NCBI GenBank assembly: GCA_019310965.1 | Contig: JAFDDG010000009.1 | Location: 1 to 64,000 of the forward strand | DNA: 64,000 nucleotides | Direction of reading: 5' to 3' | From: Deltaproteobacteria bacterium | Lineage (GTDB): Bacteria; Myxococcota_A; UBA9160; SMWR01 | Part shown: in pieces, positions 1 through 64,000 of the stretch | Layout: every line of letters starts with the position of its first letter | How positions within the stretch are numbered: the first letter of the stretch is position 1 | Made by a program: the position numbers and the translations under genes | Notes under the pieces: model-generated | Told to the model about the DNA's origin: nothing | Databases searched by the model: none | What the model saw: the letters and a program-made list of their open reading frames with translations, nothing else

Positions 1-1083
1 CAGCGCAAAGTGCGGAACCAGGCGATCGACGACTTCCGCCGAGAGGATGGGGGCCGGAGTGCTGACCGCGAGCAACGGGGAAATGGCGGCGCAGGCAAGC
101 GCCACCCCGACGAGTGCGAGACCGCGATTCTCGCTGGGGAGCGGCGCCGTACGCGGCACCAGCGCCGCCACCACGAAGCCCAGGCCGGGCAGCAGGCCCG
201 CGAACGCCAACGCCAACAACAACGCAACGCCAACGCGCGGATCGCCCGGAACGGCGCCGCGCGTCACCTCGACAGCAAAGGAGGCGTCGAGCCATCCCAG
301 TGTCTCGGCCAGCGTCTTCTCCATCCACACGACGCCCTGGTGGTCGGCACCGCGCACCGACACGAGGCGCACGGCATTTCGCAGCGCGGGATCGCCGTGA
401 GTCGTGCCCTCGGCCAGCTCCTCGACCCCCGCCAGACGCGCCGCGGTCGCCGCCGAGCGCTCGCGGATGCGTCGAGGATCGCCGGAGGCGTAGAGGAAGA
501 GCGCATTCGCCGGCCGGTAGGGCCCCTCGACTCGCGCGCCGCCGGAGATCAGCACCGCTGCATCGATGCCAGCATCGCGGCTGGCGTAGTCGAGAGCGGC
601 GCTCGCGCCCATCGAGTGCCCGAGCACGGCAATGTGCTCGCCGTCGACGAAGGGCCACGTGCGCAGAAAGTCGACCGCCGCGGCGAACTCCTCCGCAAAG
701 TCATCAGCCGTCGCAGCGCCTCGGTTGAAGGGATTGCGATTTCCACCGTGACCCATCGCGTCGAAGGCAAGCACCGCGTAACCCGACCTGGCCAAGCCCC
801 GGCACAGCCCGCTCAGGGACGCGCGGTCGCCAGCAAATCCGTGCATCGCCACCACTGCCGGCGGCCGAGCTGCTCGGGGCGGCGGCTCCAGGAAGTGCCG
901 GCGGGCCGCCTCGCGACCGCCCTCGATGGGCAGAAACACCGTGGCCGGGATCCCCCCCGCCAACATCAAGTCGGCATGCGCGGGCCCGCCGTTCTCGAGC
1001 CGCGCCAGCTGCAGCGAGCCGGCCAAGAAGATCACGAGGGCCACAGCTGAAAACAGGAGCACACCACGTCGCATCTCATCCAT
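1..1083 (-). CDS. Membrane-anchored alpha/beta hydrolase (3' end outside the window)
   Basis: The frame is open for 361 codons from an ATG at 1083 and runs off the left edge; a second in-frame ATG lies at 1074. Residues ~5-22 form a hydrophobic signal anchor. The core then shows an oxyanion-type segment (MHGFAGD), a 'FDAMGHGGN' loop and the nucleophile elbow GHSMG, as in dienelactone hydrolase/acyl-esterase folds. After the hydrolase domain the sequence becomes hydrophobic again, so a C-terminal membrane region is likely. Substrate unknown. It diverges from the reductase gene at 1155 across 71 bp, which must hold both promoters. Confidence 0.8.
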   Translation of the reverse strand, partial: MDEMRRGVLLFSAVALVIFLAGSLQLARLENGGPAHADLMLAGGIPATVFLPIEGGREAARRHFLEPPPRAARPPAVVAMHGFAGDRASLSGLCRGLARSGYAVLAFDAMGHGGNRNPFNRGAATADDFAEEFAAAVDFLRTWPFVDGEHIAVLGHSMGASAALDYASRDAGIDAAVLISGGARVEGPYRPANALFLYASGDPRRIRERSAATAARLAGVEELAEGTTHGDPALRNAVRLVSVRGADHQGVVWMEKTLAETLGWLDASFAVEVTRGAVPGDPRVGVALLLALAFAGLLPGLGFVVAALVPRTAPLPSENRGLALVGVALACAAISPLLAVSTPAPILSAEVVDRLVPHFAL

Positions 1084-1154
1084 GGAAGCCATCCGGAAGC
1101 ACGAAGTCAAACCGAAGCGCGTGATATGCTGCGACGCCCGCGCCAGGAGCCCGC

Positions 1155-2081
1155 TTGACCGAGCAGAACGGACCGGTACTCGTCACGGGGGCCAACGGCC
1201 ACCTCGGCCGGCGCTTGCTGCGTCGCCTGGTCGGCGAGCGCGAGCTCGTCGCAGTGGTGCGCTCGGAGCGCGCCCGTGCCCAGATCGAAGCCCTCGCGCT
1301 CACGCCAGCACCACGCATCGCAGTGCTCGAATACGGCGACGCGGCGGCACTGGGGACGGCGGCACGCGGTTGCAGCCACGCAGCCCATCTCGTCGGCATC
1401 CTGAAGGAAGGCTCGAACAGCAGCTACACCGCCGCTCACGAAGACTCCGCGGCAGCGCTGGCAGAAGCGGCCGACGCTGCCGGTCTCGCGCGGGTCGTGC
1501 TGCTCAGCATCCTGGGCTCGCGCCCGGCTTCGAGCAACGCCTGCCTCGCCTCGAAGGGACGCAGCGAGACGATCCTCCGCGACGCCAGGACACCGCTGCT
1601 CGTGTTGCGGGTGCCGATGGTGCTGGGCGAAGGCGACTTCGCTTCGCGCGCCCTGGCCGGGCAGGCGGGTGCGCCCTTTGCCGCACTGGTGCGCGGCGGC
1701 GCGAGCCTCGAGCAGCCGATCTACGCCGGGGACGTGGTCGATGCCATCGTCGCGGGGATCACGCGAGAGGGACTCGACGCTGTCGCCCTCGATCTGGCCG
1801 GACCCGAGAGCCTCTCTCGCCGCGCCCTCCTCGCGCGCGCCGTCGCCGTAGTCGACGGCACAATGCCAAAGATCCTGCCCGTCCCTTTCTTTTTTAACCG
1901 GGCGGCGGCATGGCTCTTCGAGAGACTTCTGTCCGATCCACCGCTCACCCGCGCGATGCTCGGCGTGCTCGACCACGACGACAGCGTCGACGTACGCCCG
2001 GCCTGCACAAGGCTCGGCATCGAGCTCACCACCCTCGACGAGACGCTGCGCCGCTGCATCCCAAGGGAGTCCTCGCAATGA
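1155..2081 (+). CDS. NAD(P)-binding atypical SDR / NmrA-like epimerase-reductase
   Basis: 308 residues with an N-terminal Rossmann motif TGANGHLGRR (~10-19), typical of the atypical short-chain dehydrogenases (NmrA/complex I NDUFA9-like) that act on sugars, lipids or as redox sensors. The start is a TTG at 1155 with a good AGGAG five bases upstream; no ATG fits the conserved N-terminus. The stop overlaps the next gene's start (ATGA at 2078-2081), so the two are translationally coupled. The active-site Tyr-Lys pair of classical SDRs is not obvious. Substrate cannot be inferred; family call is firm. Confidence 0.85.
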   Translation: MTEQNGPVLVTGANGHLGRRLLRRLVGERELVAVVRSERARAQIEALALTPAPRIAVLEYGDAAALGTAARGCSHAAHLVGILKEGSNSSYTAAHEDSAAALAEAADAAGLARVVLLSILGSRPASSNACLASKGRSETILRDARTPLLVLRVPMVLGEGDFASRALAGQAGAPFAALVRGGASLEQPIYAGDVVDAIVAGITREGLDAVALDLAGPESLSRRALLARAVAVVDGTMPKILPVPFFFNRAAAWLFERLLSDPPLTRAMLGVLDHDDSVDVRPACTRLGIELTTLDETLRRCIPRESSQ

Positions 2082-3091
2082 ACCCCGACGAATCACCTCG
2101 ACACTCCGCAGACGAAGCTCGAAGCGAGGGGCGGCCCAACGAAGCCAGGAAAGCCGGTCCGCTACAGAGGCTGTTGCCCTGGGCGATCACTCTCGCCTGC
2201 TTCACCTATCTCTACTTGCAGATCGACGCACAGGCCGTGCGACAGGGCCAGGGTGCCATCCCCTTCCTGCTGGGTGTCTTTGCGGACGTCTCGTGGGTGA
2301 GCTGGCTGGTGCTGATGATCCCCTACTCGGCGTTCTTTTTCCTGGTGGATTCGCTCGTCGTCTGGCGCATCGTCAACTGGTTCAACGCAAGAGTGCCGTA
2401 CGCGGACATCCTGCCGATTCGCGGCAGCGCCTACATCATTTCGATCCTGAACGAACAGGTCGGCAAGGGCGTAATGGCCGTCTACCTGAACCGCCGCGAC
2501 GGCGTACCGGGCTGGCAGGTGGGTTCGAGCATGCTCTTCATCATGTTCTGCGAATTCTTCTACCTGCTCTTCTGGGCGAACGTGGGCTACGCCCTGCGCG
2601 GCGACCAGCTGCCGGAGATTTTCGCCTGGATTCCCTGGGTGGCCGGCGGCGCGTGCGCGTTCTTCGCGCTCTGGGTGCTCTACTTCGGCGGCACCATCGC
2701 ACCCGGCCACGGCCTGCGCGACCGGCAGATCCTGCACGCCTTCCGCCAGGCACGCTGGTGGCAGTACCTCGTCGTAATCGCGCTGCGCTCGCCGGCGCTG
2801 CTGGCGGCCGTCGGCGTCTATACCCTGTCCCTGCGGCTTTTCGGACTCGAAGCCCAGTGGCTCGACATGCTGGGCTACCTGCCGGTCATCTTCTTCGGCG
2901 CTGCGGTACCGGGACCCTTCCGGGCCGTCGCCATCGCGCTCTGGTCGTTCATCTACGCTGAGAATCCCGGGCAGGCCACGGCCTTCGGCCTGGTGCAACA
3001 CAACTTCTTCATCTTCTTCAACGCAGCCATCGGGTTGCTCTTTCTCAGGCGCGCGAATCGCGAGCTCTTCGGCCCCGCACGAGCCACCTGA
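2078..3091 (+). CDS. Polytopic membrane protein, possibly lysylphosphatidylglycerol synthase TM/UPF0104-like
   Basis: 337 residues from the ATG that overlaps the preceding stop. A polar, charged N-terminal ~30 residues is followed by about seven or eight hydrophobic segments, with aromatic-rich helices and a conserved-looking internal 'NEQVGKG' stretch. The architecture resembles the lysylphosphatidylglycerol synthase transmembrane / AglD-like flippase family, but I see no decisive motif, so this is a family suggestion only. Coupling to the upstream reductase suggests a joint envelope-lipid role. The last 47 bp overlap the convergent CDP-alcohol phosphatidyltransferase gene. Confidence 0.75.
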   Translation: MNPDESPRHSADEARSEGRPNEARKAGPLQRLLPWAITLACFTYLYLQIDAQAVRQGQGAIPFLLGVFADVSWVSWLVLMIPYSAFFFLVDSLVVWRIVNWFNARVPYADILPIRGSAYIISILNEQVGKGVMAVYLNRRDGVPGWQVGSSMLFIMFCEFFYLLFWANVGYALRGDQLPEIFAWIPWVAGGACAFFALWVLYFGGTIAPGHGLRDRQILHAFRQARWWQYLVVIALRSPALLAAVGVYTLSLRLFGLEAQWLDMLGYLPVIFFGAAVPGPFRAVAIALWSFIYAENPGQATAFGLVQHNFFIFFNAAIGLLFLRRANRELFGPARAT

Positions 3092-3605
3092 AGCGGTCGA
3101 GCATCGAGAGCAACGTCGCCACGACGAGCAGCCAGCCGAGGGCCAGCACGAGCCCGGGCCCGGGCCAGCCGAGCCCCAACGTGTCGCGCATGATCGGCAC
3201 CGCCACGATCGCGTAATAGGCGATGCCATTCCAGCGACCGAGCCTGCTCGGCCGCAGACCCTGTGCCGCGAAGGCCCTGGAATCGGCGGCGTACTGCACG
3301 AACGCCAGAACGATCAGGGGCGCCAGCGCGGCGGGCAACACCCCGCCGCTCGCGAGAGCGCAACAACCCACGCTGACAAAGGTGGCGTCGGCCGCGTGAT
3401 CGATCGCGCCGCCGAGGGGGGTCGCCTCGCCGTAGCGCCGCGCCACCCAACCATCAGCAAAGTCGCTGCCGACGGCCAGCCAGAAAATCACCGCCGCGAA
3501 CTCCGCTCGTTCTGACACGATCGCCCAGCCGAATGGCGGCACCAGTAACAGGCGCGGCAACGTCAGCGCCGTAGCTCGGGTCCAGAGCGTGCGCCTGGCA
3601 GACAT
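3045..3605 (-). CDS. CDP-alcohol phosphatidyltransferase family protein
   Basis: 186-residue membrane enzyme of the CDP-OH-P family, which transfers a phosphatidyl group from CDP-diacylglycerol (or a related CDP-lipid) to an alcohol, producing phospholipids such as PG, PI or cardiolipin. The complete signature D-x2-D-G-x2-A-R-x8-G-x3-D-x3-D is visible starting at the 'SDFADGWVAR' segment (~48-57) and ending at 'IDHAAD'. Four to six hydrophobic helices surround it. The acceptor alcohol is not predictable. It is convergent with, and overlaps by 47 bp, the membrane protein gene ending at 3091. Confidence 0.88.
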   Translation of the reverse strand: MSARRTLWTRATALTLPRLLLVPPFGWAIVSERAEFAAVIFWLAVGSDFADGWVARRYGEATPLGGAIDHAADATFVSVGCCALASGGVLPAALAPLIVLAFVQYAADSRAFAAQGLRPSRLGRWNGIAYYAIVAVPIMRDTLGLGWPGPGLVLALGWLLVVATLLSMLDRFRWLVRGRRARDSRA

Positions 3606-3648
3606 CGAGTGACGACAGTAACAGCGCCCACGCTACTCTGCAGCTCCC

Positions 3649-4008
3649 ATGACACCTCGAGCCCACGCGCTCTTCGGAGCCAATCCAACGCTGGTAGCCG
3701 CACTCGCCGCAACGCTGCTGGCTGCGGCCTGCAGCGACGACACCAAGGTCGAGACCACTGAGATGCGCGGCGAGCGGGTCTACCGCAACGTCTGTGCCAC
3801 ATGCCACGGCAGCAACCCGAACCGGGACGGCGTGACCGGACCCGCCATCGCCGACGCTTCCGAGGAGTTGCTTCGAGCCCGCGTGTTGCGCGGCGAATAC
3901 CCGCCCGGCTACACGCCCAAGCGCAACACCAGGCAGATGGTGGCGCTTCCCTACCTCGAGCCGGTGATTCCCGACCTGTCTGCCTACCTGGCATCAGTCG
4001 AGCGCTGA
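3649..4008 (+). CDS. c-type cytochrome lipoprotein
   Basis: 119 residues. A hydrophobic N-terminus ends in a lipobox (LAAAC at ~24-28), so the mature protein is probably a lipid-anchored periplasmic protein. One haem-binding motif CATCH follows (~49-53), with a candidate distal ligand Met in 'RQMVALPYL' near residue 98, i.e. a class I monohaem cytochrome c. It probably carries electrons for a membrane oxidoreductase. The best local partner is the PuuD-like membrane protein encoded convergently at 4079-4777: in PuuD itself the urate-oxidase-like membrane domain is fused to a cytochrome c domain. Confidence 0.9.
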   Translation: MTPRAHALFGANPTLVAALAATLLAAACSDDTKVETTEMRGERVYRNVCATCHGSNPNRDGVTGPAIADASEELLRARVLRGEYPPGYTPKRNTRQMVALPYLEPVIPDLSAYLASVER

Positions 4009-4018
4009 CACCAAGCGA

Positions 4019-4056
4019 AAACCGGGTGCGCGCCCGCCAGGACACGCACCCGGTTT
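4019..4056. terminator. Bidirectional intrinsic terminator
   Basis: A perfect 12-bp inverted repeat, AAACCGGGTGCG / CGCACCCGGTTT, separated by 14 nt, lies in the 70-bp gap between two convergent genes. The A/T ends of the arms provide a short U tract in both directions, so it can end transcription of the cytochrome gene (+) and of the PuuD-like gene (-). Confidence 0.8.
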
Positions 4057-4078
4057 CGTGCGAAGCGAAAGACTCGGG

Positions 4079-4777
4079 TCAGATCAGGAACATCTGCGCA
4101 AGCATCAACACCGCGGTGAGGACGACACCGGCGTGGATGGTGCCCGACACCGTCGTGAGCGGCTTCTGGCTGGCGGCACCGGGACCGATCAGACCGTTGA
4201 TCTCGACCAGCGCGATCACGATGAGCGCGGCGATCCAGTAGGTCTGCACGCCGTCGCCGACATCGGCACCGCGGGCCAGCGAAGGCAGGTGGCTCGCTGC
4301 CGCCATGAAGAAGAGCATCGGGATCGAAAAGAGCGTGTTGGTGCGCGAGGCCATGCCGGCTTTTCCGCCCGCCGCCGCGGCCGCCGGATTGGGCTCGGCG
4401 CCACCCGCAACCTTGTTGGCATTCTCGATCACGATTTTCTGCGCGGGCCAGATGACGAACCAGACATTCGCCCACATCAGCGTGCCCATCGCACCGCCGG
4501 TCAGAATGCGCGTGAAGTAGCCGGACGTCAGGGGCACGCCGCCGTGAAGCTTCATGGCCACGATCAACCAGCCGGTGAGGAAAGTGAACATCGCGCCCCA
4601 ACGGAACCACCACAGTGCGTTTGGCACGAGTTCGCGGGTCATCGCGCCCTTTGCCGTAGCACCCAGCTCAGTGCCAAAGAATGGCGTCTGAATGAAGTTG
4701 AAGTAGTAGAGCACCCCGATCCAGGTAATGCCCGCCAAGAAGTGGAACCAGCGCAGAACGAATTCTGCCACCTCCAT
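4079..4777 (-). CDS. PuuD-like (urate oxidase N-terminal domain) membrane protein
   Basis: 232 residues with several transmembrane helices rich in Trp and His (for example 'RWFHFLAGITWIGVLYYFN' near the start and 'LMWANVWFVIWPAQK' in the middle), matching the membrane domain of PuuD-type urate hydroxylase (urate_ox_N). The start is the ATG at 4777, preceded by AGGAGG; an earlier in-frame ATG at 4828 lacks such a site. The family's fused C-terminal cytochrome c is absent here, but a stand-alone cytochrome c lies next door. No other purine catabolic genes are in the window, so urate as substrate is not supported; the redox-membrane role is inference. Confidence 0.82.
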   Translation of the reverse strand: MEVAEFVLRWFHFLAGITWIGVLYYFNFIQTPFFGTELGATAKGAMTRELVPNALWWFRWGAMFTFLTGWLIVAMKLHGGVPLTSGYFTRILTGGAMGTLMWANVWFVIWPAQKIVIENANKVAGGAEPNPAAAAAGGKAGMASRTNTLFSIPMLFFMAAASHLPSLARGADVGDGVQTYWIAALIVIALVEINGLIGPGAASQKPLTTVSGTIHAGVVLTAVLMLAQMFLI

Positions 4778-4885
4778 CACGAACCTCCTCTTCTCGGGGT
4801 GGAGGGCTGGGAACATCCCATGACACACGCACCCCAGCTGTGAACAACGAGATTCTACTCGACCGCGGCAACGCTGCTCGGATTT

Positions 4886-5788
4886 TCAGCGTGGCCGGGG
4901 GATGCGCGTCGTGATACGGTCCCAGCCAAGCGACTCGAATAACGCCTCGGCGACGGTGTGGTCGCTGAGCTTCCACTGCAGGCATCGCAAGTCGCCGCGC
5001 AGACCGGGGACGTCGCGCACCAGGGTCGCGAGGCCGCGGGTCCGGAGCGCGAGTTCGCGGTGCTCGTCCACCAGGCCGGCGGCGCGCGTGGCACCTCGGA
5101 CCCGCAGGCCCTCCCACTTCTCGGCGTCCGCCGGGATGTCCTCGATGCGGCCGAAGGCGCGCAGCGCCACGGAGGCGCCCTTCGGCCCGACCCCCGGCAC
5201 GCCGGGCAAGTTGTCGACCACATCACCGATCAGCCCCAGGTAGTCGGTGATCTGGTCCGGAGCGACGCCAAACTTCTCGCGCACGCCGTCTGCATCCACA
5301 TCGCGTTCGCGCTTCATGTCCCACAGCGTGGCTCGTCCATCCTCGCGCACGAGCTGCGCCATATCCTTGTCCGTGGTGACGATGCGCGCGCTGGCGCCGC
5401 GCGCCAGCAGCCGCGTGGCCCACGTAGCAATCACGTCGTCGGCCTCGTAGCCCTCGACCTCACCCAGCTGGATGCCGAGGGCCCGCGTGATCTCCATGCA
5501 CATCTCCCACTGGGGCTCGAGATCGTCCGGCATCTCGTCGCGCTGTGCCTTGTACTCCGGGAACTCCTCGTTTCGAAAGCTCTCCTGCGCGAAGTCGAAG
5601 GCGACCGCGATGTGGGTCGGCTCGTGATCGGCCAGGTAGCGCAACAGCGTATTCGCATAGCCGTAGGCGGCGTTCGTCGGCCGGCCGTCCGGGCTCGTCA
5701 TCGACGGCAGCGAATAGTAGGCACGGAACACCCAGATCGGGCCGTCGATCAGGTGGACGAGCGGTCCCCGCGTCCTGCGCTTCGCCAT
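4886..5788 (-). CDS. 5'-3' exonuclease / flap endonuclease (PolI N-domain type)
   Basis: 300 residues, a stand-alone version of the DNA polymerase I 5'-nuclease domain, which removes RNA primers and flaps. Visible motifs: N-terminal 'LIDGPIWVFRAYY', the acidic cluster 'GYEADDVIATWA', 'VTTDKDMAQLV', and the helix-hairpin-helix region 'GDVVDNLPGVPGVGPKGA'. All metal-binding Asp positions I can trace are present, so it should be active. Its ATG overlaps the proS stop by one base (TGATG), so it is translated in tandem with prolyl-tRNA synthetase. No polymerase domain follows. Confidence 0.92.
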   Translation of the reverse strand: MAKRRTRGPLVHLIDGPIWVFRAYYSLPSMTSPDGRPTNAAYGYANTLLRYLADHEPTHIAVAFDFAQESFRNEEFPEYKAQRDEMPDDLEPQWEMCMEITRALGIQLGEVEGYEADDVIATWATRLLARGASARIVTTDKDMAQLVREDGRATLWDMKRERDVDADGVREKFGVAPDQITDYLGLIGDVVDNLPGVPGVGPKGASVALRAFGRIEDIPADAEKWEGLRVRGATRAAGLVDEHRELALRTRGLATLVRDVPGLRGDLRCLQWKLSDHTVAEALFESLGWDRITTRIPRPR

Positions 5789-7512
5789 CAGATCTGCGAT
5801 GAGAAGTTGCGCTCTTCGAAGACGTTCTCCGCCACCGCCTTGGCCGCTTTCGTGAGGTCGATCTCGCGAGACTTGCGCGTCTTGCGACGCACGAGCTCGA
5901 CCTTGCCTTCCTTGAGACCCTTGGGTCCGACGGTGATGCGGTAGGGAATTCCGATCAGCTCAGCGTCCTTGAACTTCACGCCGGGCCGCTCATCGCGATC
6001 GTCGAGCAGCACATCGATGCCCTCGCCCCGCAGCGCATCGTAGAGGGCGCCGGACGCGTCGCTGGTCTCAGCGCTTTTCGCGTTCACCTGGGTGATGACC
6101 ACTTCGTAGGGCGCAACGCTGAGCGGCCAGACCATGCCGGCCTCGTCGTGATGCTGCTCGACGATCGCCGCCATGGTGCGCTGGATGCCAATGCCGTAGG
6201 AGCCCATCACGATCGGGCGCTTCTGGCCCGCGTCGTCGAGGACGGCGGCACCCATCATCTCGTAGCGTGTGCCTAGCTTGAAGATGTGACCGATCTCGAT
6301 CGTCTTCTGCACGGCCAGCGCGCCATCGCACATGGGGCAGGGCTCGCCTTCGTTCACTTCGCGCAGATCCAGCCAGCGGCCGACGTCGATGTCGCGCGCA
6401 ATATCGACGCCGCGCAGGTGAAAATCGTCTTCGTTGGCGCCGGTGGTCATGTTCTTGCGGCCTGCGAGCGCCGCGTCTGCAGCGATGGCCAGCCCGCTCA
6501 CGCCGACACCGCCGAGGCTTCCGGGCGAAGCGCCGAGCGCGGCTCGAATCTCGTCGTCGGAAGCGGGACGCAGATCCTGCGCCTGCAACCCGTCCTGCAG
6601 CTTCTGCTCGACGAGCGAGTGATCGCCGCGCAGCAGCACCAGCGTGGTGTTGCCATCGACGACGTAGACGAGGGTCTTGATCTGCCGCCCTGCTGGCGCG
6701 CCGCCATCGAAGCTCTCGAGGTCATCGATGCTGCGCTGTCCCGGCGTGGCGAAGCGCTCGGGCTGCCCCGGACCGGCCTCGTCCGCGATCTCTGGCAACG
6801 TCGAAGTCGCCTTCTCGAAGTTCGCCGCGTAACCGCAGCTTCCGCAGGAGGCGACCCAGTCTTCGCCGGCGTCGCTCGTCGTCATGAACTCGATGCTCTC
6901 ACTGCCACCCATGCTGCCGGAGGATGCCTCGACGGCCAGCGCGTCGAGCCCGCAGCTCGCGAAGATCTTGCGATACGCATCGAAATGCTTCTGGAACGCA
7001 ACATCCAATCCCTCGGTGTCGAGGTCGAGCGAGTAGGAGTCCTTCATGGTGAACTCACGCACGCGCAGCAGGCCCGACTTCGGCCGCGGCTCATCGCGGA
7101 ACTTCGTCGCGATCTGGTACCAGATCTGCGGGAGCTGCCGGTAGCTGCGCAGCTCCGAGGCGATCGTCGCGAAGATCTCCTCAGCGGTCATGCCAAGAGC
7201 CATGTCCGTGCCCTTGCGATCCTGCAGGCGGAACATCTCTTCGCCCAGCGTCTCCCAGCGACCGGAACGCTTCCAGACGTCTGCTGGGTGCAACGACGGG
7301 AGCGCAAACTCCTGGCCTCCGATCTCGTCCATCTCCTTGCGGACGATGGCTTCGATCTTCGTGCACACGCGCTTTGCCAAGGGCAGCGTCGAATAGACGC
7401 CCGCGGTGAGTTGCCGCACGTAGCCCGCGCGCACCAGGAGCTTGTGACTCGCCGCCTCGGCGTCGGCGGGATCGTCGCGCAGGGTGGGAATGAAGCTGTG
7501 AGACCAGCGCAT
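5788..7512 (-). CDS. proS: Proline--tRNA ligase, bacterial type with INS editing domain
   Basis: 574 residues, the usual length of the bacterial (ProS type 1) enzyme that charges tRNA-Pro. Class II motif 2 is seen as 'FRDEPRPKSGLLRVREF', motif 3 as 'GSYGIGIQRTMAAI', and ~180 residues of insertion (YbaK-like editing) domain lie between them. The C-terminal anticodon-binding domain includes 'DDRDERPGVKFKDAELIGIP'. It starts at ATG 7512 ('MRWSHSFIPTLRDDP', a typical ProS N-terminus). The downstream exonuclease gene overlaps its stop codon. Cytosolic, essential housekeeping function. Confidence 0.97.
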   Translation of the reverse strand: MRWSHSFIPTLRDDPADAEAASHKLLVRAGYVRQLTAGVYSTLPLAKRVCTKIEAIVRKEMDEIGGQEFALPSLHPADVWKRSGRWETLGEEMFRLQDRKGTDMALGMTAEEIFATIASELRSYRQLPQIWYQIATKFRDEPRPKSGLLRVREFTMKDSYSLDLDTEGLDVAFQKHFDAYRKIFASCGLDALAVEASSGSMGGSESIEFMTTSDAGEDWVASCGSCGYAANFEKATSTLPEIADEAGPGQPERFATPGQRSIDDLESFDGGAPAGRQIKTLVYVVDGNTTLVLLRGDHSLVEQKLQDGLQAQDLRPASDDEIRAALGASPGSLGGVGVSGLAIAADAALAGRKNMTTGANEDDFHLRGVDIARDIDVGRWLDLREVNEGEPCPMCDGALAVQKTIEIGHIFKLGTRYEMMGAAVLDDAGQKRPIVMGSYGIGIQRTMAAIVEQHHDEAGMVWPLSVAPYEVVITQVNAKSAETSDASGALYDALRGEGIDVLLDDRDERPGVKFKDAELIGIPYRITVGPKGLKEGKVELVRRKTRKSREIDLTKAAKAVAENVFEERNFSSQI

Positions 7513-7576
7513 GGCCCGACGCTAGCTCAGGCGAGCAGGGGCGCGAAGCGCCGACGCGGCAATCGGAGCTGGAACC

Positions 7577-8452
7577 TCAGAGTTCGAACGCCGGAACACC
7601 CAGCGCCGGCGCCGCGTCGAGGTAGGCACGCCGCAGCTTGCTCCATACCTCGCCGGGGCGGCCGCTGCCGATCTCGCGCCCGTCGAGAGAGCGCACCGGC
7701 ACGACGCCCGCGCCACTGCCGCTGAGAAATACCTCATCGGCGGCGAAGAGATCGAAGCGCGTGAGGCTGCGCTCGGCCGCTGGAATGCCGAGCGAGCCCG
7801 CCAGCTCGAGCAGCGTGCGGCGAGTGATGCCCTCGAGGGCGCCGTCCGAGACCGGCGGAGTCACCAGCTCGCCGCGCAGCACCGCAAAAAGGTTGGCCAC
7901 CGCCGCCTCGGCCACGTGGCCGGAAAGATTGAGCAGCAGCGCCTCGTCCGCGCCCTGGCGCCGCGCCTCGCCCTTGGCCAGCACGTTGTTCAGGTAATTC
8001 AGGCTCTTCACACGCGGGTCGAGCACGTCCGGGGGCGGACGGCGCACACTGGCCGTCACCAGCGCGATGCCTTCCGCGAGCTTCTCATCGGGGTAGATGT
8101 GCACGTCGGAGGCAATGCAAAAGAGCTTTGGATCGTGACAGGTGGTCGGGTCGACGCCGAGTGCACCTTCGCCGCGGGTCACCACCAGGCGCACGTAAGC
8201 CTCGGGCTCGCCGTGCGCACGCACCGTCTCGAGCACGATCTCGCGAATGCGGCTCAGGCCGCCGGGCAACTCCAGGTCCAACGCCTTCGCTCCGGCAGCG
8301 AGCCGCGCCAGGTGATCGTCGAGCCGAAAGACGTTGCCTGAGAAGACACGGATGCCCTCGAAGACGCCGTCGCCGTAGAGCAGCCCGTGATCCGTGACCG
8401 GCAGCTTCGCCGCGCCGGCTTCCAGCACTTTCCCATCGAGCCAGATCTTCAT
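7577..8452 (-). CDS. Class IV PLP aminotransferase, branched-chain aminotransferase (IlvE-like)
   Basis: 291 residues from the ATG at 8452 ('MKIWLDGKVLE', the family's usual start); another in-frame ATG at 8473 would add seven residues and neither has a strong ribosome site. Motifs: 'DHGLLYGDGVFEGIR' near residue 25, the PLP lysine in 'RVKSLNYLNNVLAK', and 'SGHVAEAAVANLFAV', 'EGITRRTLLELA', all typical of BCAT/D-amino-acid transaminase/ADC lyase fold IV. IlvE (Leu, Ile, Val with 2-oxoglutarate) is the most likely assignment; a D-amino-acid aminotransferase cannot be excluded. It sits downstream of an IclR regulator on the same strand. Confidence 0.88.
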   Translation of the reverse strand: MKIWLDGKVLEAGAAKLPVTDHGLLYGDGVFEGIRVFSGNVFRLDDHLARLAAGAKALDLELPGGLSRIREIVLETVRAHGEPEAYVRLVVTRGEGALGVDPTTCHDPKLFCIASDVHIYPDEKLAEGIALVTASVRRPPPDVLDPRVKSLNYLNNVLAKGEARRQGADEALLLNLSGHVAEAAVANLFAVLRGELVTPPVSDGALEGITRRTLLELAGSLGIPAAERSLTRFDLFAADEVFLSGSGAGVVPVRSLDGREIGSGRPGEVWSKLRRAYLDAAPALGVPAFEL

Positions 8453-8572
8453 CGGGCTGACCCCATCGTGCATCGGCCGTGATTTCGCGAACAGACTTTC
8501 ATCGAACCGCCCCCTTGTCGCGTCGCTCGTGGCCCCGGCCAGGAGTCGGCATCGCGGCCACCCTCTTCAGCT

Positions 8573-9331
8573 TCACCCGTCGTCCGTGCCCGCGAGGCGC
8601 GCCCCAATGCGTTCGCCGGCTGCCAGCATTCGCCGCGCCAGCTCCCCGCTTCCGAGCGCTTCGAGGCGCTGTGCACTGGAGGCCAGGGCCACCGCGGCCT
8701 GCAGGCGTCCCGACGCCATCACCGGGGCGGCCACGACGGCGAGCCCCGGAATCCACTCCTCGCGGTTGACCGCAAAGCCCTGCTCCCGCGCGCGCCGGAC
8801 GTCGCGCGCCAGCTCTTCGGGAACCGCGCGCGTCTGCTCGGTGAAGCGTTCGAGCTCGCCCTCGGGCAGCGAGACACAACCATCGCCAAAAGCGAGGAAG
8901 AGCTTGCCGACCGCGGTGGCGTGCACGGGCACCTCGGCGCCGACCCGCGGCGAGGCGCGCAGGAAACCGGTCCCCTCGGCCTTGTCGAGCACCAGCAGCC
9001 GCCCAGCCCGCGCCGCCACCAGGAATACCGTCTCGTCGAGCGCCGCCGCCTCGGCCTCGAGCACCGGGCGCGCCGCCGCCAGCACCGGCTCGCGCTCGAG
9101 GGCACCGAGCCCGAGCGCCACGAGCCCGATGCCGGTGCGGTAGTGCCCGCGGGCGTCGCGCTCCACCAGGCTGCGCCGCACCAGCGCGGCGAGCAGCCGG
9201 TGCACGCTCGACTTCGGCATGTCGAGAGCGCGGCCGATGGCGGTCACCCCCACCCCTGCCGGCTCTGTGTGCAGGTGGTAGAGGATTTCGATCGCCTTCT
9301 CGAGGCTGCCAAGGGACTCGGTGGACGCCAT
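8573..9331 (-). CDS. IclR-family transcriptional regulator
   Basis: 252 residues with the standard two-domain layout: an N-terminal winged helix-turn-helix (~8-70, 'SLEKAIEILYHLH' and 'IGRALDMPKSSVHRLLAAL') and a C-terminal GAF-like effector domain ('VPVHATAVGKLFLAF', 'GFAVNREEWIPGLAVVAAPV'). IclR proteins bind small carbon compounds and repress or activate neighbouring catabolic genes. Two 17-bp palindromes abut its start codon, which suggests autoregulation. It lies between the aminotransferase and FIST genes on the same strand; the effector is unknown. Confidence 0.93.
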   Translation of the reverse strand: MASTESLGSLEKAIEILYHLHTEPAGVGVTAIGRALDMPKSSVHRLLAALVRRSLVERDARGHYRTGIGLVALGLGALEREPVLAAARPVLEAEAAALDETVFLVAARAGRLLVLDKAEGTGFLRASPRVGAEVPVHATAVGKLFLAFGDGCVSLPEGELERFTEQTRAVPEELARDVRRAREQGFAVNREEWIPGLAVVAAPVMASGRLQAAVALASSAQRLEALGSGELARRMLAAGERIGARLAGTDDG

Positions 9332-9335
9332 TTCT

Positions 9336-9372
9336 GTTCCGTATTGCAGAACAACGTTCTTTGATACAGAAC
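9336..9372 (-). promoter_or_regulatory. Tandem 17-bp palindromic operators upstream of the IclR gene
   Basis: Two inverted repeats with the shared form GTTC-(N9)-GAAC: GTTCCGTATTGCAGAAC at 9336-9352 (one arm mismatch) and GTTCTTTGATACAGAAC at 9356-9372 (perfect five-base arms). They are 20 bp apart centre to centre, i.e. two helical turns, so two dimers would bind the same face. They begin five bases upstream of the IclR ATG. Size and position fit an IclR autoregulatory operator; binding is inferred. Confidence 0.6.
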
Positions 9373-9410
9373 AAATTACCGCAAGGTCCTGGCCAGGATC
9401 AACCCGAATC

Positions 9411-10580
9411 TCAGCCCTCGAGCAGCGCCAGAACCCCCGTGTAGCTGAGCAACTCGGTCACCCCGCCGATCGGCCCGATCTCGAACGAGCCGAACATGCC
9501 GGCTACCGGCGCCGGCCCCAGAGCCCGGTCCAGGTAGGCGGCTTCGAGCCCAGGAACCCCGAAGAAGCCGGCACCGCGCGCACAGCAGTTGAGGTAGAGC
9601 CCGCATACCGCAGCCGGGCTGACGACGCGCTCGAGCATCGCCTTCAAGTCCTCCCGCGCAGCGGCGGCATCGCGAAAAACGAAGGCGATCCGATCACCTG
9701 GACGAACCTCCGCCGGAATTGCGAACGCGTTCGCATCTTCCTCGAGGCCGATGGCGTGGCGCACCAGATAGTTGCCGGGCGCCAGCGAGTCGCCACCCAC
9801 GCCGGGCACCGGCTGCGCCACGAACACGAACTGCGCGGCGCGCCGCAGATCGTCGGCGAGAGCACCACCCGCCGCCTCGCGAAATACCTCGAGGGCCGGA
9901 CGCCCGTCGATCTCGAGGATCCAATGGCCGCGGGCGCCGGTCACGGTGAGGAGCTCCGTCACCGGCCGGCACGCCTGCGTCACCCCGACGCGGGGCGGCG
10001 CGGTGCCGCGCAGCACCAGCGCCGAGATCGCTCCGGTGGCCACGCTGCGGCCGCACCACTGCAGGGGTGCATCGCCCAGGGCGTCACCGGCACCGGCACC
10101 CACCAGCGTGGCGGGCCCCAGCCGTTCACCGAGGGCCGGCAGCAGGGCCGAGCTGTCGAAGGTGCCCGGATCGGGCAGCAGCACCACCAGGTCTTCCGCA
10201 CGCGGGGCGCCGAGCCGGGCCACGATCTCCTCCGCCGCAGCCTCCTCCTCGCCCGCCGGGTCCGGGACGAGGAAGGCCTCGGCCTCTAGGCCCTGGAAAG
10301 CGAGCACCGCCACGGCAGCCTGTGCTTCGCTCTCTTGGCCGGCCGCCAGCACGCCGTGGGCAGTGGCCCCCGCCAGCACCTCCGTGCCCAGTTCGGCCGC
10401 AGTCGCATCGAGAATCAACGACACGTCGTCCCCGTAGCCCGGGCCCACGAAGACGAGGGCGCCATCGGCGCGCCCAGCGCCCTCGAGCGCCCGCTTGGCG
10501 GCTTCTGCCCCCGCCTGGCGGGCATCCGCCGCGGTCGAGATCCCGGCTCCGGCCTGCAACACGCGGAGAGTATCCGGCAT
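9411..10580 (-). CDS. FIST N- and C-domain signal-sensing protein
   Basis: 389 residues. The N-terminal half ('VLQAGAGISTAADARQAG', 'LVFVGPGYGDD', 'GATAHGVLA') matches the FIST_N domain and the C-terminal half ('LYLNCCARGAGFFG', 'MFGSFEIGPIGG', 'LLSYTGVLALL') the FIST_C domain. FIST proteins are thought to sense small molecules, possibly amino acids, and usually feed into signalling. Here it is soluble, without a fused kinase or methyl-acceptor domain. It is divergent from RNase D and precedes the IclR gene on the same strand with a gap of 79 bp that contains the operators. Confidence 0.9.
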   Translation of the reverse strand: MPDTLRVLQAGAGISTAADARQAGAEAAKRALEGAGRADGALVFVGPGYGDDVSLILDATAAELGTEVLAGATAHGVLAAGQESEAQAAVAVLAFQGLEAEAFLVPDPAGEEEAAAEEIVARLGAPRAEDLVVLLPDPGTFDSSALLPALGERLGPATLVGAGAGDALGDAPLQWCGRSVATGAISALVLRGTAPPRVGVTQACRPVTELLTVTGARGHWILEIDGRPALEVFREAAGGALADDLRRAAQFVFVAQPVPGVGGDSLAPGNYLVRHAIGLEEDANAFAIPAEVRPGDRIAFVFRDAAAAREDLKAMLERVVSPAAVCGLYLNCCARGAGFFGVPGLEAAYLDRALGPAPVAGMFGSFEIGPIGGVTELLSYTGVLALLEG

Positions 10581-10782
10581 GCGGGCCGCCCCCGCCTCCG
10601 GGTCGGCTGGCCGCTCGGCCCGGCCACGCTTTCACGCCCCGCCGGGCTCGGCTAGCATCGCCGCTGCGTCACCTCGCCCCTCCTTGGCGTCGCTTGGCTC
10701 TCCCCCAGAAAATCAAGTCCCTGCTTGGGTACTCATTCCGAAACCCTCAGGGGACGGAGAGCGGACCATTAAGGCTCCTGAA

Positions 10783-12054
10783 TTGTCTGATTTCGAAGTC
10801 ATCGAAACGAAAGCGGATCTAGACGTCCTCGCTCAGGATCTGCAGTCGGAGAAGGTGATCGGCGTCGATACCGAGGCCGACAGCTTCTACCACTACTTCG
10901 ACAAGACCTGCCTGGTGCAGATCGCCACCCGCAAACAGATCTACCTGATCGACCCGTTGGCGCTCGGGGGACCGGCAGAGCTCGCACCGCTCGGGCCCGT
11001 TTTTGCGTCGCCGGAAACCACCACGATCTTCCACGCGGCGGAGTACGACCTCTTCGTGCTGAAGCGCGATTGCGGCTTCAGCTTCGACGCCCTCTTCGAC
11101 ACGATGATCAGCGCGCAGCTGCTCGGCTACCCGTCCGTCGGGCTCGCAAGCCTGGCGGAACGCCACTACGGAGTGAACCTGCCGAAGGACGAGCAACGTT
11201 CCGACTGGTCGCGACGACCCTTGCGCGACAAGCAGCTCAACTACGCGGCGGCGGACGTGGTGTACCTGATCGCGTTGCGGGAGATCCTGACCAAGGAGCT
11301 GCGCGCCGCGAAGCGATTGCGCTGGGCTCAGGAAGAGTTCAAGACACTGTGTGCGCGGCAGTGGCCCGAACGCGAGTTCGACAAGCTCGGCTACCTGCGC
11401 ATCAAGGGCGCGCGCAAGCTCGACCCGAACGGGTTGTCGGTGTTGCGCGAGCTGTACTACGCCCGCGACGAACGCGCGAGAGAGATCGACCGGCCGCCGT
11501 TCAAGGTGCTCGGAAACCGCACGCTGCTCGACATCGCAGAGCGCAAGCCCACAAAGCTGGCAGAGCTGGCCGAAATCAAGGGCATCACCGACCTGCTGCT
11601 GCGACGCCTGGGCCGCAACATCATGGCGGCCGTCCGCAAGGGCCGAAAGGAAGCGCACGGACCGATCCCGAAGCTCGGTGGCAGCCGCCGGCGCATGGAC
11701 AGACACGCCGAGCGCAGGCTCGCGGCGCTCAAAGCCTGGCGCGCCGAGCGGGCCTCCGACACGAAGCTCGACCCCGGTGTGCTGGCACCGAACTCTGTGC
11801 TGGAAGCGATTGCCTGGCGCAATCCGTCATCGCAGACAGAGCTCGAGGACTTGCCGGAGCTGAAGGGCTGGTTCCGTCGGGAATTCGGCGCCGAGGTGGT
11901 GCGCACCAGCTGTGACGCGAACGACGCTTTGGCCGCCAAGCCCGAGTCGAAGCCGCAGGGCGGGCGACGCGGCCGTGGGCGCGGGCGAGGCCGCGGGCAG
12001 CGCTCGAGGAGCGGCGGCGAAGACGCCGGCGACGCGGGCGAGGAAGAGGCCTGA
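10783..12054 (+). CDS. rnd: Ribonuclease D with HRDC domain and RG-rich C-terminal tail
   Basis: About 423 residues. The DEDDy exonuclease residues are visible: 'IGVDTEADSFYHY', 'FHAAEYDLFVLKRD' and 'LNYAAADVVYLIALRE'. An HRDC region follows, then a final ~30 residues of Arg-Gly repeats ending in an acidic stretch, unusual for RNase D and likely to bind RNA. RNase D trims tRNA and small-RNA 3' ends. The start is uncertain: TTG at 10783 fits the conserved N-terminus, but an in-frame ATT at 10768 has a better-placed GGAGAG, and the frame stays open upstream to 10495. A hairpin terminator follows the stop. Confidence 0.9.
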   Translation: MSDFEVIETKADLDVLAQDLQSEKVIGVDTEADSFYHYFDKTCLVQIATRKQIYLIDPLALGGPAELAPLGPVFASPETTTIFHAAEYDLFVLKRDCGFSFDALFDTMISAQLLGYPSVGLASLAERHYGVNLPKDEQRSDWSRRPLRDKQLNYAAADVVYLIALREILTKELRAAKRLRWAQEEFKTLCARQWPEREFDKLGYLRIKGARKLDPNGLSVLRELYYARDERAREIDRPPFKVLGNRTLLDIAERKPTKLAELAEIKGITDLLLRRLGRNIMAAVRKGRKEAHGPIPKLGGSRRRMDRHAERRLAALKAWRAERASDTKLDPGVLAPNSVLEAIAWRNPSSQTELEDLPELKGWFRREFGAEVVRTSCDANDALAAKPESKPQGGRRGRGRGRGRGQRSRSGGEDAGDAGEEEA

Positions 12055-12101
12055 CCCCCGGGTCGGAGGGTCACTCCCGTCGCGAGGGGGGAGAAACAGA
12101 A

Positions 12102-12133
12102 AGCCCCCGGGTCGGACCGTCCGACCGGGGGCT
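12102..12133 (+). terminator. Strong GC-rich hairpin after the RNase D gene
   Basis: AGCCCCCGGGTCGGA pairs with TCCGACCGGGGGCT around a 3-nt loop, with one bulged G. The downstream sequence has only a weak T run. The left arm core CCCCCGGGTCGGA also occurs as a direct repeat starting 2 bases after the rnd stop codon (12056-12068), so an alternative pairing is possible. Confidence 0.65.
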
Positions 12134-12444
12134 CTAGCGACTGTCTTTCCGTCTGGGAGACCGAAAAGGCGGGTGCCATTCGTTGGGGAAAGCGCCTTAT
12201 GGATTCGGACTCCTTCCGGAGGATGGGCCGAGCCGTCCGTGCGCGCCCGCTTACGTCCGACTCGGCCACTCCAGATCGCTGTGTGGGGACTAAAGCAGGA
12301 AGCGTGCCAATTCGAACCGCCACCGCGTCGTGTACGCAAGCCCTCGCCCAGACAGCAGTTTCCGTCGGAGCACGGGGCACTGCCCGCCCCGCGGTGTGCA
12401 GCCTTCGATTGCGGCTTCGCAGCGCCTGCGCAGCGCCCTGGACG
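12134..12444 (+). other. Gene-free 311-bp interval with local hairpins
   Basis: No coding frame here looks conserved, although the frame of the following lipoprotein gene is open from 12199. I can see three stems: GTCTTTCC/GGGAGAC near 12143-12161, AAGGCG/CGCCTT around 12166-12199, and GGCCGAG/CTCGGCC around 12229-12272. This could be a structured leader or small RNA for the lipoprotein gene, or simply GC-rich DNA. I cannot match it to 6S, tmRNA, RNase P or SRP RNA. Confidence 0.25.
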
Positions 12445-13611
12445 ATGACCGCGGGCACTCCTCCGCAATTCCGCAGACTTGGCGGCACCGCCACCCAGAG
12501 CGGCGGTGCCGCCAGAGTTGGCGGACTGGCGATACTGTGGGCCGTCCTGACGCTCGCGAGCTGCAGCAGCGGGCCCGCACCGCGAGCGGGCGTCCACGTC
12601 GCGAGCGCTCCGGCGCCGAGCCGCGACGAGGCGTATTGCGCCTGGTACGGCGACGCCCGCAACGGCGTCCTCTACTTCGGGCAAGCGGCGTTCTGGTCGG
12701 CGTTTCGCGCGGCCGGCGACGATCCAAGGGCAGACCTGCGGGCCGCAGGGCCGCAGCTGATCGGCCGTTTCGACCTCGCCGCCGAACGCTTCCTGCCGCC
12801 CCTCGACGTCACGACACCCGGAGCCCGCTCGGGTGTGTGGGACGTGCACGCGCACGCGAACCGGCGCGTCTACTTCACGACCTTCTACGAGAGCATGGGT
12901 GCGGTCGACGTCGCGAGCGGGGCGGTGACGCGGTTTCCCGACCTGGGCCTCGGCTTGAACGAGATCGCCCCCCTGCCCGACGGCAACCTGCTGGTGACGC
13001 GCTACGGCGCGGCGGCGATCGACGGGGTGGACAGCGGCTCTCTCGTCGTCATCACACCCGACGGCGAGCGCGTGGCAGAGCACGCGGTCGAGCCGCCGGC
13101 CGGCTTCACTGCCGCGCCGAAGACCCCCGCCTGGGATGCCCGGCGCCGCGAGTTCTGGACGACCAACGACCTGATCCCGCACGACCCCGGCCCGGTGCGG
13201 ACCGACGCGACTGTTCTCGGCTCCGACGGCGTGCAGCTGCGGCGCATCGCCGAGCCAGAGGTCCAGTTCGTGGCGAGCAGACCGGGCGGCGGGCTGGTGC
13301 GCGTCGAGCATGCCGTTGACGGACTGTGGCTCGTCTCGCCAGACGACGCGGCGCAGCCACGGCTGCTCGACGCGGACTTCGTCGCAGCGCTCGACTTCGC
13401 CCAGGACCTGAAGTTCGCCGCCGCCGGGCGCAGCGTCACCACGCGCTGGAGCGGTTGGCTGCACGTCGCGGCCTCCGACGGCTCTGTCCGCTCGCTGCGA
13501 CTGCCAGCACTCGAGGAGCAGGGCCTCTACTACACCGCCGTGCTCCACGACGAGCGGGTCTGTGCCACCTACTGTGGCGGCGTGCGGGTGGTGTGCACGG
13601 ACGCGCCCTGA
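12445..13611 (+). CDS. Lipoprotein with a probable beta-propeller fold
   Basis: 388 residues from the ATG at 12445; the longer upstream open frame has no conserved character. A hydrophobic segment ends in a lipobox (TLASC at about residue 36-40), so it is predicted to be lipid-anchored outside the cytoplasm. The remainder has repeated strand-turn units such as 'LNEIAPLPDGNLLVTRYG', 'SLVVITPDGERVAEH' and 'WDARRREFWTTNDLI', resembling SMP-30/gluconolactonase or YncE-like propellers. No catalytic residue is recognisable, and I do not assign a function. Followed 24 bp later by the Xaa-Pro aminopeptidase gene, probably co-transcribed. Confidence 0.75.
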   Translation: MTAGTPPQFRRLGGTATQSGGAARVGGLAILWAVLTLASCSSGPAPRAGVHVASAPAPSRDEAYCAWYGDARNGVLYFGQAAFWSAFRAAGDDPRADLRAAGPQLIGRFDLAAERFLPPLDVTTPGARSGVWDVHAHANRRVYFTTFYESMGAVDVASGAVTRFPDLGLGLNEIAPLPDGNLLVTRYGAAAIDGVDSGSLVVITPDGERVAEHAVEPPAGFTAAPKTPAWDARRREFWTTNDLIPHDPGPVRTDATVLGSDGVQLRRIAEPEVQFVASRPGGGLVRVEHAVDGLWLVSPDDAAQPRLLDADFVAALDFAQDLKFAAAGRSVTTRWSGWLHVAASDGSVRSLRLPALEEQGLYYTAVLHDERVCATYCGGVRVVCTDAP

Positions 13612-13635
13612 GGCTTCTGGGGTAAGATCGGCGCG

Positions 13636-14931
13636 ATGTTCGCAGAGCGGCGGCAACGGATGCACGGTGCGATGGGCGATGGCGCCATCGCTATCCTCAT
13701 CGGTGCAAAGCTCGTCACGCGCTCGGCCGACACCGAGTTTCCCTTCCGCCAGGACAGCGATTTCTGGTACCTGACGGGCTATGCGCACCCGAACGCCGTG
13801 GCCGTGCTGCGGACGGACGGCGGACCCGCCTACACGCTCTACGTCGAGCCGCGCGACCCCGCCCGGGAGACCTGGACCGGCCATCGCCCGGGCACCGAGG
13901 GCGCTGTCGCCAAATACGGAGCGGACGAAGCACACGAGCGCGAGCGCTTCCTGCGCGACCTGCCGGAGCTGGTCGCCGCGGCACGGCGCATCTTCCACGT
14001 GCTGGGGCGCAGTGTCGAGATCGATCGCTGCATCACCGAGAGCATCGAAAATCTGCGGCTGCGCTCGCGTCAGGGCGTCGAACCGCCGGAGGCAATCGTC
14101 GACCCGCGCAGCATCGTGCACGAGATGCGGCTCATCAAGACCGCGGCCGAACTCGAGCTGATGCGGCGCGGCGCGGCGATCAGCGCCGAGGCGCACGCCG
14201 CTGCGGCGGCGCTGGCACACCCCGGTCGCTCCGAATACGAGCTCGAGGCCGCACTCGAATACACTTTCCGCCGCCGCGGCGCGAGCGGCCCCGCCTACAC
14301 GACGATCGTCGGCGGCGCGCACAACGCCGCGGTGCTCCACTACATCAAGAACGACTGTGCGCTGGCGAGCGACAGTCTGGTTCTGATCGACGCAGGCTGC
14401 GAATTCGAAGGCTACGCATCGGATGTGACCCGCACGTATCCCGTGGGTGGGCGCTTCACTGGCGCCAGACGCGACGTGTACGAGATCGTGTTGGCGGCAC
14501 AGCTGGCGGCGCTCGACGCCTGCCGGCCGGGTAACACGCTGCCGCAAATCCACGATGCGGCCGTGAAGCAGCTGGTCGAGGGCCTCATCGCACTCGACGT
14601 GCTCTCGGGCGACGCCGACGAGCTGATCAAGAACGAAAGACACCGACCCTACTACATGCACGGCACAAGCCACTGGCTGGGGCTCGATACGCACGATGCC
14701 GGCTCCTACCGAAAGGACGGAGCGCCCCGGGTACTCGAGCCCGGGACGGTTTTCACCGTCGAGCCGGGCCTCTACTTCGGCGAGGCGGTCGAGGACATCG
14801 ACGAGCGCCTGCGCGGCATCGGAGTGCGCATCGAAGACAACGTCGTCATCACGGCCGACGGCCACGAGAACCTGAACAGCGCCATACCCAAGCTACCGGA
14901 CGACGTGGAGGCGCTGGTTTCGCAGCGCTGA
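13636..14931 (+). CDS. pepP: Xaa-Pro aminopeptidase (M24B metallopeptidase)
   Basis: 431 residues, the normal PepP length. It removes an N-terminal residue adjacent to proline. The N-terminal domain has the typical '[13 protein letters not shown]' start. The five metal ligands are traceable: Asp in 'LIDAGCEF', Asp in 'SDVTRTYPV', His in '[14 protein letters not shown]', Glu in 'FTVEPGLYF' and Glu in 'GVRIEDNVV'. Cytosolic enzyme of peptide turnover. It follows the propeller lipoprotein gene by 24 bp and precedes acs by 68 bp on the same strand. Confidence 0.95.
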
Positions 14932-14999
14932 CCCCACACGCGTCACCCCACTTCCACTTTCAACCCCGGAAAACGGACCGGGAACCAGGACGGAGCGAG

Positions 15000-16955
15000 A
15001 TGCCTGATATCGAGTCGCTGTTGAAAGAGAATCGCGTCTTCAAACCGAGCAAGGAGTTCGCGAAGGCCGCCAACTGGAGCAAGAAGCAGATCAAGGAATA
15101 CCGCTCCTTGGGCGCAGCGAACCCCGAGCGCTTCTGGGCGAAGATGGCGCGGGAGAACATCGACTGGTTCACGCCCTTCAAGAAGACCCTCGAGTGGAAG
15201 CCTCCGTTCGCCAAATGGTTCAGAGGCGGAAAGCTCAACGTCTCCTACAACTGCCTCGACCGACATCTCGAGGGCGATAACGCCTGGCGCCGCAACAAGG
15301 CCGCCATCATCTGGGAGGGTGAGCCTGGCGATACGCGCATACTCACCTATGCAGAGCTGCATCGCGAAGTCTGCAAGTTCGCCAACGTGCTCAAACAGCA
15401 GGGCGTGAAGAAGGGCGACCGCGTCGCGCTCTACATGCCGATGGTGCCCGAACTCGCCGTAGCGATCCTCGCCTGCACGCGCATCGGCGCACCGCATTCC
15501 GTCGTATTCGGCGGTTTCTCCGCCGAGGCACTGCGCGACCGCATCAACGACGCGGGGGCCAAGCTCGTGGTGACGGCCGACGGCGGCTACCGCCGCGGGG
15601 CACCCCACGCACTCAAGCCCGCCGTCGACGAGGCGCTCAAGGGCTGCGAGGGCGTCGGCTCCGTCATCGTCGTGCAGCGCACCGGCGAGGCCACCGAGAT
15701 GCAGGCGGGCCGCGATCTCTGGTGGCACGAGCTGATGGAAGGCGCGAGTGCCAAGTGCGCGCCGGCCAAGCTCGACGCCGAGCACCCGCTCTTCATCCTC
15801 TACACCAGCGGCACCACCGGCAAGCCGAAGGGCATCCTGCACACAACCGGCGGCTATCTCACCCACGTGACGACCACCGCAAAGGCGATCTTCGATCTCA
15901 AGGACAGCGACACCTACTGGTGCACCGCCGACATCGGCTGGATCACCGGCCACAGCTACGTCATCTACGGCATCCTCGCGAACGGTGCGACGACGTTGAT
16001 GTACGAGGGAACGCCCACGTATCCGGCGCCGGATCGTTTCTGGGACATCATCGAGCGTTGGGGAGTCACCATCTTCTACACAGCGCCGACGGCGATCCGC
16101 ACCTTCGTGCGGCTCGGCGACGAGTACCCGAAGCAGCACGATCTCTCGTCGCTGCGCCTGCTCGGCACCGTCGGCGAGCCGATCAATCCCGAGGCCTGGA
16201 TGTGGTACCACCGCGTGATCGGCGGCCGGCGCTGCCCCATCGTCGACACCTGGTGGCAGACCGAGACGGGCGGAATCATGATTTCGCCACTCGCCGCTGG
16301 CGTCGAGACGAAGCCGGGCTCCGCAACCCTGCCCTTCCCCGGCATTCACGCCGCCGTCTACGACGATTCCGGTGCATCGGTAAAGCCGCCGAACGGCGGC
16401 TTCCTGGTGCTCGAGAAGCCGTGGCCCGGCATGCTGCGCGGAATCTGGGGTGACCCTCAGCGCTACAAGGAGACCTACTGGGGCACATACGACAAGAAGT
16501 ACTTCGCCGGCGACGGCGCGCACCGAGACAAGGACGGCTATTTCTGGATCATGGGCCGCATCGATGATGTGATGAACATCTCGGGGCATCGCATCGGTAC
16601 GATGGAGGTGGAGAGCGCGCTGGTGTCACATCGCGATGTCGCCGAGTCGGCCGTGGTCGGGCGGCCGGACGAGATCACCGGCACGGCGATCGTCGCATTC
16701 GTGACGCCGAAAAGCGGCATCGACTCCGGACCGGCGCTTACCCAGGAACTGCGCGCCCACGTAACAAAGCAGATCGGCGCCATCGCAAAGCCAGCGGAGA
16801 TCCGTTTCACGGATGCACTGCCGAAGACACGCTCGGGCAAGATCATGCGGCGCTTGCTGCGCGACATCGCCTCCGGCAAGGAAGCAATAGGCGACACGAC
16901 GACCCTCGAGGACTACAGCGTGCTCGCAAAGCTCCGGGAATCCGACGACGGCTAG
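15000..16955 (+). CDS. acs: Acetyl-CoA synthetase, AMP-forming
   Basis: 651 residues, the usual length. It activates acetate (or a short acid) to acyl-CoA through an acyl-adenylate. Motifs: P-loop '[15 protein letters not shown]', 'WWQTETGG', '[20 protein letters not shown]' and the C-terminal acetylation/catalytic lysine motif '[11 protein letters not shown]'. The Trp that limits the acyl pocket in Acs is plausibly the W in '[10 protein letters not shown]'. It starts at ATG 15000 behind GGAGCGAG. It may supply acetyl-CoA from products of the downstream catabolic island, but it is not in that cluster. Confidence 0.95.
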
Positions 16956-17059
16956 CCAAGCAGCCCCAAACGCCGCGCGCAGCGTCCCCTACGTGTGAAG
17001 TGCTTCATAGGCACTCCTCCGCCCGCGACCGATCCTTCGGTCCATAGGAGGGAAGAGTG

Positions 17060-17317
17060 ATGAAGAGCAATCGCGCCATTGCATCCGCGGTCGCTGCCCT
17101 GCTGTTCGGACTTCCCGGAAACACCCGGGCGACAGAGCCCGAAGCAGAAACGGACGCTGCTCGGCCGGCGGAGGGGGAAATGGCCGAAGAGGACGAAGCG
17201 GTCGCCTGCGAAGAGTTCTGCTGGCCGAGCGAGATCCCCGTCTACGTGCCGCCCAGCCGCGGATCCACCGCGATCCGCATCGGGGGCGGCACGCGTGGCG
17301 GTGGTTTCCGGAGCTGA
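17060..17317 (+). CDS. Small secreted protein of unknown function
   Basis: 85 residues. A signal peptide ('AIASAVAALLFGLPGNTRA') is followed by a very acidic stretch, a Cys pair (CEEFC) and a Gly-Arg C-terminus. ATG at 17060 is preferred over GTG at 17057 because GGAGG at 17047-17051 is eight bases upstream. The leader can fold: GACCGATCCTTCGGTC at 17027-17042 is a perfect hairpin, and CCTCC at 17016-17020 could pair with the ribosome site. I recognise no family. It could be a small periplasmic or cell-surface protein. Confidence 0.6.
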   Translation: MKSNRAIASAVAALLFGLPGNTRATEPEAETDAARPAEGEMAEEDEAVACEEFCWPSEIPVYVPPSRGSTAIRIGGGTRGGGFRS

Positions 17318-17497
17318 GCTGGCCCTTCGGGGGCAGGCCGGGAGCTGACGCAGCTGTTCCTCGGGGGACGCGTGGTGCCAGGACCCACCGACAGGCTGGG
17401 TGTGGTCTAGGAGCTCGTCGCGGCCCCAGCATGAAGCGTGGCTCGAACAATCCCCGCCGAAAAGTTGCGGGCCTGGGAAATCGCCGCGCGGAGAGAG

Positions 17498-18106
17498 CTA
17501 GGCGGCTTCGAGTCCTGCCGGATTGCTGCCGCGGCGGCCGAGATGCCAGGTGCCATCGACGGCACAGGAGACGCCGATACACGCGCCGAGCTGCGGCTGG
17601 CCGTCCTCGAGCGTCGAGCCGAGCAGCTCCTCCGCGATGGTGCGCACGGTGCCCTTGTGGGCGACCACCAACACGCTGGTCGCGCCACTCTGCTGCAGGC
17701 CTTGAAGCCCCTCGAGCGTGCGCTCGCGGAACCCGGCACGCGTCTCGCCTCCCGGAAAGTCGAACTCCGCGGCCCCGGCCTGCCACAGCTCGTGCAGCTG
17801 CGGATCGGCCGCGGCGATCTCCTCCTTGGTGAGGCCTTCCCAGCGACCGAAGTCGATCTCGCGGAAGCGCGGCTCGAGCCGCACCGGCGCGCCGCCGCTC
17901 ACGATCCAGGCCGCTTCCCAGGAGCGGCGCAGCGAACTCGCCACGACCAGGTCGAAGCACTCCCGGGTGAGGCTCTTCGCAACCTCGCGCATCCGAGCGC
18001 GACCCGCGTCCGAGAGCGGCACATCAGTGGCACCGTGGTAGCGGGTACTCGACTCGCCGGTGGTCTCGCCGTGACGCACGCAAACGATGCGGCGAAGCTT
18101 CGACAT
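17498..18106 (-). CDS. Histidine phosphatase (phosphoglycerate mutase-like)
   Basis: 202 residues from the ATG at 18106, which has GGAGG five bases upstream; the frame is open much further upstream but without coding character. The catalytic motif 'CVRHGETTGES' is at ~9-19, a second conserved Arg/Glu region is 'FREIDFGRWEGLTKEE', and the second catalytic His is in 'VLVVAHKGTVRTI'. Members include phosphoglycerate mutase GpmB, alpha-ribazole phosphatase CobC and fructose-2,6-bisphosphatase; the sequence does not discriminate. It is divergent from the M23 peptidase gene. Confidence 0.88.
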   Translation of the reverse strand: MSKLRRIVCVRHGETTGESSTRYHGATDVPLSDAGRARMREVAKSLTRECFDLVVASSLRRSWEAAWIVSGGAPVRLEPRFREIDFGRWEGLTKEEIAAADPQLHELWQAGAAEFDFPGGETRAGFRERTLEGLQGLQQSGATSVLVVAHKGTVRTIAEELLGSTLEDGQPQLGACIGVSCAVDGTWHLGRRGSNPAGLEAA

Positions 18107-18295
18107 ATTGCCTCCAAGATGGACTAGGCCCGCAAGCTCTGGACTCACAGGCGGGAAGAGCGGGAATGGAGCTGCGACGGCCGGCAAAGAGCCGGCCAAG
18201 AACAGGCAGGCGGGAGGATCGCGCTCGTCAGGCGCGGCGTCAATGCGACGCCCTGCGGTAGAATCGCACTTCGCGCTGACGAGGGGGGGTGTCGC

Positions 18296-19636
18296 GTGAC
18301 CATTCGAGGCTGGCTCGTCATTCTGCTGCTGATCCTCGTGGGGGTCGGCGGCACGTTCGCCTGGCTGCGCTTCGAGAGCGAGGCACCACAGATCGCCGGA
18401 CCGGAGAGTGTGGTGCTCGGTGGCCAGGGCGGCAACGTCGCACTCGAGCTTTCCGATGCCGGCGCCGGCCTGCGCTCGGTGCAGGTCGTGCTGCTCCACG
18501 CCGCCGGCGAACTCGACCTGCTGTCGGAGAGCTACCCGGGCAGCACCACCCAGGGCGCCCAGGCCGGCAAGATTCCGGTGAGCCTGGAGATTGCGATCGA
18601 GCCCGACGCACTGCCGAGGGCGGTAACCGAAGCCTTCCTGCGGGTGCGCGTGCGCGATTGGTCGCTGCGCGACAGCCTGCGCGGCAACCTGGCCGAGCTG
18701 AAGGTGCCGATCAGCATCGATCGACGACCGCCGCGGGTGGCGATCACCACCGGCCTCACCTACGTGCGGCGGGGCGGATCCGGCGTCGTGCGCTATGAGC
18801 TCGACGAGGAGACCGCGCGTGACGGTGTGCAAGTGGGAGAGACCTTCTTTCCCGGCTACGAGATGAACGGCAGCCGCGTGGCCTTCTACGCCATCCCGAC
18901 CGACACGCCGGACTCCCCGGAGCTGCGCGTGATCGCCGAGGACACGGCGGGCAACGTGGCAAGGGCGCGCTGGCCGGTCGTGGTGAAGGAGCGCGTGCTG
19001 CCCGTGGCCAACGTCACTCTGCCGCCCTCTTTCCTCGACACGACCGTCCCCGATCTCGCAGCCTCCGTGGGCATCGACGCCAGCGACCCGACGGCAGCCT
19101 TTGCGCAGATCAACACCGAGCTGCGCGCGGCCAACGAGCGGACGATTCGCGAGGCGTTGGCGGAATCCGCGCCCGAGCGTCTGTGGCAAGGCGCCTTCTC
19201 GCAGCTCGCCAACTCGAAGGTGACGAGCCGCTTCGCCGAGCGGCGCACCTATTTCGTGGGGGGGCAGCCGGTCTCGAAGGCGACCCACTTCGGCTACGAC
19301 CTGGCCTCCACGCGTGCGGCGCCAATCGGCGCGGCCGCGCGCGGGCGCGTCGCCTTCGCCGACGAACTCGGTATCTACGGCAATTGCGTGCTCCTCGATC
19401 ACGGACTCGGGCTGGCTTCACTCTACGGCCACCTCTCCCGGCTCGACGTGCAGGCGGGGGACAGCGTCGAGGCCGGCCAGAGCCTCGGGCTGTCGGGCGC
19501 CACCGGGCTCGCCGGCGGCGACCACCTGCACTTTGCGGTTCTCATCGGAGAGGCCTACGTCGACCCGATCGAGTGGTGGGACGAGAAATGGGTGCGCGAA
19601 AACATCGAGGCGCGACTCCCGACGCCGGCGCCCTGA
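18296..19636 (+). CDS. Membrane-anchored M23 (LytM) peptidase
   Basis: 446 residues with a GTG start behind GAGGGGGG. One N-terminal membrane anchor (~5-23) is followed by a large beta-rich extracytoplasmic region and a C-terminal M23 domain. The zinc site H-x3-D ('THFGYDLAS') and the 'SLYGHLS' and 'DHLHFAV' motifs are all intact, so it should cleave peptidoglycan cross-bridges, or activate amidases, in the periplasm. It heads a probable run of genes with sfsA, mutY, smr and aroC on the same strand. Confidence 0.92.
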   Translation: MTIRGWLVILLLILVGVGGTFAWLRFESEAPQIAGPESVVLGGQGGNVALELSDAGAGLRSVQVVLLHAAGELDLLSESYPGSTTQGAQAGKIPVSLEIAIEPDALPRAVTEAFLRVRVRDWSLRDSLRGNLAELKVPISIDRRPPRVAITTGLTYVRRGGSGVVRYELDEETARDGVQVGETFFPGYEMNGSRVAFYAIPTDTPDSPELRVIAEDTAGNVARARWPVVVKERVLPVANVTLPPSFLDTTVPDLAASVGIDASDPTAAFAQINTELRAANERTIREALAESAPERLWQGAFSQLANSKVTSRFAERRTYFVGGQPVSKATHFGYDLASTRAAPIGAAARGRVAFADELGIYGNCVLLDHGLGLASLYGHLSRLDVQAGDSVEAGQSLGLSGATGLAGGDHLHFAVLIGEAYVDPIEWWDEKWVRENIEARLPTPAP

Positions 19637-19674
19637 CACGCGCCTGCACTGCGCACGCGCCGCCGCCGCGCAAC

Positions 19675-20394
19675 GTGACCACCGCGGGCGTCGCCCTCGA
19701 CACGCCCATCACGGGCCGCCTGCTGCGGCGCTACAAGCGCTTTCTCGCAGACATCGAGACCGACACCGGCGAAGAGCTCACCGTGCACTGCCCCGACCCG
19801 GGAAGCATGCGGGGCACAGCGCGGCCCGGAGCAAGGGTGCGTTGCTCGACCAGCGAAAACCCCAAGCGCAAGCTGCCACACACTCTCGAGATGCTGCGCG
19901 TCGGACGCACCTGGGTGGGAGTGAACACCGGGCGCGCGAATGCGGTGGCGGCGCGCGCCCTGGCCGCCGGCTGCCTGCGAGAGCTCTCGGGCTACCGCCT
20001 GCGCGAGAACGAAGTGGTGGCAGAGCCGGGCTCGCGACTCGACTTCCGGCTGAGCAATCACCCCCGCGACCCGCGACCCGCGTGGCTGGAGGTGAAGAGC
20101 GTCACGTTGACCGACGGGGGCCGAGTCGGGTTGTTTCCCGACGCCATCACGTCGCGGGGCAAGCGACACCTCGAAGTATTGACGCGACGGAAAAACGAGG
20201 GTGCCCGAGCCGCATTGCTCTTTCTGGTGCAGCGAGCGGATTGTGCATGCGTGGCGCCGGCCGACACCATCGACCCCGCCTACGGCGAGGCCCTGCGCGC
20301 GGCCGCCGCAGCCGGTGTCGAGCTCTACGCCCTGGGTGCGCGGATCACGGGACGGGCCATTCGCGTCGAGAGGCGCCTGCCCGTGTTGTTGTGA
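19675..20394 (+). CDS. sfsA: SfsA family DNA/RNA nuclease-like protein
   Basis: 239 residues from GTG 19675, the first start that precedes the conserved 'GRLLRRYKRFLADIE' segment. The family core is clear: 'HCPDPGSMRG', 'GVNTGRAN', and the PD-(D/E)XK-like 'WLEVKSVTL' with 'FPDAITSRGKRHLE'. Escherichia coli SfsA was described as a sugar-fermentation stimulation protein, but the fold is nuclease-like and its real role is unsettled. Its TGA overlaps the mutY GTG (GTGA), so the two are coupled, which fits a DNA-maintenance role. Confidence 0.93.
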   Translation: MTTAGVALDTPITGRLLRRYKRFLADIETDTGEELTVHCPDPGSMRGTARPGARVRCSTSENPKRKLPHTLEMLRVGRTWVGVNTGRANAVAARALAAGCLRELSGYRLRENEVVAEPGSRLDFRLSNHPRDPRPAWLEVKSVTLTDGGRVGLFPDAITSRGKRHLEVLTRRKNEGARAALLFLVQRADCACVAPADTIDPAYGEALRAAAAAGVELYALGARITGRAIRVERRLPVLL

Positions 20395-21464
20395 AGACCA
20401 CGCGCCGACTTCTGCTCCGATGGTACCGTGAGAATCGCCGCGATCTCCCGTGGCGGCGCACGCGCGACCCCTACGCCATCTGGATCTCCGAGGCGATGCT
20501 CCAGCAGACGCGCGTCGAAACCGTGATCCCGTACTTCGAGCGCTTCCTGGAGCGCTTTCCGAACGTGTTCGCCCTGGCGGGTGCCGACGCCGACGACCTG
20601 TTGGGCGTGTGGGCGGGGCTCGGCTACTACTCGCGCGCGCGCAATCTGCAGAAAGCCGCCAAGATCGTCGTCGAGGAGCACGAGGGCCGGCTGCCGGGCA
20701 GCGCCGAGGCTCTGCGAGAGCTGCCCGGTATCGGGCGCTACACGGCGGGTGCGGTGGCATCGATCGCCTTCGACCGGCCCGAGGCGATCGTCGACGGCAA
20801 TGTGGCGCGGGTGCTGGCTCGCCTGCTCGAGATTCGCGAAGACATCAAGTCGCCGCCCACTCGGCAACGGCTCTGGGACGAAGCCGCGGCGCTGGCCCAG
20901 GGCCCTGATCCCGGAGATCTGAACCAGGCGCTGATGGAGCTCGGCGCCACCATCTGCACGCCCAGATCGCCGAGCTGCGGCGTGTGTCCGCTGCGACGGC
21001 GCTGCGCGGGCCTGGCGGCGGGCGACCCCGAGAGCCTGCCCGTGAAGACCCGAAAGGCGCAGCCCCGAGCCGTCGAGGGCGTGGCGGGCTGGGTGACGCG
21101 GCGGGGCAAAGCGCTGGCGGTACGACGCCCGCCGTACGGACTGCTCGGCGGGCTCTGGGAGCTGCCTGGCGGCGAGCTCTCCAGCAAGGAGGCGCCCGAG
21201 GCGGGCATGCTGCGCGCACTGCGCGAAGGCGTTGGCCTGCGCACAGCCGCTGCCGAGCGCCTCGGCAGCATCGACCACACCTTCAGCCACCGCCGATTGC
21301 GGCTGCACGTCTTTCGGTGCGACACTGCCGTGGGTCGCGTGCGGCTCGACGGCTTCGACGCGCACCGCTGGGTTGCGCCGACCGCCGTGGTGGAGCTACC
21401 CCATGGCGCCCCGACGCGGAAGGCCCTCGGCCTGCTCGCCCGGAGCGAGACGAGTTCGATATGA
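20391..21464 (+). CDS. mutY: A/G-specific adenine glycosylase
   Basis: 357 residues. MutY removes A mispaired with 8-oxoG. The catalytic Glu lies in 'ISEAMLQQTRVETV', the helix-hairpin-helix and Asp in 'ELPGIGRYTAGAVASIAFDR', and the iron-sulfur ligands follow the C-x6-C-x2-C-x5-C pattern in 'CTPRSPSCGVCPLRRRC'. The C-terminal NUDIX-like 8-oxoG recognition domain is present ('GLLGGLWELPGGEL'). GTG start overlaps the sfsA stop, and its own stop overlaps the Smr gene start (ATGA). Confidence 0.95.
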   Translation: MKTTRRLLLRWYRENRRDLPWRRTRDPYAIWISEAMLQQTRVETVIPYFERFLERFPNVFALAGADADDLLGVWAGLGYYSRARNLQKAAKIVVEEHEGRLPGSAEALRELPGIGRYTAGAVASIAFDRPEAIVDGNVARVLARLLEIREDIKSPPTRQRLWDEAAALAQGPDPGDLNQALMELGATICTPRSPSCGVCPLRRRCAGLAAGDPESLPVKTRKAQPRAVEGVAGWVTRRGKALAVRRPPYGLLGGLWELPGGELSSKEAPEAGMLRALREGVGLRTAAAERLGSIDHTFSHRRLRLHVFRCDTAVGRVRLDGFDAHRWVAPTAVVELPHGAPTRKALGLLARSETSSI

Positions 21465-21976
21465 GCGGTACCGAAGGCAATGACGAGAATTCGGAGTTTC
21501 GAGAGGCCATGGGTGACGTGAACCCCGTTGCAGATCGCGACAAGCTGGCGCGGCCCAAGACCATCCGTCGCCGGCGCAAGCCGCGGCCCGACGAAACGAC
21601 CGAGGCTGTGGCCTTTGAGATCGATCGCATCGGCGAGCGCCACGAGGGCATCGCTCCGGGCGTCGACCACGGGCTGCTGCGCAGGCTGCGCAACGGAGAG
21701 ATCCAGCGCGACGCCAAACTCGACCTGCACGGCCTCGACGCCGTGTCGGCGCGACGCCGGGTGCACGAGAAGCTCGCCGAAGTGCATGCGGCGGGCGGCC
21801 GCTGCGTGCTGGTGGTCCACGGCAAGGGCAACCGCTCGACCGCGGGCCCGGTGCTGAAGGACGCCCTGCCGGTCTGGCTGGCGGAGCCCGCCCTCGCGCC
21901 GACCGTACAGGCGTTCGCCAGCGCCACGGGAGGAGACGGCGGCGTCGGCGCCACCTACGTGCTGCTGAGGGGCTGA
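21461..21976 (+). CDS. Smr-domain protein (DNA-nicking/MutS2-like C-domain)
   Basis: 171 residues. A charged, Arg/Lys-rich N-terminal half is followed by a stand-alone Smr domain with 'LDLHGLDAVSARRRV' and 'VVHGKGNRST'. Smr domains are nucleases or nucleic-acid binding modules found alone or at the C-terminus of MutS2. It is translationally coupled to mutY (ATGA overlap at 21461-21464), which supports a shared DNA-repair context. Confidence 0.9.
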   Translation: MSGTEGNDENSEFREAMGDVNPVADRDKLARPKTIRRRRKPRPDETTEAVAFEIDRIGERHEGIAPGVDHGLLRRLRNGEIQRDAKLDLHGLDAVSARRRVHEKLAEVHAAGGRCVLVVHGKGNRSTAGPVLKDALPVWLAEPALAPTVQAFASATGGDGGVGATYVLLRG

Positions 21977-22027
21977 GGCACGCCGCACCGACCCGGGGCG
22001 GCGAACGGTTCGGTATCCTCGCCAGCC

Positions 22028-23125
22028 ATGAGCAGCGGCCTCGGACACAGCTTCCGCATCGAGACGTTTGGCGAGAGCCACGGTGGCGGCGTCGGCGTGG
22101 TGGTGGACGGATGTCCGCCGCGGCTGCCGATCAGCGAGGCCGATATCCAGCGCGATCTCGATCGGCGCAAGCCCGGCCAGAGCCGGCTCACCACGCCACG
22201 CGACGAAGCGGACAAGGTGGAACTTCTCTCCGGCGTCTTCGAGGGCCACAGCATCGGCTCGCCCATCGCCATGCTGGTGCGCAACAAAGACGCACGGCCC
22301 TCGGCCTACGAGCACATGAAGGACGTCTACCGGCCTTCGCACGCCGACTTCACCACCGAGGCGAAGTACGGCATCCGCAACTGGCAGGGCGGCGGGCGGG
22401 CGAGTGCGCGCGAGACCATCGGCCGCGTGGCGGCGGGCGCCATCGCGCGCAAGCTGCTGGCGACGGTCGCGGACGTCGAAGTGCTGGCCTGGGTTCAGCG
22501 GGTGCAGGAGATCGAGGCCAAGCTCGACGCGAGCAGCGTCAGCCTGGCAGCGGTGGAAGACAATATGGTGCGCTGCCCCGATCCGGGTGCGGCGGCCGAG
22601 ATGACCCGCGCCATCGACGCCGCGCGCGCGCGCGGCGACTCGCTCGGCGGTGTGGTGGAGTGCGTGGCGCGGGGCGTTCCCGCCGGCCTCGGCGAGCCGG
22701 TCTTCCACAAGCTGGAGGCAGAGCTGGCGGGCGCCCTGATGTCGCTGCCCGCATCGAAGGGCTTCGAGATCGGCAGCGGCTTCGACGGCGCGCGCATGAC
22801 GGGCAGCGAGCACAACGACCCGTTCATCCCCGGGCCCGACGGCGTGCCCCGTACCGCGTCGAATCGCTCGGGCGGGGTTCAGGGCGGCATCAGCAACGGT
22901 GAAGACATCGTCGTGCGCGTGGCCTTCAAGCCGACCGCGACGATCTCACAGCAGCAGGAGACGGTGACGACCGGCGGTGAGCCCACGACGCTCTCGGCCC
23001 AGGGCCGTCACGACCCCTGCGTGTTGCCACGGGCGGTGCCGATGGTGGAGGCCATGGTGTGCCTGGTGCTTGCCGATCAGTGGTTGCGCCAACGTGGCGT
23101 CGACGTACTGCCGCCGCTCGGCTGA
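22028..23125 (+). CDS. aroC: Chorismate synthase
   Basis: 365 residues, the usual length. It converts EPSP to chorismate using reduced FMN, the last step of the shikimate trunk pathway. Signatures: '[11 protein letters not shown]' at the N-terminus, '[19 protein letters not shown]', and '[14 protein letters not shown]'. It lies 51 bp after the Smr gene on the same strand, possibly in the same transcript. No other shikimate gene is nearby. Confidence 0.96.
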
Positions 23126-23214
23126 CCCACGCAGCGCGAGCCCCGACTAGCGGGACTCTTCACCTTCCGGATCGTTCCGGAGGCGTGGGGAGAGGGGCGA
23201 GGGGGCGGCGCGGC

Positions 23215-24315
23215 TCACGGCTCGACCACGCTGCGTGCGAGTTCCCCGTCCTGAAGGGCTGCAAAGGCCTCGTTGACGCGCTCGAGCGGCAGCTTCTGGC
23301 TCACCAGCTTCTCGAGATTCAGGGCACCCTGCTGGTAGAGCCGCATGATGCGCGGGATGTCTCGCGCCGGAATGTTCTGCCCCCCCAGGCAGCCCAGCAA
23401 GCGCCGGTCCGAGAAGAGCGTGCGACTCGCGATCGTGATGGTCGCGCTCGGCGGCGGCGCCCCGACCATCACCGTCGTACCCCCCGGCCGCGTGGCCTCG
23501 AAGGCTTGCGCCAGAACCTCCGTCGAGCCGATCACCTCGAACGCATAGTCGACGCCACCGGGCGCCAGCTCCCGGATGGCCGGGGCCAGCTCGGTGCCCT
23601 GGCTCACGTGGAGGCATTCCGTGGCCCCCAGGTCCGAAGCCAGGTCGAGCTTCACGGCCTGGGTATCGCAGGCGATGATGCGCGCGGCCCCGGCGATGCG
23701 CGCCCCCTGGACGACGTTGAGCCCCACGCCGCCACAGCCGATCACCGCGACCGTCGCACCCGGCTTCACCTGGGCGATGTTGAGAGCGGCGCCGATGCCG
23801 GTCGTCACGCCGCAGCCGGCGAGGCAGGCGAGGTCGAGCGGGATGTCCCGATCGATCTTCACGAGCTGGGATTCGCGGACGACCGACAGCTCGGCGAGCG
23901 AGCCCGAGCCGACCATGGGGGTGATCACCGCACCGTCGAGCGACAGGCGCGTCGTGCCGTCGGCCATGCGCCCATACATATTGTGCGTGCGCGTTTCGCT
24001 CCAACAGTTCGTGATGTCACCGGAGCGGCAGTCGTCGCAGCTGCCACAGGGGCCGTACAGGGCGACCACGACCGCGTCGCCGACACTGACGCCTCGCACC
24101 CCCTCCCCCACCTCTTCGACGAGGCCGGCGCCCTCGTGGCCTAGCACCATGGGCGGCGTGGCGACGGGGCTCTCGCCTTCGATGACGTGGAGATCGGAGC
24201 GGCACACGCCCGAGGCGGCTAGCCGCACCACGACCTCACCGGCGTGAGGACTCTCGACGTCGAGCTCCTCGATGACAAGGGGCTTGCCTGTTTCGTGCAT
24301 CACGGCGGCGCGCAT
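23215..24315 (-). CDS. Zinc-dependent alcohol dehydrogenase (class III/NDMA-ADH-like MDR)
   Basis: 366 residues of the medium-chain dehydrogenase family. Catalytic zinc ligands are traceable (Cys38 in 'SGVCRSDLH', His60 in 'LGHEGAG', Cys in 'AGCGVTTG'). The structural zinc tetrad 'CGSCDDCRSGDITNC' is complete and the NAD(H) motif is 'VIGCGGVGLN'. It should oxidise a primary or secondary alcohol. It lies 74 bp downstream of the aldehyde dehydrogenase on the same strand, so the pair could convert alcohol to acid. The substrate is likely linked to the CoA-transferase/amidohydrolase cluster that diverges from this pair. Confidence 0.92.
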   Translation of the reverse strand: MRAAVMHETGKPLVIEELDVESPHAGEVVVRLAASGVCRSDLHVIEGESPVATPPMVLGHEGAGLVEEVGEGVRGVSVGDAVVVALYGPCGSCDDCRSGDITNCWSETRTHNMYGRMADGTTRLSLDGAVITPMVGSGSLAELSVVRESQLVKIDRDIPLDLACLAGCGVTTGIGAALNIAQVKPGATVAVIGCGGVGLNVVQGARIAGAARIIACDTQAVKLDLASDLGATECLHVSQGTELAPAIRELAPGGVDYAFEVIGSTEVLAQAFEATRPGGTTVMVGAPPPSATITIASRTLFSDRRLLGCLGGQNIPARDIPRIMRLYQQGALNLEKLVSQKLPLERVNEAFAALQDGELARSVVEP

Positions 24316-24389
24316 GGCGGAGGCTCCTGCTGAAAGATGGGAGGATCACGATTCCCTCGAAACGGGGGACTCTGCGGGCCGAGGCCGCA

Positions 24390-25877
24390 TCAGTGCAGAT
24401 CGATCCACGCGGTCTTCGTCTGCTGGTAACCGCGCAGACTCTCGAGGCCGGAGTCGCGACCGTAGCCCGAATCCTTGACGCCGCCGAAGGGCGCCGCCCA
24501 GTGGATCATGCGGTAGGCGTTGACCCATACGGCGCCAGCCTGGATGTCGCGAACGAAGCGGTGAGCGCGCTTCAGGTCGCACGTCCACACGCCACTGGCG
24601 AGCCCGTAGGGTGTGTCGTTCGCGATGGCGAGGGCCTCGTCGTCGTCTTCGAAGGGAATCGCGCACGTCACGGGACCGAAGATCTCCTCGCGGCACACGC
24701 GCATGTCGTTGTGTGCATCGCGAAAGAGGGTCGGGGCTGCGAAGTAGCCGTTTCCCAACGCGTCGCCCGGCGCAAAGTTGTCCGCGCCGAAGCGCGCACC
24801 GAAAACCAGCTCCGCGCCCTCCTTCTGACCGATCTCGACGTAGCGCTTCACCTTCTCCAACTGCTCGTGGAACGCGATCGGGCCCATGCTGGTGGAAGCA
24901 TCCAACGCATCGCCCAGGCGCACCGATGCCTCCACATGCTTCGCGATACGGTCAATCACTTCGTCGTAGATGGATGCGTGGATCAGGAGACGCGAGCCGG
25001 CCACGCAGACCTGCCCGGCACTGCCGGTGAACACCGCCTGCGTGCTTACGCCCGGAATGGCGCGATCGAGTTCGGCGTCGGCAAAAACGATGTTCGGAGA
25101 CTTCCCGCCGAGCTCGAAAGTCAGCTGCTTGAGGAGCGGCGCAGAGCGCTCGGTGATGATGCGGGCGGTTTCTCCCGAGCCAGTGAGTGCGATCTTGCGA
25201 ACGTCGGGATGGCGCACCAGCGCGTCGCCCACAACCTCGCCACGGCCCGAAACCACGTTGATCACGCCCGGTGGCATGCCGGCGGCGTCGAAGAGCTCGG
25301 CGATGGTGAGAATCGATGCCGCGGCCTGCTCGGCCGGCTTCAGCACGACGGTGTTGCCGGCGGCGAGCGCGGCACCCACCTTGGCGGCGAGAATCGCGAG
25401 CGGCGAGTTCCAGGGAACGATGATGCCGCACACGCCGATCGGCTCGTGGATGGTGAAGTTGAAGCTACCGGGGCTGATCTGCACCGTCTCGCCGTGCAGC
25501 TTGTCCGCGGCGCCGGCCCAGTAGTTCAACATCTCGCACACGGCGGGCAGGTCGCCCGCACTCACCTCGGCGATGGGCGAGCCATTGTCGCGGGACTCGA
25601 TCGTGGCGAGCTCTTCCGCGTGCTCAGCAACCTCCCGCGCAACACTGCGCAGATGCCCCGCGCGAGCCATTGCCGGCAATTGGCGCCACGGGCCCTCGAA
25701 GGCGCTGCGCGCGGCGGCGACGGCGAGCTCGACGTCGGCCGCATCGCCATCCGGCACCTCGATCCAGGCCTTCGCGTAGGAGGGTTCGATGCTCTCGAGG
25801 TAGTTGCCGTTCTGCGGCGGGACGCGCCGGCCATCGATCCAGTTGTCGATTCGATGCCCTTCGAGCAGCAGCGCCAT
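24390..25877 (-). CDS. NAD(P)-dependent aldehyde dehydrogenase
   Basis: 495 residues. Catalytic Cys is in 'GSAGQVCVAGSR', the general-base Glu in 'TFELGGKSPN', and the cofactor loops 'PWNSPLAILAAKVGAALAAG' and 'ALTGSGETAR' are intact. Two ATGs follow the site AAGGAGG; the second (25877) has optimal spacing of eight bases, while the first (25883) is too close. It probably oxidises the aldehyde produced by the neighbouring alcohol dehydrogenase. The 219-bp gap to the divergent CoA-transferase gene at 26097 must hold the promoters of both arms of the island. Confidence 0.94.
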   Translation of the reverse strand: MALLLEGHRIDNWIDGRRVPPQNGNYLESIEPSYAKAWIEVPDGDAADVELAVAAARSAFEGPWRQLPAMARAGHLRSVAREVAEHAEELATIESRDNGSPIAEVSAGDLPAVCEMLNYWAGAADKLHGETVQISPGSFNFTIHEPIGVCGIIVPWNSPLAILAAKVGAALAAGNTVVLKPAEQAAASILTIAELFDAAGMPPGVINVVSGRGEVVGDALVRHPDVRKIALTGSGETARIITERSAPLLKQLTFELGGKSPNIVFADAELDRAIPGVSTQAVFTGSAGQVCVAGSRLLIHASIYDEVIDRIAKHVEASVRLGDALDASTSMGPIAFHEQLEKVKRYVEIGQKEGAELVFGARFGADNFAPGDALGNGYFAAPTLFRDAHNDMRVCREEIFGPVTCAIPFEDDDEALAIANDTPYGLASGVWTCDLKRAHRFVRDIQAGAVWVNAYRMIHWAAPFGGVKDSGYGRDSGLESLRGYQQTKTAWIDLH

Positions 25878-26096
25878 CTGCATTTCCTCCTTGCGGCGAA
25901 CGTCTTCGACTTCGCCAGCCAGAGATCGTCGGCACGCGCGTCTGCCAGCAGCCGCGCGTGGCCTCGGACCCGCTTCGCCAACCACGATCTCACAAATGCA
26001 TGGTGTAGGGGAACCGGTCAGGCGGGTCGGCGCACATTTGAGCCCGCGGCGCACGGATTTCCGCCTTGGCCGCCGCGCAGTGCGTATCATGCCCGC

Positions 26097-27353
26097 ATGC
26101 CGCCCCAGGTGCTCGCCGGAGTCCGCATCGTCGAGGTGGCAATGTTCGCCCCCGACGCCGTGGGAATGCACCTCGCCGATCTCGGTGCCGAGGTCATCAA
26201 GGTCGAAGCGCCGGGGATCGGCGACCCGGCGCGCCAGCTCGGCAAGCCCTACCGCGGGGAGTCGCCTGCCACCCGCCGCTGGAATCGCGGAAAACGCAGC
26301 CTGACCCTCGATCTGCGCGCCGCTGCGGGAGCCGACGTCTTCCGAGACCTGATTCAAAGCTCCGATGCCGTGGTCGAGGGCATGCGGCCCGGGTCGCTGG
26401 CGCGGCGGGGCCTCGGCTACGAAGACCTGCTGGCACTCAACCCCTGCCTCGTCTTCGCCACGATCTCGGGCTGGGGTCAGAGCGGCCCCTACCGCGACCT
26501 CGGCTCGCACGGGCTGGCCTTCGACTCCTTCGCCGGGCTGGCGCCGCCGCGCCAGGTGGATGGGCGCGCCGCCCGCCCGAAGGGCCACGTATGGCAGGGG
26601 CTCGAGGCCGCGCCCCTCTACGCGGCACTCGCGATCGTGTCGGCCATCGTTCGTGCCCGCGCGTCGGGCATGCCCTCGCTCATCGAGGTGAGTCAGGCGG
26701 ACGCCGCAGCGACGTGGAACGGCTGGCGCATCGCTCACGCTGCCGCCGTCGCCGAACACGGCCGTGCTCCGAGCGACCCGGACGCCCGTGAGCTGGTCGA
26801 GGCCCTCGAGTCCTCGGCCGAGGGCGCCGGACACAGCGATCTGCCGGGAAGCGACGTCCGCTACCAGTACTACGAGGCACAAGACGGCAGCGTCCTGCTG
26901 ATGGCCACCGAGACGAAGTTCTGGGAGAATTTCTGCCGCGGCGTCGACCGGATGGATCTCTTCGAACGCTGGCCCGGCAGGCGACACGCCGACCACGACT
27001 ATGGGAACGACGCCCTGCGGGACGAGCTGACGAATCTCTTTGCGACGCGAACGCGGGCGGAGTGGCTGGTGTTCTTCATCGAGCACGACGTCGCGGGCGC
27101 GCCGGTCTACCGAGCGGGCGAGACCTTCGGCGACCCCCACTTCGAGTCGCGAGGCCTGTGGCTCGATCCACGAGTCCACGGCGTCTCCCTGCTGGGCTCG
27201 CCGGTGCGAGTGGACGCAGAGATCGCCGTCTCGGACCGCGCTGCACCCTCGAACGGCGCCGACTCGGATGCGGTGCTGCGCGACGTGCTCGGCTACGACG
27301 AGCCGCGCATCGCCGCGCTGCGCTCGAGTGGCGCGGTGGGGGGAGCGCAATGA
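26097..27353 (+). CDS. CaiB/BaiF (family III) CoA-transferase-like subunit lacking the catalytic Asp
   Basis: 418 residues with the family N-terminus ('GVRIVEVAMFAPDAVGMHLADLGAEVIKVE') and 'MRPGSLARRGLGYEDL'. Aligned with its neighbour, the segment that normally reads G-D-x3-G and carries the acyl-accepting Asp reads 'GLEAAPLYAA', so the Asp appears replaced by Leu. It ends in an ATGA overlap with a second, intact CaiB gene. The simplest reading is a heteromeric transferase with one non-catalytic subunit, as known for the benzylsuccinate enzyme BbsEF. It may otherwise bind CoA without catalysis. Confidence 0.88.
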   Translation: MPPQVLAGVRIVEVAMFAPDAVGMHLADLGAEVIKVEAPGIGDPARQLGKPYRGESPATRRWNRGKRSLTLDLRAAAGADVFRDLIQSSDAVVEGMRPGSLARRGLGYEDLLALNPCLVFATISGWGQSGPYRDLGSHGLAFDSFAGLAPPRQVDGRAARPKGHVWQGLEAAPLYAALAIVSAIVRARASGMPSLIEVSQADAAATWNGWRIAHAAAVAEHGRAPSDPDARELVEALESSAEGAGHSDLPGSDVRYQYYEAQDGSVLLMATETKFWENFCRGVDRMDLFERWPGRRHADHDYGNDALRDELTNLFATRTRAEWLVFFIEHDVAGAPVYRAGETFGDPHFESRGLWLDPRVHGVSLLGSPVRVDAEIAVSDRAAPSNGADSDAVLRDVLGYDEPRIAALRSSGAVGGAQ

Positions 27354-28570
27354 GCGGACCGCTGACCGGTGTGAGCATCCTCGCGGCCGAACAGATGCAC
27401 GCTCTGCCCCACGCCACCCAGCTGCTCGCGCTGTTGGGCGCTGCGGTGATCAAAGTCGAGCCTCTCGGAGGTGAAGCCGGTCGCTTCGGCAAGCCCACGG
27501 TGCGCGACGCCGACGAACGCGATACCGGCATGACCTTCGTGCGCAACAACCTCGGCAAGGCCAGCATCGCCCTCGACCTGAAGGCCGCCGCCGGCCGCGA
27601 GCTCTTCTTGAAGCTGGCCGGCACGGTCGACGCCGTGGCGGAGAACTTCCGCCCGGGCACGGCCGACCGGCTGGGCATCGGCTGGGACGCCGTGCACGAG
27701 CGCAATCCCGCGGCCATCTACGTCTCGGTCTCGGGCTTCGGCAACCGCAGCGAGCCCCCCAGCCCCTACCGCGAATGGGCCGCGTACGCACCCATCGTCG
27801 AGGGCATGGCGGGCCTCTACGAGTACAGCCGCGGCGGCGACGAGCCTCCGCAGCTCGCCCTCGCGGGCGCCCTCGGCGACACGGGACCGGGGCTCTACGC
27901 CGTCATCGGACTGCTGGCTGCGCTGCACGAGCGCAGCCGGACGGGCGTGGGGCGCTACGTCGACGTCTCCATGTACGATGCCATGATCGCCATCGCCGAC
28001 ATCGTGAATCCCGCCAGCATGGGAGCCGAGCCGAGCCGCATGCTCGACGGCATCGGCATTCTCCACGCGTTTCGCGCGCAGGACGGCTGGTTCAGCATCG
28101 AGGTGGTGCGGGAGCCCCACTTCCCGCGCTTCGCGGAGGCGGTCGGTCACCCCGAGTGGGTCGACGACCCGCGTCTTGCCACGCGCGAGGGCTGGAGTGA
28201 GCAGATGGAGAGCGTGATCCGCCCCGGTGTCGAGGCCTGGGCGGCCTCGAAGACGAAGCTCGAGGCCAGCGCGGAGCTGGCGAGGAGAGGCGTCGCTGCC
28301 GGGCCCGTGAACACGGCAGAGGACATCCGCCGCGATCCACACGTGCGGGCCCGCGACTTCGTCCACAGCTTCGCGGGCGCGGACGGCGGCAAGGAGGTGG
28401 CGGTGGTCGGCAACCCCGTCGCATTTCGCGGAGGACCCGGCGAAGACGCTGCACCCCGGGCGGCGCGTTGGCCGGTCCTGGCGGGAGACACGACGAGCAT
28501 CTTGTCCGGGCGCCTCGGTCTGGACGCGAACGAAATAGAAGAGCTGAGAGCACAAGGAATCATCACATGA
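27350..28570 (+). CDS. CaiB/BaiF (family III) CoA-transferase, catalytic
   Basis: 406 residues, ATG overlapping the previous stop and preceded by GGGAG. N-terminal 'MSGPLTGVSILAAEQ', 'AENFRPGTADRLGIG', and the active-site Asp segment 'GALGDTGPGLYAVIGLLAAL' followed by 'RYVDVSMYDAM'. It moves CoA between carboxylic acids through an aspartyl-CoA anhydride, with no ATP use. Coupled on both sides: to the Asp-less paralogue upstream and to an amidohydrolase downstream (ATGA at 28567). It probably activates or recycles the acid that the amidohydrolases use or make. Confidence 0.92.
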   Translation: MSGPLTGVSILAAEQMHALPHATQLLALLGAAVIKVEPLGGEAGRFGKPTVRDADERDTGMTFVRNNLGKASIALDLKAAAGRELFLKLAGTVDAVAENFRPGTADRLGIGWDAVHERNPAAIYVSVSGFGNRSEPPSPYREWAAYAPIVEGMAGLYEYSRGGDEPPQLALAGALGDTGPGLYAVIGLLAALHERSRTGVGRYVDVSMYDAMIAIADIVNPASMGAEPSRMLDGIGILHAFRAQDGWFSIEVVREPHFPRFAEAVGHPEWVDDPRLATREGWSEQMESVIRPGVEAWAASKTKLEASAELARRGVAAGPVNTAEDIRRDPHVRARDFVHSFAGADGGKEVAVVGNPVAFRGGPGEDAAPRAARWPVLAGDTTSILSGRLGLDANEIEELRAQGIIT

Positions 28571-30036
28571 GCGAAGCACTCACCCCCGAGCAGATCCGAG
28601 AACGCATCGGTCACCCGGTGATCGACACCGACGGGCACACGACGGAATTCGTTCCGGCTCTCGCCGAATACCTGAAGGAGGTCGGGATCAGCACCGACTT
28701 CAACGAGCTGTTCAGGGGCGTCCTCGGCTCCGTCGCGGACTGGTACGAGATGACGCCGGATGAGCGCCAGCGCAAACACATCACCAAGCCACCGTGGTGG
28801 ACGCGACCCATGCGCCGCACCCGCGACCGGGCCGCCGCGTCGTTCCCGCGCTACCTGCGGACCCGCATGGACGAGTTCGGCTGCGACGTGTCGCTCGTGT
28901 ACCCCAGCACCGCGCTCGGCTTCTTTCAGCTTCGCTCCGACGAGCTTCGCCGCGGGGGCTGCCGCGCCCTGAATCGCTACCACCGGGACGCCTTCGACGG
29001 CTGCACCGACCGGCTGATCCCCGTGGCCGCGGTCCCGACGCACACGCCTCAGGAAGCCATCGAAGAGCTCGAGTACGCCGTCGTCGACCTCGGCTTCCGC
29101 GCCGTCGTCATCCCTAGCTACGTTCCACGGCCGGTGCCCGGCTTCGAACAGGCCGACGACGACGTGCGGCGCTGGGCCTTCTGGCTCGACACCTACGGCA
29201 TCGACAGCGCCCACGACTACGATCCCTTCTGGCAGCGCTGCCTCGAGCTCGGGGTGTCGCTGGGCACCCACAGCCAGGGCAACGGCTGGGGCAGCCGCCG
29301 CTCTCCCTCGAACTGGGTCTACAACCACATCGGCCACTTCGCGGCCTCCGGTGAGGCGCTCTGCAAGTCGCTCTTCCTCGGCGGCGTGACGCGTCGCTTC
29401 CCGGACCTGCGCGTGGCCCTGTTGGAAGGCGGCGTGGGGTGGGCGTGCAGTCTCTTCGGCGACCTCATCGAGCACTGGGAGACGCGGAACATCCGCACGA
29501 TCCGGGAAGAGCTCGACCCGCAGCTCCTCGACCAGGCGGAGTTCCAGCGTCTCGCCGCGGAGTACGGCCCGGTCGGCCCGGCCACGCGCGAGCGAATCGA
29601 GGGAGCCGTGCTGACGACGCCCGGTCACCAGAAGGGCCGGCCAAGCGACGACGAGCTCGATGAGTTCAAGGCCCTCGACCTGCGCGGCCCCGAGGACATC
29701 CCGGACCTCTTCCTGCCCAACTTCTACTTCGGCTGCGAGCCCGACGACCCCATGAACGTGCTCGCCTTTCAGGAGGGCCTCTGGCCCTATGGCGCCACCT
29801 TCAACGCCGTGTACGGCTCCGACTTCGGACACTTCGACGTGCCCGACATGACAGAGGTGCTCCAAGAGGCCTACCGGCCGGTCCAGAAGGGCACGCTGAA
29901 GCCCGAGCACTTCAGGGACTTCGTGTTCGCGAACCCCGTCCGCTTCTACACCGACACCAACCCCGGATTCTTTGCCGACACCGTAGTCGCCGATGACGTG
30001 CAGCGCCTGATCGGACCCGCTCGAGACGACGGCTGA
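28567..30036 (+). CDS. Amidohydrolase-2 (ACMSD-like) family protein, long form
   Basis: 489 residues of the TIM-barrel amidohydrolase-related family (ACMSD, gamma-resorcylate decarboxylase, ring-opening hydrolases). The N-terminal metal motif reads 'DTDGHTTE' (~20-27), in the D-x-H-x2-E form of this group, and the C-terminal Asp is in 'YGSDFGHFD'. At 489 residues it is about 100 longer than its paralogues, with extra segments at the N-terminus and around 350-410. It is coupled to the CoA-transferase by ATGA and followed 14 bp later by another amidohydrolase. Substrate unknown; hydrolysis or decarboxylation both possible. Confidence 0.88.
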   Translation: MSEALTPEQIRERIGHPVIDTDGHTTEFVPALAEYLKEVGISTDFNELFRGVLGSVADWYEMTPDERQRKHITKPPWWTRPMRRTRDRAAASFPRYLRTRMDEFGCDVSLVYPSTALGFFQLRSDELRRGGCRALNRYHRDAFDGCTDRLIPVAAVPTHTPQEAIEELEYAVVDLGFRAVVIPSYVPRPVPGFEQADDDVRRWAFWLDTYGIDSAHDYDPFWQRCLELGVSLGTHSQGNGWGSRRSPSNWVYNHIGHFAASGEALCKSLFLGGVTRRFPDLRVALLEGGVGWACSLFGDLIEHWETRNIRTIREELDPQLLDQAEFQRLAAEYGPVGPATRERIEGAVLTTPGHQKGRPSDDELDEFKALDLRGPEDIPDLFLPNFYFGCEPDDPMNVLAFQEGLWPYGATFNAVYGSDFGHFDVPDMTEVLQEAYRPVQKGTLKPEHFRDFVFANPVRFYTDTNPGFFADTVVADDVQRLIGPARDDG

Positions 30037-30050
30037 GGAGCAGGAACGCA

Positions 30051-30920
30051 ATGAAGACCGCGGACACCATCGACTACTGGGCGAACTCGTTTCTCCCCAA
30101 CCGCGAAGCGCTCTGGAACGCGGCGCTCGAAGCCCAGGGCATCCCGATCAAGATCCGAAGCGACCCGGCAGACAGCTTCGCCGACCCCGAAGCGATGATC
30201 ACGCGCATGGACGAGCTCGGGATCTCGACCCTGATCCTGCCGACCTGCGACCTTCCCGATCGCACCGGCCCCTACGACTTCGAGCCGATCGCGATGCAGC
30301 CCGAAGAGACCGAGCAGCTCGCGAAGTCTTTCCCGCATCGCTTCGTTGCCGAGTGGAGCATCGATCCCAACTCCGGCATGGCGGGCGTCGAGCGCGCCAG
30401 AGAGATGGCTGCCCATCCCTGGGTCGTCGCTCTGCATCTCCACACCCACAGCTTCGACCGGCCCTTCGATTCGCCCGACTACTATCCATACTACGCACTC
30501 GCCAGCGAACTCGGCCTGCCCTTCGTCATGCAGGCAGGGACTTCGGGCGGACGACTCCCGAGCGCCTGCGGCCAGCCGATTGGCATCGACCGGCCTGCCA
30601 TCTACTTCCCGGCAGTCGACTTCATCCTGTCTCATACCGGCTGGCCGTGGGTCGAAGAAGCGGTCGCGATGGCCCTCAAGTTCTCGAACGTGTACCTCGG
30701 AACGGCCTCGTTTCCGCCTCGGCGCTGGAATCAGTCCCTGAAGGACTTCATTCGAGGTCCGGGCCGGCGGAAGGCGCTCTTTGGGACGAGCTTTCCGACG
30801 GTGGGCCATCGCCATGCTCTCGGACAGCTCGGCGAGCTCCAGCTCTCGGAAGAGGCCACCGCGAACCTTCTCGGAGCGAATGCCCGCCGCATCTTCAAGC
30901 GCTTGGACAGCACGACCTAG
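30051..30920 (+). CDS. Amidohydrolase-2 family protein with altered metal site
   Basis: 289 residues, the short paralogue. The middle of the barrel is preserved ('HLHTHSFDRPF', 'LPFVMQAGTS', 'FILSHTGWPWVEEAVAMA'). The N-terminus, however, reads 'DTIDYWANSF' instead of D-x-H-x2-E, and the C-terminal motif reads 'FGTSFPT' where an Asp is expected. It may bind one metal or none, act with a different mechanism, or be a partner subunit of the long form encoded 14 bp upstream. It starts at ATG 30051 behind GAGGAG. Confidence 0.82.
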   Translation: MKTADTIDYWANSFLPNREALWNAALEAQGIPIKIRSDPADSFADPEAMITRMDELGISTLILPTCDLPDRTGPYDFEPIAMQPEETEQLAKSFPHRFVAEWSIDPNSGMAGVERAREMAAHPWVVALHLHTHSFDRPFDSPDYYPYYALASELGLPFVMQAGTSGGRLPSACGQPIGIDRPAIYFPAVDFILSHTGWPWVEEAVAMALKFSNVYLGTASFPPRRWNQSLKDFIRGPGRRKALFGTSFPTVGHRHALGQLGELQLSEEATANLLGANARRIFKRLDSTT

Positions 30921-30967
30921 ACCCGTCGATTCAAATTCCCGCGAATCTGTGATTGAATCAGGCAGAA

Positions 30968-31055
30968 GGGGACGGTGTTGCCTTCTTGCCTTTCCAGGGC
31001 CTGTCGTCTGAGAAGGCGATCCGGGTGAGAAAGGCAAGAAGGCAACACCGTCCCC
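30968..31055. repeat. 88-bp palindromic element with perfect 27-bp arms (REP/BIME or MITE-like)
   Basis: The left arm (30968-30994) begins GGGGACGGTGTTGCCTTC and the right arm (31029-31055) is its exact reverse complement; 34 nt separate them. The element fills the gap between two amidohydrolase genes. Perfect long arms of this kind suggest a mobile REP/BIME or miniature inverted-repeat element, or an unusually strong transcript hairpin. I saw no second copy in this window. Confidence 0.8.
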
Positions 31056-31121
31056 GCCAGATCGATGCTGCTCGAGCTGCGTTCTGTTGGGCCGGGGCCG
31101 AGCAAGAGGAGAAGAACGAGC

Positions 31122-32252
31122 ATGACCGCGTCTGCACCGAGTCGCATCATTTCCGCCGATTGTCACATCAACGAACCGCCCCACGTCTTCGATGGCGTGC
31201 CGGCGGCCCTGAAGGATCGCGCTCCCAAGATGTTGCGCGGTGCAGACGGTGGAGATGGCTGGAGCTTCGATGGAAAGCCGCCCGGCCGCACCTTCGGGAT
31301 CGAGGCGACGGCGGGGCGCGCGGCGGGCGACAAGAAGATGTCCGGTCTGCGTTTCGATGAGATCCTGCGGGGCAACTATGAGGGCGCGGCCCACGTGGAG
31401 GACATGCGGACCGATGGCGTCGATGTCTCCATCGTGTATCCGGCGTATGCCGCCCAGTCCTATGCCGAGCCGGATCGCGAGCTCGCCCTGGCTTGCATGC
31501 GCTCCTACAACGACTGGATGCTGAGTGAATTTCAGGCTGCGGCGCCGGAGCACCTCCTCGGCCTTCCCATGCTTCCCGTAGACGATGGCATGGAGGTCTG
31601 CCTGGCCGAGTTCGAGCGTTGTCTCGAGGCTGGCGCGAAGGCGGGCTTCCTTCCCGGGCTTCCGACACGTCCCTATCACGACCCGTATTACGATCCGCTC
31701 TTTGCACGGGTCTCCGAAGCGAGAATGCCTCTGACTTTCCATCGCACCTTCGGCGGAAGGCCGGCCGCGTCGGATTGGGACGAACTCATCGGCATGAAGA
31801 TCACGGCCGCGGGAACGGTCGAGCGATTCTTTTCATCCGTGCGACCCTTCAGCTACATGGTCTATGGCGGTGTGTTCGAACGGCACCCCGGCCTCAAGAT
31901 CGTCGCAGCCGAAGTGAATTTCGGGTGGCTTCCCTTCTGGGTGCAGACCATGGAGCAGAATTTCACAGTTCGTTCGGGGCTGGGGGACAGCACCGTGGCA
32001 ACCCGGAAGCGACCCACCGATTACATGGGAGAGAATCTCTTCGTCACGATCATCGACGACAAGGTCGGCTTCGATCTCGTTGCCAGCTACCCCTGGCTTG
32101 CGGATACGGCGCTGTGGTCGTCCGACTACCCGCACAGCGTGTCGGCCTGGCCCAACTCGCGGAAGGTCCTGACCGAGCTCGGCTCGGCGCTCACCTCAGA
32201 GCAGCTCGAGAAGATCGCGCACGGCAATGCGGCACGGATCTATGGAGTCTGA
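31122..32252 (+). CDS. Amidohydrolase-2 (ACMSD-like) family protein
   Basis: 376 residues from ATG 31122, preceded by a GAGGAG site. N-terminal metal motif 'SADCHINE' (D-x-H-x2-E form), mid-barrel 'MPLTFHRTFGG', and the C-terminal Asp in 'LWSSDYPHS', so a full metal site is expected. It is the closest in layout to the convergent paralogue at 32934. A small companion protein gene begins four bases after its stop, probably co-translated. Hydrolase or decarboxylase role is inferred from family only. Confidence 0.88.
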   Translation: MTASAPSRIISADCHINEPPHVFDGVPAALKDRAPKMLRGADGGDGWSFDGKPPGRTFGIEATAGRAAGDKKMSGLRFDEILRGNYEGAAHVEDMRTDGVDVSIVYPAYAAQSYAEPDRELALACMRSYNDWMLSEFQAAAPEHLLGLPMLPVDDGMEVCLAEFERCLEAGAKAGFLPGLPTRPYHDPYYDPLFARVSEARMPLTFHRTFGGRPAASDWDELIGMKITAAGTVERFFSSVRPFSYMVYGGVFERHPGLKIVAAEVNFGWLPFWVQTMEQNFTVRSGLGDSTVATRKRPTDYMGENLFVTIIDDKVGFDLVASYPWLADTALWSSDYPHSVSAWPNSRKVLTELGSALTSEQLEKIAHGNAARIYGV

Positions 32253-32256
32253 AGCC

Positions 32257-32805
32257 ATGGAAGAGGTGAAAGTCGGAATCGTCTATCACGTGCAGCCGGA
32301 GCCCCCGGATCCAGAGAATTGCCAGTGGCTCGAGGCCGGCGCTGTGAACTTCGGCCTCGAGTATCGAGTCGTAGACCCCGAGCGGTTGGCCAAGGCCTAC
32401 GCGGGGAGCGAGGAGGACCTGGCCGAGGTGGAGGCCCACTCACCCGAGGGAGGATTCTATGGCTCCGGTGTATCGATCCACGTCGTGGGCGCCGCCGATG
32501 GTCATGAATACCTGCGCTTCGATGCCTTCGACGATGATCCGCACTACCACTACGTGCGGCCGACGGGCGACCACAACCACTGGGTGCCCTTCGATCCGGT
32601 CGCGGGCGGCGACATGCTGGCCTTCACCATCCGCAGCCTGCGCGAGCGCCTCGGCCCGATGCTGAGCGAGGCGGGGGGCGACGAGGTCGCCGCTCGCCTG
32701 GACCCCGCCGAGCAGGGACCGCCCATCGACGAGGTCAAACGCCTGGCCTACGAGATCCGCGACCGGCAGCGCGCTGCGGCGGCGGCCGGTGGCGGCCGCC
32801 GCTGA
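32257..32805 (+). CDS. Conserved small protein associated with the amidohydrolase genes
   Basis: 182 residues from ATG 32257, with GGAG from the end of the preceding gene nine bases upstream; an in-frame ATG at 32242 would overlap that gene by 11 bases. It is rich in acidic residues and His, with a 'DDDPHYHYVRPTGDHNHW' cluster that could bind a metal. I do not recognise a named family. No signal peptide or membrane segment. Its tight linkage to the amidohydrolase at 31122 suggests a role in the same pathway or as an accessory subunit. Confidence 0.75.
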   Translation: MEEVKVGIVYHVQPEPPDPENCQWLEAGAVNFGLEYRVVDPERLAKAYAGSEEDLAEVEAHSPEGGFYGSGVSIHVVGAADGHEYLRFDAFDDDPHYHYVRPTGDHNHWVPFDPVAGGDMLAFTIRSLRERLGPMLSEAGGDEVAARLDPAEQGPPIDEVKRLAYEIRDRQRAAAAAGGGRR

Positions 32806-32933
32806 CCGCCGAGAGGCTCTGCGCACCACACCGGCGGGCCGCCGCTTCCGAATTCGTGCAGACGCCCCCGCGAGACAGACGATGGGCGGCACGGGCCGTC
32901 TCATCACCGAGGACGAGCCGCCCGTGTCGCGGC

Positions 32934-34103
32934 TCACTTGCCGGCCGGTGCCTCGATCTCGTAGAGCTTCGCCGCGTTCTCCCAGAGCAGGCGGTGCCGC
33001 ACTTCTTCGCTCAACGATCCCAGGCTCGATTCGATCGTCTCGCCGACTTCGTCGCCGTAGATCGACGTGGGGTGGGGAAAGTCCGTCTCGAACATGATGT
33101 TCTCGGCCCCCACACGTTCGATGGTCTCGGCGGTGATGGTCTCGAACCAGCAGCACGCGTAGATCTGGCGCTTGAAATACTCGCTCGGCAGCATCTTGAA
33201 GTCGGAGCGCTCCTTGCTGACAGCCATGGCCTTGAATTGGTAGTCGGCGCACTGGAGCAGGAAGGGGATCCACCCGACCCCGCTCTCCACGGAGACGAAC
33301 CGGAGCCTGGGAAATCGCTCGAGGATGCCGCTGAAGAGCAGGTCGAGCACATGCGCGCCGTTGGTCATGAAGATCTTTGCGCCCGCCCGCGCGGAGGTGG
33401 CCGCATAGCCCTCGACCTCGACCCGCTCCTCCGAGAATTCGTCACCGAAGTCGCCGCTGCCGATGTGGAAGCTGACCGGGAGCTTGCAGTCCTGCGCGGC
33501 CGCCCAGATCGGATCCCAATGACGGCTGGCCAGCACAGGCAGCCCGAAGCTCTGGGGCTCGCCCGTGAAGACCACTCCCCGATGGCCGAGGGCGGCACAG
33601 CGCTGGATCTCCGCGACCGCTGCCGACACGTCCCAATAGGGCAACGTCATGACCGGGATCAAGCGTTTCCTGTCTGCAGAGGACCAATCGATCAAAAAGT
33701 CGTTGTAGGCACGCACACAGGCGAGCTTCGCCTCCGCATCGTCGAGCCGCCCAAAGACCTGATTCCCGAAGCCGCCGACGTTGGGATAGAGAACGCCCGC
33801 CCAGATGCCCAGCTCGTCCATGTAGCGCAGCCGCGCGGCGGCATCGTAGGAGCCCGGGTGGGCGTCTTCATAGCGCGGCGGGTGACTGGGATAGGCGTCC
33901 TTCCAGCCCGCCACGGCCGTGATGCCCACGGAGTTGATCCACTCGTCGCCGATGTACCAGGCCTGTTCCTGCTTCTCCGGATCCCACTCCACTCGCGGAA
34001 CCCTGTCCTTTAGCCGCGCCGGGACTCGGCTCGTCCAGAGGTCGGGCGCCTCGGTCACATGGGTGTCGGAGTCGATGATCGTGTAGGCAGGTGAGTCGGT
34101 CAT
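32934..34103 (-). CDS. Amidohydrolase-2 (ACMSD-like) family protein
   Basis: 389 residues; ATG 34103 has AGGAG nine bases upstream, whereas the open frame beyond it lacks coding character. N-terminal metal motif 'DSDTHVTE', mid-barrel 'LPVSFHIGSGDFG', 'FVSVESGVGWIPF' and the C-terminal Asp in 'MFETDFPHP' are all present. It lies on the opposite strand to the other three paralogues and convergent with the companion gene. Its promoter is in the long gap that also holds a 166-bp palindromic element. Confidence 0.88.
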   Translation of the reverse strand: MTDSPAYTIIDSDTHVTEAPDLWTSRVPARLKDRVPRVEWDPEKQEQAWYIGDEWINSVGITAVAGWKDAYPSHPPRYEDAHPGSYDAAARLRYMDELGIWAGVLYPNVGGFGNQVFGRLDDAEAKLACVRAYNDFLIDWSSADRKRLIPVMTLPYWDVSAAVAEIQRCAALGHRGVVFTGEPQSFGLPVLASRHWDPIWAAAQDCKLPVSFHIGSGDFGDEFSEERVEVEGYAATSARAGAKIFMTNGAHVLDLLFSGILERFPRLRFVSVESGVGWIPFLLQCADYQFKAMAVSKERSDFKMLPSEYFKRQIYACCWFETITAETIERVGAENIMFETDFPHPTSIYGDEVGETIESSLGSLSEEVRHRLLWENAAKLYEIEAPAGK

Positions 34104-34308
34104 GCGGTGCGCTCCTGTGTTCCAACCGATGCTGTCCCAACTGGGACGATTCGGCCACCATCCTGGGGTCGAGCGCCGTGGCTCACAGGCAACCTGGGAC
34201 GACCTCTCGGTTTTCCAGAACCGCCGCGGGCTCCCCCGGTCGCGGCCTCCGTCGGCTCGACGGCAGACCGGGGCCGACCCGCAGGCCCATCGCCACGGCT
34301 GGCGGGGC

Positions 34309-34474
34309 CTAGAGGCCATCTCATAAACCCCTCGGTCGCCAGACACCTGCCTTCGACCCGATCTCTGCGTTGCGAAATCTCGCCGGTGCGACGGCCATGG
34401 CTGCGATTTCGCGCCTTGATCTCGGGCCGAATTCAGGCGCCTGGCTCGGTCGGGGTCTATGAGATGGCCTCTAG
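34309..34474. mobile_element. 166-bp palindromic element with 17-bp perfect terminal inverted repeats (MITE-like)
   Basis: CTAGAGGCCATCTCATA at 34309-34325 is exactly inverted at 34458-34474 (TATGAGATGGCCTCTAG). Inside, the two halves continue to match imperfectly (CCCC, GCCAG, CCTG, TTCG, CCCGA, GCGAAATC blocks), so the whole unit can fold as one long hairpin. It has no coding capacity. Size, perfect ends and internal symmetry suggest a non-autonomous mobile element. Confidence 0.75.
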
Positions 34475-34777
34475 AGCGTATCGTGGACTCGACCGCGCGA
34501 GATCTGCCGCAAATCCTCGACCCCGGCCGAACGGGTAGACTCGAGCTCGCTCTGCCGGTGGGCAGCGGCTCGGCTTGGGCCCGCTGCACGCTGTGATCAC
34601 CACGACCGAGAGCGGGGTCGCGGTGCGGTCGATCGCGTGTCGGGGAGGAATCGTGAGCAGATCTGGCAAAGCGATCGGTGGTCGCTTGCGACGCGCGGCA
34701 GCGACCGGGTGGCCGTGGGTGAGAGCGGGGAGACACAAGGCACGCCGTGTCCTCGAACGGCTCGAGGGCACTGCGCC
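34475..34777. other. Gene-free 303-bp interval upstream of a CoA-transferase gene
   Basis: No frame here shows conserved coding. The frame of the following CoA-transferase is open back to 34637, but those residues do not resemble the family N-terminus. The interval presumably carries the promoter of the CoA-transferase/ligase/thiolase genes. I see no clear operator. Confidence 0.4.
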
Positions 34778-35992
34778 GTGAGCCTGGTCATGCAGGGAAT
34801 CCGCGTCATCGAGGTGGCGCAGTACGTCTACGTTCCGGTAGCGACCTCGGTGCTCGCCGAGTGGGGTGCCGACGTCATCAAGGTCGAGCACCCGACCCAC
34901 GGCGACGCCTACCGAGGCCTGCGGCGCACGGGGAACCTCGCGATCGCGGGCCCCGTCAACTACGCAATCGAGCACGCCAACCGCGGCAAGCGCAGCATCG
35001 GCATCGATGCCGCGAACGCGGAGGGCCGAAGGATCCTCGGGGAGCTGCTGAAGACCGCCGACGTCCTCGTCACGAACCTGCTGCCCGCATCCCGCTCTCG
35101 CCTGCACCTCGAGATCGACGACGTGCGCGGCGACAATCCCTCCATCATCTATGCGCGGGGAACAGCGTTGGGGGAGCGAGGGCCCGAGCGCAACCGGGGG
35201 GGCTTTGACCACGCAACCTTCTGGGCGCGCGGCGGGAGCCAGTTCGGCGCCACGCCCGCTGATGCCGATCGCCCCTCTCCAATGCCGAGCGGCGCCTACG
35301 GGGACAGCGCGGCGGGGTTGGCACTCGCGGGAGGCATTGCGGCCGCACTCCTGGCGCGGGAGCGGACGGGGAAGCCGCCGGTCGTCGATCTATCGCTGCT
35401 GGGGATGGGAATGTGGTCGATGGCCTCTGCGATTGCAGGCGCACTGATGCAGGGCGAATCGGCGCGCCCCATGGATCGGATTCCACCGAGCAACCCGCTT
35501 GCGGGCACCTATCGGTCGCAGGACGGCCGATGGATCGTGCTGGGCTGCCTCCAGGGATTCTCGCAGTGGCCTGCATTCTGCCGTTGTGTCGGACGCCTCG
35601 AGTGGATCGAAGACGCGCGCTTCGCCAGCGCGGAGGCCTTCGCTGCCCATGGAACGGACTGCGCGGGGCTCCTCGACGCGCTCTTCGCCTCCGCCCCGCT
35701 CCGCCACTGGCAGGAAACCCTCTCGGGCCTGGATGCGGTCTGGGAGACGGTCCAGGACACTCTCGAAGTCGCACGAGACCCTCAGGCCATCGCCAACGGC
35801 TACCTTGCGCAGGTCGAGGCTGCGGACGCATCGACCTTCGAGCTGGTGGCGAGCCCGATTCAGTTCGACGAGTGCCCGCCCCAGCCGCGCCGCGCACCCG
35901 AAGCGGGCCAGCACACGGAGGAGATCCTTCTGGAGCTGGGCCTCGACTGGGACGAGATCAACGACCTCAAGGCCGCCAGCGCCATCAATTGA
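34778..35992 (+). CDS. CaiB/BaiF (family III) CoA-transferase
   Basis: 404 residues. GTG 34778 is chosen because GAGGG lies nine bases upstream; ATG 34790 lacks a site. N-terminal 'GIRVIEVAQYVYVPVATSVLAEWGADVIKVE' and the catalytic segment 'GAYGDSAAGLALAGGIAAAL' with the Asp are intact. It starts a second, probably co-transcribed set with a PaaK-type ligase, a thiolase-like protein and a DUF35 protein. It differs from the 27350 enzyme in the loop after the active site, so probably uses a different acid pair. Confidence 0.92.
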   Translation: MSLVMQGIRVIEVAQYVYVPVATSVLAEWGADVIKVEHPTHGDAYRGLRRTGNLAIAGPVNYAIEHANRGKRSIGIDAANAEGRRILGELLKTADVLVTNLLPASRSRLHLEIDDVRGDNPSIIYARGTALGERGPERNRGGFDHATFWARGGSQFGATPADADRPSPMPSGAYGDSAAGLALAGGIAAALLARERTGKPPVVDLSLLGMGMWSMASAIAGALMQGESARPMDRIPPSNPLAGTYRSQDGRWIVLGCLQGFSQWPAFCRCVGRLEWIEDARFASAEAFAAHGTDCAGLLDALFASAPLRHWQETLSGLDAVWETVQDTLEVARDPQAIANGYLAQVEAADASTFELVASPIQFDECPPQPRRAPEAGQHTEEILLELGLDWDEINDLKAASAIN

Positions 35993-36093
35993 TGCCTGGG
36001 TTTCCAGTAGACTGCAGCAACCGCAGTCCACGGCGAAGAACTCGCATCCGATGACCACACCGGGGCGATCGCCGCCCACGCCGAGGCCCCCAA

Positions 36094-37482
36094 ATGTCGC
36101 AGGGAATCCGCAGACCCCACGAAGCCGTCGACTACGAATATCTGACGCGCGCCTACCCGCCGCCGCCGGAGTATTTCGAGAAGGCGTACCTGGAGACGCC
36201 CGAGGAGATCGAAGCCTGCCAGCTGGCTCGCCTCAAGGAGCGTGCGCTGACGGCCTACAGCATCCCCTTCCATCGCAAGCGCTGGGATGCGGAGGGATTC
36301 GATCCACGCAGCCTCGAAAGCCTCGAGGATCTCTGGCGCGCCCCGTTCTACACCGTCGACGACATTCGCAAGAGCATCGAAGAGCATCCGCCACTGGGCG
36401 ACTACCAGGTCGCCCGCCCCGAAGACGCACGCCGGGAACCGATGCGGCTCTACATGTCCGGCGGCACGACCGGCAACTCGCGTCCCACTCTATACACGCA
36501 ATGGGATCGCGAAGTGGGCGCCGTCCTGACGGCTCGCGCTCTCTACATGCAGGGCATCCGACCGGGTGACACGGTGCTCAATGCATGGTCCTACTCGACC
36601 CACAACGGCGCCTTCTCCTTCGACGAGGCGCTCCACCGCTGGCTGAACTGCGTCATCCTCACGACGAGCACCGGCACGGTGACCAGCAGCCGCCGCCAGA
36701 TCGAGCTCGCGCTGCAATACGGGGCGAAGGCCATCCTCACGACCGGCGACTACCTGCTGCGCCTTGCCGACGTCGCGCAAGAGATGGGGGTCGACCCCAA
36801 GAACGATCTCAAGCTCTGCGCGCTGCCCAACATCGGCGACCGCGAGCTCCTCGAGGCAACCTTCGGCGCCCCGAATTATGCCTCGTACGGCTTCCACGAG
36901 GTCCAGTGGGTAGCCTCCGAGTGCCCGGCCAGACAGGGTCTCCACATCTTCGAGGACGCCTTCATCGTGCAGGTCGTCCACCCCGAGACCGGCGAGAGGC
37001 TGCCCGACGGTGAGCTCGGCGCACTCGTCGTGACCGAGCTCTATAAGACGGGAAGTGCACAGTTCCGATACAACATCATGGACCTCGCCTACCTGATGCC
37101 GCGAGAGCGCTGCGCATGCGGGAGCTGGCTTCGGCGGATGGGACCCTTCTCTGGGCGCGGCGACAATATGGTGAAGCTGCGCGGCGTGAACGTCTGGCCC
37201 GAGGCGCTTGGCGAGATCGTCACGCTGCACGAGAGGGTGAGCGACGACTACTTCGTGCGCGCCATTCGCAGCGAGAATCACGACGAGATGATCGTCGCGG
37301 TGACGAGCTCCGCGCCATCCAGTGAATTCGAAGGCCTTCGTTCCGAACTCGAGAGCCTGCTCAAGGAGAAGATCGGCGTGCGCTTCGAGGTCGAGGTCCA
37401 TCCGCTCGGGGCCCTCGATGCGCTCACGGAGATCCACAGCTCGCCGAAGCCCAAGCGCTTCCGGGACGAACGGGGTGAGTAG
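36094..37482 (+). CDS. Phenylacetate-CoA ligase (PaaK)-type acyl-CoA ligase
   Basis: 462 residues of the ANL superfamily. The adenylation P-loop appears as 'MSGGTTGNSRPTLYT'; later motifs are 'YGFHEVQWVASEC' and 'GDNMVKLRGVNVWPEALGE', typical of PaaK and related aryl/acyl-CoA ligases, with a small C-terminal domain ending in a Lys-rich segment. A Cys pair (CAC in 'RERCACGSW') could contribute to zinc binding as in some PaaK relatives. It should form an acyl-CoA from an aromatic or other bulky acid, ATP and CoA. Twelve bases separate it from the thiolase-like gene. Confidence 0.9.
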   Translation: MSQGIRRPHEAVDYEYLTRAYPPPPEYFEKAYLETPEEIEACQLARLKERALTAYSIPFHRKRWDAEGFDPRSLESLEDLWRAPFYTVDDIRKSIEEHPPLGDYQVARPEDARREPMRLYMSGGTTGNSRPTLYTQWDREVGAVLTARALYMQGIRPGDTVLNAWSYSTHNGAFSFDEALHRWLNCVILTTSTGTVTSSRRQIELALQYGAKAILTTGDYLLRLADVAQEMGVDPKNDLKLCALPNIGDRELLEATFGAPNYASYGFHEVQWVASECPARQGLHIFEDAFIVQVVHPETGERLPDGELGALVVTELYKTGSAQFRYNIMDLAYLMPRERCACGSWLRRMGPFSGRGDNMVKLRGVNVWPEALGEIVTLHERVSDDYFVRAIRSENHDEMIVAVTSSAPSSEFEGLRSELESLLKEKIGVRFEVEVHPLGALDALTEIHSSPKPKRFRDERGE

Positions 37483-37494
37483 GAGGGACGAAGC

Positions 37495-38652
37495 GTGAGC
37501 CTGCGAGACCAGGTGGCGATCGTCGGCATCGGCTGCACCGAGTTCTCGAAGGACTCCGGGGTGAGCACGCTCACGCTCGCCGCTCGCGCAATTCTCGCTG
37601 CAGTCGAAGACGCGGGTGTGCAGGCCTCGGAACTCGACGGGATCGCGACCTTTCGAGTCGGAGACTCGGTGCCTCCCGCCATCCTGGCACAGTCTCTCGG
37701 AATCAGGGACCTCCGGTATTTCGTCGACCAATTCGGCGGCGGCAGCGTCTCCCACTCGATCGTGGGCCAGGCGGCGCTCGCGATCCACGCGGGCATTGCA
37801 GAGACCGTCGTCTGCTATCGCGCGCTCAACGCGCGCTCCGAGTTTCGGATGGGGGGCACCGGCCGGCCACCCGTCGATGCCATCGAGACCCAATACCAGG
37901 CCCCCTTTGGCTATTTCACGCCGCCACAACAATTCGCCATGGCAGCGCGAGCGCACATGGAACGTTACGGCACGTCCGCCGAGCAATTGGGCGCCGTGGC
38001 CGTCCAGCAACGCGCAAACGCGAGCCTCAACGAACGCGCGATGATGCGCAAGCCGATCAGCCTCGACGACTATCTCGCATCGCGTTGGATCGTCGAGCCC
38101 TTCCGGCTCCTCGATTGCTGCCTCGAGACGGACGGCGCGGTGGCACTGCTTCTCACCAGCGCGGAGCGGGCCCGCGACCTCCGCCAGGATCCAATCCTGA
38201 TCAGTGGCGTCACGTGGGGCTCGGGGCAGACGCTCTATTCGAATCAACAGCCGGATTCCACACGCACGTCCGCCGCCGACATGGCCCCCCGCCTCTTCGA
38301 GATGGCGGGGGTCGGGCCGCATGACATCGATGTGGCCGAGCTCTATGACTGCTTCAGCTACAGCGTGCTCGTTCAGCTCGAGGACTACGGATTCTGCAAG
38401 AAGGGCGAAGGCGGCGCCTTCGTCGAGAGTGGCGCCACAGCGCTCGGCGGATCGCTCCCAGTCAACACCCACGGCGGTTTTCTCTCGGAGGGTTATGTCC
38501 ACGGGCTGAACCATGTCTACGAGGCGGTATCGCAGCTGCGCGGGGACGCGGGCGAGCGGCAGGTCGAGAACGCGCAGGTCGCACTCTCGGCCGCTCAGCC
38601 GGGCTACGTCTCCGGCAACACGTCCGCGCTCGTGCTCAGGAGGGACTCGTGA
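37495..38652 (+). CDS. Thiolase-fold protein without the nucleophilic Cys (Ltp2/SCP-x aldolase-like)
   Basis: 385 residues, GTG start. The fold is that of SCP-x/lipid-transfer thiolases ('VAIVGIGCTEFSK' start, 'NTHGGFLSEGYVHGLNHVYEA' near the C-terminus). Where thiolases carry the acyl-accepting Cys, the segment reads 'FGGGSVSHSIV' with no Cys. Tyr residues stand in 'AELYDCFSY' and 'SEGYVHG', positions like the catalytic Tyr pair of the steroid side-chain aldolase Ltp2. With the coupled DUF35 gene this points to a retro-aldolase complex that splits a beta-hydroxyacyl-CoA. A classical thiolase is less likely. Confidence 0.88.
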   Translation: MSLRDQVAIVGIGCTEFSKDSGVSTLTLAARAILAAVEDAGVQASELDGIATFRVGDSVPPAILAQSLGIRDLRYFVDQFGGGSVSHSIVGQAALAIHAGIAETVVCYRALNARSEFRMGGTGRPPVDAIETQYQAPFGYFTPPQQFAMAARAHMERYGTSAEQLGAVAVQQRANASLNERAMMRKPISLDDYLASRWIVEPFRLLDCCLETDGAVALLLTSAERARDLRQDPILISGVTWGSGQTLYSNQQPDSTRTSAADMAPRLFEMAGVGPHDIDVAELYDCFSYSVLVQLEDYGFCKKGEGGAFVESGATALGGSLPVNTHGGFLSEGYVHGLNHVYEAVSQLRGDAGERQVENAQVALSAAQPGYVSGNTSALVLRRDS

Positions 38653-39059
38653 GCGACGCGATTCCCAAGCCACTGCCGCACCCCGATCGGGACTCGGAGC
38701 CGTATTGGAAGGCCCTCTCGCAGGGCAGATTCCAACTCCAACGCTGCGGATCCTGCAACGCGCTGCGCTGGCCACCACGCGCCCTCTGCAACCGCTGCGT
38801 GGGCTTCGAATTCGAATGGGTGGATGTCGCGACGACTGGACGGATCGTGAGCTGGACTCGAACCCATCAAGTATTTGCCCCCGCCTATCGGGGGGAGGTT
38901 CCCTACACCACGGTCGCGGTCGCACTCGACGCGCAAGAAGACATCTCGATGATCGGGGGCTGGTCGACAGACCGCGACCCGCGAGCGGGTGAAACGGTCC
39001 GCATCAGGCTCGTCGATGCCCCAGAAGGATTCAAGCTTCCCTGCTGGGAACCAGCGTAA
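38649..39059 (+). CDS. DUF35 OB-fold protein with zinc ribbon
   Basis: 136 residues; its GTG overlaps the thiolase-like stop (GTGA). An N-terminal helix is followed by a zinc ribbon ('RCGSC...LCNRC') and an OB-fold ('TTGRIVSWTRTHQVF', 'YTTVAVALDAQ'). DUF35 proteins pair with thiolase-fold enzymes (HMG-CoA synthase/thiolase in archaea, ChsH2 with Ltp2 in steroid degradation) and act as scaffold or CoA-binding subunit. The tight coupling supports the same partnership here. Confidence 0.92.
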   Translation: MSDAIPKPLPHPDRDSEPYWKALSQGRFQLQRCGSCNALRWPPRALCNRCVGFEFEWVDVATTGRIVSWTRTHQVFAPAYRGEVPYTTVAVALDAQEDISMIGGWSTDRDPRAGETVRIRLVDAPEGFKLPCWEPA

Positions 39060-39187
39060 CGCCGTGCCCGATGCTGGCCGGTCACTGGCTGCGCAGCGCG
39101 GCGCCGACGTGCTGCCGCCACTCGGCCGACCGCTGCGCGGCGCCGCCGCGGGTTGCGCTCCACCCACCGGATCGCCGATAAAGAGTC

Positions 39188-40081
39188 GTGGCCTTCTCGC
39201 TTCCCGAAACGCTGCGCGGCCTGTTGCCGGAGCTGGAGCTCCCCGGCTCGCTGGCCGCTCGCGCCGTCTTGAACGAGGTCAAGGACGCGCTCGCGCGTGC
39301 TCCCCTCGCACTCAACGAGTACGGTTACGACCCCTATGGCTTCAACCCGGACGCTGCCGCCAGCTTCCTGGGCATGCAGGCGCTGCTCTACCGTTACTAC
39401 TTCCGGGTCGACACCGCCGACATCGGCAACGTACCCGAGGGCCGCGTGCTTCTGATCGCCAACCACGCCGGAAGCTTCGCCTGGGACGCGGCGATGCTCA
39501 CCGTCGCCACGCTGCTCGAGGCGGATCCGCCGCGCATCTGCCGCGGCATGGGCGAGTACTTCCTGTGGAAGCTGCCCTGGGTGGGAAGTGCCGGAACGCG
39601 TGCCGGCATGCTGGTGGGCACGCCGGCCAACTGCGTGCACATGCTCGAGAACGAGCAGTGCGTCATGGTCTTTCCGGAAGGCGCCAGAGGGGCGAACAAG
39701 CCCTTCCGCAAGCGCTACCAGCTCCAGAAGTTCGGCCAGGGCTTCATGCGCCTGGCGCTCCAGACCGACACGCCGATCGTGCCCGTGGGCATCGTCGGCT
39801 CCGAGGAGCAGCAGCCGGGCATCGCCAACTTCGAGAGTGTCGGCCGTGCCATCGGGCTCCCGAGCCTGCCCATCACCATCAGCATGCCGTGGCTGGGCCC
39901 GCTCGGCCCCTTCTTCGCGCTGCCGGTGAAGTACCGTATCTATTTCGGCGAGCCACTCCACTTCGAAGGCGACAGCGGCGAAGAAGATGCCGCCATCCAG
40001 GAGCGGGTCGATGTCGTCAGGGACGCCCTCGACGACCTGCTCCAGCGGGGGCTGGCAGAGCGGACCGGGATCTTCACGTAG
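39188..40081 (+). CDS. Lysophospholipid acyltransferase-family protein
   Basis: 297 residues with a GTG start. The PlsC-type acyltransferase motifs are present: 'NHAGSFAWD' (H-x4-D), 'MVFPEGARG' and 'VPVGIVGSEE'. An N-terminal ~75 residues precede the catalytic core. Such proteins acylate lysophosphatidate or related lipids at the membrane, though some act on non-phospholipid acceptors. It is one of three acyltransferases of this fold in the window (see 57786 and 59031). Not clearly linked to its neighbours. Confidence 0.87.
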   Translation: MAFSLPETLRGLLPELELPGSLAARAVLNEVKDALARAPLALNEYGYDPYGFNPDAAASFLGMQALLYRYYFRVDTADIGNVPEGRVLLIANHAGSFAWDAAMLTVATLLEADPPRICRGMGEYFLWKLPWVGSAGTRAGMLVGTPANCVHMLENEQCVMVFPEGARGANKPFRKRYQLQKFGQGFMRLALQTDTPIVPVGIVGSEEQQPGIANFESVGRAIGLPSLPITISMPWLGPLGPFFALPVKYRIYFGEPLHFEGDSGEEDAAIQERVDVVRDALDDLLQRGLAERTGIFT

Positions 40082-40138
40082 CGCGAGGCGAGGGGCTGCG
40101 TCCCAACGCCGAGAGGCGCTGCGCTGGCAGGAGAAAAA

Positions 40139-40402
40139 ATGGTCGAATTCCCCAAACCCATGCGAATCCGGCTCTCCGATGAACGCCGCGATCAGATCAT
40201 TCGTTCGCTTCAAGCCTTCTTCTCCTCCGACCTGGAGCGAGAGGTCAGCAACTTTCAGGCACAGCTGGTCCTCGACTTCTTCATTCGCGAGCTCGGGGCG
40301 CCTGTCTACAACCAGGCCATCCAAGACGCCCGCGGCTTCATTCACGGAAAACTCGACGACCTCGAGGGCGAGTTCTACGAGCCCGACGAGACAACTTCCT
40401 AG
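40139..40402 (+). CDS. DUF2164 family small protein
   Basis: 87 residues, ATG 40139 after a strong AGGAGAAAAA leader. It matches the DUF2164 pattern: 'IRLSDERRDQIIRSLQAFF', 'QAQLVLDFFIRELGAPVYNQAIQDAR', ending in an acidic tail. Function of the family is unknown; it is cytosolic and has no catalytic motif. Confidence 0.9.
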   Translation: MVEFPKPMRIRLSDERRDQIIRSLQAFFSSDLEREVSNFQAQLVLDFFIRELGAPVYNQAIQDARGFIHGKLDDLEGEFYEPDETTS

Positions 40403-40430
40403 ACGCGACGCCACGGAAGTCCCCCAAAGG

Positions 40431-40833
40431 ATGAAGAACCGGACACATTGGAACTCGATAAGCGATGTGTACCAGGAGGCGCACGGCGCGACCCTCAGCG
40501 ACAAGGCACTCGCATGGGGTGTCTGGCGCATCCCAGAGTCGCAGCTGGGGGTGCTGGGACCGCTCGAGGGGAGAGACGTGCTCGAGTTCGGCTGCGGAGC
40601 TGCGCAATGGACGGCCGCCCTCACCCGCTTGGGCGCGCGAGCCGTGGGGTTTGCCCTATGGAGCCTGGATCCGATTGTTTCGTCGATACGCGTTCGTCGT
40701 CGAAGATCTGGTGGAGCTACGAGCTGCGCATGACGACACCACGACCTACCCGGACTTCGCGACCACCAGCTGGGCGAGCCGTTGGCCGGCCGAGCACATC
40801 TGGAAACTCAGGAAGGAGGCCACCCAGACATGA
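40431..40833 (+). pseudogene. Class I SAM-dependent methyltransferase, internal deletion with frameshift
   Basis: From ATG 40431 one frame reads a normal methyltransferase start, including the SAM motif 'VLEFGCGAAQWT', up to about 40650. The sequence then continues in another frame with what looks like the C-terminal end ('LPYGAWIRLFRRYAFVVEDLVELRA' in short pieces, then 'RWPAEHIWKLRKEA') to a stop at 40831-40833. The central part of the domain, roughly 100 residues or more in comparable enzymes, is missing, so the gene cannot be functional. Its remnant stop overlaps the DUF1330 start. Confidence 0.82.
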
Positions 40834-41117
40834 CGGCGTACATCATCGCGCGCATCGACGTCACCGATCCGGAGAAGTATGTGGGTTACCAGGAGCGCAC
40901 CCCCGCCGCAGTGGCCAAGTTCGGCGGACGCTTCATCGTCCGCGGTGGCAACAGCGTCACCTTGGAGGGACCAGAAGAGGCGCGCCGAGTCGTCGTGATC
41001 GAGTTCCCCTCTCTCGATCGAGCGCAGGCCTTCTACGACTCCGAAGACTACCAGTCCGCCAAGAAGTTCCGCGACGGAGCTGCCGAGGCACAGTTCCTCG
41101 CCATCGAAGGCGTCTGA
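40830..41117 (+). CDS. DUF1330 family protein
   Basis: 95 residues, ATG 40830 with GGAAGGAGG upstream. It shows the ferredoxin-like DUF1330 pattern: 'MTAYIIARIDVTDPEKYVGYQ', 'KFGGRFIVRGG', 'VVIEFPSLDRAQAFYDSEDYQ'. Function unknown, dimeric alpha-beta barrel fold expected. Its start overlaps the stop of the methyltransferase remnant, so it survived as the second gene of a former two-gene unit. Confidence 0.93.
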   Translation: MTAYIIARIDVTDPEKYVGYQERTPAAVAKFGGRFIVRGGNSVTLEGPEEARRVVVIEFPSLDRAQAFYDSEDYQSAKKFRDGAAEAQFLAIEGV

Positions 41118-41228
41118 CGACGCCGGACGGGAACGCCCGAGCAATTCCCGCTCGCATGGTCCCCCTAGCAAGCGTGAAATGGGCCCAGGCGATTCGTGGT
41201 AGCATCCCGCCGCAACAAAGAGGCCGGC

Positions 41229-42479
41229 ATGAAAAGACTACTCACCATTGCACTCGTCGCATTGCTGGCACTGGTGGCCTTCGCTGCCGGCTTTGCTGCG
41301 GGCAAGGGGCCTCGACTGATGACGATGCTCCTCACCGGCGGCGGCGCAGCAGATCCCGCCTGGCAGCGGCTCGAAAGCGTACAAGCTTTCGATCAGCTGA
41401 TGGGCAGCGTCGACGACGTTCGCAACATGGTTCTGGCAGAGGCCGAATCCGAGCGAGAAGTCGTCCAGGGCATGCGCTGGATTCTGCGAAATATCGCCGA
41501 GACCACGGATATCGCTGCCGACGCCAACCCACTGCGTCCGGATTTCGTCCGCATGGACACCACCGTGCGCAAGATTGGCGGCGACAATGCGGACGGGGAG
41601 TACCACGTAGCCACGATCGATGGGCGCCACGACTACCGCATCACCGGCAATCGCGGTTCGGTGCGCTACTTCAGCCTCAATGTGAATGCCGGTCGCGGCA
41701 TGACCAGGCGACGCATGGCTGCCTTTCTCAACGACCGCACCATCGAGTTCGACGAGCAGGGCAACTTCACCCTGCTCTTGAGCCAGGAGCGCCCTCAGGC
41801 TGACGGTCAGTGGGTCCAGATCCCCGAAGACGCCAGCATCGTCATGCTGCGACAGTACGTCGCCGATCGTGACCGCGAAGAGCTGGTGAGTATCTCCATC
41901 GGACCGCTAGGCGAGGCCCCGCCCCTCCCCGACACGCGCGATACGGACGTCGCTGACGCCATGACGGCAATGAACTACGCCTTCGTGACTCTCGCCAGCC
42001 TCCACAAACTCGTCTTGCCGCAAGCCTGGGAACGCCCCAACGAATTTTTCAGCACGGATTCCGACAGCCTGGGTGGCAGCATTTCGACTCCGGACAACCT
42101 CTACATGATCGGGTCCTTCGAGGTGGCTCGCGACCAGGCGCTGATCATCGAGGTGCAGCCACCGCAGACGCGCTACTGGAACATCGCCCTGGAAACCCAC
42201 TGGCACGAGACAGTGGAGCACCTGTACCGCCCCACCAGCCGCACGCTGGAGGACGTGACGGCCGAGGCCGACGGCAAGGTGCGATTCGTCATTGCCCATC
42301 GAGATCCGGGGGTGCCGAACTGGTTGGACCCGATGGGGAACGAGCGTGGATTCATGACATTGCGGTGGCTGGATGCGCGTGACGCGACGGTGCCCACGCC
42401 CGTGATCACGCGGGTCCCACTGGCTGAACTCAGCGACGCTCTGGCACTGGCACAGCTGGAGAGTGCTGGGTCGCCGTAG
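41229..42479 (+). CDS. DUF1214 family exported/anchored protein
   Basis: 416 residues. An N-terminal hydrophobic segment ('LLTIALVALLALVAFAAGFAAG') is a signal peptide or anchor. The C-terminal part has the DUF1214 features 'FEVARDQALIIEVQPPQTRYWNIAL' in short segments, and 'HRDPGVPNWLDPMG'. A paralogue with a Tat signal lies at 55162. Members often accompany DUF1254 and are of unknown function, proposed to be extracytoplasmic. Confidence 0.85.
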   Translation: MKRLLTIALVALLALVAFAAGFAAGKGPRLMTMLLTGGGAADPAWQRLESVQAFDQLMGSVDDVRNMVLAEAESEREVVQGMRWILRNIAETTDIAADANPLRPDFVRMDTTVRKIGGDNADGEYHVATIDGRHDYRITGNRGSVRYFSLNVNAGRGMTRRRMAAFLNDRTIEFDEQGNFTLLLSQERPQADGQWVQIPEDASIVMLRQYVADRDREELVSISIGPLGEAPPLPDTRDTDVADAMTAMNYAFVTLASLHKLVLPQAWERPNEFFSTDSDSLGGSISTPDNLYMIGSFEVARDQALIIEVQPPQTRYWNIALETHWHETVEHLYRPTSRTLEDVTAEADGKVRFVIAHRDPGVPNWLDPMGNERGFMTLRWLDARDATVPTPVITRVPLAELSDALALAQLESAGSP

Positions 42480-42523
42480 TCCGACAGGATCCCTGTCCGC
42501 CGGCTCTCTGTCGGAGCGAGAGC

Positions 42524-43870
42524 TCAGCGGCCGGCGAGAAGCTGCCTCGAAGCGCGCAGGTCCGCTTCGAGGAGTCCGATCTCGCTGTAGTTCGAGAGAC
42601 CGGACTTCGCTTCCGCGATCAGCTTCTCGACCGCCTCGATACGGGCATTCAGAACGGCCTTCGTCTCGTTCCCCGCGGCGATGTCGAGCAGCCGAATCGC
42701 TTCGAGCGGCTGCCCCTTGGCGAGGTAGGTGCGCGCCCGGGCCGCGAGCGCGTCGGCGCCTCCCACCATCTCGACGACATCGCGATGAATCGCGGTCGGC
42801 GGGACGTGATAGAGGTTGGCGATCGTGTCGTAGTAGTACCAGCCGGCGATGATTTCCCACGTCGCGCGAACGGACCACGACACCTTCCCGTGCCCTTGAC
42901 TCAACTGAAGATGCTCCGGCAGCTGAATGTCCCGCATCAGCTCCCAGACGGTCTTCCCCGCATTCATCCCCTTCACGGTCTCGTCCCATACGTACTGCAC
43001 TGCATCTCGCATCCGCGTCACACTCTCGCGGATGTACTCCTCACCCTCGATGACCCTGAAATGCGTATGGGCAATGACCTCCGGCTTCAGCTCGAGAACG
43101 AGATCGAGGGCATCCACGTAGTCGAGAGGATCGCGGTACTTCTCTCCACGCACCGTGTAGAGATTCGGAAACATCGGGTAGAGCGTCCCGAAGAGGTCAC
43201 CGGTGAAGAGCACCCTCGACTCGGGAAGCCAGAGCAGGATCCCGTCCTCGCCCTCCCCCCCGTTCTCCGGCGCAATCACGACGAACCGCACACCACCGAG
43301 CTCGAACTCGTAGTCGCTCCCGGGATAGACTTCGCGGGCGGGCCGCATATTCCAATAGGGTCGCGGCGGCTCGTCCTCGAGAGAGACGCGGGTCGGATAG
43401 AGCACATGGAACCGCCGCTTGAAATAGGGAAGCGGCTCGTCCTGAAGTCGTGCCATATAGGCGTAGCGGTGGTGACCGATGAACTCGGCACCGGCGTCGA
43501 TCTCCTCCTGCCACGCGGGCAATCCGCCGGCATGGTCGGCGTGAGCATGGGTCACGACGATCTTGCGTATCGGACCCGTCGCGAGCTCGCGGACCGCCTG
43601 CTTCTGGTCCGCCGACTGCTCGCTCGCGACTCCGGTATCGACCAGAACCGAACCCTCGCGGGTGTTGATGAGGAACATCGCTCCCTCACCCTCGATCTTG
43701 TAGATGAAGTCATTGATCGGTTCGGCCTTGACCTCGAGCGACTGAAGATCGTCGACCCGCTGCGGGACATCCGACTCGACCTTCCGAGCCGAGATCTCTC
43801 CGGCGTTTCCGAGCCACAGGGCGCAGGCGAGGAGCGAAACGAGGGCCGCGTCGAGGGCGGGCTGGCGCAT
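42524..43870 (-). CDS. Secreted metallo-beta-lactamase fold hydrolase with alkyl-sulfatase-like C-terminus
   Basis: 448 residues from ATG 43870, which follows AGGAGG by seven bases; the upstream frame extension is not needed. A signal peptide (~1-35) precedes an MBL domain with 'VVTHAHADHAGG', a following His pair 'IGHHRYAY', the Asp in 'LFTGDLFG' and 'IAHTHFRV', so a dinuclear metal site is expected. The C-terminal part ('LYHVPPTAIHRDVVEMVGGADALAARA') resembles the alkyl-sulfatase dimerisation domain (SdsA1/BDS1). It may hydrolyse sulfate or other esters in the periplasm. Confidence 0.82.
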   Translation of the reverse strand: MRQPALDAALVSLLACALWLGNAGEISARKVESDVPQRVDDLQSLEVKAEPINDFIYKIEGEGAMFLINTREGSVLVDTGVASEQSADQKQAVRELATGPIRKIVVTHAHADHAGGLPAWQEEIDAGAEFIGHHRYAYMARLQDEPLPYFKRRFHVLYPTRVSLEDEPPRPYWNMRPAREVYPGSDYEFELGGVRFVVIAPENGGEGEDGILLWLPESRVLFTGDLFGTLYPMFPNLYTVRGEKYRDPLDYVDALDLVLELKPEVIAHTHFRVIEGEEYIRESVTRMRDAVQYVWDETVKGMNAGKTVWELMRDIQLPEHLQLSQGHGKVSWSVRATWEIIAGWYYYDTIANLYHVPPTAIHRDVVEMVGGADALAARARTYLAKGQPLEAIRLLDIAAGNETKAVLNARIEAVEKLIAEAKSGLSNYSEIGLLEADLRASRQLLAGR

Positions 43871-44060
43871 GAGACATCCTCCTGATGAATCGACCCGCTC
43901 GACGGCAGTCAGTGCCATCGTGGATGCCGGCGACACCCGGTGTCCCCGTGGGTCCAACTCAGGATATCTCCGTAGAAAAAGGCGCGCTCGATGATTCCCG
44001 CAGTCAGAGTCCGGGCGAATCAGCGGCTGAGGGTTCTCCGTCTTCGTCTGGTGCGTTGAG

Positions 44061-44134
44061 AAACTCGCATCGGCGGCAGCGCCGGCCGCTCCAAGAAGTG
44101 GCGATCACCGCTACGCTGTGCCCGATGCGAGTTT
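44061..44134 (+). repeat. 13-bp inverted repeat in the leader of the SnoaL-like gene
   Basis: AAACTCGCATCGG at 44061-44073 is exactly inverted at 44122-44134, with 48 nt between. The right arm ends one base before GGAGG (44135-44139), the ribosome site of the gene starting at 44148. It could be an operator or a leader hairpin that limits access to the ribosome site. Confidence 0.5.
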
Positions 44135-44147
44135 GGAGGCACAGCCG

Positions 44148-44567
44148 ATGAGCGAACGGGAAGCGCAGGTCGAAACCAACAAGCGGATCGCACGGGACTT
44201 CATGGATGCCATGTCGAGCGGCGACGCGGAGCGCATCCTCTCCCGCTACTGCGACGACGTGACCATCTGGACCGCAGGATCACTGCCCTTCTCGGGAAAT
44301 CACGACCGAGCCGCGGCGGCCGCTCTGTGTGCGGGACTCCTCGGCGCCTTCCCGGACGGGCTCGAGTTCAGCATCAAGGCCATGACGGCCGAGGGGGAAC
44401 GCGTGGCGATCGAGGCCGAGGGCCGGGGCACCCACGCAAGCGGCAAGGTCTACCACCAGCACTACCACTTCCTGCTGGTCATTCGCGACGGCAAGATCGC
44501 GCAGATGAAGGAGTACTTCGACACGGAACAGGCGCGCGACGTGCTGACGGCGAGCGTTGCCGGCTAG
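44148..44567 (+). CDS. SnoaL-like / NTF2-fold polyketide cyclase-type protein
   Basis: 139 residues from ATG 44148, eight bases after GGAGG. It has the NTF2-like start 'ETNKRIARDFMDAMSSGDAERIL' in short pieces, 'CDDVTIWTAG', and 'YHQHYHFLLVIRDGKIAQMKEYFDT' at the end. Proteins of this fold are cyclases, isomerases or dehydratases, and most are uncharacterised. A charged His cluster and Asp suggest an acid-base pocket. Next gene, 33 bp downstream, is a phosphodiesterase. Confidence 0.88.
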   Translation: MSEREAQVETNKRIARDFMDAMSSGDAERILSRYCDDVTIWTAGSLPFSGNHDRAAAAALCAGLLGAFPDGLEFSIKAMTAEGERVAIEAEGRGTHASGKVYHQHYHFLLVIRDGKIAQMKEYFDTEQARDVLTASVAG

Positions 44568-44600
44568 AGGGCGGCGCACCTCTCGACACAGGAGCGATGA

Positions 44601-45995
44601 ATGAAGCAGCGCTCTCGTCACGCCCTCCTCGTCGCGGCCATGTGGGGCGCCTTCGTGACCGCGGCCCAGGCAGAACCCCACGTGGTGATGATCTCGATCG
44701 ACGGCTTGCGGCCGGAGGTCTACCGACAGCCCGCGCTGCTCGGCATCGAGGTGCCAAACCTGCTGGCGCTTGGGCGCAATGGGATCAGTGCCGACCGGAT
44801 GATCCCGGTATTTCCATCGGTGACGTACCCGGCCCACACGACTCTCGTAACCGGCACGCGCCCGGCCGAGCACCGCATCGTCGCAAACTTCAAGGAAGGA
44901 ATGAGCTGGTACCTACACGCGAGGGACATTCACTCGGAGACTCTCTGGCAAGCCGCCAGGCGAGCGGGGCTCTCGACGGCGATCGTGACATGGCCGGTGA
45001 GCTATGGCGCAGAGGTCGACTACCTGGTGCCGGAGAACCTCTCTTTCGAGGTCCCGAACCTGCCGGAGCTGATTCGGAAGGGCTCGACGCCCGGGCTCTT
45101 CGAAGCGCTGGAGGAGAAATGCGGGCCCGTCGAGCTCTCCTCGTTCGATGCGCTCGACGCAGGCAAGCGTCTCGATCCGGTAACGACGTGTTTCGCGGCG
45201 GAGGTGATCCGCGCTCACCAGCCCAATCTCCTTCTCGTCCACTTTCTGGACGCGGATCACATGCAGCACTACTTCGGGCCGAACTCGCAGGAAGCGATGC
45301 GCGCCTTCGAGCAGATCGACAGCTCCATCGGCGAATTGATGGCGGCGACCCGGGCGGCCGGGATCGCCGAAGAGACCACCTTCGTCATCGTCGGCGATCA
45401 CGGCTTCGTTCCGCTCCATACGCACATCAACGTCAGCGCAATGTTGTTGGCCTCGGGCTTCGCCGAGCTCGTGGACGGAAAGATTCGAATTTCACCCGCG
45501 CTGAGCGTCTCCGATTTCAACGGCTCCGCCGTATATCTGCGCGATCCCCAAGATCACGAGACGGGCGCCAGACTGGAGGCCGCACTTCAGGCCGAAATCG
45601 ACCGGCGCTACGACGGGATCGTCGAGCTGATTCCGGCCAGCGAGCTCGAGCGCATGGGCGCCTTCCCGGAAGCAGCCTTCGCATTGGCGGCGGCGCCGGG
45701 CTTCATGCTGATCGCGACCGACATGCCTCGAGCGACGCTGCCCAGCGGCACTCTGAAGGGCATGCACGGTCATCGACCGGAGCTGCCGGAGATGGCGACG
45801 GGCTTTCTCGCCAGCGGACCCGGCATCCGCAAGGGCATCGTGATCCCGCTAATCCGACAAGTCGACGTGGCACCGACCGTGGCGGAGCTGCTCGGCATGC
45901 AGATGGACGGGGCGCTGGGGCTCCCTCTCGTCGGTCTCTTCGACGGCGGTGATCCGGGAGCCGGGGCTGGCCTCGACCTCCCCACGGACCGGTAG
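44601..45995 (+). CDS. Exported type I phosphodiesterase / nucleotide pyrophosphatase
   Basis: 464 residues of the alkaline phosphatase superfamily. A signal peptide ('ALLVAAMWGAFVTAAQA') leads into 'VVMISIDGLRPE', the Thr nucleophile motif 'FPSVTYPAHTTLVTG', 'LDADHMQHYFG', 'IVGDHGF' and 'MHGHRPE', which give the two-zinc site of NPP enzymes. It should hydrolyse phosphodiester or pyrophosphate bonds of nucleotides or phospholipids outside the cytoplasm. Usual length. It follows the SnoaL-like gene by 33 bp. Confidence 0.93.
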   Translation: MKQRSRHALLVAAMWGAFVTAAQAEPHVVMISIDGLRPEVYRQPALLGIEVPNLLALGRNGISADRMIPVFPSVTYPAHTTLVTGTRPAEHRIVANFKEGMSWYLHARDIHSETLWQAARRAGLSTAIVTWPVSYGAEVDYLVPENLSFEVPNLPELIRKGSTPGLFEALEEKCGPVELSSFDALDAGKRLDPVTTCFAAEVIRAHQPNLLLVHFLDADHMQHYFGPNSQEAMRAFEQIDSSIGELMAATRAAGIAEETTFVIVGDHGFVPLHTHINVSAMLLASGFAELVDGKIRISPALSVSDFNGSAVYLRDPQDHETGARLEAALQAEIDRRYDGIVELIPASELERMGAFPEAAFALAAAPGFMLIATDMPRATLPSGTLKGMHGHRPELPEMATGFLASGPGIRKGIVIPLIRQVDVAPTVAELLGMQMDGALGLPLVGLFDGGDPGAGAGLDLPTDR

Positions 45996-46151
45996 CCAGC
46001 CACCGGCTGGCTGCCCGCCGCAGCGACCCGCCCGCAACCATGGCCCGCTGACGGTGCTCGGGCCTAGACTGGCTGCGACGCCGTCCACTCCGCTTGCCCG
46101 CCGCCCGGGCATGGCCGAGCGGCGGGACCGTCGGACAGGTGAGGGGCCTCG

Positions 46152-46690
46152 GTGCATACCCCCGGGCTGTATCAGTTCGCCAGAGAGCTCTATGTCCGCG
46201 AATCGACGATCCGCTTCTACGGGGTTCGCCTCCAGACGCGCATGGCGGTCGTCCGGCTGCCGGGGGGTCGCCTTCTGCATGGGGAGAGCAGCTCGATCAG
46301 GCGCTCACGGCCGGCAACGTCTTCTTTGCCGAGGCAGTGCTCTTCCACCGACCGTCGCAAACCCTGCTCGTCGGAGACCTGGTGGAGAATTTCGATGAGT
46401 CGACGACATCCGCCTGGGGCCGGGCTGCAGCTCGTCTGTTTGGCGTCGGCCGGCGGCCCGTCGCTTCACCGGAGTTTCGGCTCTACACGCACGATGCAGA
46501 AGCGGCAGCCAAGTCGTTCGCACGGCTGGCGAGCTGGGACTTCGACAAGATCTTTCTCTGCCATGGCGCGCTCATCACCGCAGAGGCCAAGCGCACCCTG
46601 CAGAGCGTGACCGAGGGCGTCCTGCGTTGCGCCCGAGGGCGGACACGCGCGTCTCGCTGGCTGCTGCGGCAGATCGCGGGCGCGCAGTAG
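46152..46690 (+). pseudogene. DUF4336 (MBL-related) protein, internal deletion with frameshift
   Basis: From GTG 46152 (GAGGGG six bases upstream), one frame gives the usual N-terminal part ('HTPGLYQFARELY', 'MAVVRLPGGRLL'). Just after 46280 the conserved reading continues in a different frame with 'GEQLDQALTAGNVFFAEAVLFHRP' in part, then 'LLVGDLVENFDE', to the stop at 46690. The central metal-binding part, which follows 'LPGGRLL' in intact homologues, is absent. The lesion is the same type (deletion plus frameshift) as at 40650. Confidence 0.78.
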
Positions 46691-46723
46691 CACTCGGGTC
46701 CCCCGCCGCCCAGCCTCCGGCGA

Positions 46724-47815
46724 TCAGCGCCCCAGCGCAGCGAAGGTTTCCAGGTCTTCGACCGCCGCGGTCAGCCTCTCGAGGTTCGCGTGGAGAATCT
46801 CCTCACCGTAGTTCTCGACGGAGGTGATCATCCAGCCGATCAAGAAGCCCCAGATCGCGGTCTGCCTGTGCAAGAGCCAGGCAGCCTCCATGTCCGGCGC
46901 CGTCTGCACGCCTCCCGCTCTCAGTCGATCCAGGTAGTAGGCGAGCAGGTCCCTCTCGTGCTGCCGGCGGTACTCGGTATCGAGCGCTGTCATCAGGAAG
47001 TAGGTGACGTCGTGAGACCAGCGGCCACGAATCATCAGCTGCCAGTCCAGCAGACCGACGCGGTCACCTGGCAAGAGGTAGGTGTTTCCCAAGTGGGTGT
47101 CTCAGTGGAGCAACGTCGTGGGTTCCGACGCCAGAATCTCCTGGGCTGCCCAGAGGCAATTCCACGCTTCGTCGAACGAGTGTCCCAGGCGCACGAGCAG
47201 CTCCTGTTTGTACTCGCTTCGCCCCAGCTGAAGGCGGAGGAACTCGCCGCCGTCTCCCTGCATGAAATCGTAGAAGCCACCTGAGCACGGGGTCCACAGC
47301 CAATCCAGATCCTGCGAGAATCTCGGACTGTTCCAGAAACGCGAGTGAAGAGCGGCCAGCTGTGTCAACCCGCTCTCGATCTGCGCCCGGCTCAGCGACT
47401 CGGTGGCGTTCGGAAAGCGCGACGGTCTCAGCCGGAGATCCTCCATCACCAGACCAAAACCGCCCGACGCCTCGTCGAAGCTGCTCGCGAAGACTCGCGG
47501 CGCCTCGATCTCGAGTTCGGGGCGCAGCTCCCGATAGAAGCGCACCTCATTGTGGTACATGGAGCTCGGAGCGCCGGGCTGGATCAAGACCGTCTTGAGC
47601 ACGACGCGCCTCGGCAGCCCTCGATCGCAGCCCGTTGCGTAATCCAGATCGAGGACCGCCCGCGCCGCCGTCGACGCCGACCCAGTGTCGCAGTGAGCCT
47701 CCTCTGCGACTCGTACGCCAGCGACTGCCACGCCGGGCGCAAGCTCGGAGAGCGCTTCCGTCAGCAGCTCCGGAGTCAGAAGCTTGCTGTCGGTGGGGAA
47801 GACGATCGCGGCCAT
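46724..47815 (-). pseudogene. Aminoglycoside/ecdysteroid-type phosphotransferase with an in-frame stop
   Basis: About 363 codons from ATG 47815 to the stop at 46724, all in one frame except a TGA at 47102-47104. The N-half has the kinase features 'RRVVLKTVLIQPGAPSS' in short segments and 'GFGLVMEDL'. The stop falls inside the catalytic loop, where homologues have H-G-D-x4-N, here 'LLH-stop-DTHLGN'. A single base change in GGA (Gly) explains it. No other lesion is seen, so it is a recent pseudogene, a sequence error, or a recoded stop; selenocysteine is unlikely because Gly is expected there. Confidence 0.78.
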
Positions 47816-47897
47816 GCTTCAACCTACGCTTCCAGCGGCCCATCGCGAGCCGCACGTTTCGACTACATTGACCCAATCAGCGAGCAAGGGGAATACC

Positions 47898-48383
47898 ATG
47901 GGCAGCCCCCTGGACGACGGCCTTGCCCGGACGGATCGGCGGCGAAACCCCGGAGACGACACGCACGGACGAGCCACTCGCGGCTGCGGCCGGGCGACCC
48001 GTCGTTCGAGGCGCGCGCGTCGGATCACTCTCGCGTTGGCATTCGCAGCGACCACTTTGGGCGCGCCGGCGTTGGCCGGACCAGCAGATGTAGTCTCCGC
48101 CCGCGTCCAGTGCTCGGCGCACGGAGGCTGCACATTCGACGTCACCGTCATTCATGCAGACACAGGTTGGCAGCACTTCGCCGACCGCTGGGAAGTCGTC
48201 GGGCCGGGCGGAGAGACTCTGGCGACACGCGTACTGCGGCACCCCCACGTCGAGGAGCAGCCGTTCACGCGTCGTCTTGCAGGTGTCCGGATACCGACCT
48301 CCGTGACCGAGGTGGTCATCCGTGCCCGCGACTCCCGCCACGGCTTTGGCGGGGCCGAGCTGACGGTCGAGATCCCCCGGTAG
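47898..48383 (+). CDS. Conserved secreted protein with a single small domain
   Basis: 161 residues from ATG 47898 (AGGGG six bases upstream). A long basic N-region precedes a signal peptide ('ITLALAFAATTLGAPALA'). The mature part has a Cys pair 'CSAHGGC' and beta-rich segments such as 'GWQHFADRWEVVGPGGETL' and 'SVTEVVIRARDSRHGFGG'. It resembles small periplasmic conserved proteins of unknown function. The Cys pair may form a disulfide. Confidence 0.7.
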   Translation: MGSPLDDGLARTDRRRNPGDDTHGRATRGCGRATRRSRRARRITLALAFAATTLGAPALAGPADVVSARVQCSAHGGCTFDVTVIHADTGWQHFADRWEVVGPGGETLATRVLRHPHVEEQPFTRRLAGVRIPTSVTEVVIRARDSRHGFGGAELTVEIPR

Positions 48384-48512
48384 GCAGGGCGGCGCCTCCG
48401 CGCCGCACGCAGGGCCGTCCCCAGTCTTGGCGCGCCGGCACGCGGCGCCGCGCCGACTCGATGATAGACTCCGAACCTTGAACCCCCGAAAACACATCGC
48501 GTGGCGACGCTC

Positions 48513-49088
48513 ATGAACTCGGACACCACCTGGCCGGCCGCTCCGGGCGGAGAGTCGATCAGCCCGCCGCTCTCGATGCAGGATCTTCGCAGCTTCGCGG
48601 GCGAGCCGGCCTATGCGGGGCCACTCCGGGGCGCCGTCGACTACTACGTACCGCGCTGGGTCGAAGCCCTCTCGAACGGCGATTCGCTCGCGGACTTCAA
48701 CTGGGCGGCCGCGCTGTTCGGCTCGAACTGGTGCTTCTGGCGCAAGCTCTACGGGCTGGCGTTCACGATTCTCATCGCCGAGCTCGTGACGAGCTTGCTG
48801 CTGGCGCTGATCTTGCTGCAGGGCCTGGAGATCGAGCCCGAACCCGGTGCCTTGAACCTGATCGGCTGGGCCGCACTGATCCCGGTGCGCGGCATGCTCG
48901 GCCGCCACGCGAACACCTTGTACCTGAGCAAGGCGATCCAGGCGGTGGCTGACGCACGCCTGCAGCACGCGGACGCAAATCAGCAACAGCAGCTGGTCGT
49001 GGCGCGCGGCGGCACGAGCTGGCTGGTGCTGGGAATCGTCCTGGCCGCACAACTCGCGCTCATGTCCGTTCCCCTGGCCTCGGTGTGA
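48513..49088 (+). CDS. DUF2628-like membrane protein
   Basis: 191 residues from ATG 48513; GTG 48501 in the same frame is an alternative, and neither has a ribosome site. Central 'FNWAAALFGSNWCFWRKLYG' and the two or three hydrophobic helices, with the 'GRHANTLYL' motif (G-x2-N-x-L-Y), match the DUF2628 family of inner-membrane proteins. Function unknown. It lies 65 bp upstream of the selenoprotein gene on the same strand. Confidence 0.8.
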   Translation: MNSDTTWPAAPGGESISPPLSMQDLRSFAGEPAYAGPLRGAVDYYVPRWVEALSNGDSLADFNWAAALFGSNWCFWRKLYGLAFTILIAELVTSLLLALILLQGLEIEPEPGALNLIGWAALIPVRGMLGRHANTLYLSKAIQAVADARLQHADANQQQQLVVARGGTSWLVLGIVLAAQLALMSVPLASV

Positions 49089-49153
49089 GCGTCACGCGCA
49101 CGGCGCGTGGTAGCATGCCCAGCGACCACCGCGCACAACGCAGAGGAGAGGGC

Positions 49154-49639
49154 ATGGCAGGAAACGATGCCGCGTCGGACTTGAACCTCAACCTGACGGA
49201 GCTGCTGCCCGAGCACTTCGAGCGCTTCTTCGCGTTCTTTCGGCCGGGGCACACGGAGGGCGTTCTGCCCTCGCGGGTGAAAGAGCTGGCGCGGCTCAAG
49301 ATCGCGGAGCTCAACGGCTGCGATACCTGAAGCTTCGCCCGGTACGCGTCGGCGACGCGTCAAGGACTCGGCGAAGAGACGATTGCACAGATCTATCGGG
49401 CGGAAGCGGAACGTGAGCTCGAGCCCCGAGATGCCCTGGCCGTACGCTTCGCAGAGAAGCTCGCCACGGACTTCCGCAGCGTGGATACCGCCTTCAAGGC
49501 CGAGCTGCGCGAGCACTTCGAGCCGGCGGAGATCGCAGAGCTGGGACTGATGATCGGCCAGTATCTCGCGCTCGGGCGCATGCTGGTGATCGCCGGAGGC
49601 GGCAAGAGCGCCTGCGAGATCTACGTCCCCGACGCCTGA
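49154..49639 (+). CDS. AhpD-like carboxymuconolactone decarboxylase-family selenoprotein (CxxU)
   Basis: 161 residues, reading UGA at codon 59 as selenocysteine. 'RVKELARLKIAELNGCDT' leads into U59, giving C56-x-x-U59 where CMD/AhpD relatives have C-x-x-C. The frame stays open and conserved for another 102 codons ('FARYASATRQGLGEE', 'LATDFRSVD', 'EHFEPAEIAELGLMIGQYLALGR') to the TGA at 49637-49639. A bSECIS-like hairpin follows the UGA. It is probably a thiol peroxidase-like or disulfide-reducing enzyme of the cytoplasm. A conventional annotation would stop at 49330. Confidence 0.88.
49328..49376 (+). promoter_or_regulatory. bSECIS-like hairpin and selenocysteine UGA
   Basis: The UGA is at 49328-49330. 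A seven-base perfect stem ACGCGTC/GACGCGT (49344-49350 with 49354-49360) closes a GGC loop whose first G is 21 bases after the UGA. A second stem, CTTCGCC/GGCGAAG (49333-49339 with 49370-49376), brackets it. Distance and loop G fit the bacterial SECIS rule for SelB recruitment. Confidence 0.8.
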
Positions 49640-49780
49640 GCGACGACGGCGGTGCGCCGCTTCGTTCTCCCGCCCGACGGCATTCGATAGTTTCGACTGC
49701 GTTCGCGCTGACGTGCCCCGCGCATCAGGAGAGAGACCGTTCCCATCCCCCTCGTCGATGCTGCGCTCGCGGTATGTGTC

Positions 49781-50473
49781 ATGGCGGTAGCCTGCACGGT
49801 GCAGGGGAGTCTGGGATTCGGCTCAGCTCTGCTGGCAGCACCGCTATTGGCATTGATCCACCCCGCATTCGTACCCGGGCCGATCCTCGCGGCCAACGTT
49901 CTGCTCACCCTCCTGGTGGCGCGCCGCGAATGGTCGGCCATCGACTTCGCCGGGCTCAAATTCATCATCGTCGGCCGTGTCGTCGGCAACGCGGTGGCGG
50001 CCGCGATGCTGATACAGCTGAGCCAGGTGTTCTTCGATGGCTTGTTCGGCGCGCTCGTGCTGGCGGCCGTGGGCCTGAGCTTCGCGCGTCCCAGCGCAGG
50101 GAGGAGCCCGCGCGTTCTCGCAGCGGCGGGATTTGCGTCGGGAATCATGGGGACGCTCTCCTCGATCGGTGGGCCGCCAGTGGCGTTGGTCTACCCCCAC
50201 GACGACCCGGCTCGCTTTCGTGCAACACTCTCGGCCCACTTCATCTTCGGCGGCTCGCTCTCGCTTTTCGCGGTGTGGATCGTGGGACGCTATGGCGCGA
50301 CGGAGCTGGCGCTGACCGGGCTGCTGCTCCCCGCCGCCCTGGCGGGCTTCTGGCTCTCCCGTTTCGGTATCCAGCGGATTGGAACGGCGCGATTGCGCAG
50401 CGCGGTCTTGGCACTCTCGACCATGGCCGGTGTCGGTGTTCTGCTGCGCGCCATCAGCACGCACGGAAGCTGA
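49781..50473 (+). CDS. TauE/SafE-family permease (first of two in tandem)
   Basis: 230 residues with ~8 hydrophobic segments. The family's first helix motif 'VQGSLGFGSALLAAPLLAL' and the half-repeat 'FASGIMGTLSSIGGPPVAL' are visible. These proteins export sulfite, sulfoacetate or other organosulfur anions. The start is uncertain: coding-like residues (IPLVDAALAVCV) extend about 12 codons upstream of ATG 49781 without an ATG, GTG or TTG. A clear AGGAG at about 49727 would suit an ATC or ATT start. Confidence 0.85.
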   Translation: MAVACTVQGSLGFGSALLAAPLLALIHPAFVPGPILAANVLLTLLVARREWSAIDFAGLKFIIVGRVVGNAVAAAMLIQLSQVFFDGLFGALVLAAVGLSFARPSAGRSPRVLAAAGFASGIMGTLSSIGGPPVALVYPHDDPARFRATLSAHFIFGGSLSLFAVWIVGRYGATELALTGLLLPAALAGFWLSRFGIQRIGTARLRSAVLALSTMAGVGVLLRAISTHGS

Positions 50474-50511
50474 CACCTTGCAGTCGAGTCACGGCCGCCC
50501 ACGAAGCCCGG

Positions 50512-51294
50512 ATGGCAACCCTACTCCTCGCACTATTTGCCTGCGGCGTCTCCCTGCTGACGCTCTTCTCGGGCTTCGGCCTCGGCACGTTGCTGCTGCC
50601 CGCGTTCGCGCTCTTCCTTCCCATCGACGCCGCGGTAGCTGCGACGGCCGTCGTGCACGCTGCCAACAATCTCTTCAAGGTGGGGCTGCTGGCCGGCGAC
50701 GCCGAGGGCAGCGTGGTGCTTCGCTTCGGACTGCCCGCCGTGGCCGCCTCCTTCGCGGGCGCGCTGCTGCTGACGTCGCTCTCCGGACAGGCGACGCTGC
50801 ACGACTGGGAGTTCCTCGGACGCCCAGCCCACATCACGCCCATCAAGCTGGTGATGGGCCTGCTGATTCTCGCGTTCGCGCTCTTCGAGCTCGTCCCAGC
50901 GTTGCGCACCCTGCGCGCGGCGCCGCGCTGGCTGCCGTTGGGCGGACTGCTGTCGGGTTTCTTCGGCGGGCTCTCCGGGCACCAGGGCGCGTTGCGGGCG
51001 GTCTTCCTGGCGCCCTTGGGCCTATCGCCGACTCGATTCGCGGCGACCCAGGCGGTGCTCGCCTTGCTGGTGGACGGCGCGCGCCTGCTCGTCTACGGCG
51101 CGGGGTTCGTGCTGGCGGGAAGAGCGGCCTCGGCAATCCCCTGGCCCCTGGTGGCAACGGTGACTCTCGCCGCGTTCGCCGGCGCGTTCGTCGGCAAGCG
51201 ACTGCTCCCCAAGGTCACACTCGCGGGTCTGCAGCGCTTGGTGGGCGGGCTGCTGCTGTTCGCCGGTGCAGCACTCGCGCTCGGCATCGCCTAG
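50512..51294 (+). CDS. TauE/SafE-family permease (second of two in tandem)
   Basis: 260 residues from ATG 50512, 38 bp after the first permease. Helices include 'SLLTLFSGFGLGTLLLPAFAL' in part and the half-repeat 'LLSGFFGGLSGHQGALRAVFL'. It is a paralogue of the first but longer and not closely similar. The two may transport different anions or form a pair. No sulfur-metabolism gene is nearby. Confidence 0.87.
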   Translation: MATLLLALFACGVSLLTLFSGFGLGTLLLPAFALFLPIDAAVAATAVVHAANNLFKVGLLAGDAEGSVVLRFGLPAVAASFAGALLLTSLSGQATLHDWEFLGRPAHITPIKLVMGLLILAFALFELVPALRTLRAAPRWLPLGGLLSGFFGGLSGHQGALRAVFLAPLGLSPTRFAATQAVLALLVDGARLLVYGAGFVLAGRAASAIPWPLVATVTLAAFAGAFVGKRLLPKVTLAGLQRLVGGLLLFAGAALALGIA

Positions 51295-51718
51295 CGCTGC
51301 CGTTGCACAGCGGGCACAGATGGCACGATCCGCACACCGGAATTCCAACACCGGGGGGAGCCCAGCACGGCCGACCGCAACCCGCCCCGCTCCGGCGTCG
51401 AGGCCGAAGCCCTCGAGTCGGCGCTGGCAGCCTTCGCCGACGACGCGCTGCTACCGCGGCTGACCGCGCAGCGCCTCGCAGCATGAGACTCGACATCGAA
51501 CCGATCGGCCACGTGCGCGGCGGCCGGGCGCTGGCCGGAGACGACAACGGGGACGGCAGAACGGCCCAGATCGTGCTGAACGACGATCTCGAGCCGGAGG
51601 CCTGACGCGACGCCCGCGACGCGGGCCATGGCATCGCGGCGGATCAGCTGCCCGTGTTCGCGGGGAGCGCGCGGCGCGATCCGGGCGATGCGGAGGCTCG
51701 TGATACAGTGCAAACAGC
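51295..51718. other. 424-bp interval holding gene remnants
   Basis: A frame open from about 51360 to the stop at 51484-51486 encodes 'SALAAFADDALLPRLTAQRLAA' in part, and looks like the C-terminal end of a lost protein. Its stop overlaps the ATG of a truncated TsaA-type gene (next entry). From about 51606 to 51718 nothing is recognisable, apart from the leader of the GNAT gene. Confidence 0.4.
51483..51605 (+). pseudogene. N-terminal fragment of a TsaA/TrmO (UPF0066) tRNA methyltransferase
   Basis: Forty residues only, beginning 'MRLDIEPIGHVRGGRA' and continuing 'TAQIVLNDDLEPEA' before a stop. This is the expected N-terminal start of the TsaA/TrmO family, whose members are about 150 residues or longer; the SAM-binding core is missing. 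It is a truncated remnant. The overlapping stop of the preceding remnant (ATGA) shows the two were once coupled. Confidence 0.65.
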
Positions 51719-52333
51719 ATGCCTCAAGCGACGATCGATCCCACGCCCAAGCCGGCGCGCCTGGCGCTTCCCGCCGACTACCGGAGGATCTCGGAGTGCC
51801 TCGGTCGCGCGTTTCACGACGATCCACTCGCCGAGTTCTTCTTTCCCGATGAAGCGAGTCGCTCGCAGCGTTTCGGCGCGTTCGCCCGCTTCGTGATGAG
51901 CACACTCGCTCCCCACAGCCGCTACTTCACGACCGATCCGATCCACGGCGCAGCGCTCTGGCAGGCGCCGTCTCCAGCCAAATCGGGCTTGCTCACCAAC
52001 TTGCTCCTGGGCCTGCGCATGGCATGGGTCGCGGGTTCCGCGTTCGGGCGCATCGCATCCATGGGCGATGCCACCCTGCCCTATCATCCACGCGAGCCGC
52101 ACTGGTACCTGGCGGTGCTCGGCACCGAGCCCGCCGCGCAGGGACGAGGCATCGGTTCCGAGCTTCTGCGCGGCACGCTCGAAGAGTGCGACCGCACGGG
52201 AACCCTCGCTTATCTCGAGTCGTCCAAAGAATCCAATCTCCCTTTCTACGAGCGCCACGGCTTCCGCGTCGACGCCGCGTTCAGCCCTCCAGGGGGCCCC
52301 CAGCTATGGGCCATGACACGGCAGCCGGCTTGA
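51719..52333 (+). CDS. GNAT-family N-acetyltransferase
   Basis: 204 residues. The acetyl-CoA binding motif is 'LAVLGTEPAAQGRGIGSELL' (~138-157), with a typical 'FYERHGFRV' near the end. It acetylates an amino group of an unknown substrate, perhaps an antibiotic, peptide or protein. It overlaps by 28 bp the start of the following secreted-protein gene. Confidence 0.92.
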   Translation: MPQATIDPTPKPARLALPADYRRISECLGRAFHDDPLAEFFFPDEASRSQRFGAFARFVMSTLAPHSRYFTTDPIHGAALWQAPSPAKSGLLTNLLLGLRMAWVAGSAFGRIASMGDATLPYHPREPHWYLAVLGTEPAAQGRGIGSELLRGTLEECDRTGTLAYLESSKESNLPFYERHGFRVDAAFSPPGGPQLWAMTRQPA

Positions 52334-52806
52334 GTCTTGCGCGTCGCGGCCGACACCGGTGGGCCGGCATCGTCGCCTGCCTGCTCGTTGCATCGACGGC
52401 GCACGGCGAGACGACGACGCCCGCGCCGAGATGTGTGTGCCTGGAGAGCGTGAAGCCCCTCGAGGCTTTCGACCGCTACGACATGATCTTCTTCGGGCAG
52501 GCGAGCTTCGTGGGCGTGTCTGCGCTCGGCGACTCGGGTGACGAGGACGAGTTCGTCGAATTTTCGGTCGAGGGCATCTGGAAGGGCCTGGTCCAGCGCC
52601 GGTTGCGCGTGCACACCACCGAGGGCGATCCGCTGTGTGCCTACCGCTTCACACTGGGCAAGCGCTACCTGGTCTACGCGCGCCTCGAGAGCATCTCGTT
52701 CTCGAACCGCTACCGGACTTCGGCCTGCGCGCGCACCACCGAGGCATCTCGGGCGCTGCCGGATCTGGCGATCCTGGGCCCGCCGCACTCGCGCCTCGAG
52801 GAGTGA
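52306..52806 (+). CDS. Secreted protein with a TIMP/netrin-like (NTR) domain
   Basis: 166 residues from ATG 52306 (or TTG 52330). A signal peptide ('GIVACLLVASTAHG') leads into a Cys-rich domain with 'CVCLES' at the mature start, 'YDMIFFGQASFVG', 'VEGIWKGLVQ', 'CAYRFTLGKRYLVYA' and 'YRTSACARTTEASRAL'. This Cys and motif order resembles bacterial NTR/tissue inhibitor of metalloproteinase-like domains. Function unknown; possibly a protease inhibitor-like surface protein. Confidence 0.7.
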   Translation: MGHDTAAGLSLARRGRHRWAGIVACLLVASTAHGETTTPAPRCVCLESVKPLEAFDRYDMIFFGQASFVGVSALGDSGDEDEFVEFSVEGIWKGLVQRRLRVHTTEGDPLCAYRFTLGKRYLVYARLESISFSNRYRTSACARTTEASRALPDLAILGPPHSRLEE

Positions 52807-52888
52807 CGTCGCGGGCGGTTGGCGTCCCCGCAGCGGGCGGAGTCCGGTAGGCTAGGAGCGCCGCAATCCTCGACGGCACGAGGCAACA

Positions 52889-53266
52889 TTGGAACAAGCG
52901 AACACACCCGCGGCCACGAGCAGCGGTATTTTCGAACTGCTCGAGCCCGATATCGTCAATCAGGCGGAGGGCTCGGTGCAGATCGCGTTCACCGTGAAGC
53001 CGGAGTTCATGATCCCGCCCGGGATCGTGCAGGGCGGCATCGTGGCGGCGATGCTCGACATGACGATGGCGATGGCTGCCGGCGGCGGCATTTCGACCGC
53101 ATCGATGCACTTCGAAATCCTGCGACCGGTCTCCGGCCCGCGGCTGCGCGTGCACGGCAGCATCGCCAAGCACGGGCGACGCATCGTGTTCGCGGAGGCC
53201 GAGATGTACGACGGCGACGACGCGCTGGTCGCACGCGGACGGCAGACGGCCGTGCCCATCGCCTGA
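52889..53266 (+). CDS. PaaI-type hotdog-fold thioesterase
   Basis: 125 residues with a TTG start. The hotdog signature 'IPPGIVQGGIVAAMLDMTMAMA' in part, and 'ASMHFEILRPVSG', identify a PaaI/DUF4442-like acyl-CoA thioesterase, which releases free CoA from acyl- or aryl-CoA. The catalytic Asp is plausible in 'AAMLDM'. It may clear dead-end CoA esters from the catabolic pathways of this genome, but it is not near the island. Confidence 0.86.
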   Translation: MEQANTPAATSSGIFELLEPDIVNQAEGSVQIAFTVKPEFMIPPGIVQGGIVAAMLDMTMAMAAGGGISTASMHFEILRPVSGPRLRVHGSIAKHGRRIVFAEAEMYDGDDALVARGRQTAVPIA

Positions 53267-53283
53267 CGCGCGCGCAGGCAAGG

Positions 53284-53766
53284 GTGAACGCACCGCGTCA
53301 GACCCTGCAGAACATCCTGGCAGCCACCGCCGCCGGTGTCCTCGGCCTCGCGGCCGGCGCGCTGCTGACGGGGGCGGGAGTGCTGGTGCCCTACTGGCGC
53401 TCCCTCGAGCCCGCGGAATTCATGGCCTGGTACGCGGCGCACGCGGAGCTGCTGCCGCGCTTCTTCGCACCGCTCGGGATTGGCGGCGCCGTACTGGCAA
53501 TCGCCGCCGCGGTACTCGAGCGTTGGCCGCTGCGCGGGGAGAGCGGTTTCCAGCTCGCCTCTGCGCTGCTGGCTGTCGCCGTGCTGGCCGCCTCTCCGCT
53601 CTACTTCACCGATGTCAGCGCGAGCTTCGCGGCGGGCACGATCCCCCACGCCGCCCTCGCAGACGAGCTCACCCGCTGGGCCTGTTGGCACTGGGCGCGC
53701 ACGGTGCTCGCGATCGCCGCATTCGCGGCAGCGCTGATGGGACTGCGCGAACGGCTTACGTGCTAG
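53284..53766 (+). CDS. DUF1772-like small membrane protein
   Basis: 160 residues from GTG 53284, with four hydrophobic helices: ~11-33, ~60-80, ~90-110 and ~135-155. 'LVPYWRSLEPAEFMAWYAAH' matches the DUF1772/anthrone-oxygenase-like pattern near the first loop. Function unknown. The next gene starts seven bases before its stop. Confidence 0.7.
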   Translation: MNAPRQTLQNILAATAAGVLGLAAGALLTGAGVLVPYWRSLEPAEFMAWYAAHAELLPRFFAPLGIGGAVLAIAAAVLERWPLRGESGFQLASALLAVAVLAASPLYFTDVSASFAAGTIPHAALADELTRWACWHWARTVLAIAAFAAALMGLRERLTC

Positions 53767-54122
53767 ACACACTCAAGGCTCCGGCGCCGATCACCGATTG
53801 CCAGGACATGCAGGCACCGCCCATCGCCGACCTGCGTGCGACCTTCGCCGGGCTCGCGAGCGAGCTCGTGCTCTGCATTGCGGGCGCCGGGGCGTTTTTC
53901 GCCGTGGCGCCCGGGCTCTCGAGTGCGGGCCCGGACGCGAAGTTCGTGTGGCTCATGGCAGTCGTGCTTCACGCTCTGGCCTCCCTGCGCTTCGCGGAGA
54001 ACGCCGCAGCGTTCATCAACCTCGATTGCCCCACCTGTTCGTACAGCTTCCACGGCTTTCCCGAACATCTGCCGCGCCCATCCCGCAGATGTTGCGCGCA
54101 CTGTGGCTCGGAGCTCGCATAG
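53760..54122 (+). CDS. Small membrane protein with a C-terminal zinc ribbon
   Basis: 120 residues from GTG 53760, overlapping the previous stop. Two helices ('LASELVLCIAGAGAFFAVA' and 'FVWLMAVVLHALASLRFAE' regions) are followed by a CxxC pair ('CPTC') and a second Cys group ('CCAHCG') that can form a zinc ribbon. It is membrane-anchored, with the ribbon probably facing the cytoplasm. Unknown function. Confidence 0.65.
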   Translation: MLDTLKAPAPITDCQDMQAPPIADLRATFAGLASELVLCIAGAGAFFAVAPGLSSAGPDAKFVWLMAVVLHALASLRFAENAAAFINLDCPTCSYSFHGFPEHLPRPSRRCCAHCGSELA

Positions 54123-54177
54123 CCGGATCGGCGGAGCCTTCGCGTGGTAGCCTGGCGCCAACCTGCAACCACGCGCC

Positions 54178-54726
54178 ATGACCCACGCCGTGCCGCCTTC
54201 CGTCCCTTTCGCCTGGAGCGCCCACCCGCGCAGCGGCTGGGCCTTCTGGTGGCGCTGGGTCCTGGCCACGAACGTCGGCTGGTTTCCGGGCATCGTCCTG
54301 GGCACATGGCTCGCCCAGCCCCTCGCAGAGAGCACACCCACGCTCGCCGCGGTGGCGGCCGGGGCCGTGGCGGGGCTTTGCTTCGGTGCGACCCAGGCTT
54401 TCGCGCTTCGGGCGACGCTTCCAACACCGCTCGCGTGGTGGCTTGCCACGGCCCTCGGGTGGCCGCTGGGCATCGGCGCCGCGCGGCTGCTGTTGGATGC
54501 GCTGGGCGTCGACACGCAGCCGCTGCTCGACACCATGCTCACCGGGTTCATCGCGGGCGGCTGTGTGGGCCTGCCGCAGGCTCGGCTGCTGCCTCCGTCG
54601 CGGGGCGCGCGCCAGTGGCCCTGGGTATCGGCAATCAGCTGGGGCCTGCTATTTCCCGGCGCGCTGGCAGGGCTCTGGCTGGTTCTGTCGTGGCGCGCGC
54701 CCGACGACCGGACCCACGCGAAGTGA
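54178..54726 (+). CDS. Integral membrane protein of unknown family
   Basis: 182 residues with a Trp-rich start ('WAFWWRWVLATNVGWFPG') and four or five helices, several with small-residue patterns ('AVAAGAVAGLCFGATQAFAL'). It lies 59 bp before the lipoprotein gene at 54785. No domain or transporter motif recognised. Confidence 0.65.
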   Translation: MTHAVPPSVPFAWSAHPRSGWAFWWRWVLATNVGWFPGIVLGTWLAQPLAESTPTLAAVAAGAVAGLCFGATQAFALRATLPTPLAWWLATALGWPLGIGAARLLLDALGVDTQPLLDTMLTGFIAGGCVGLPQARLLPPSRGARQWPWVSAISWGLLFPGALAGLWLVLSWRAPDDRTHAK

Positions 54727-54784
54727 CAGCTCGCCCGGGCCCCTGCGGGGCCGTGGTACCCTCGCAACCGACCCGAGGAGACCC

Positions 54785-55144
54785 ATGCGCCGCGACTCCC
54801 CCGCGCCCCGACTGCGGCCGAAGGCCCCGCACTCGCTTGTCGCGCTCGCCTGCGTGACGGGCTGTGCGTGGTTCGGCGGCGGACCGGCGCCGGCCCCCTC
54901 GCTGTCGCAGGCCCGCGTCGAGCCGCACATCCATGCGGAGCTCGACGAGGTCATCGCCCATTCGCTACCCGACGTGTCCTACGAATCCCAGAATCCGGCC
55001 ATGACCGAGCCGCTCGGCCGGGCAGACCCATCACTCATCCTGCGAAAGGTCGAGACTCTCGACGGCGAGGGCCGCATCGTCTGCCGGAAACACGGACGCA
55101 ACATCTTCGGCGAGTGCGTCTTCCCGCCGCTGACACCCCCCTGA
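54785..55144 (+). CDS. Small putative lipoprotein
   Basis: 119 residues, ATG 54785 three bases after GAGGAGA. A hydrophobic segment ends in a lipobox-like 'CVTGC' at about residue 27. The mature part is polar and has a late Cys pair ('IVCRKHGRNIFGEC'). It precedes the Tat-exported DUF1214 gene by 17 bp and is probably co-expressed. No family recognised. Confidence 0.65.
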   Translation: MRRDSPAPRLRPKAPHSLVALACVTGCAWFGGGPAPAPSLSQARVEPHIHAELDEVIAHSLPDVSYESQNPAMTEPLGRADPSLILRKVETLDGEGRIVCRKHGRNIFGECVFPPLTPP

Positions 55145-55161
55145 AACACGAGGACACGAGA

Positions 55162-56391
55162 ATGGATTTCGACCGACGCGGCTTCATGCGAGGCGCCGGT
55201 GCCGTCGGAGCCGTCGCGGGCCTGGGATGGCTCGACGCCGCCGAGGCGATCGCCAAGCAGGCGGCAGCTGGCGTGACGTCCGAGAGCCGCAAGGCCTACG
55301 CCGAGCTGATCGAATTGCTCGCGGCCGTCGACACCGACTACCTGTCGGAAAAACGCAAGGTCACGCGCCCCAGCGACATTTCGGACGGGCACCGCTACAT
55401 CATGCACGTCCTCGACGCCGGCCTCGACTTGCACTTCGAGTCGAACCCGGACTTCCCGGTCTTCAAACGCATCGTGTCACCATCGCGCAAGGCCAACGGA
55501 GACAACCCGGACGCCATCTATTTCACCACCGCCATTCGGGGCAATCGCCGCTACCGCGTGCGCGGCAATCTGGCCGGCGCCACCTACACCTCGTTCACCA
55601 TCGAGGCGGGCAGTGGCGAAGGCCGCTATGCGTCGCGCACTGCCGGTGTACTGAACGACCTGGAGATCGAGACAGATGCACAGGGCCACTACGAGCTCAC
55701 GCTCGGGCCGGACAGCGAAGGCCAGAACGCCTTCAAGCTGCCGGAGGACACGGCGCGACTCACCACGCGCCACTATTTCGAGCGCAAGCGCTCGGTGGCC
55801 GCCGACCCGAACGTGGTGATCCCGCTGGTGATCGAGCCGCTCGACGCCGGCGAACCTCCGCCGGACTGGAACGATGCGCGCATCGCCGCCGGTATCCGCC
55901 GCGTCGCGAACCACGTGCGCTCGATGACCCTCGATTCACCGGTCGGCGACCCGACACGGCTGCCCAGCTGGGTGTCGACGCGGCCCAACGTCTTCAATGC
56001 GCCGGAGAAGCCCGGCCAGATGGCGTTCGCCGCCTTCGACGCGGCCTACAGCATGGCGCCCTACGCGCTGGGCCCCGACGAGGCGCTCGTCATCGAAGGG
56101 AAGTTTCCGAAGTGCCGCTTCGCAAATGTGGTGCTCTGGAACCGCTACTTGCAGAGCTACGACTACGTCTACCGCCAGATCTCGCTCAATCGCCAGCAGA
56201 CGCAGCTCGAGCCCGACGGCAGCTTCCGAATGCTCCTCGCGCACAGCGACCCGGAAGCGCCGAACTGGCTCGACAGCATGGGCCGCAGCAGCGGCACGAT
56301 CTACTGGCGCTTCATGCTGCCCGAAGGAGACATCGTCACGCCGAAGGCGCAGGTCGTGCGCCTCGCCGACGTTCGCGGCGCGCGAGGATGA
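55162..56391 (+). CDS. DUF1214 family protein with Tat signal
   Basis: 409 residues. A twin-arginine signal is clear at the start ('MDFDRRGFMRGAGAVGAVAG'), so it is exported folded, possibly with a cofactor or metal. The family features 'DEALVIEGKFPKCRFANVVLW' in part and 'AHSDPEAPNWLDSMGRSSG' are present. It is a paralogue of the 41229 protein, which uses a simple hydrophobic anchor. Its stop overlaps the next gene (ATGATG at 56388). Confidence 0.87.
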   Translation: MDFDRRGFMRGAGAVGAVAGLGWLDAAEAIAKQAAAGVTSESRKAYAELIELLAAVDTDYLSEKRKVTRPSDISDGHRYIMHVLDAGLDLHFESNPDFPVFKRIVSPSRKANGDNPDAIYFTTAIRGNRRYRVRGNLAGATYTSFTIEAGSGEGRYASRTAGVLNDLEIETDAQGHYELTLGPDSEGQNAFKLPEDTARLTTRHYFERKRSVAADPNVVIPLVIEPLDAGEPPPDWNDARIAAGIRRVANHVRSMTLDSPVGDPTRLPSWVSTRPNVFNAPEKPGQMAFAAFDAAYSMAPYALGPDEALVIEGKFPKCRFANVVLWNRYLQSYDYVYRQISLNRQQTQLEPDGSFRMLLAHSDPEAPNWLDSMGRSSGTIYWRFMLPEGDIVTPKAQVVRLADVRGARG

Positions 56392-57041
56392 TGCGCTGCA
56401 TCGCGGCATTGCTGCTGCTGGCGGGGTGGTGCGGCTGTCAGAGCGCCCCGGAACCGCAGCCGCTGGCGCTCCACGATGCAAAGTGGGCGAGCTTCCTGCA
56501 GATCCTGCCCAGCGCACTCGGCCCGGCGAGCGAGCTCGAGAAGCGTCGCCAGCGACGCGGCATTCCGCTGCGCTTTCGCGTGGATGGCGCCGACGTCACG
56601 GCGGTCCAGGAACGAGTCCAGAGCGACCCCCACTGCGGCGACATGCTCGAGGTCTTCGTCCGCGAGCTGCCGCCGCCCTCCGCGACGGCCGTCGGCAGCG
56701 AAGAGGTGCTCGAGCTGGGTTTCGGCCAAGAGGTGATCGAACGCTGGCCGGTGCCGCCGGACAAGCCGGTCGTCGCGATCCGGGACGACGAGATCTTCGT
56801 GCCGCACAGCGTGCCCTTGCCCGACTCGCGAACCCTCGCCGTGCTTCTCGCAATCCGACAGGACGGGTCGTTCCGGGTGACGTCGCGGCGCGACTTCGCC
56901 GCACCCGAGCGCATCGTGTGTCCCGACGCCGAGGCGCTGCGCAACGCCTCGGTGCCCGAGCGAAGCTGCCGACGCTTCCCCAACGCGTCGTCCTACCGCG
57001 TGTTGGCGTACGAGGGCGCATGCCTGGCGGCCCAGCCCTGA
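56388..57041 (+). CDS. Lipoprotein of unknown function
   Basis: 217 residues; ATG 56388 is coupled to the DUF1214 gene by ATGA. A lipobox ('LAGWCGC') ends the signal at about residue 18. The mature part has short polar beta-like segments and four Cys. No known domain. Coupling suggests it works with the Tat-exported DUF1214 protein at the membrane. Confidence 0.7.
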   Translation: MMRCIAALLLLAGWCGCQSAPEPQPLALHDAKWASFLQILPSALGPASELEKRRQRRGIPLRFRVDGADVTAVQERVQSDPHCGDMLEVFVRELPPPSATAVGSEEVLELGFGQEVIERWPVPPDKPVVAIRDDEIFVPHSVPLPDSRTLAVLLAIRQDGSFRVTSRRDFAAPERIVCPDAEALRNASVPERSCRRFPNASSYRVLAYEGACLAAQP

Positions 57042-57200
57042 AGCAGCCGCCGAGCCGGAGCGGCTCGGCCCAGTGAAGGGTCTCCCCTCGTGGCGCAGCC
57101 AGCCGCCGTGCCGACGACCGGCGGGATCGCGAACATGGTAGGCTGACTTCCTCTGGAACAGGCGATCTGGGTGCCACACCCGGGCGGGAGGGAATCGACC

Positions 57201-57770
57201 ATGCGGGTGACTTTCGATCTGAGCGCGAAAGATATCAGCTACTTCCGGCACATGATGAAGGAGGCGCGAGACAGCGCGCGCGGCAAGAGCGAGGCGACCA
57301 TCCGCAAGGGCGCCGAAGACCTCCTCGCCGATCTCAGGGACGCCGAAATCTCTGACTTCGTTCGCGAGCGGCTCTCGACACTGGAGACGATGCTCGCCCT
57401 GCTCGATGACAGCGAGTGGCAACTTGCGGGCCCGGACCGTTCGCGCATCGTCGACGCGCTGGCCTATTTCGCCGAGCCCGAGGACCTGATCCCGGACCGG
57501 ATTCCCGGTCTGGGTTTCCTGGACGACGCGATCATGATCGAGCTGGTCGCCGAGGACCTGAAACACGACCTCGAAGCGTACGCCGATTTCTGCGAATTCC
57601 GCACCACCGGAGAGAAGGCTCACAGCAAGGGGCAGGACACCGAATCGCGTGAAGCATGGCTCTCCGCCCGCCGCACGCAGCTGCACCAGCGGATGCGGCG
57701 CCGTCGCCGCGGGCGCCGCTCTCGACAGGGGGGCGCCAGGAAACCCAAGCCGCCGCTCTCGCTCTGGTAG
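57201..57770 (+). CDS. DUF1232 (YkvA-like) protein with basic C-terminal tail
   Basis: 189 residues from ATG 57201 (GGGAGGGA upstream). The core 'VDALAYFAEPEDLIPDRIPGLGFLDDAI' (residues in short segments) is the DUF1232/YkvA motif. A basic tail with runs of Arg follows, suggesting nucleic acid or membrane binding. No catalytic motif. It precedes a plsC-like gene by 15 bp. Confidence 0.82.
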   Translation: MRVTFDLSAKDISYFRHMMKEARDSARGKSEATIRKGAEDLLADLRDAEISDFVRERLSTLETMLALLDDSEWQLAGPDRSRIVDALAYFAEPEDLIPDRIPGLGFLDDAIMIELVAEDLKHDLEAYADFCEFRTTGEKAHSKGQDTESREAWLSARRTQLHQRMRRRRRGRRSRQGGARKPKPPLSLW

Positions 57771-57785
57771 GGTCCACCTGACATC

Positions 57786-58550
57786 GTGCGCCTGGACGGC
57801 TCAGCACGCGTCGCAGGCGGGCTCGCTCGCGGCCTCTACTCGTGTGTCTTCTGGCTGTTCCTGGTCGGCAGCTCGATCGCGCTATTTCCCGCGGCACTGC
57901 TGATCTGGGCGCTGACGACGCCTTTCGACCGTCGCAAGCGCGTGCTGCACCTCTTCACTTGCTTCTGGGCCTCGCTCTATACGTGGCTGAACCCGGCCTG
58001 GACGGTAACCCTGGAGGGCCGCGAGAAGCTGCGCTCCGATCGCGCGGCAGTGCTGGTCGCCAACCACCTCTCGCTCCTGGACATCCTGGTGCTCTTCCGC
58101 ACGTTCACGCACTTCAAGTGGGTCTCGAAGATCGAGAATTTCCGGCTTCCCTTCGTGGGCTGGAACATGTCACTGAACGGCTACATCAAGATCCGCCGCG
58201 GCAACCGCGCCAGCGTCGTACAGATGATGCGCGCCTGCGAAGCGACCCTGGCCGCCGGAAACTCGATCATGATGTTTCCCGAAGGCACGCGCTCGCTCAC
58301 CGGGCTCATGCGTGCCTTCAAGCCCGGCGCCTTCGAGCTGGCGCTGTGCACGAAAACTCCGATCCAGCCGATCCTGCTGCGCGGCAGCGGAGATGCGCTG
58401 CCCAAGCGCGGCTTCGTGCTTCAGGGACACTACCCGATCCGCGTCACGGTCCTCGACCCGATTGCGCCGGAGAGCTTCGCCGGGCTCTCGGTGAACGAGC
58501 TCACCGATCGCGTCCGCACGCTGATGGCGAAGGAGCTGGGCCAGGCGTAG
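57786..58550 (+). CDS. 1-acyl-sn-glycerol-3-phosphate acyltransferase (PlsC-like)
   Basis: 254 residues with GTG start. A membrane anchor (~15-40), then the acyltransferase motifs 'NHLSLLDIL' (H-x4-D), 'FPEGTRSLTG' and a 'TPIQPILLRG' motif IV-like strand. It acylates lysophosphatidate at the inner membrane to make phosphatidate. The usual PlsC length. Confidence 0.92.
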   Translation: MRLDGSARVAGGLARGLYSCVFWLFLVGSSIALFPAALLIWALTTPFDRRKRVLHLFTCFWASLYTWLNPAWTVTLEGREKLRSDRAAVLVANHLSLLDILVLFRTFTHFKWVSKIENFRLPFVGWNMSLNGYIKIRRGNRASVVQMMRACEATLAAGNSIMMFPEGTRSLTGLMRAFKPGAFELALCTKTPIQPILLRGSGDALPKRGFVLQGHYPIRVTVLDPIAPESFAGLSVNELTDRVRTLMAKELGQA

Positions 58551-58598
58551 CGACGCCGGGTGCATCAGCTGCCGGACCGGTTTGCCGATGGATGTGCG

Positions 58599-59015
58599 AT
58601 GAGCGCAGACAGCGGCTTCGAGCAGAAGCTGAGCCAGGCGACCGGCAGTGAGGACGACGCGTCGCTCACGAGCCATGCGGTGGGCACCTCCCAGCACTTC
58701 CGCTGGCTCGAGGGCATCGTGAAGTGGATGTTGGTGCTCAACCTCTGTGACGCCCTCTTCACTCTGGTGTGGGTGCGCTGGGGGCTCGCCCGCGAAGCCA
58801 ACACACTGCTCGACGAGCTGGTAAACGAGAACGCCGTGGCGTTCGTCGCCACGAAGCTCGGCCTCGTCAGCCTCGGCTCCTGGGTGCTCTGGCAACGACG
58901 CTCGCGGCCGCTGGCGGTGATCGCGATCTTCATCGCGTTCGTGCTCTACTACCTGGTGCTGCTCTACCACGTGCAGTACGCGAGCGGCCTGCTGCGGCAG
59001 CTCCTCTCCGCCTGA
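58599..59015 (+). CDS. DUF5658-like small membrane protein
   Basis: 138 residues from ATG 58599; GTG 58560 in frame is possible. Three or four helices ('WMLVLNLCDALFTLVWVRWG', 'AFVATKLGLVSLGSWVLW', 'IAIFIAFVLYYLVLLYH') and the 'EANTLLDELV' segment are typical of DUF5658. Function unknown. It overlaps nothing and is convergent with the acyltransferase at 59031. Confidence 0.75.
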   Translation: MSADSGFEQKLSQATGSEDDASLTSHAVGTSQHFRWLEGIVKWMLVLNLCDALFTLVWVRWGLAREANTLLDELVNENAVAFVATKLGLVSLGSWVLWQRRSRPLAVIAIFIAFVLYYLVLLYHVQYASGLLRQLLSA

Positions 59016-59030
59016 TCCGGCGAAGCGGCA

Positions 59031-59594
59031 CTACATCTCTTCTTTGAGTCGCACCGCGCCGAACTGGTCCGGATGGCGCCCGACCTTGCCGGCGTAGAAC
59101 TCCCGGATCTCATCCATATCGCTGCGCAGGTCACCTGTCGGCAGTAGCGCCGGGCCGAAACCGCCGCACTTGCGCGCATAGTCGAGGTAGCTCATCACGA
59201 TGGGCACACCCGCCGCGCAAGCGATGTGGTAGAAGCCGGACTTCCAGTGCGGAACGTAGCCGCGCGTCCCTTCGACCGGGATCACGAGCGCCAGCGAGTC
59301 GGCGTCGCGCAGCAGCTGGGCCATCTGCTCGACCATATTGCCGGCCTTGTGGCGCACGACCGGGACGCCGCCCAGCTTGCGCAGGAACCAGCCGAGGGGC
59401 CAGTGAAACAGCACGTGCTTGCCCATCCAGCGGATCTTGACGTCGAAGAAGCCGGCCATGGCGAACAGGAAGAGCATGTCCCAGTTCGACGTATGGGGCG
59501 CCGCAATCAGCACGAAGCGCGCCTCCGTCGGCCTCACGCCCTCTGGCTCCCAGCCCGAGAGCCTCAAAAAACAGCCTGCGAGCCAGCGGCGCAT
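59031..59594 (-). CDS. Short acyltransferase (PlsC-fold) family protein
   Basis: 187 residues. Motifs 'APHTSNWDMLF' (H-x4-D) and 'VIPVEGTRGYV' identify the acyltransferase family, and the compact form is common in bacteria. It may acylate glycerolipid or glycopeptide substrates. It is the third family member in the window and the shortest. Confidence 0.9.
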   Translation of the reverse strand: MRRWLAGCFLRLSGWEPEGVRPTEARFVLIAAPHTSNWDMLFLFAMAGFFDVKIRWMGKHVLFHWPLGWFLRKLGGVPVVRHKAGNMVEQMAQLLRDADSLALVIPVEGTRGYVPHWKSGFYHIACAAGVPIVMSYLDYARKCGGFGPALLPTGDLRSDMDEIREFYAGKVGRHPDQFGAVRLKEEM

Positions 59595-59716
59595 TCCGGG
59601 GGCAGCCTCCTGCTGGAGGCGGGAGCCGGGCCTCCGAGCGCACAGGCTAGCGTTCTGCGTTCGGCGACGCCGTTCCGTGAAGTGGAAGCCCGGCGTGGTA
59701 GCCTTGATCGACCTCC

Positions 59717-60259
59717 ATGCGAACCCTAGCCGCCAGTCTCGCGTGTCTGCTCTTTCTCGCGGCGCCGCCGAGTCGATCCGAGACCGGCGGCGAACCGGCC
59801 TCCGAGGAGGCCACCGAAGAAGCGCCCCCTCAATCCCCCGAGCAGGAAGTCCGCACCCTGGGCGATTACGGCATCGCCTACACCACCAGGGCGCTCCAGG
59901 CCGGTTCGGAATTCTATCCGTTCGCCTTCGTGATGCGGCGCGACGGCGCCATCCAGCGCATCGCCCCCGGCGAGCTGCCGCGGTTTCCGACCCAGATCGA
60001 GCTGCTGCAGACGCTCGAGCAGGGCTTCGCCGACGCGGCCGTCAAAGACAAGTACCGGGCCGTGGCCATCGTCGCCGACGTGGTGATCGCCATGCCCGAC
60101 GGCCGCGAGAGCGAGGCGATCCAGCTGGCCCTCGAACACCGCGAGGGCTTCTGTCGCAACGTCTTCTACCCCTACACGCTGTCCAAAGAAGGCACCCTCA
60201 ACTTCGACGAGCCCCTTTCTGGCAAACGTACGGGCAAGATCTTTACCGCCTGCAATTGA
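59717..60259 (+). CDS. Secreted protein of unknown function
   Basis: 180 residues with a signal peptide ('TLAASLACLLFLAAPPSRS'), an acidic linker rich in Glu and Pro, and a C-terminal domain ('YGIAYTTRALQAGSEFYPFAF', 'ADVVIAMPDGRESEAIQLALEH'). Two late Cys may form a disulfide. The next gene's TTG start overlaps its stop. Confidence 0.65.
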   Translation: MRTLAASLACLLFLAAPPSRSETGGEPASEEATEEAPPQSPEQEVRTLGDYGIAYTTRALQAGSEFYPFAFVMRRDGAIQRIAPGELPRFPTQIELLQTLEQGFADAAVKDKYRAVAIVADVVIAMPDGRESEAIQLALEHREGFCRNVFYPYTLSKEGTLNFDEPLSGKRTGKIFTACN

Positions 60260-60867
60260 CCGCACATCACCTCACCACCATCGTCGTCGTCTACACGGCA
60301 GCGCTCCTGCCGCTGGCCCTGCTCGGCATGCTGCGCCGGCGGGGCCGCCTCGAGCCGTGGGTGCTGACGGTGTACGGTGCCTCCCTCTTCTTCTGCGCCA
60401 CTGGCTGGGAGATCTGGCTGAGCTACGGACTCATCGACGGCGAGCCCGTCGACGCGCGGCGTGCGGCGGCCCTGAGCGCCGCAATCCCGCACCATCTGAA
60501 CTGGCTTGTCGACTCTCTGGCCGATGCCGGCATCTGCCTGTTCGGTCTGCTGCTGGTCGGATGTGCCTACCGCTTCCGGCTCACGCCCTTTCTCGATTGG
60601 AAATGGGGCGCTTTCATCCTGCTCTTCGTCTGGTTCGTGGGCCAAAACGCCCTCGTGGAGCTCACGCTCTACCAGGAGCAGCTGGCAGCCGGCAAGCGCC
60701 TCTCCTGGGCACCCCTGATCCCGACCGGGCCCTGGTGGAACCCCATCCTGCTGAATTTCGACGGCCGAACCCTACACTTCCAGACCCAACTGCCCTGGGT
60801 TCTGATGACCCCCCTTTTCTACGCAACCACGATCGCCTGCTGCCGCCGCTGGAAAGAACCCCGTTGA
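60256..60867 (+). CDS. Integral membrane protein of unknown function
   Basis: 203 residues starting at the TTG that overlaps the previous TGA (TTGA at 60256-60259). Four or five helices (for example 'TTIVVVYTAALLPLALLGML' and 'WGAFILLFVWFVGQNALVEL'). 'DWKWGAF' and 'PTGPWWNPILLNFDG' are conserved-looking loops. Coupled translation suggests partnership with the secreted protein encoded upstream. Confidence 0.65.
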   Translation: MTAHHLTTIVVVYTAALLPLALLGMLRRRGRLEPWVLTVYGASLFFCATGWEIWLSYGLIDGEPVDARRAAALSAAIPHHLNWLVDSLADAGICLFGLLLVGCAYRFRLTPFLDWKWGAFILLFVWFVGQNALVELTLYQEQLAAGKRLSWAPLIPTGPWWNPILLNFDGRTLHFQTQLPWVLMTPLFYATTIACCRRWKEPR

Positions 60868-61108
60868 CCCCCCGGGAATGAGGCTCTGGCGCTTCCAGGA
60901 TGGATGGCGTACGGTGCTCGACGCCTAGGAACGATACCTGCTCGATACTCTTCAGTGACCCAATTCCTGTTCATCAATCGGCATCGCATCGGTTTCCAAG
61001 CGCTCCACGAGTGCATCGGGCACCCGTGGTGAACCCTACACGTGCGCGCCGCTCCCTGAGCGACGTGCACATCTCGATAGCTCGACAGAGCTCGGATAAG
61101 GATCGGAC

Positions 61109-61378
61109 GTGAAGAAGATCTACGTTGGCAACCTTTCGTGGGGCGTCACAGACTCGGAACTGAAAGATTTTTTTGCAAACTACGGAACGGTGCACTCCGC
61201 CGTCGTGATCACCGACCGGGAGACCGGTCGCTCGCGGGGCTTTGGCTTCGTCGAGATGGATGCCGCCGACGCGGAGAACGCGATTCGCGAAGCCGATGGC
61301 AAGGACATGGGCGGACGCTCCCTGCGCGTCAACGAAGCGCAGGAGCGCCAGCGCCGCCCGCAGCGGGACCGCTGGTAG
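61109..61378 (+). CDS. RNA recognition motif (RRM) RNA-binding protein
   Basis: 89 residues with GTG start. A single RRM: RNP2 'IYVGNL' at ~4-9 and RNP1 'RGFGFVEM' at ~43-50, with a basic C-terminal tail. These short bacterial RRM proteins are often cold-inducible and bind RNA in the cytoplasm. A ~240-bp gene-free leader precedes it, and a strong terminator follows 10 bp after the stop, so it is a single-gene transcript. Confidence 0.95.
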   Translation: MKKIYVGNLSWGVTDSELKDFFANYGTVHSAVVITDRETGRSRGFGFVEMDAADAENAIREADGKDMGGRSLRVNEAQERQRRPQRDRW

Positions 61379-61388
61379 TCTGGAAAAT

Positions 61389-61416
61389 CCGGGGGCTCGC
61401 CGCGGCGAGCCCCCGG
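61389..61416 (+). terminator. Intrinsic terminator of the RRM gene
   Basis: CCGGGGGCTCGCC pairs perfectly with GGCGAGCCCCCGG (61389-61401 with 61404-61416) around a 2-nt gap that widens to a small loop. A short CTTCTCG run follows. It lies 10 bases after the RRM stop. Confidence 0.85.
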
Positions 61417-61530
61417 CTTCTCGTCACGCGCCGCGCCGGCCGGCACACACCGCCCAGCGGTGGGCACCGCGTAACGCCGAGCGGATCGCTGAGCGCCTAT
61501 GAGGCATTCCTCTCACCCGAGGACGCTTGA

Positions 61531-61980
61531 ATGTCTCACCTCGGCCGCACCCGCGGCCTGCCGCTCGTGATCACGCTGCTCGCCTGCGCGGGCAGCCCGC
61601 CGACCGACATCGGCGATTTCGCCGCGCGGCTCGCCCCGTGTCCGAGTTCGCCGAACTGTGTTTCCAGCGATGACGAGAGCGAGCGGCACCACATCGCCGC
61701 GCTCGGCTTCGGCGGCGATCCGCTGGAGGCGTGGCACAGGGCGCTCGCCGCGGTAGCAGCTCTGCCGCGAACACAGATCCTTCGAGAATACTCGGGCTAC
61801 TTGCACGCCCAGTGCACGAGCGCTCTGCTGCGCTACCGCGACGACCTGGAGCTTCAGCTGCGACCCGATCGCGGAGAGATCGCCGTGCGCTCGGCATCGC
61901 GCATCGGGTACAGCGATCTGGGAGTGAACCGCGCCCGGATCGAAGCCTTGCGAGCCGCCTTCGGCGCCGGCGGCTCCTAG
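61531..61980 (+). CDS. DUF1499 lipoprotein-like protein
   Basis: 149 residues. A signal-like segment ends in 'LLACAGS', a probable lipobox. The DUF1499 features are clear: 'LAPCPSSPNCVSS' near residue 33 and 'SRIGYSDLGVNRARIEALR' at the end. The family is found in bacteria, algae and plants, and its role is unknown. No close coupling to neighbours; it is convergent with the histone-fold gene. Confidence 0.9.
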   Translation: MSHLGRTRGLPLVITLLACAGSPPTDIGDFAARLAPCPSSPNCVSSDDESERHHIAALGFGGDPLEAWHRALAAVAALPRTQILREYSGYLHAQCTSALLRYRDDLELQLRPDRGEIAVRSASRIGYSDLGVNRARIEALRAAFGAGGS

Positions 61981-61996
61981 CCGTTCGCGGTTCGCG

Positions 61997-62461
61997 TCAG
62001 CTCGTGCCCGGGATGTCCCGGTCGAGCAACGTGCGCCGGCCGTCGCGACGCGCGTTCTCGATGGCCGTGTCGACGGCGTCGCGCACCAGATCCGAGAGCG
62101 GGCCGAGCGCCTTGTCCGACGTGCTGAACTCGCCGTTCCGCCTCACATACTCCTTGAGACGGCTGGCGACGATCAAGATCTCGCTCCCCGGCGCAGCGCT
62201 GTCGTCGCTGCCGAGTGTCGGTGCGCGACGACGGGGCCTCTGCTCCGCAGCCTCGTGCGAAGCCGGGGCCTCGCGCTCGACGGCCCAGGCCTCGCGGTGA
62301 TTCGCACCGGGCAGGTGCACTTCCCAGCAGCGCACGCTGCAGAACGCGAGCCCGGTGCGCTTGCGGTTGCAGGTGGAGACGTTGCACACCCAGTAGCCAC
62401 TGGCGTACGCAATCGGCTCCTTGCACACGCTGCACCGGCGCCACTGCTGCACATCACTCAT
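61997..62461 (-). CDS. Zinc-finger protein with a C-terminal histone fold
   Basis: 154 residues from ATG 62461. Residues 10-55 carry eight Cys/His (C10, C13, C26, C31, C41, C45, H49, H55) in the spacing of a two-zinc ZZ/MYND-type finger. After a charged linker (~62-92), residues 95-151 fit a histone fold: a short helix ('ILIVASRLKEYVRR'), a loop, a long helix ('DKALGPLSDLVRDAVDTAIE' in part), then 'RRTLLDRDIP', the R-T-x3-D-like ending of archaeal-type histones. It probably binds DNA as a dimer. Divergent from the selenoprotein gene, 186 bp away. Confidence 0.85.
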   Translation of the reverse strand: MSDVQQWRRCSVCKEPIAYASGYWVCNVSTCNRKRTGLAFCSVRCWEVHLPGANHREAWAVEREAPASHEAAEQRPRRRAPTLGSDDSAAPGSEILIVASRLKEYVRRNGEFSTSDKALGPLSDLVRDAVDTAIENARRDGRRTLLDRDIPGTS

Positions 62462-62647
62462 TCTCCGCGGTCCTCCCCTTGCATCTCGTCCCGGTAGCGA
62501 GCTCTCGGCGGCGAATGCTACCGCAGCCACAGGCAACGAGGGGGTCGAACACCGGCGCTATCAGCACGGCCCGGCAGGCGCCTCGCTCGCGCCGGCACGA
62601 CATTCCCGACGACTCCCCCCGCGGTGCCGCTGCGGTATCCTTGCCAC

Positions 62648-62866
62648 ATGCACATCGAAATCACCTACTGCGGCGCTTGAAACTTCCTGCCTCAGGCCTC
62701 CAGTCTGGCGGCCGCGATCCAGGACTCCTTCGACGTCAAGGCCAAGCTCATCCGAGGCGACAACGGCATCTTCGATGTCAGCGTCGATGGAAAGCTCATC
62801 TACTCGAAGCACGAGACGGGGCGCTTCCCGGAGACCGTGGAGATCCTCGACGGGCTGCGCAGCTGA
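62648..62866 (+). CDS. SelW-like (Rdx family) selenoprotein, CxxU
   Basis: 72 residues. The redox motif is C8-G-A-U11, with U11 encoded by the UGA at 62678-62680. The rest matches the SelT/SelW/SelH domain: 'IEITYC' before it, 'NFLPQASSLAAAI' after, 'GIFDVSVDGKLIYSK' and 'GRFPETVEILDGLR' at the end, reaching the stop at 62864-62866. A thioredoxin-like fold with a selenenyl thiol role is expected. A conventional caller would reject this gene because of the early stop. ATG 62648 has no strong ribosome site. Confidence 0.9.
62678..62713 (+). promoter_or_regulatory. bSECIS-like hairpin and selenocysteine UGA
   Basis: The UGA is at 62678-62680. GGCC-T-CCA (62695-62702) pairs with TGG-C-GGCC (62706-62713), with a T-C mismatch and a GTC loop at 62703-62705. 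The loop G is 23 bases after the UGA, inside the bacterial SECIS range. Confidence 0.65.
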
Positions 62867-63057
62867 GATATCCGCGTTGTCGGCGCTCAGTCCGCCCCGT
62901 GTAGCGGAGACTGTTCACCTGCCGCGACGACACCGGTGGCACCCGCGAGCAGCTCCACGGACCGCGGCCTGTCGGCCCGAAGTTCATGATACGCTGCGCG
63001 CCTCGCAGCGAGCCCCGCGGCGGCCCGCGCCGTGCGCGTGGCAGAGGTCTTGCCGAC

Positions 63058-63459
63058 ATGGCCGAGCGCAGCTTCTTTGCCGTCTCCACGCTCCTGTGGC
63101 TGGGATACGGCGTGTACTGCTTCTTCCAACCCGGCGTGCTGGCCGAAATGGCCGGTGTCATGGGCTCGACGCCAACCGCCACCACGGAGCTGCGCGCCAT
63201 GTACGGCGGCGCCCAGGCGGGCATCGGCCTGCTCTGTGCCGGCGCCTTTGCCCAGGCGACCTTGCGACGTCCGGCGCTGCTGGCGCTGCTCTTCATCGTG
63301 GGCGGCCTGGGCACTACGCGCCTGCTCGGCGCGCTGCTCGACGGCTCGTTCACCAGCTACACATTCTCGGGCCTCGGCTTCGAGTGGGCAACGATCGCTG
63401 TGGCGGCGTGGCTGCTGTCGCGAACGAGCACGCCGCCCGCGGCCACATTCAGCTCCTGA
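63058..63459 (+). CDS. DUF4345 membrane protein
   Basis: 133 residues from ATG 63058. Four helices and the DUF4345 pattern 'ERSFFAVSTLLWLGYGVYCFF' in part, 'ELRAMYGGAQAGIGLLC' and 'LGTTRLLGALLDGSF' are present. The family is widespread and of unknown function. No operon partner is clear. Confidence 0.85.
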   Translation: MAERSFFAVSTLLWLGYGVYCFFQPGVLAEMAGVMGSTPTATTELRAMYGGAQAGIGLLCAGAFAQATLRRPALLALLFIVGGLGTTRLLGALLDGSFTSYTFSGLGFEWATIAVAAWLLSRTSTPPAATFSS

Positions 63460-63527
63460 GAGGGATCGGCCTGGGCCCCGGCACCGCGCTCGGGCGAGCC
63501 GCGGCATGCGCGAGCTAGACTGCCCGC

Positions 63528-63881
63528 GTGTCGGAAACGGAAGACGCACTGCACCTTCGCACCGAAGCTGCCCTCGAGCGCGACGACCCGATCGAGCTCG
63601 AACGCATCGTCGTCGAGGTAGCGCTCGAATCCGAAGAACGCGAGTGGGCCGAGTGCACCTGCGCGCAGCTCGCCCGTCACCGCCACGCCGGCGTGCGTGG
63701 CGGTGCGCTGCTGGGCTTCGGCCATCTGGCGCGACGTTTCGGAGCTCTCGACCGGCGCCGCGTCCAGCGACTGGTCGAACGCGGCCTTTTCGCACACCAC
63801 GAGCTGGTGCGCGAGCACGCCGAATCGGCGGCGCAAGATCTGGAGACATTCCTGGCCTGGGAGTTCGACCGGCCCCGCTAG
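63528..63881 (+). CDS. Small HEAT-repeat-like protein
   Basis: 117 residues with GTG start. An acidic N-terminal part is followed by helical segments with a HEAT-like pattern ('[27 protein letters not shown]' in pieces; '[22 protein letters not shown]'). It resembles small polymorphic-toxin immunity-like HEAT proteins, but no toxin gene is visible. Its stop overlaps the serC stop on the other strand. Confidence 0.65.
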
Positions 63882-64000
63882 CCGCCCATCACCTCGGCAT
63901 AGGCCCAGTCGAGCCAGGGCAGCAGCGCGGCGATGTCGTCGCACTCGACGGTGGCGCCGCCCCAGATGCGCAGGCCCGGAGGTGCGTCGCGGTAGCCGGC
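63878..64000 (-). CDS. serC: Phosphoserine aminotransferase, C-terminal part
   Basis: Only the last 40 codons are in the window. They read '[18 protein letters not shown]', then '[12 protein letters not shown]' to a stop at 63878-63880. The phrase D-A-P-P-G-L-R-I-W-x-G-A-T-V-E is characteristic of the SerC C-terminal end. It catalyses 3-phosphohydroxypyruvate to phosphoserine in serine synthesis. The stop overlaps the convergent HEAT-like gene. Confidence 0.8.

Follow-up and report, generated by a model that had tools for sequence, protein, structure and literature searches.

A candidate CoA-dependent retro-aldol pathway with possible PF04909 oxygenases in a Myxococcota gene island

Gene content of the island

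The window analyzed here, a stretch of 64,000 nucleotides, makes up most of contig C78 (67.5 kb). It comes from the genome of an uncultured member of the Myxococcota, which measures 4.66 Mb in 158 contigs. Between chorismate synthase (22028-23125) on one side and an acyltransferase at 39188 on the other lies an island whose gene content, like the conserved linkage and the ligand and catalytic residues described below, was read directly from the sequence. The original prediction listed an alcohol and an aldehyde dehydrogenase (ADH and ALDH), three CaiB transferases, four PF04909 proteins (AHY_A to AHY_D), a PaaK-like ligase, a thiolase-fold protein and a DUF35 protein, all of which are present at 23.2-39.1 kb. 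That list missed a DUF7700 protein (32257-32805, plus strand; PF24777), and it has to be read with ADH, ALDH and AHY_D on the minus strand. For the gene starts, only the reading frame and inspected ribosome sites served as a guide.

The zinc alcohol dehydrogenase ADH (23215-24315, minus strand) matches Pfam PF00107/PF08240 and is class III-like in NCBIfam, with scores below the cut-offs there, and ALDH (about 24390-25877, minus strand; PF00171, 6e-161) has orthologues of 54-62% identity in related operons. Three family III CoA-transferases (PF02515) are encoded on the plus strand, namely CaiB1 (about 26097-27353), CaiB2 (27350-28570) and CaiB3 (about 34778-35992). In the alignment, CaiB1 is without Asp where CaiB2 has the Asp of its GDTGPG site, which is presumably the catalytic residue, after formyl-CoA transferase. 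Of the seven CaiB pairs compared, tandem or fused, six have Asp at this same site in one copy only, a count that includes the window and leaves out L208, the genes of which are divergent. The PF04909 proteins AHY_A (28567-30036), AHY_B (30051-30920) and AHY_C (31122-32252) are encoded on the plus strand and AHY_D (32934-34103) on the minus strand, and all four score above the Pfam cut-off. The CoA ligase (36094-37482, plus strand) was recognized by profile matches and has orthologues in related contigs; since it reached 188.9 bits against the curated PaaK model TIGR02155, the cut-off of which is 646.3, it is named PaaK-like only. The thiolase-fold protein (37495-38652) and its DUF35 partner, a zinc ribbon/OB-fold protein (38649-39059; PF12172/PF01796), both on the plus strand, complete the island. 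Overlaps of 4 bp join CaiB1 to CaiB2, CaiB2 to AHY_A, and the thiolase-like gene to the DUF35 gene. The profile scans of the island genes turned up no member of the acyl-CoA dehydrogenase or hydratase families.

Metal ligands and catalytic residues

In phmmer searches of the PDB, AHY_C and AHY_D were closest to DitZ (3e-34 and 3e-43, respectively) and PtmU3 (9e-30 and 1e-34), the top decarboxylase being found at 2e-9 and 3e-13; AHY_A is more distant (DitZ 6e-9, PtmU3 5e-7). Published work presents PtmU3 as a diiron monooxygenase that hydroxylates diterpenoid-CoA at C-5 (PMC10127204), and AibH2 and SfbO are described as related monooxygenases (PMC10401708; PMC10811679). The ligands given for AibH2, which hydroxylates the beta carbon of 2-aminoisobutyrate, are D25, H27, H211, E265, D337 and H340, and its one-zinc partner AibH1 has the ligands but is without the extra acid of binuclear members, Asp342 in AibH2 (PMC7782822). 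All six AibH2/PtmU3 ligands (D-x-H, H, E, D-x-x-H) are present in the alignment of AHY_A, AHY_C and AHY_D. At the site of the seventh, acidic residue, AHY_A has Asp, AHY_C has Val and AHY_D has Thr, and the latter two were not filed as dinuclear because this acid is absent. Six ligands alone are no proof of an oxygenase, since AibH1 has them too with one zinc, and the equation of six ligands with an oxygenase was dropped. AHY_A is a candidate dinuclear oxygenase subunit and would be the seven-residue partner within the window, and AHY_C is a candidate for the AibH1-like partner; AHY_C or AHY_D may instead have a mononuclear role, be it as an inert partner or as a hydrolase, decarboxylase or hydratase.

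The ligand sites of AHY_B are occupied by Asp-x-Trp, Gln, His and Ser/Gly, and the protein was ruled out as an oxygenase, as none of the ligands is present. It has many other invariant residues, its model is a TIM barrel with the uncharacterised 3irs as the nearest solved fold, and a LigI-like lactonase role is conceivable for it. The hydrolytic or decarboxylative cleavage that had been proposed for the four amidohydrolases is, in that form, not supported by these residues: three of the four have the dinuclear-oxygenase ligand set, one of them the full seven, and AHY_B has none. As the sole role of the four proteins, hydrolase or decarboxylase activity was lowered by the ligand pattern, and it is kept as a rival that is weighed below.

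Among related PF04909 proteins, the seventh site is Asp in 28 of 28 members of cluster c2, Glu in 12 of 12 members of cluster c9, and Val in 18 of 20 members of the AHY_C cluster, the other two sequences being truncated there. In L105, L116 and L121 the c2 and AHY_C genes share a 4-bp overlap, and in L107 a gap of 4 bp separates them, so that a protein with the acid and one without it are encoded side by side and the AibH2/AibH1 split is repeated. They are apart, on opposite strands, in 9 of the 13 compared loci that hold both. A Rieske neighbour is reported for 90% of AibH2-like genes (PMC10401708). Among those genes of the island and related loci that were scanned with Pfam, the only such protein seen was the FMN reductase of L116, and this scarcity of Rieske proteins and reductases counts against the oxygenase reading. 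In C94 and C6 of the source genome, AHY_A-type paralogues adjoin a VOC (extradiol-type) protein, a neighbour that would suit a hydrolase too.

The top PDB alignment of the thiolase-like protein was 6ok1 (5e-86), which we take from its residue numbers to be TcLtp2. Catalytic residues are given as Tyr294 and Tyr344 for TcLtp2 and as Tyr302 and Cys304 for CtSal (PMC12329534). At these sites the island protein has Y284-D-C286-F and Y334, which are invariant in four aligned sequences. Its earlier description as Cys-less is correct for the thiolase nucleophile but not overall, as C286 is present in the YDCF motif. Both the thiolase fold and the DUF35 partner of the Ltp2/Sal type are found in the island, and the protein is a candidate retro-aldolase. 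The nucleophile-free thiolase fold, the DUF35 partner and the Tyr/Cys plus second Tyr are shared with the steroid side-chain aldolases Sal and Ltp2-ChsH2. In contrast to these systems, there is no MaoC hydratase partner among the Pfam-scanned island genes, the score against the Ltp2-like model PRK07855 (401.1 bits) is below the cut-off of 469, and the pair is linked to PF04909 oxygenase candidates; a paralogue in C55 passes this model with 539.5 bits. The benzoylsuccinyl-CoA thiolase BbsAB, which has CoA-transferases nearby, is likewise a thiolase-like/DUF35 pair, but the island protein matches it weakly, with an NCBIfam score far below the cut-off.

Conservation of the gene set

AHY_B had matches at 1e-30 in 25 of 97 genomes, the source genome counted, and in 15 of the others identity reaches 50% or more (over the whole protein or part of it); there was no match in the one same-genus genome examined. 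When each species was represented by a single genome, 80 loci were obtained, of which the 46 with at least 47% identity were taken together with 3 contigs of relatives, giving 49 contigs that are not 49 independent events because many are closely related MAGs. Of these, 47 carry a PaaK-like gene (>45% identity), without exception on the AHY_B strand and, in 38 cases, no more than 300 bp from AHY_B. Of the two other contigs, L128 begins inside AHY_B and L125 is only 4.5 kb long. AHY_B and PaaK are the most conserved pair of the island, and their distances are correlated (r 0.89, n=46, 0 of 999 permutations), as plain shared descent would give likewise. The remaining members are AHY_C (22 contigs), DUF7700 (20), the thiolase-like protein (10), DUF35 (10), ALDH (7), CaiB3 (4), ADH (3) and CaiB1 (1), with AHY_A and CaiB2 in none; CaiB3 adjoins PaaK in four related loci.

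The most complete arrangements are operons of Actinomycetota. In L105 and L113 the genes for c2, AHY_C, SDR, ALDH, the thiolase-like protein, DUF35, PaaK, DUF7700, a TetR regulator and AHY_B, with an ADP-forming acyl-CoA synthetase as the last gene, all run in one direction (Pfam was applied to the L113 genes); L109, L110 and L112 have this gene order as far as the contigs reach. The cultured Yinghuangia locus L116 has ALDH, the thiolase-like protein, DUF35, c2, AHY_C, PaaK, AHY_B, DUF7700, the synthetase and ADH, and Yinghuangia L121, like L116, departs little from the L105/L113 set and ends in ADH. An acyl-CoA dehydrogenase adjoins the L116 cluster, so that ordinary dehydrogenation is possible. 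Conserved linkage had been set beforehand as the test of the original prediction, and it is seen in the association of PaaK with AHY_B and in these co-directional operons; the recurrence of the gene set across phyla likewise bears out the view that the combination goes beyond chance. Some island genes, AHY_A, CaiB1, CaiB2 and CaiB3 among them, rarely or never accompany the core in these contigs. Of the original prediction, CoA activation, dehydrogenase chemistry and retro-aldol cleavage are supported as sequence-based readings.

In five loci where no PF04909 oxygenase was matched (L068, L086, L088, L089 and L114), a P450 lies upstream of AHY_B, and these P450s form one group with 75-79% identity to that of L114. 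Over the 49 loci, 29 have the PF04909 type only, 7 a P450 only, 4 both and 9 neither (Fisher p 0.025, uncorrected for phylogeny), as if PF04909 oxygenase and P450 were swapped in one slot.

Co-occurrence inside the source genome is a weaker argument because this genome is rich in these families, with 33 PF04909, 56 CaiB and 17 DUF35 matches. Outside the window, 5 of 29 PF04909 genes lie within 3 kb of a CaiB gene against an expectation of 1.95 (p about 0.04, with no significance at distances of 5 or 8 kb), and 2 of 29 have a CaiB as well as a DUF35 gene within 4 kb, where 0.07 would be expected (p about 0.003). C142 holds DUF35, a thiolase-like gene, an AHY_D-type gene and a fused double CaiB, and C55 a thiolase-like gene, DUF35, a fused double CaiB and an AHY_D-type gene. 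The theme is repeated in C144, C39, C52 and C27, with the modules mixed differently among the paralogous islands. The AHY_D-type paralogues beside CaiB, thiolase-like or DUF35 genes have Thr or Val at the seventh site in C142, C52, C117, C144 and C55, and the one in C39 has Asp; the usual lack of the acid in this group tells against the oxygenase reading.

A possible pathway and its alternatives

The island may encode an aerobic, CoA-dependent retro-aldol catabolic pathway with an AibH1H2-like heteromeric oxygenase, a reading to which we assign a probability of slightly under one half (about 0.48). Every reaction, the order of the steps, the subunit pairing and the substrate are what we infer from the genes and their residues, the substrate being probably a bulky carboxylic acid with a branched, terpenoid- or steroid-like skeleton. 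The seven-residue PF04909 subunit (AHY_A, or c2 in related operons) would, with AHY_C, hydroxylate an unactivated C-H using O2; ADH (SDR elsewhere) and ALDH would oxidize the resulting alcohol as far as the carboxylate; the CoA thioester would be formed by the PaaK-like ligase, the CaiB transferases or both; and the thiolase-like/DUF35 pair would cleave the beta-hydroxyacyl-CoA by a retro-aldol reaction, with AHY_B and DUF7700 as further components without an assigned step. An order in which ALDH and PaaK act after cleavage, on the aldehyde product, in the manner of bile-acid side-chain loss, fits just as well. P450s perform methyl-to-acid oxidation in sterol side chains. An operon that combines an oxygenase, ADH or SDR, ALDH and ligase would suit such an oxidation, and the aib cluster is a parallel in that it too has a dehydrogenase and an ALDH (PMC7782822). 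It counts against this pathway that AHY_A, the only seven-residue member in the window, has no link to the core elsewhere (0 of 49 contigs).

The AibH1H2 cluster of Rhodococcus resembles the island in its two PF04909 proteins, one seven- and one six-residue, and in its dehydrogenase and ALDH, but the island is without a seen Rieske/reductase pair and adds a CoA ligase, CaiB, retro-aldolase candidates, AHY_B and DUF7700. PtmU3 and DitZ are the closest solved sequences to AHY_C and AHY_D and have the same six ligands, but they are distant (E about 1e-29 to 1e-43) and PtmU3 is biosynthetic. A literature search, with subscription journals outside its scope, found no account of DitZ activity, no paper on DUF7700, and none in which three or more of Myxococcota, amidohydrolase, CaiB and DUF35 are joined; a broader combination gave three titles, apparently unrelated.

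The position of the oxygenase could also be different, since it might act after CoA activation and beta-hydroxylate the acyl-CoA, replacing dehydrogenase and hydratase before the retro-aldol step. The CoA ligase within the same operon and the lack of acyl-CoA dehydrogenase and hydratase families among the scanned island genes favour this order, as do two known hydroxylations. AibH2 acts on the beta carbon of 2-aminoisobutyrate (PMC7782822), and PtmU3, among the closest relatives, on C-5 of a diterpenoid-CoA (PMC10127204). However, the PtmU3 parallel depends on C-5 lying beta to the thioester, an acyl-CoA dehydrogenase adjoins the Yinghuangia cluster and the ADH/SDR of the operon fit oxidation of a free alcohol better, and we consider this order quite unlikely; under it, acids with a quaternary alpha carbon, barred from beta-oxidation, would become degradable.

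A mononuclear role of the PF04909 proteins in the pathway, as hydrolases, decarboxylases or LigJ-like hydratases, is also unlikely, though slightly less so; the AHY_D type would then make the beta-hydroxyacyl-CoA by hydration. The family takes in hydratases and carboxylase/decarboxylase-type enzymes (PMC10811679), AHY_C and AHY_D are without the seventh acid, and AHY_D types stand alone with CaiB, thiolase-like and DUF35 genes in C142 and C55. On the other hand, both aligned decarboxylases (gamma-RSD and ACMSD) have His at the Glu ligand site, DitZ and PtmU3 are the nearest solved proteins to AHY_C and AHY_D by many orders of E-value, and AHY_A and c2 have all seven residues. The occurrence of AHY_A and CaiB2 in none and of CaiB1 in one of the 49 contigs, together with the different mixing of modules in the paralogous islands, would fit two sets that are neighbours by chance, a core of AHY_B, PaaK, thiolase-like, DUF35, DUF7700, AHY_C and ALDH and a set of ADH, CaiB1-CaiB2 and AHY_A. 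Yet CaiB1 adjoins PaaK in L072/L103 and AHY_A-type genes pair with DUF7700 in relatives, and such a division appears very doubtful.

Returning to the heteromeric oxygenase, a bolder and rather improbable proposal is that its make-up is new: besides a seven-residue catalytic subunit and an AibH1-like six-residue partner, it would contain a ligand-free protein of the AHY_B type, and DUF7700 would be a dedicated component of small size. Coupled to CoA ligation and to a retro-aldolase of the Sal/Ltp2 type, such an enzyme would serve Myxococcota and Actinomycetota in degrading acids at which ordinary beta-oxidation cannot begin. The source genome and its relatives hold dozens of "amidohydrolase 2", CaiB and thiolase/DUF35 genes without an assigned role, and part of these could be read as dinuclear oxygenase subunits in CoA-dependent pathways if the ligand split holds. 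The cultured Yinghuangia strains provide an organism for testing the oxygenase reading.

If the split holds, DUF7700 would also gain its first functional context. Its AlphaFold model (pLDDT 93.3) had no Foldseek match in the PDB at E 0.001 or better, and no function was drawn from the fold because the top structural match (VIA; Z 5.0, rmsd 3.8 over 104 residues) is within the usual noise. The 1.5-kb flanks of 24 of 30 DUF7700 loci of relatives and the source genome contain a PF04909 gene of the AHY_A, AHY_C, AHY_D, c2 or AHY_B type, always on the same strand and at a distance of 8-243 bp. AHY_B-like, DUF7700 and AHY_A-type genes occur together in 4 of 30 loci, a set that partly overlaps that of the flank count. 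A role of DUF7700 as a component of oxygenases only was weakened by its divergent members, which are fused to an aminotransferase in 5 of 5 long ORFs scanned. Of the 282 genomes searched within the phylum, 31 encode the domain, against 0 of 14 control genomes.

Paired family III CoA-transferases

Alignment of seven tandem or fused CaiB pairs, among them the window pair, showed that in six the Asp of the GDTGPG site is present in one copy and absent from the other (loci L196, L197, L198, L199 and L207, and CaiB1 and CaiB2 at window 26097-28570, + strand). Such pairs may be heterodimers of an enzyme and a pseudoenzyme.

Reading frames in the window

Open frames of 986 codons occur on both strands of 24390-27353, where genes were accepted only if they had Pfam matches, namely, ALDH (about 24390-25877, - strand) and CaiB1 (about 26097-27353, + strand). 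At 40448-40733, a sequence that by eye resembles a methyltransferase has an interrupted reading frame and is possibly a decayed gene.

Related genes at other loci

Class I/II aminotransferases are joined to divergent DUF7700 (PF24777) domains at L251, L253, L254, L256 and L257. The operon of L113, on a contig titled Bifidobacterium breve, resembles that of Acidimicrobiia contigs, and this label is probably wrong. Elsewhere in the window's own genome, VOC/extradiol-dioxygenase-like genes adjoin genes of the AHY_A type (PF04909) at L213 and L214 (contigs C6 and C94), and the C94 neighbourhood also contains MaoC, an AMP ligase and a luciferase-like monooxygenase.

What the first reader, a model, noticed from the sequence alone, without database searches (positions are those of the whole stretch)
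61997..62461. Zinc-finger plus histone-fold protein in a bacterium
Eight Cys/His in a two-zinc spacing are followed by a C-terminal helix-loop-long helix-loop ending with R-R-T-L-x2-R-D. Histone folds fused to a zinc finger are an unusual bacterial chromatin-protein type, comparable to the prokaryotic 'ZZ' histone variants I recall being described recently.
Basis: partly seen in the sequence, partly recalled or inferred. Interest (0 to 1): 0.82.

Follow-up and report, generated by a model that had tools for sequence, protein, structure and literature searches.

The report
A bacterial zinc-finger ("ZZ") histone
The gene encodes a small bacterial protein with a two-zinc module joined by a floppy linker to a DNA-bending-type histone; it is a clear, well-conserved member of the recently described 'ZZ histone' family, not a new kind of protein.

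Summary
On the minus strand (62461..61997) lies a 154-residue protein with Cys10, Cys13, Cys26, Cys31, Cys41, Cys45, His49 and His55, a low-complexity linker, and a histone fold at 93-150. The histone part matches the solved Bdellovibrio histone HBb (E 8e-7 alone; 1.5e-13 with a family profile). In 35 distinct sequences all eight zinc ligands are invariant, as are Lys103, Arg142, Thr144, Arg148 and Asp149. My two AlphaFold models were too poor to test whether the zinc module is truly a ZZ fold, and no Pfam ZZ model was hit. Most likely it dimerises through the histone fold and bends DNA as HBb does, with the zinc module on a flexible tether as a second contact; both steps are inferred. Extra observations: the gene has no conserved neighbours; within its class the companion histone is either archaeal-type or HBb-type, never both; and rarer relatives carry the zinc module alone or with two histone folds. 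The last two I did not find described in the papers read.

The parts
61997..62461 (-). ZZ-histone gene, 154 aa, ATG at 62461, stop at 61999-61997
   Evidence: translation; conserved as a protein in 35 distinct sequences
62264..62443 (-). two-zinc module, residues 7-66: C10 C13 C41 C45 (C4 site) and C26 C31 H49 H55 (C2H2 site), with invariant VSTCN, R35, W7, W46 and W59
   Evidence: site pairing taken from PMC11390915
62186..62263 (-). low-complexity linker, residues 67-92; 34-85 aa between the conserved blocks across relatives, usually with a short RR[IL]V-like basic patch
62012..62185 (-). alpha3-type histone fold, residues 93-150
   Evidence: 8cmp/8fvx hits
62012..62038 (-). R142-R-T144-x3-R148-D149 loop: RD clamp and DNA-contact loop, residues 142-150
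   Evidence: aligned to HBb R51, K52, T53, R57, D58

Best explanation
The gene encodes a ZZ histone. The C-terminal 58 residues form a histone fold that pairs with a second copy (homodimer) and grips successive minor grooves of DNA non-specifically, bending it as HBb of Bdellovibrio does. The N-terminal module folds around two zinc ions and is held on a flexible linker, so that it can make a second contact, with DNA or with a chromosome-bound protein partner. Identity as a zinc-histone is shown by sequence. Dimerisation, DNA bending and the role of the zinc module are inferred. The protein probably acts beside a second, smaller histone in the same cell, as a targeting or regulatory architectural protein rather than as the bulk packager.
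For: Histone-fold homology to HBb. Of the ten HBb residues with most DNA contacts (PMC11317129) five are identical (S100, K103, S115, T144, R148), three are Lys-to-Arg (R101, R107, R143) and two differ (A99, S113; position 113 is Asn in 24 of 35 sequences). The RD clamp R142/D149 is invariant in 35 of 35. All eight zinc ligands are invariant and the zinc module is more conserved (70% mean pairwise identity) than the histone fold (63%), while the linker is not (22%) and varies in length, as expected of two working domains on a tether. No conserved gene neighbours, as for most nucleoid proteins. The own genome has a second, archaeal-type histone. The Bdellovibrio ZZ histone is reported as low in abundance.
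Against: No experiment on the mechanism of any ZZ histone was found in the papers searched. Both structure models were poor (mean pLDDT 49 and 48), so neither the fold of the zinc module nor the dimer was tested. Position 143 is variable in the family (K/M/R/Q/E), so one DNA contact of HBb is not kept throughout.
Confidence: 0.75

Rival explanations
1. TAF-like adaptor: the histone fold serves mainly as a dimerisation scaffold (possibly pairing with another histone), and the zinc module binds a protein partner; DNA packaging is not its job.
For: Zinc module is the most conserved part; relatives exist with the zinc module alone (L083-L086); low abundance reported in Bdellovibrio; 53 of 60 genomes with a ZZ histone also carry a second histone.
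Against: Most HBb DNA-contact residues are kept, several without exception; no partner gene is conserved next to it.
Confidence: 0.25
2. Sequence-specific DNA-binding regulator: the zinc module reads DNA and the histone fold only adds non-specific affinity.
For: Invariant, mostly basic loop STCN-R/Q-x-R-T with R35 in all 35.
Against: The related eukaryotic domains named in PMC11390915 bind protein tails, not DNA; no conserved target site or neighbour known here.
Confidence: 0.1
3. The histone-like match is a chance resemblance to a helix-turn-helix or other helical protein, or the ORF is not translated.
For: Full-length model has low confidence over much of the histone region.
Against: E-values to 1.5e-13 against solved histones, invariance in 35 sequences, no HTH family hit.
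Confidence: 0.01

Closest known systems
ZZ histones (Schwab et al. 2024, PMC11390915; Haliangium ochraceum D0LYE7; a Bdellovibrio example)
   Same: N-terminal C4 + C2H2 two-zinc module, seven of eight ligand positions identical to the published profile, C-terminal alpha3 histone of bacterial-dimer type
   Different: Eighth ligand is C45 here (C43 as printed in the paper, possibly a misprint; not checked because the D0LYE7 sequence was not at hand); 53 of 60 ZZ-bearing genomes here have a second histone, against about 50% stated in the paper
HBb / Bd0055, bacterial dimer histone (PDB 8cmp, 8fvx, 9ezz, 9f0e)
   Same: histone fold with RD clamp and most DNA-contact residues
   Different: HBb has no zinc module or linker
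HLp, face-to-face histone of Leptospira (PDB 9qt0)
   Same: alpha3 histone fold, profile E 3.7e-8
   Different: wraps DNA as a tetramer; no zinc module
Archaeal-type small histone of the same genome (C32:63602-63790, PF00808)
   Same: histone fold
   Different: 70 aa, archaeal-type sequence, no zinc module, different family

Membership tests
ZZ histones | N-terminal module with eight ligands forming a C4 and a C2H2 zinc site | tested here: met
   C10 C13 C26 C31 C41 C45 H49 H55, invariant in 35/35; pairing into sites is taken from the paper, not shown here
ZZ histones | zinc module has the ZZ fold | tested here: inconclusive
   models at mean pLDDT 49 and 48; no Pfam ZZ hit at E up to 10 in five members
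ZZ histones | C-terminal alpha3 histone closest to bacterial dimers | tested here: met
   best solved match HBb, then HLp
ZZ histones | R-x-T ... R-D loop motif of DNA-binding histones | tested here: met
   R142, T144, R148, D149 in 35/35
ZZ histones | binds two zinc ions; dimerises; binds DNA | not testable with these tools
   needs purified protein
bacterial dimer histones (HBb) | stand-alone histone fold without a further domain | tested here: not met
   fused zinc module and linker
face-to-face histones | tetramer through the R48/N52-type contacts | not tested
   paper's residue numbering could not be mapped without its profile

The most novel reading that the evidence does not exclude
The zinc module is a portable chromatin part of this bacterial phylum that is found alone, with one histone fold, or with two histone folds in one chain keeping most of the R-T/R-D residues; and a whole bacterial class runs a two-histone chromatin in which the ZZ histone is paired with either an archaeal-type or an HBb-type small histone, the two replacing each other by lineage.
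Probability: 0.4. Interest if true: 0.55.

Novelty: new member of a known kind. Interest (0 to 1): 0.33.

Why it matters
ZZ histones are among the least studied bacterial chromatin proteins; I found no functional experiment on one. The family here is large and very well conserved, so which residues to mutate is clear. The lineage-wise swap of the companion histone gives a natural test of whether ZZ histones work with a partner histone, and the double-histone relatives would be the first bacterial histone doublets I know of that keep DNA-contact residues (the DUF1931 doublets lack them, PMC12701072).

Tried and rejected
Conserved operon or partner gene: none beyond one genus in 29 loci. Phage or viral origin: no relatives in viral contigs and no PHROGs hit. 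Sequence match of the zinc module to a solved zinc domain: only noise, best E 0.13. zf-HIT as an alternative label for the zinc module (its C-x3-C-x3-H spacing resembles HIT/MYND fingers, from memory): only E 1.5, well under cut-off, so left open. Origin of the HBb-type free histones by loss of the zinc module: the tree groups seven of them with HBb rather than inside the ZZ clade, but on about 60 residues with weak support; the eighth, L062, comes from the first bases of its contig and groups with ZZ histones, so it is probably a ZZ histone cut by the contig end. One genome search was wasted on a mistyped family accession.

Full report
What is there. The coordinates hold a minus-strand gene of 154 codons, ATG at 62461 and stop at 61999-61997. 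The protein has three parts: a two-zinc module (residues 7-66), a linker (67-92) rich in Pro, Ala, Arg and Glu, and a histone fold (93-150). The other reading frames over the same stretch hold only ORFs with no sign of being genes; some of them look conserved across loci simply because they overlap the real gene.

Is it more than chance? Yes. Searched alone, residues 93-150 match the solved Bdellovibrio histone HBb (8cmp E 7.9e-7, 8fvx 8.8e-7). A five-member profile gives 4.9e-12 and a 25-member profile 1.5e-13, followed by the Leptospira histone HLp 3.7e-8 and archaeal histones. Pfam gives nothing above threshold, and NCBIfam only a sub-threshold archaeal-histone hit (E 0.0078, 16.6 bits against a cut-off of 50), so automatic annotation would probably call this hypothetical.

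The family. In 97 genomes (own and related) 69 match. I collected 35 non-redundant members, the window's protein included; all eight Cys/His are identical in all of them, as are W7, V28, S29, T30, N32, R35, F40, W46, R56 and W59 in the zinc module, and L96, K103, L122, S123, R142, T144, R148 and D149 in the histone fold. Mean pairwise identity is 70% in the zinc module, 63% in the histone fold and 22% in the linker. Two conserved domains joined by an unconserved, length-variable linker is the pattern of two working parts on a tether.

DNA contacts. The HBb paper (PMC11317129) lists ten residues with most DNA contacts. Aligned to this protein (offset 91): S9-S100, K12-K103, S24-S115, T53-T144 and R57-R148 are identical; K10-R101, K16-R107 and K52-R143 are Lys to Arg; T8-A99 and N22-S113 differ, position 113 being Asn in most relatives. 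The RD clamp R51/D58 is R142/D149. That supports the same mode of DNA contact, but does not prove it.

What it is called. Schwab et al. 2024 (PMC11390915) define 'ZZ histones': an N-terminal domain with a C4 and a C2H2 zinc site, and a C-terminal histone of the bacterial-dimer type. Their profile positions (10, 13, 26, 31, 41, 49, 55) coincide with this protein; their eighth ligand is printed as 43, while here it is 45 in 35 of 35. I suspect a misprint but could not check the Haliangium sequence. The name ZZ rests on their structural comparison; my own models (mean pLDDT 49 and 48) are too poor to test it, and no member hits a Pfam ZZ model. The protein works like, and by every sequence feature I could test belongs to, the ZZ histones.

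Where it occurs. By the titles of related records the genome most likely lies in or near Myxococcota. ZZ histones occur through the class and in many other families of the phylum: 98 of 282 sampled genomes match the profile, though some of these matches are free histones or zinc modules alone. Two scans of viral contigs found none.

Companion histones. The own genome has one further histone, a 70-residue archaeal-type protein at C32:63602-63790 (PF00808, 37 bits against a cut-off of 21.4). Across the 90 genomes of the class, 49 have this archaeal type and 29 have a free HBb-type histone, and no genome has both: family f5 and the single f9 genome have only the HBb type, the other families only the archaeal type (one of the 29, G020, carries two such matches, of which the one at a contig start is likely a cut ZZ histone). 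53 of 60 ZZ-bearing genomes have one of the two companions. In a 282-genome sample of the phylum the archaeal type was seen only in this class. This looks like one lineage-level swap, so it is not 78 independent events. The counts come from drafts, so absences are soft.

Variants. Three genomes in different families encode a zinc module followed by two histone folds in one open frame (L080, 284 aa; L081, 282 aa; L082, 254 aa; lengths are stop to stop), with the R-T and R-D residues largely kept in both folds. Four ORFs carry the zinc module with no histone fold found in any frame of the roughly 1 kb region fetched (L083, L084, L085, L086). I did not find either arrangement in the papers I searched, but I did not read supplements.

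How it most likely works. Shown: the two domains and their conservation. Inferred from HBb: dimer formation and DNA bending at minor grooves. Inferred from conservation and the linker: the zinc module makes a separate contact. Reported by others for one relative: low abundance, which argues against bulk packaging. I put 0.75 on the combined statement, 0.97 on the identity alone.

Verdict. A correct and well-recalled finding; a new member of a known, little-studied kind.

Noticed in passing
window 62648-62866 +: Overlooked selenoprotein next door: MHIEITYCGAUNFLPQASSL..., an Rdx/SelW-like protein with an in-frame TGA in a C-x-x-U site; Pfam Rdx E 3.8e-18 when TGA is read through. The genome has SelB (PF09107). 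SECIS element not examined.
   Followed up: partly
G000 C32:63602-63790 (L030 1483-1695, minus strand): Archaeal-type 70-residue histone in this bacterial genome; in the sampled phylum this type was found only in the window's class.
   Followed up: partly
L080, L081, L082: Relatives with a zinc module plus two histone folds in one chain.
   Followed up: partly
L083, L084, L085, L086: Stand-alone zinc modules of the same family without a histone fold.
   Followed up: partly
G014:C175, G016:C204 (genus g11): ZZ-histone genes that match only over the zinc module and have stop codons in the matched stretch; possibly decaying or truncated copies.
   Followed up: no
window 61109-61375 +: Small stand-alone RRM RNA-binding protein, Pfam RRM_1 E 2e-21.
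   Followed up: no
window 61531-61977 + and 62986-63456 +: DUF1499 protein (E 1.5e-34) and DUF4345 protein (E 2.1e-13) lie on either side of the gene on the other strand.
   Followed up: no

Follow-up and report, generated by a model that had tools for sequence, protein, structure and literature searches.

A SelW-like (Rdx family) selenoprotein gene with a conserved in-frame UGA and a bacterial SECIS hairpin under RNA-level constraint

We found a SelW-like (Rdx family) selenoprotein gene of 72 residues near the end of the window (the whole 64,000-nt stretch of DNA analysed here, from a draft genome of a Deltaproteobacteria bacterium). The gene is located on the plus strand at 62648..62866, with its ATG at 62648 and a terminal TGA at 62864-62866. 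Translation with TGA read as U gives MHIEITYCGAUNFLPQASSLAAAIQDSFDVKAKLIRGDNGIFDVSVDGKLIYSKHETGRFPETVEILDGLRS. Direct reading of the sequence places the in-frame UGA (TGA, 62678-62680) at residue 11 of a C-x-x-U motif; this C-G-A-U redox motif spans 62669..62680, with Cys8 encoded by TGC at 62669-62671. The coordinates and the motif given in the original prediction were right. The whole explanation, a SelW-like selenoprotein with SECIS/SelB-dependent selenocysteine (Sec) at position 11 that would act as a thiol/disulfide oxidoreductase, is almost certainly correct. Our computations established the reading frame, the family assignment, the genes for decoding, the conservation of both the UGA and the RNA element, and the predicted fold.

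The 72-residue protein matches the Pfam Rdx profile (PF10262) with 66.8 bits, well above the curated cut-off of 22.6. The match covers profile positions 1-73 of 74 and residues 2-71, and it spans both sides of the UGA, as anticipated by the claim that an Rdx C-terminal half follows this codon. A search of the whole genome with the same profile returned exactly one match, the selW-like gene (58.5 bits, one TGA inside). The protein also scored 52.8 bits against NCBIfam TIGR02174 (SelT/SelW/SelH, cut-off 34.2). Its score against the equivalog model NF041051 (SelTWH_Campy) was 83.3 bits, slightly below the cut-off of 88, which is expected since the gene belongs to another lineage. An AlphaFold2 model built from an alignment of 30 loci (pLDDT 95.2) predicts the thioredoxin-like fold of SelW. 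The top PDB matches of this model are the bacterial SelW-related structures 2FA8 (E 1.3e-7), 2OBK, 2OJL, 3DEX and 2P0G, followed by MIEN1 and mouse SelW (2NPB, TM 0.69). A plain sequence search recovered the same PDB chains as the structure comparison.

The UGA codon is conserved far outside this genome. In a comparison of 98 genomes (its own and relatives), a TGA-bearing orthologue was found in 71, with the TGA at the same codon and sequence identity down to ~41%. The TGA is also present in all 16 named relatives (Deltaproteobacteria, Planctomycetota, Beta- and Gammaproteobacteria, Rokuibacteriota, a Thermoleophilia bacterium and Dehalococcoidales). Altogether it stands at the same codon in 84 distinct sequences, which span many genera and several phyla, and I5, C8, residue 11 and A17 are invariant among them. 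No Cys orthologue of the SelW-like gene was found in the 98 genomes. Matches lacking the TGA are deep paralogues (~29-43% identity) with a CxxC motif in different surroundings; the UGA aligns with TGC or TGT in the 19 Cys paralogues. A Cys codon turned into TGA, by decay into a pseudogene or two disused fragments or by a sequencing error, was considered, since TGA is one base away from TGC and TGT and the assembly is a draft. That the TGA persists across lineages effectively refutes this reading; further arguments against it are the residues conserved to either side of the UGA, the RNA-level constraint on the SECIS and the complete Sec machinery (the last two described below), and we regard it as extremely improbable. 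The presence of selA follows the selenoprotein gene: selA was detected in 69 of the 71 genomes with TGA-bearing SelW and in 18 of the 27 without (Fisher p = 1e-4). One of the two selA-negative genomes, G050, has a tRNA-Sec in an assembly that is 85% complete, so selA is probably just missing from that assembly. The other is a distant genome, G097, with a TGA-bearing SelW homologue (L107, G097:C94:7299-8096); selA was not detected in it and its best tRNA-Sec match was a tRNA-Ser. This stray case could be a gap in the draft assembly, contamination, or a gene stranded after loss of the Sec trait.

A bacterial SECIS hairpin is located immediately 3' of the UGA, at 62695..62713 (plus strand, GGCC-U-CC [AGUCU] GG-C-GGCC). 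The stem has one U/C mismatch and the loop carries G62703 and U62704. The loop G had been predicted 23 nt after the UGA, and G62703 does lie 23 nt after the A of this codon. The published bacterial consensus asks for 16-37 nt from UGA to loop, an upper stem of 4-16 bp and a minimum free energy of at most -7.5 kcal/mol (PMC13188914); the hairpin falls within it, with ~22 nt to the loop, six pairs plus the U/C mismatch and -10.9 to -13.6 kcal/mol. The folding energy of the single hairpin is no better than chance (z = -0.98 and -0.80; 32 of 200 shuffled sequences fold as well), although better-than-chance folding is not a formal criterion of the SECIS model. In a scan of the 64-kb window it ranks only about fifth among 30 UGA frames of the CxxU/UxxC type with a hairpin. 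The better-scoring hairpins (at 61568, 45070 and others) were set aside because by eye they lie in low-complexity, apparently non-coding frames. Only the SelW-like and AhpD-like (see below) frames of the 30 looked like real proteins by eye. In this GC-rich DNA the hairpin alone is unconvincing; its support comes from comparison (covariation and codon bias).

The comparison bears out the SECIS-like hairpin at the RNA level. The loop GU is kept in 80 of the 84 sequences, and 78 have the loop AGTCT, AGTTT or GGTCT; in the AGUCU loop the A and the closing U pair, with the G-U inside. Serine at codon +8 after the UGA is encoded by AGT in 68 of 69 cases, whereas in the rest of these genes AGT makes up only 8 of 251 Ser codons (3%; p ~1e-100). 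Glycine at this codon is encoded by GGT in 10 of 10 (p ~2e-10). These p-values assume independent sequences; relatives do not satisfy that assumption, although several phyla are represented among the lineages. The codon bias indicates RNA-level selection on the loop G-U. Counting from the U of UGA, the stem pair 21-33 joins two third codon positions, mostly of Ala codons. It is paired in all 84 sequences (C-G 70, U-A 6, G-C 5, G-U 2, U-G 1). The pair 24-30 is C-G in 82 and G-C in 2. For 21-33, U-A is found in planctomycetes and, separately, in one genus of the organism's own family; for 24-30, G-C is found in the Thermoleophilia bacterium and one family of its own order. The changes at both pairs are independent compensatory changes in several lineages. 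Of the 1431 column pairs tested, 21-33 covaries most strongly among those that are at least 95% paired. When the 3' arm was slid by 1-6 columns, pairing fell from 0.96 to 0.55 or less. The 19 Cys paralogues form at most four of the six stem pairs and all lack the loop GU. This constraint on the RNA, like the retention of the UGA across 71 genomes, goes beyond what was originally predicted.

The genome encodes the machinery to decode UGA as selenocysteine. We detected a tRNA-Sec (selC, 70.5 bits) with anticodon UCA (ARAGORN: tca), and selA (515 bits), selB (276 bits) and selD (256 bits), the last three all over their cut-offs. SelB consists of an EF-Tu-type GTPase and SelB winged-helix domains. 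Its gene (G000:C9:14500-19500, 1212-3236, minus strand) adjoins a serS-like frame (3139-4644 of the same segment, minus strand), a putative seryl-tRNA synthetase by reading of the sequence, and is directly downstream of it. Seryl-tRNA synthetase is the enzyme that loads serine onto tRNA-Sec. The selD gene (G000:C76:14500-19500, 1918-4140, minus strand) is of the Cys type and has an N-terminal pyridine-nucleotide-disulphide oxidoreductase domain fused to it. Such Cys-type NADH-dehydrogenase/SelD fusions are known in marine bacteria (PMC2398784). Together, tRNA-Sec, selA, selB and selD support the prediction that this organism decodes UGA as selenocysteine, and the predicted gene stands because the Rdx profile matches across the UGA and the Sec machinery is present. 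The frame would also be open if UGA were recoded as another amino acid such as Trp or Cys. The selW-like gene itself terminates with TGA, its internal UGA occupies the CxxC/CxxU position and is followed by a bacterial SECIS, and the four decoding genes are in place; a recoded UGA is accordingly the least probable reading of all, and one with next to no likelihood.

We infer that selenocysteine is inserted in the organism itself. The hairpin just 3' of the UGA, through its AGUCU loop, would recruit SelB with Sec-tRNA(Sec), and selenocysteine would be placed at position 11 in place of termination. In the small thioredoxin-like protein, the Cys8-x-x-Sec11 pair may then form and resolve a selenenylsulfide. 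The product would be a cytosolic thiol/disulfide oxidoreductase, probably with glutathione or thioredoxin as partners. A true selenoprotein with a role other than general thiol redox, such as serving one particular enzyme as its partner or carrying selenium or a metal, is unlikely but deserves some weight. In favour of such a role, Cys never replaces Sec in this clade and the gene neighbourhood offers no clue. The flanking genes, upstream DUF1499 (61531..61980, plus strand, PF07386) and downstream DUF4345 (62986..63459, plus strand, PF14248), are context only; their order around selW is kept only in the congener among the compared loci (many with ~300 bases of flank), and no conserved operon hinting at function was found beyond the genus in these loci. 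A CxxU motif within a thioredoxin-like fold suggests redox chemistry, and a thiol/disulfide oxidoreductase remains the preferred assignment. It is conceivable, if rather doubtful, that SelW is an obligate selenoprotein in this bacterial class, its orthologue being present in the Sec form or absent and never in a Cys form. If so, the SelW reaction would be beyond cysteine and SelW would be one of the genes maintaining the Sec-decoding trait in this class.

A second CxxU gene had been predicted in the window and proved to be real. This AhpD/CMD-like gene (49154..49639, plus strand) encodes 161 residues with a C-D-T-U motif (TGA at 49328-49330) and matches PF02627 with 33.5 bits (cut-off 23). Its orthologues in the order show 62-80% identity and almost all have one TGA. 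A 7-bp hairpin with a GGC loop was seen ~20 nt downstream of this TGA. AhpD/CMD-like selenoproteins of the same CxxU redox family are known in bacteria (PMC1088965, PMC2398784); they differ in fold and family from the SelW-like proteins. Two further CMD-domain genes in the same genome each have a C-F-Y-U-T motif whose U is an in-frame TGA and are likely selenoprotein genes (L141, G000:C152:3326-3505, minus strand; L142, G000:C98:6673-6840, plus strand). Together with the SelW-like and AhpD-like genes, this brings the likely selenoprotein genes of the genome to at least four.

In 2005, bacterial SelW-like proteins with CxxU already outnumbered every other family of the Sargasso Sea selenoproteome (PMC1088965), and they ranked first again, with 427 genes, in the Global Ocean Sampling survey (PMC2398784). 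SelW genes can escape annotation altogether (PMC4607533). The gene described here shares with known bacterial SelW-like selenoproteins (PF10262; TIGR02174, NF041051) the length, the N-terminal CxxU, the Rdx match across the UGA, the SECIS right after the UGA and the (here predicted) thioredoxin-like fold, with no substantive difference (PMC1088965, PMC2398784, PMC13188914). The Cys-type SelW-related structures 2FA8, 2OBK, 2OKA, 2P0G and 3DEX have the same fold (TM-score ~0.8-0.9, ~26-34% identity), but they are longer chains, listed with a CXXC motif (PMC3527542), where the gene at 62648-62866 has a predicted Sec. Mouse SelW (2NPB) and MIEN1 (2LJK) share the family, the fold and the CxxU/CxxC site at ~22-28% identity. 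In eukaryotic selenoprotein genes the SECIS is located in the 3' UTR (PMC1088965), whereas here it directly follows the UGA. The gene is therefore a sound, well-supported addition to a long-described bacterial family and leaves the picture of bacterial selenoproteins unchanged. The 84 aligned SECIS-bearing SelW genes with their clear compensatory changes make a useful training set. For the organism, a lineage known from draft genomes is supported as one that decodes UGA as selenocysteine, and gene calls that end at a UGA before a SECIS consequently need re-examination across its order.
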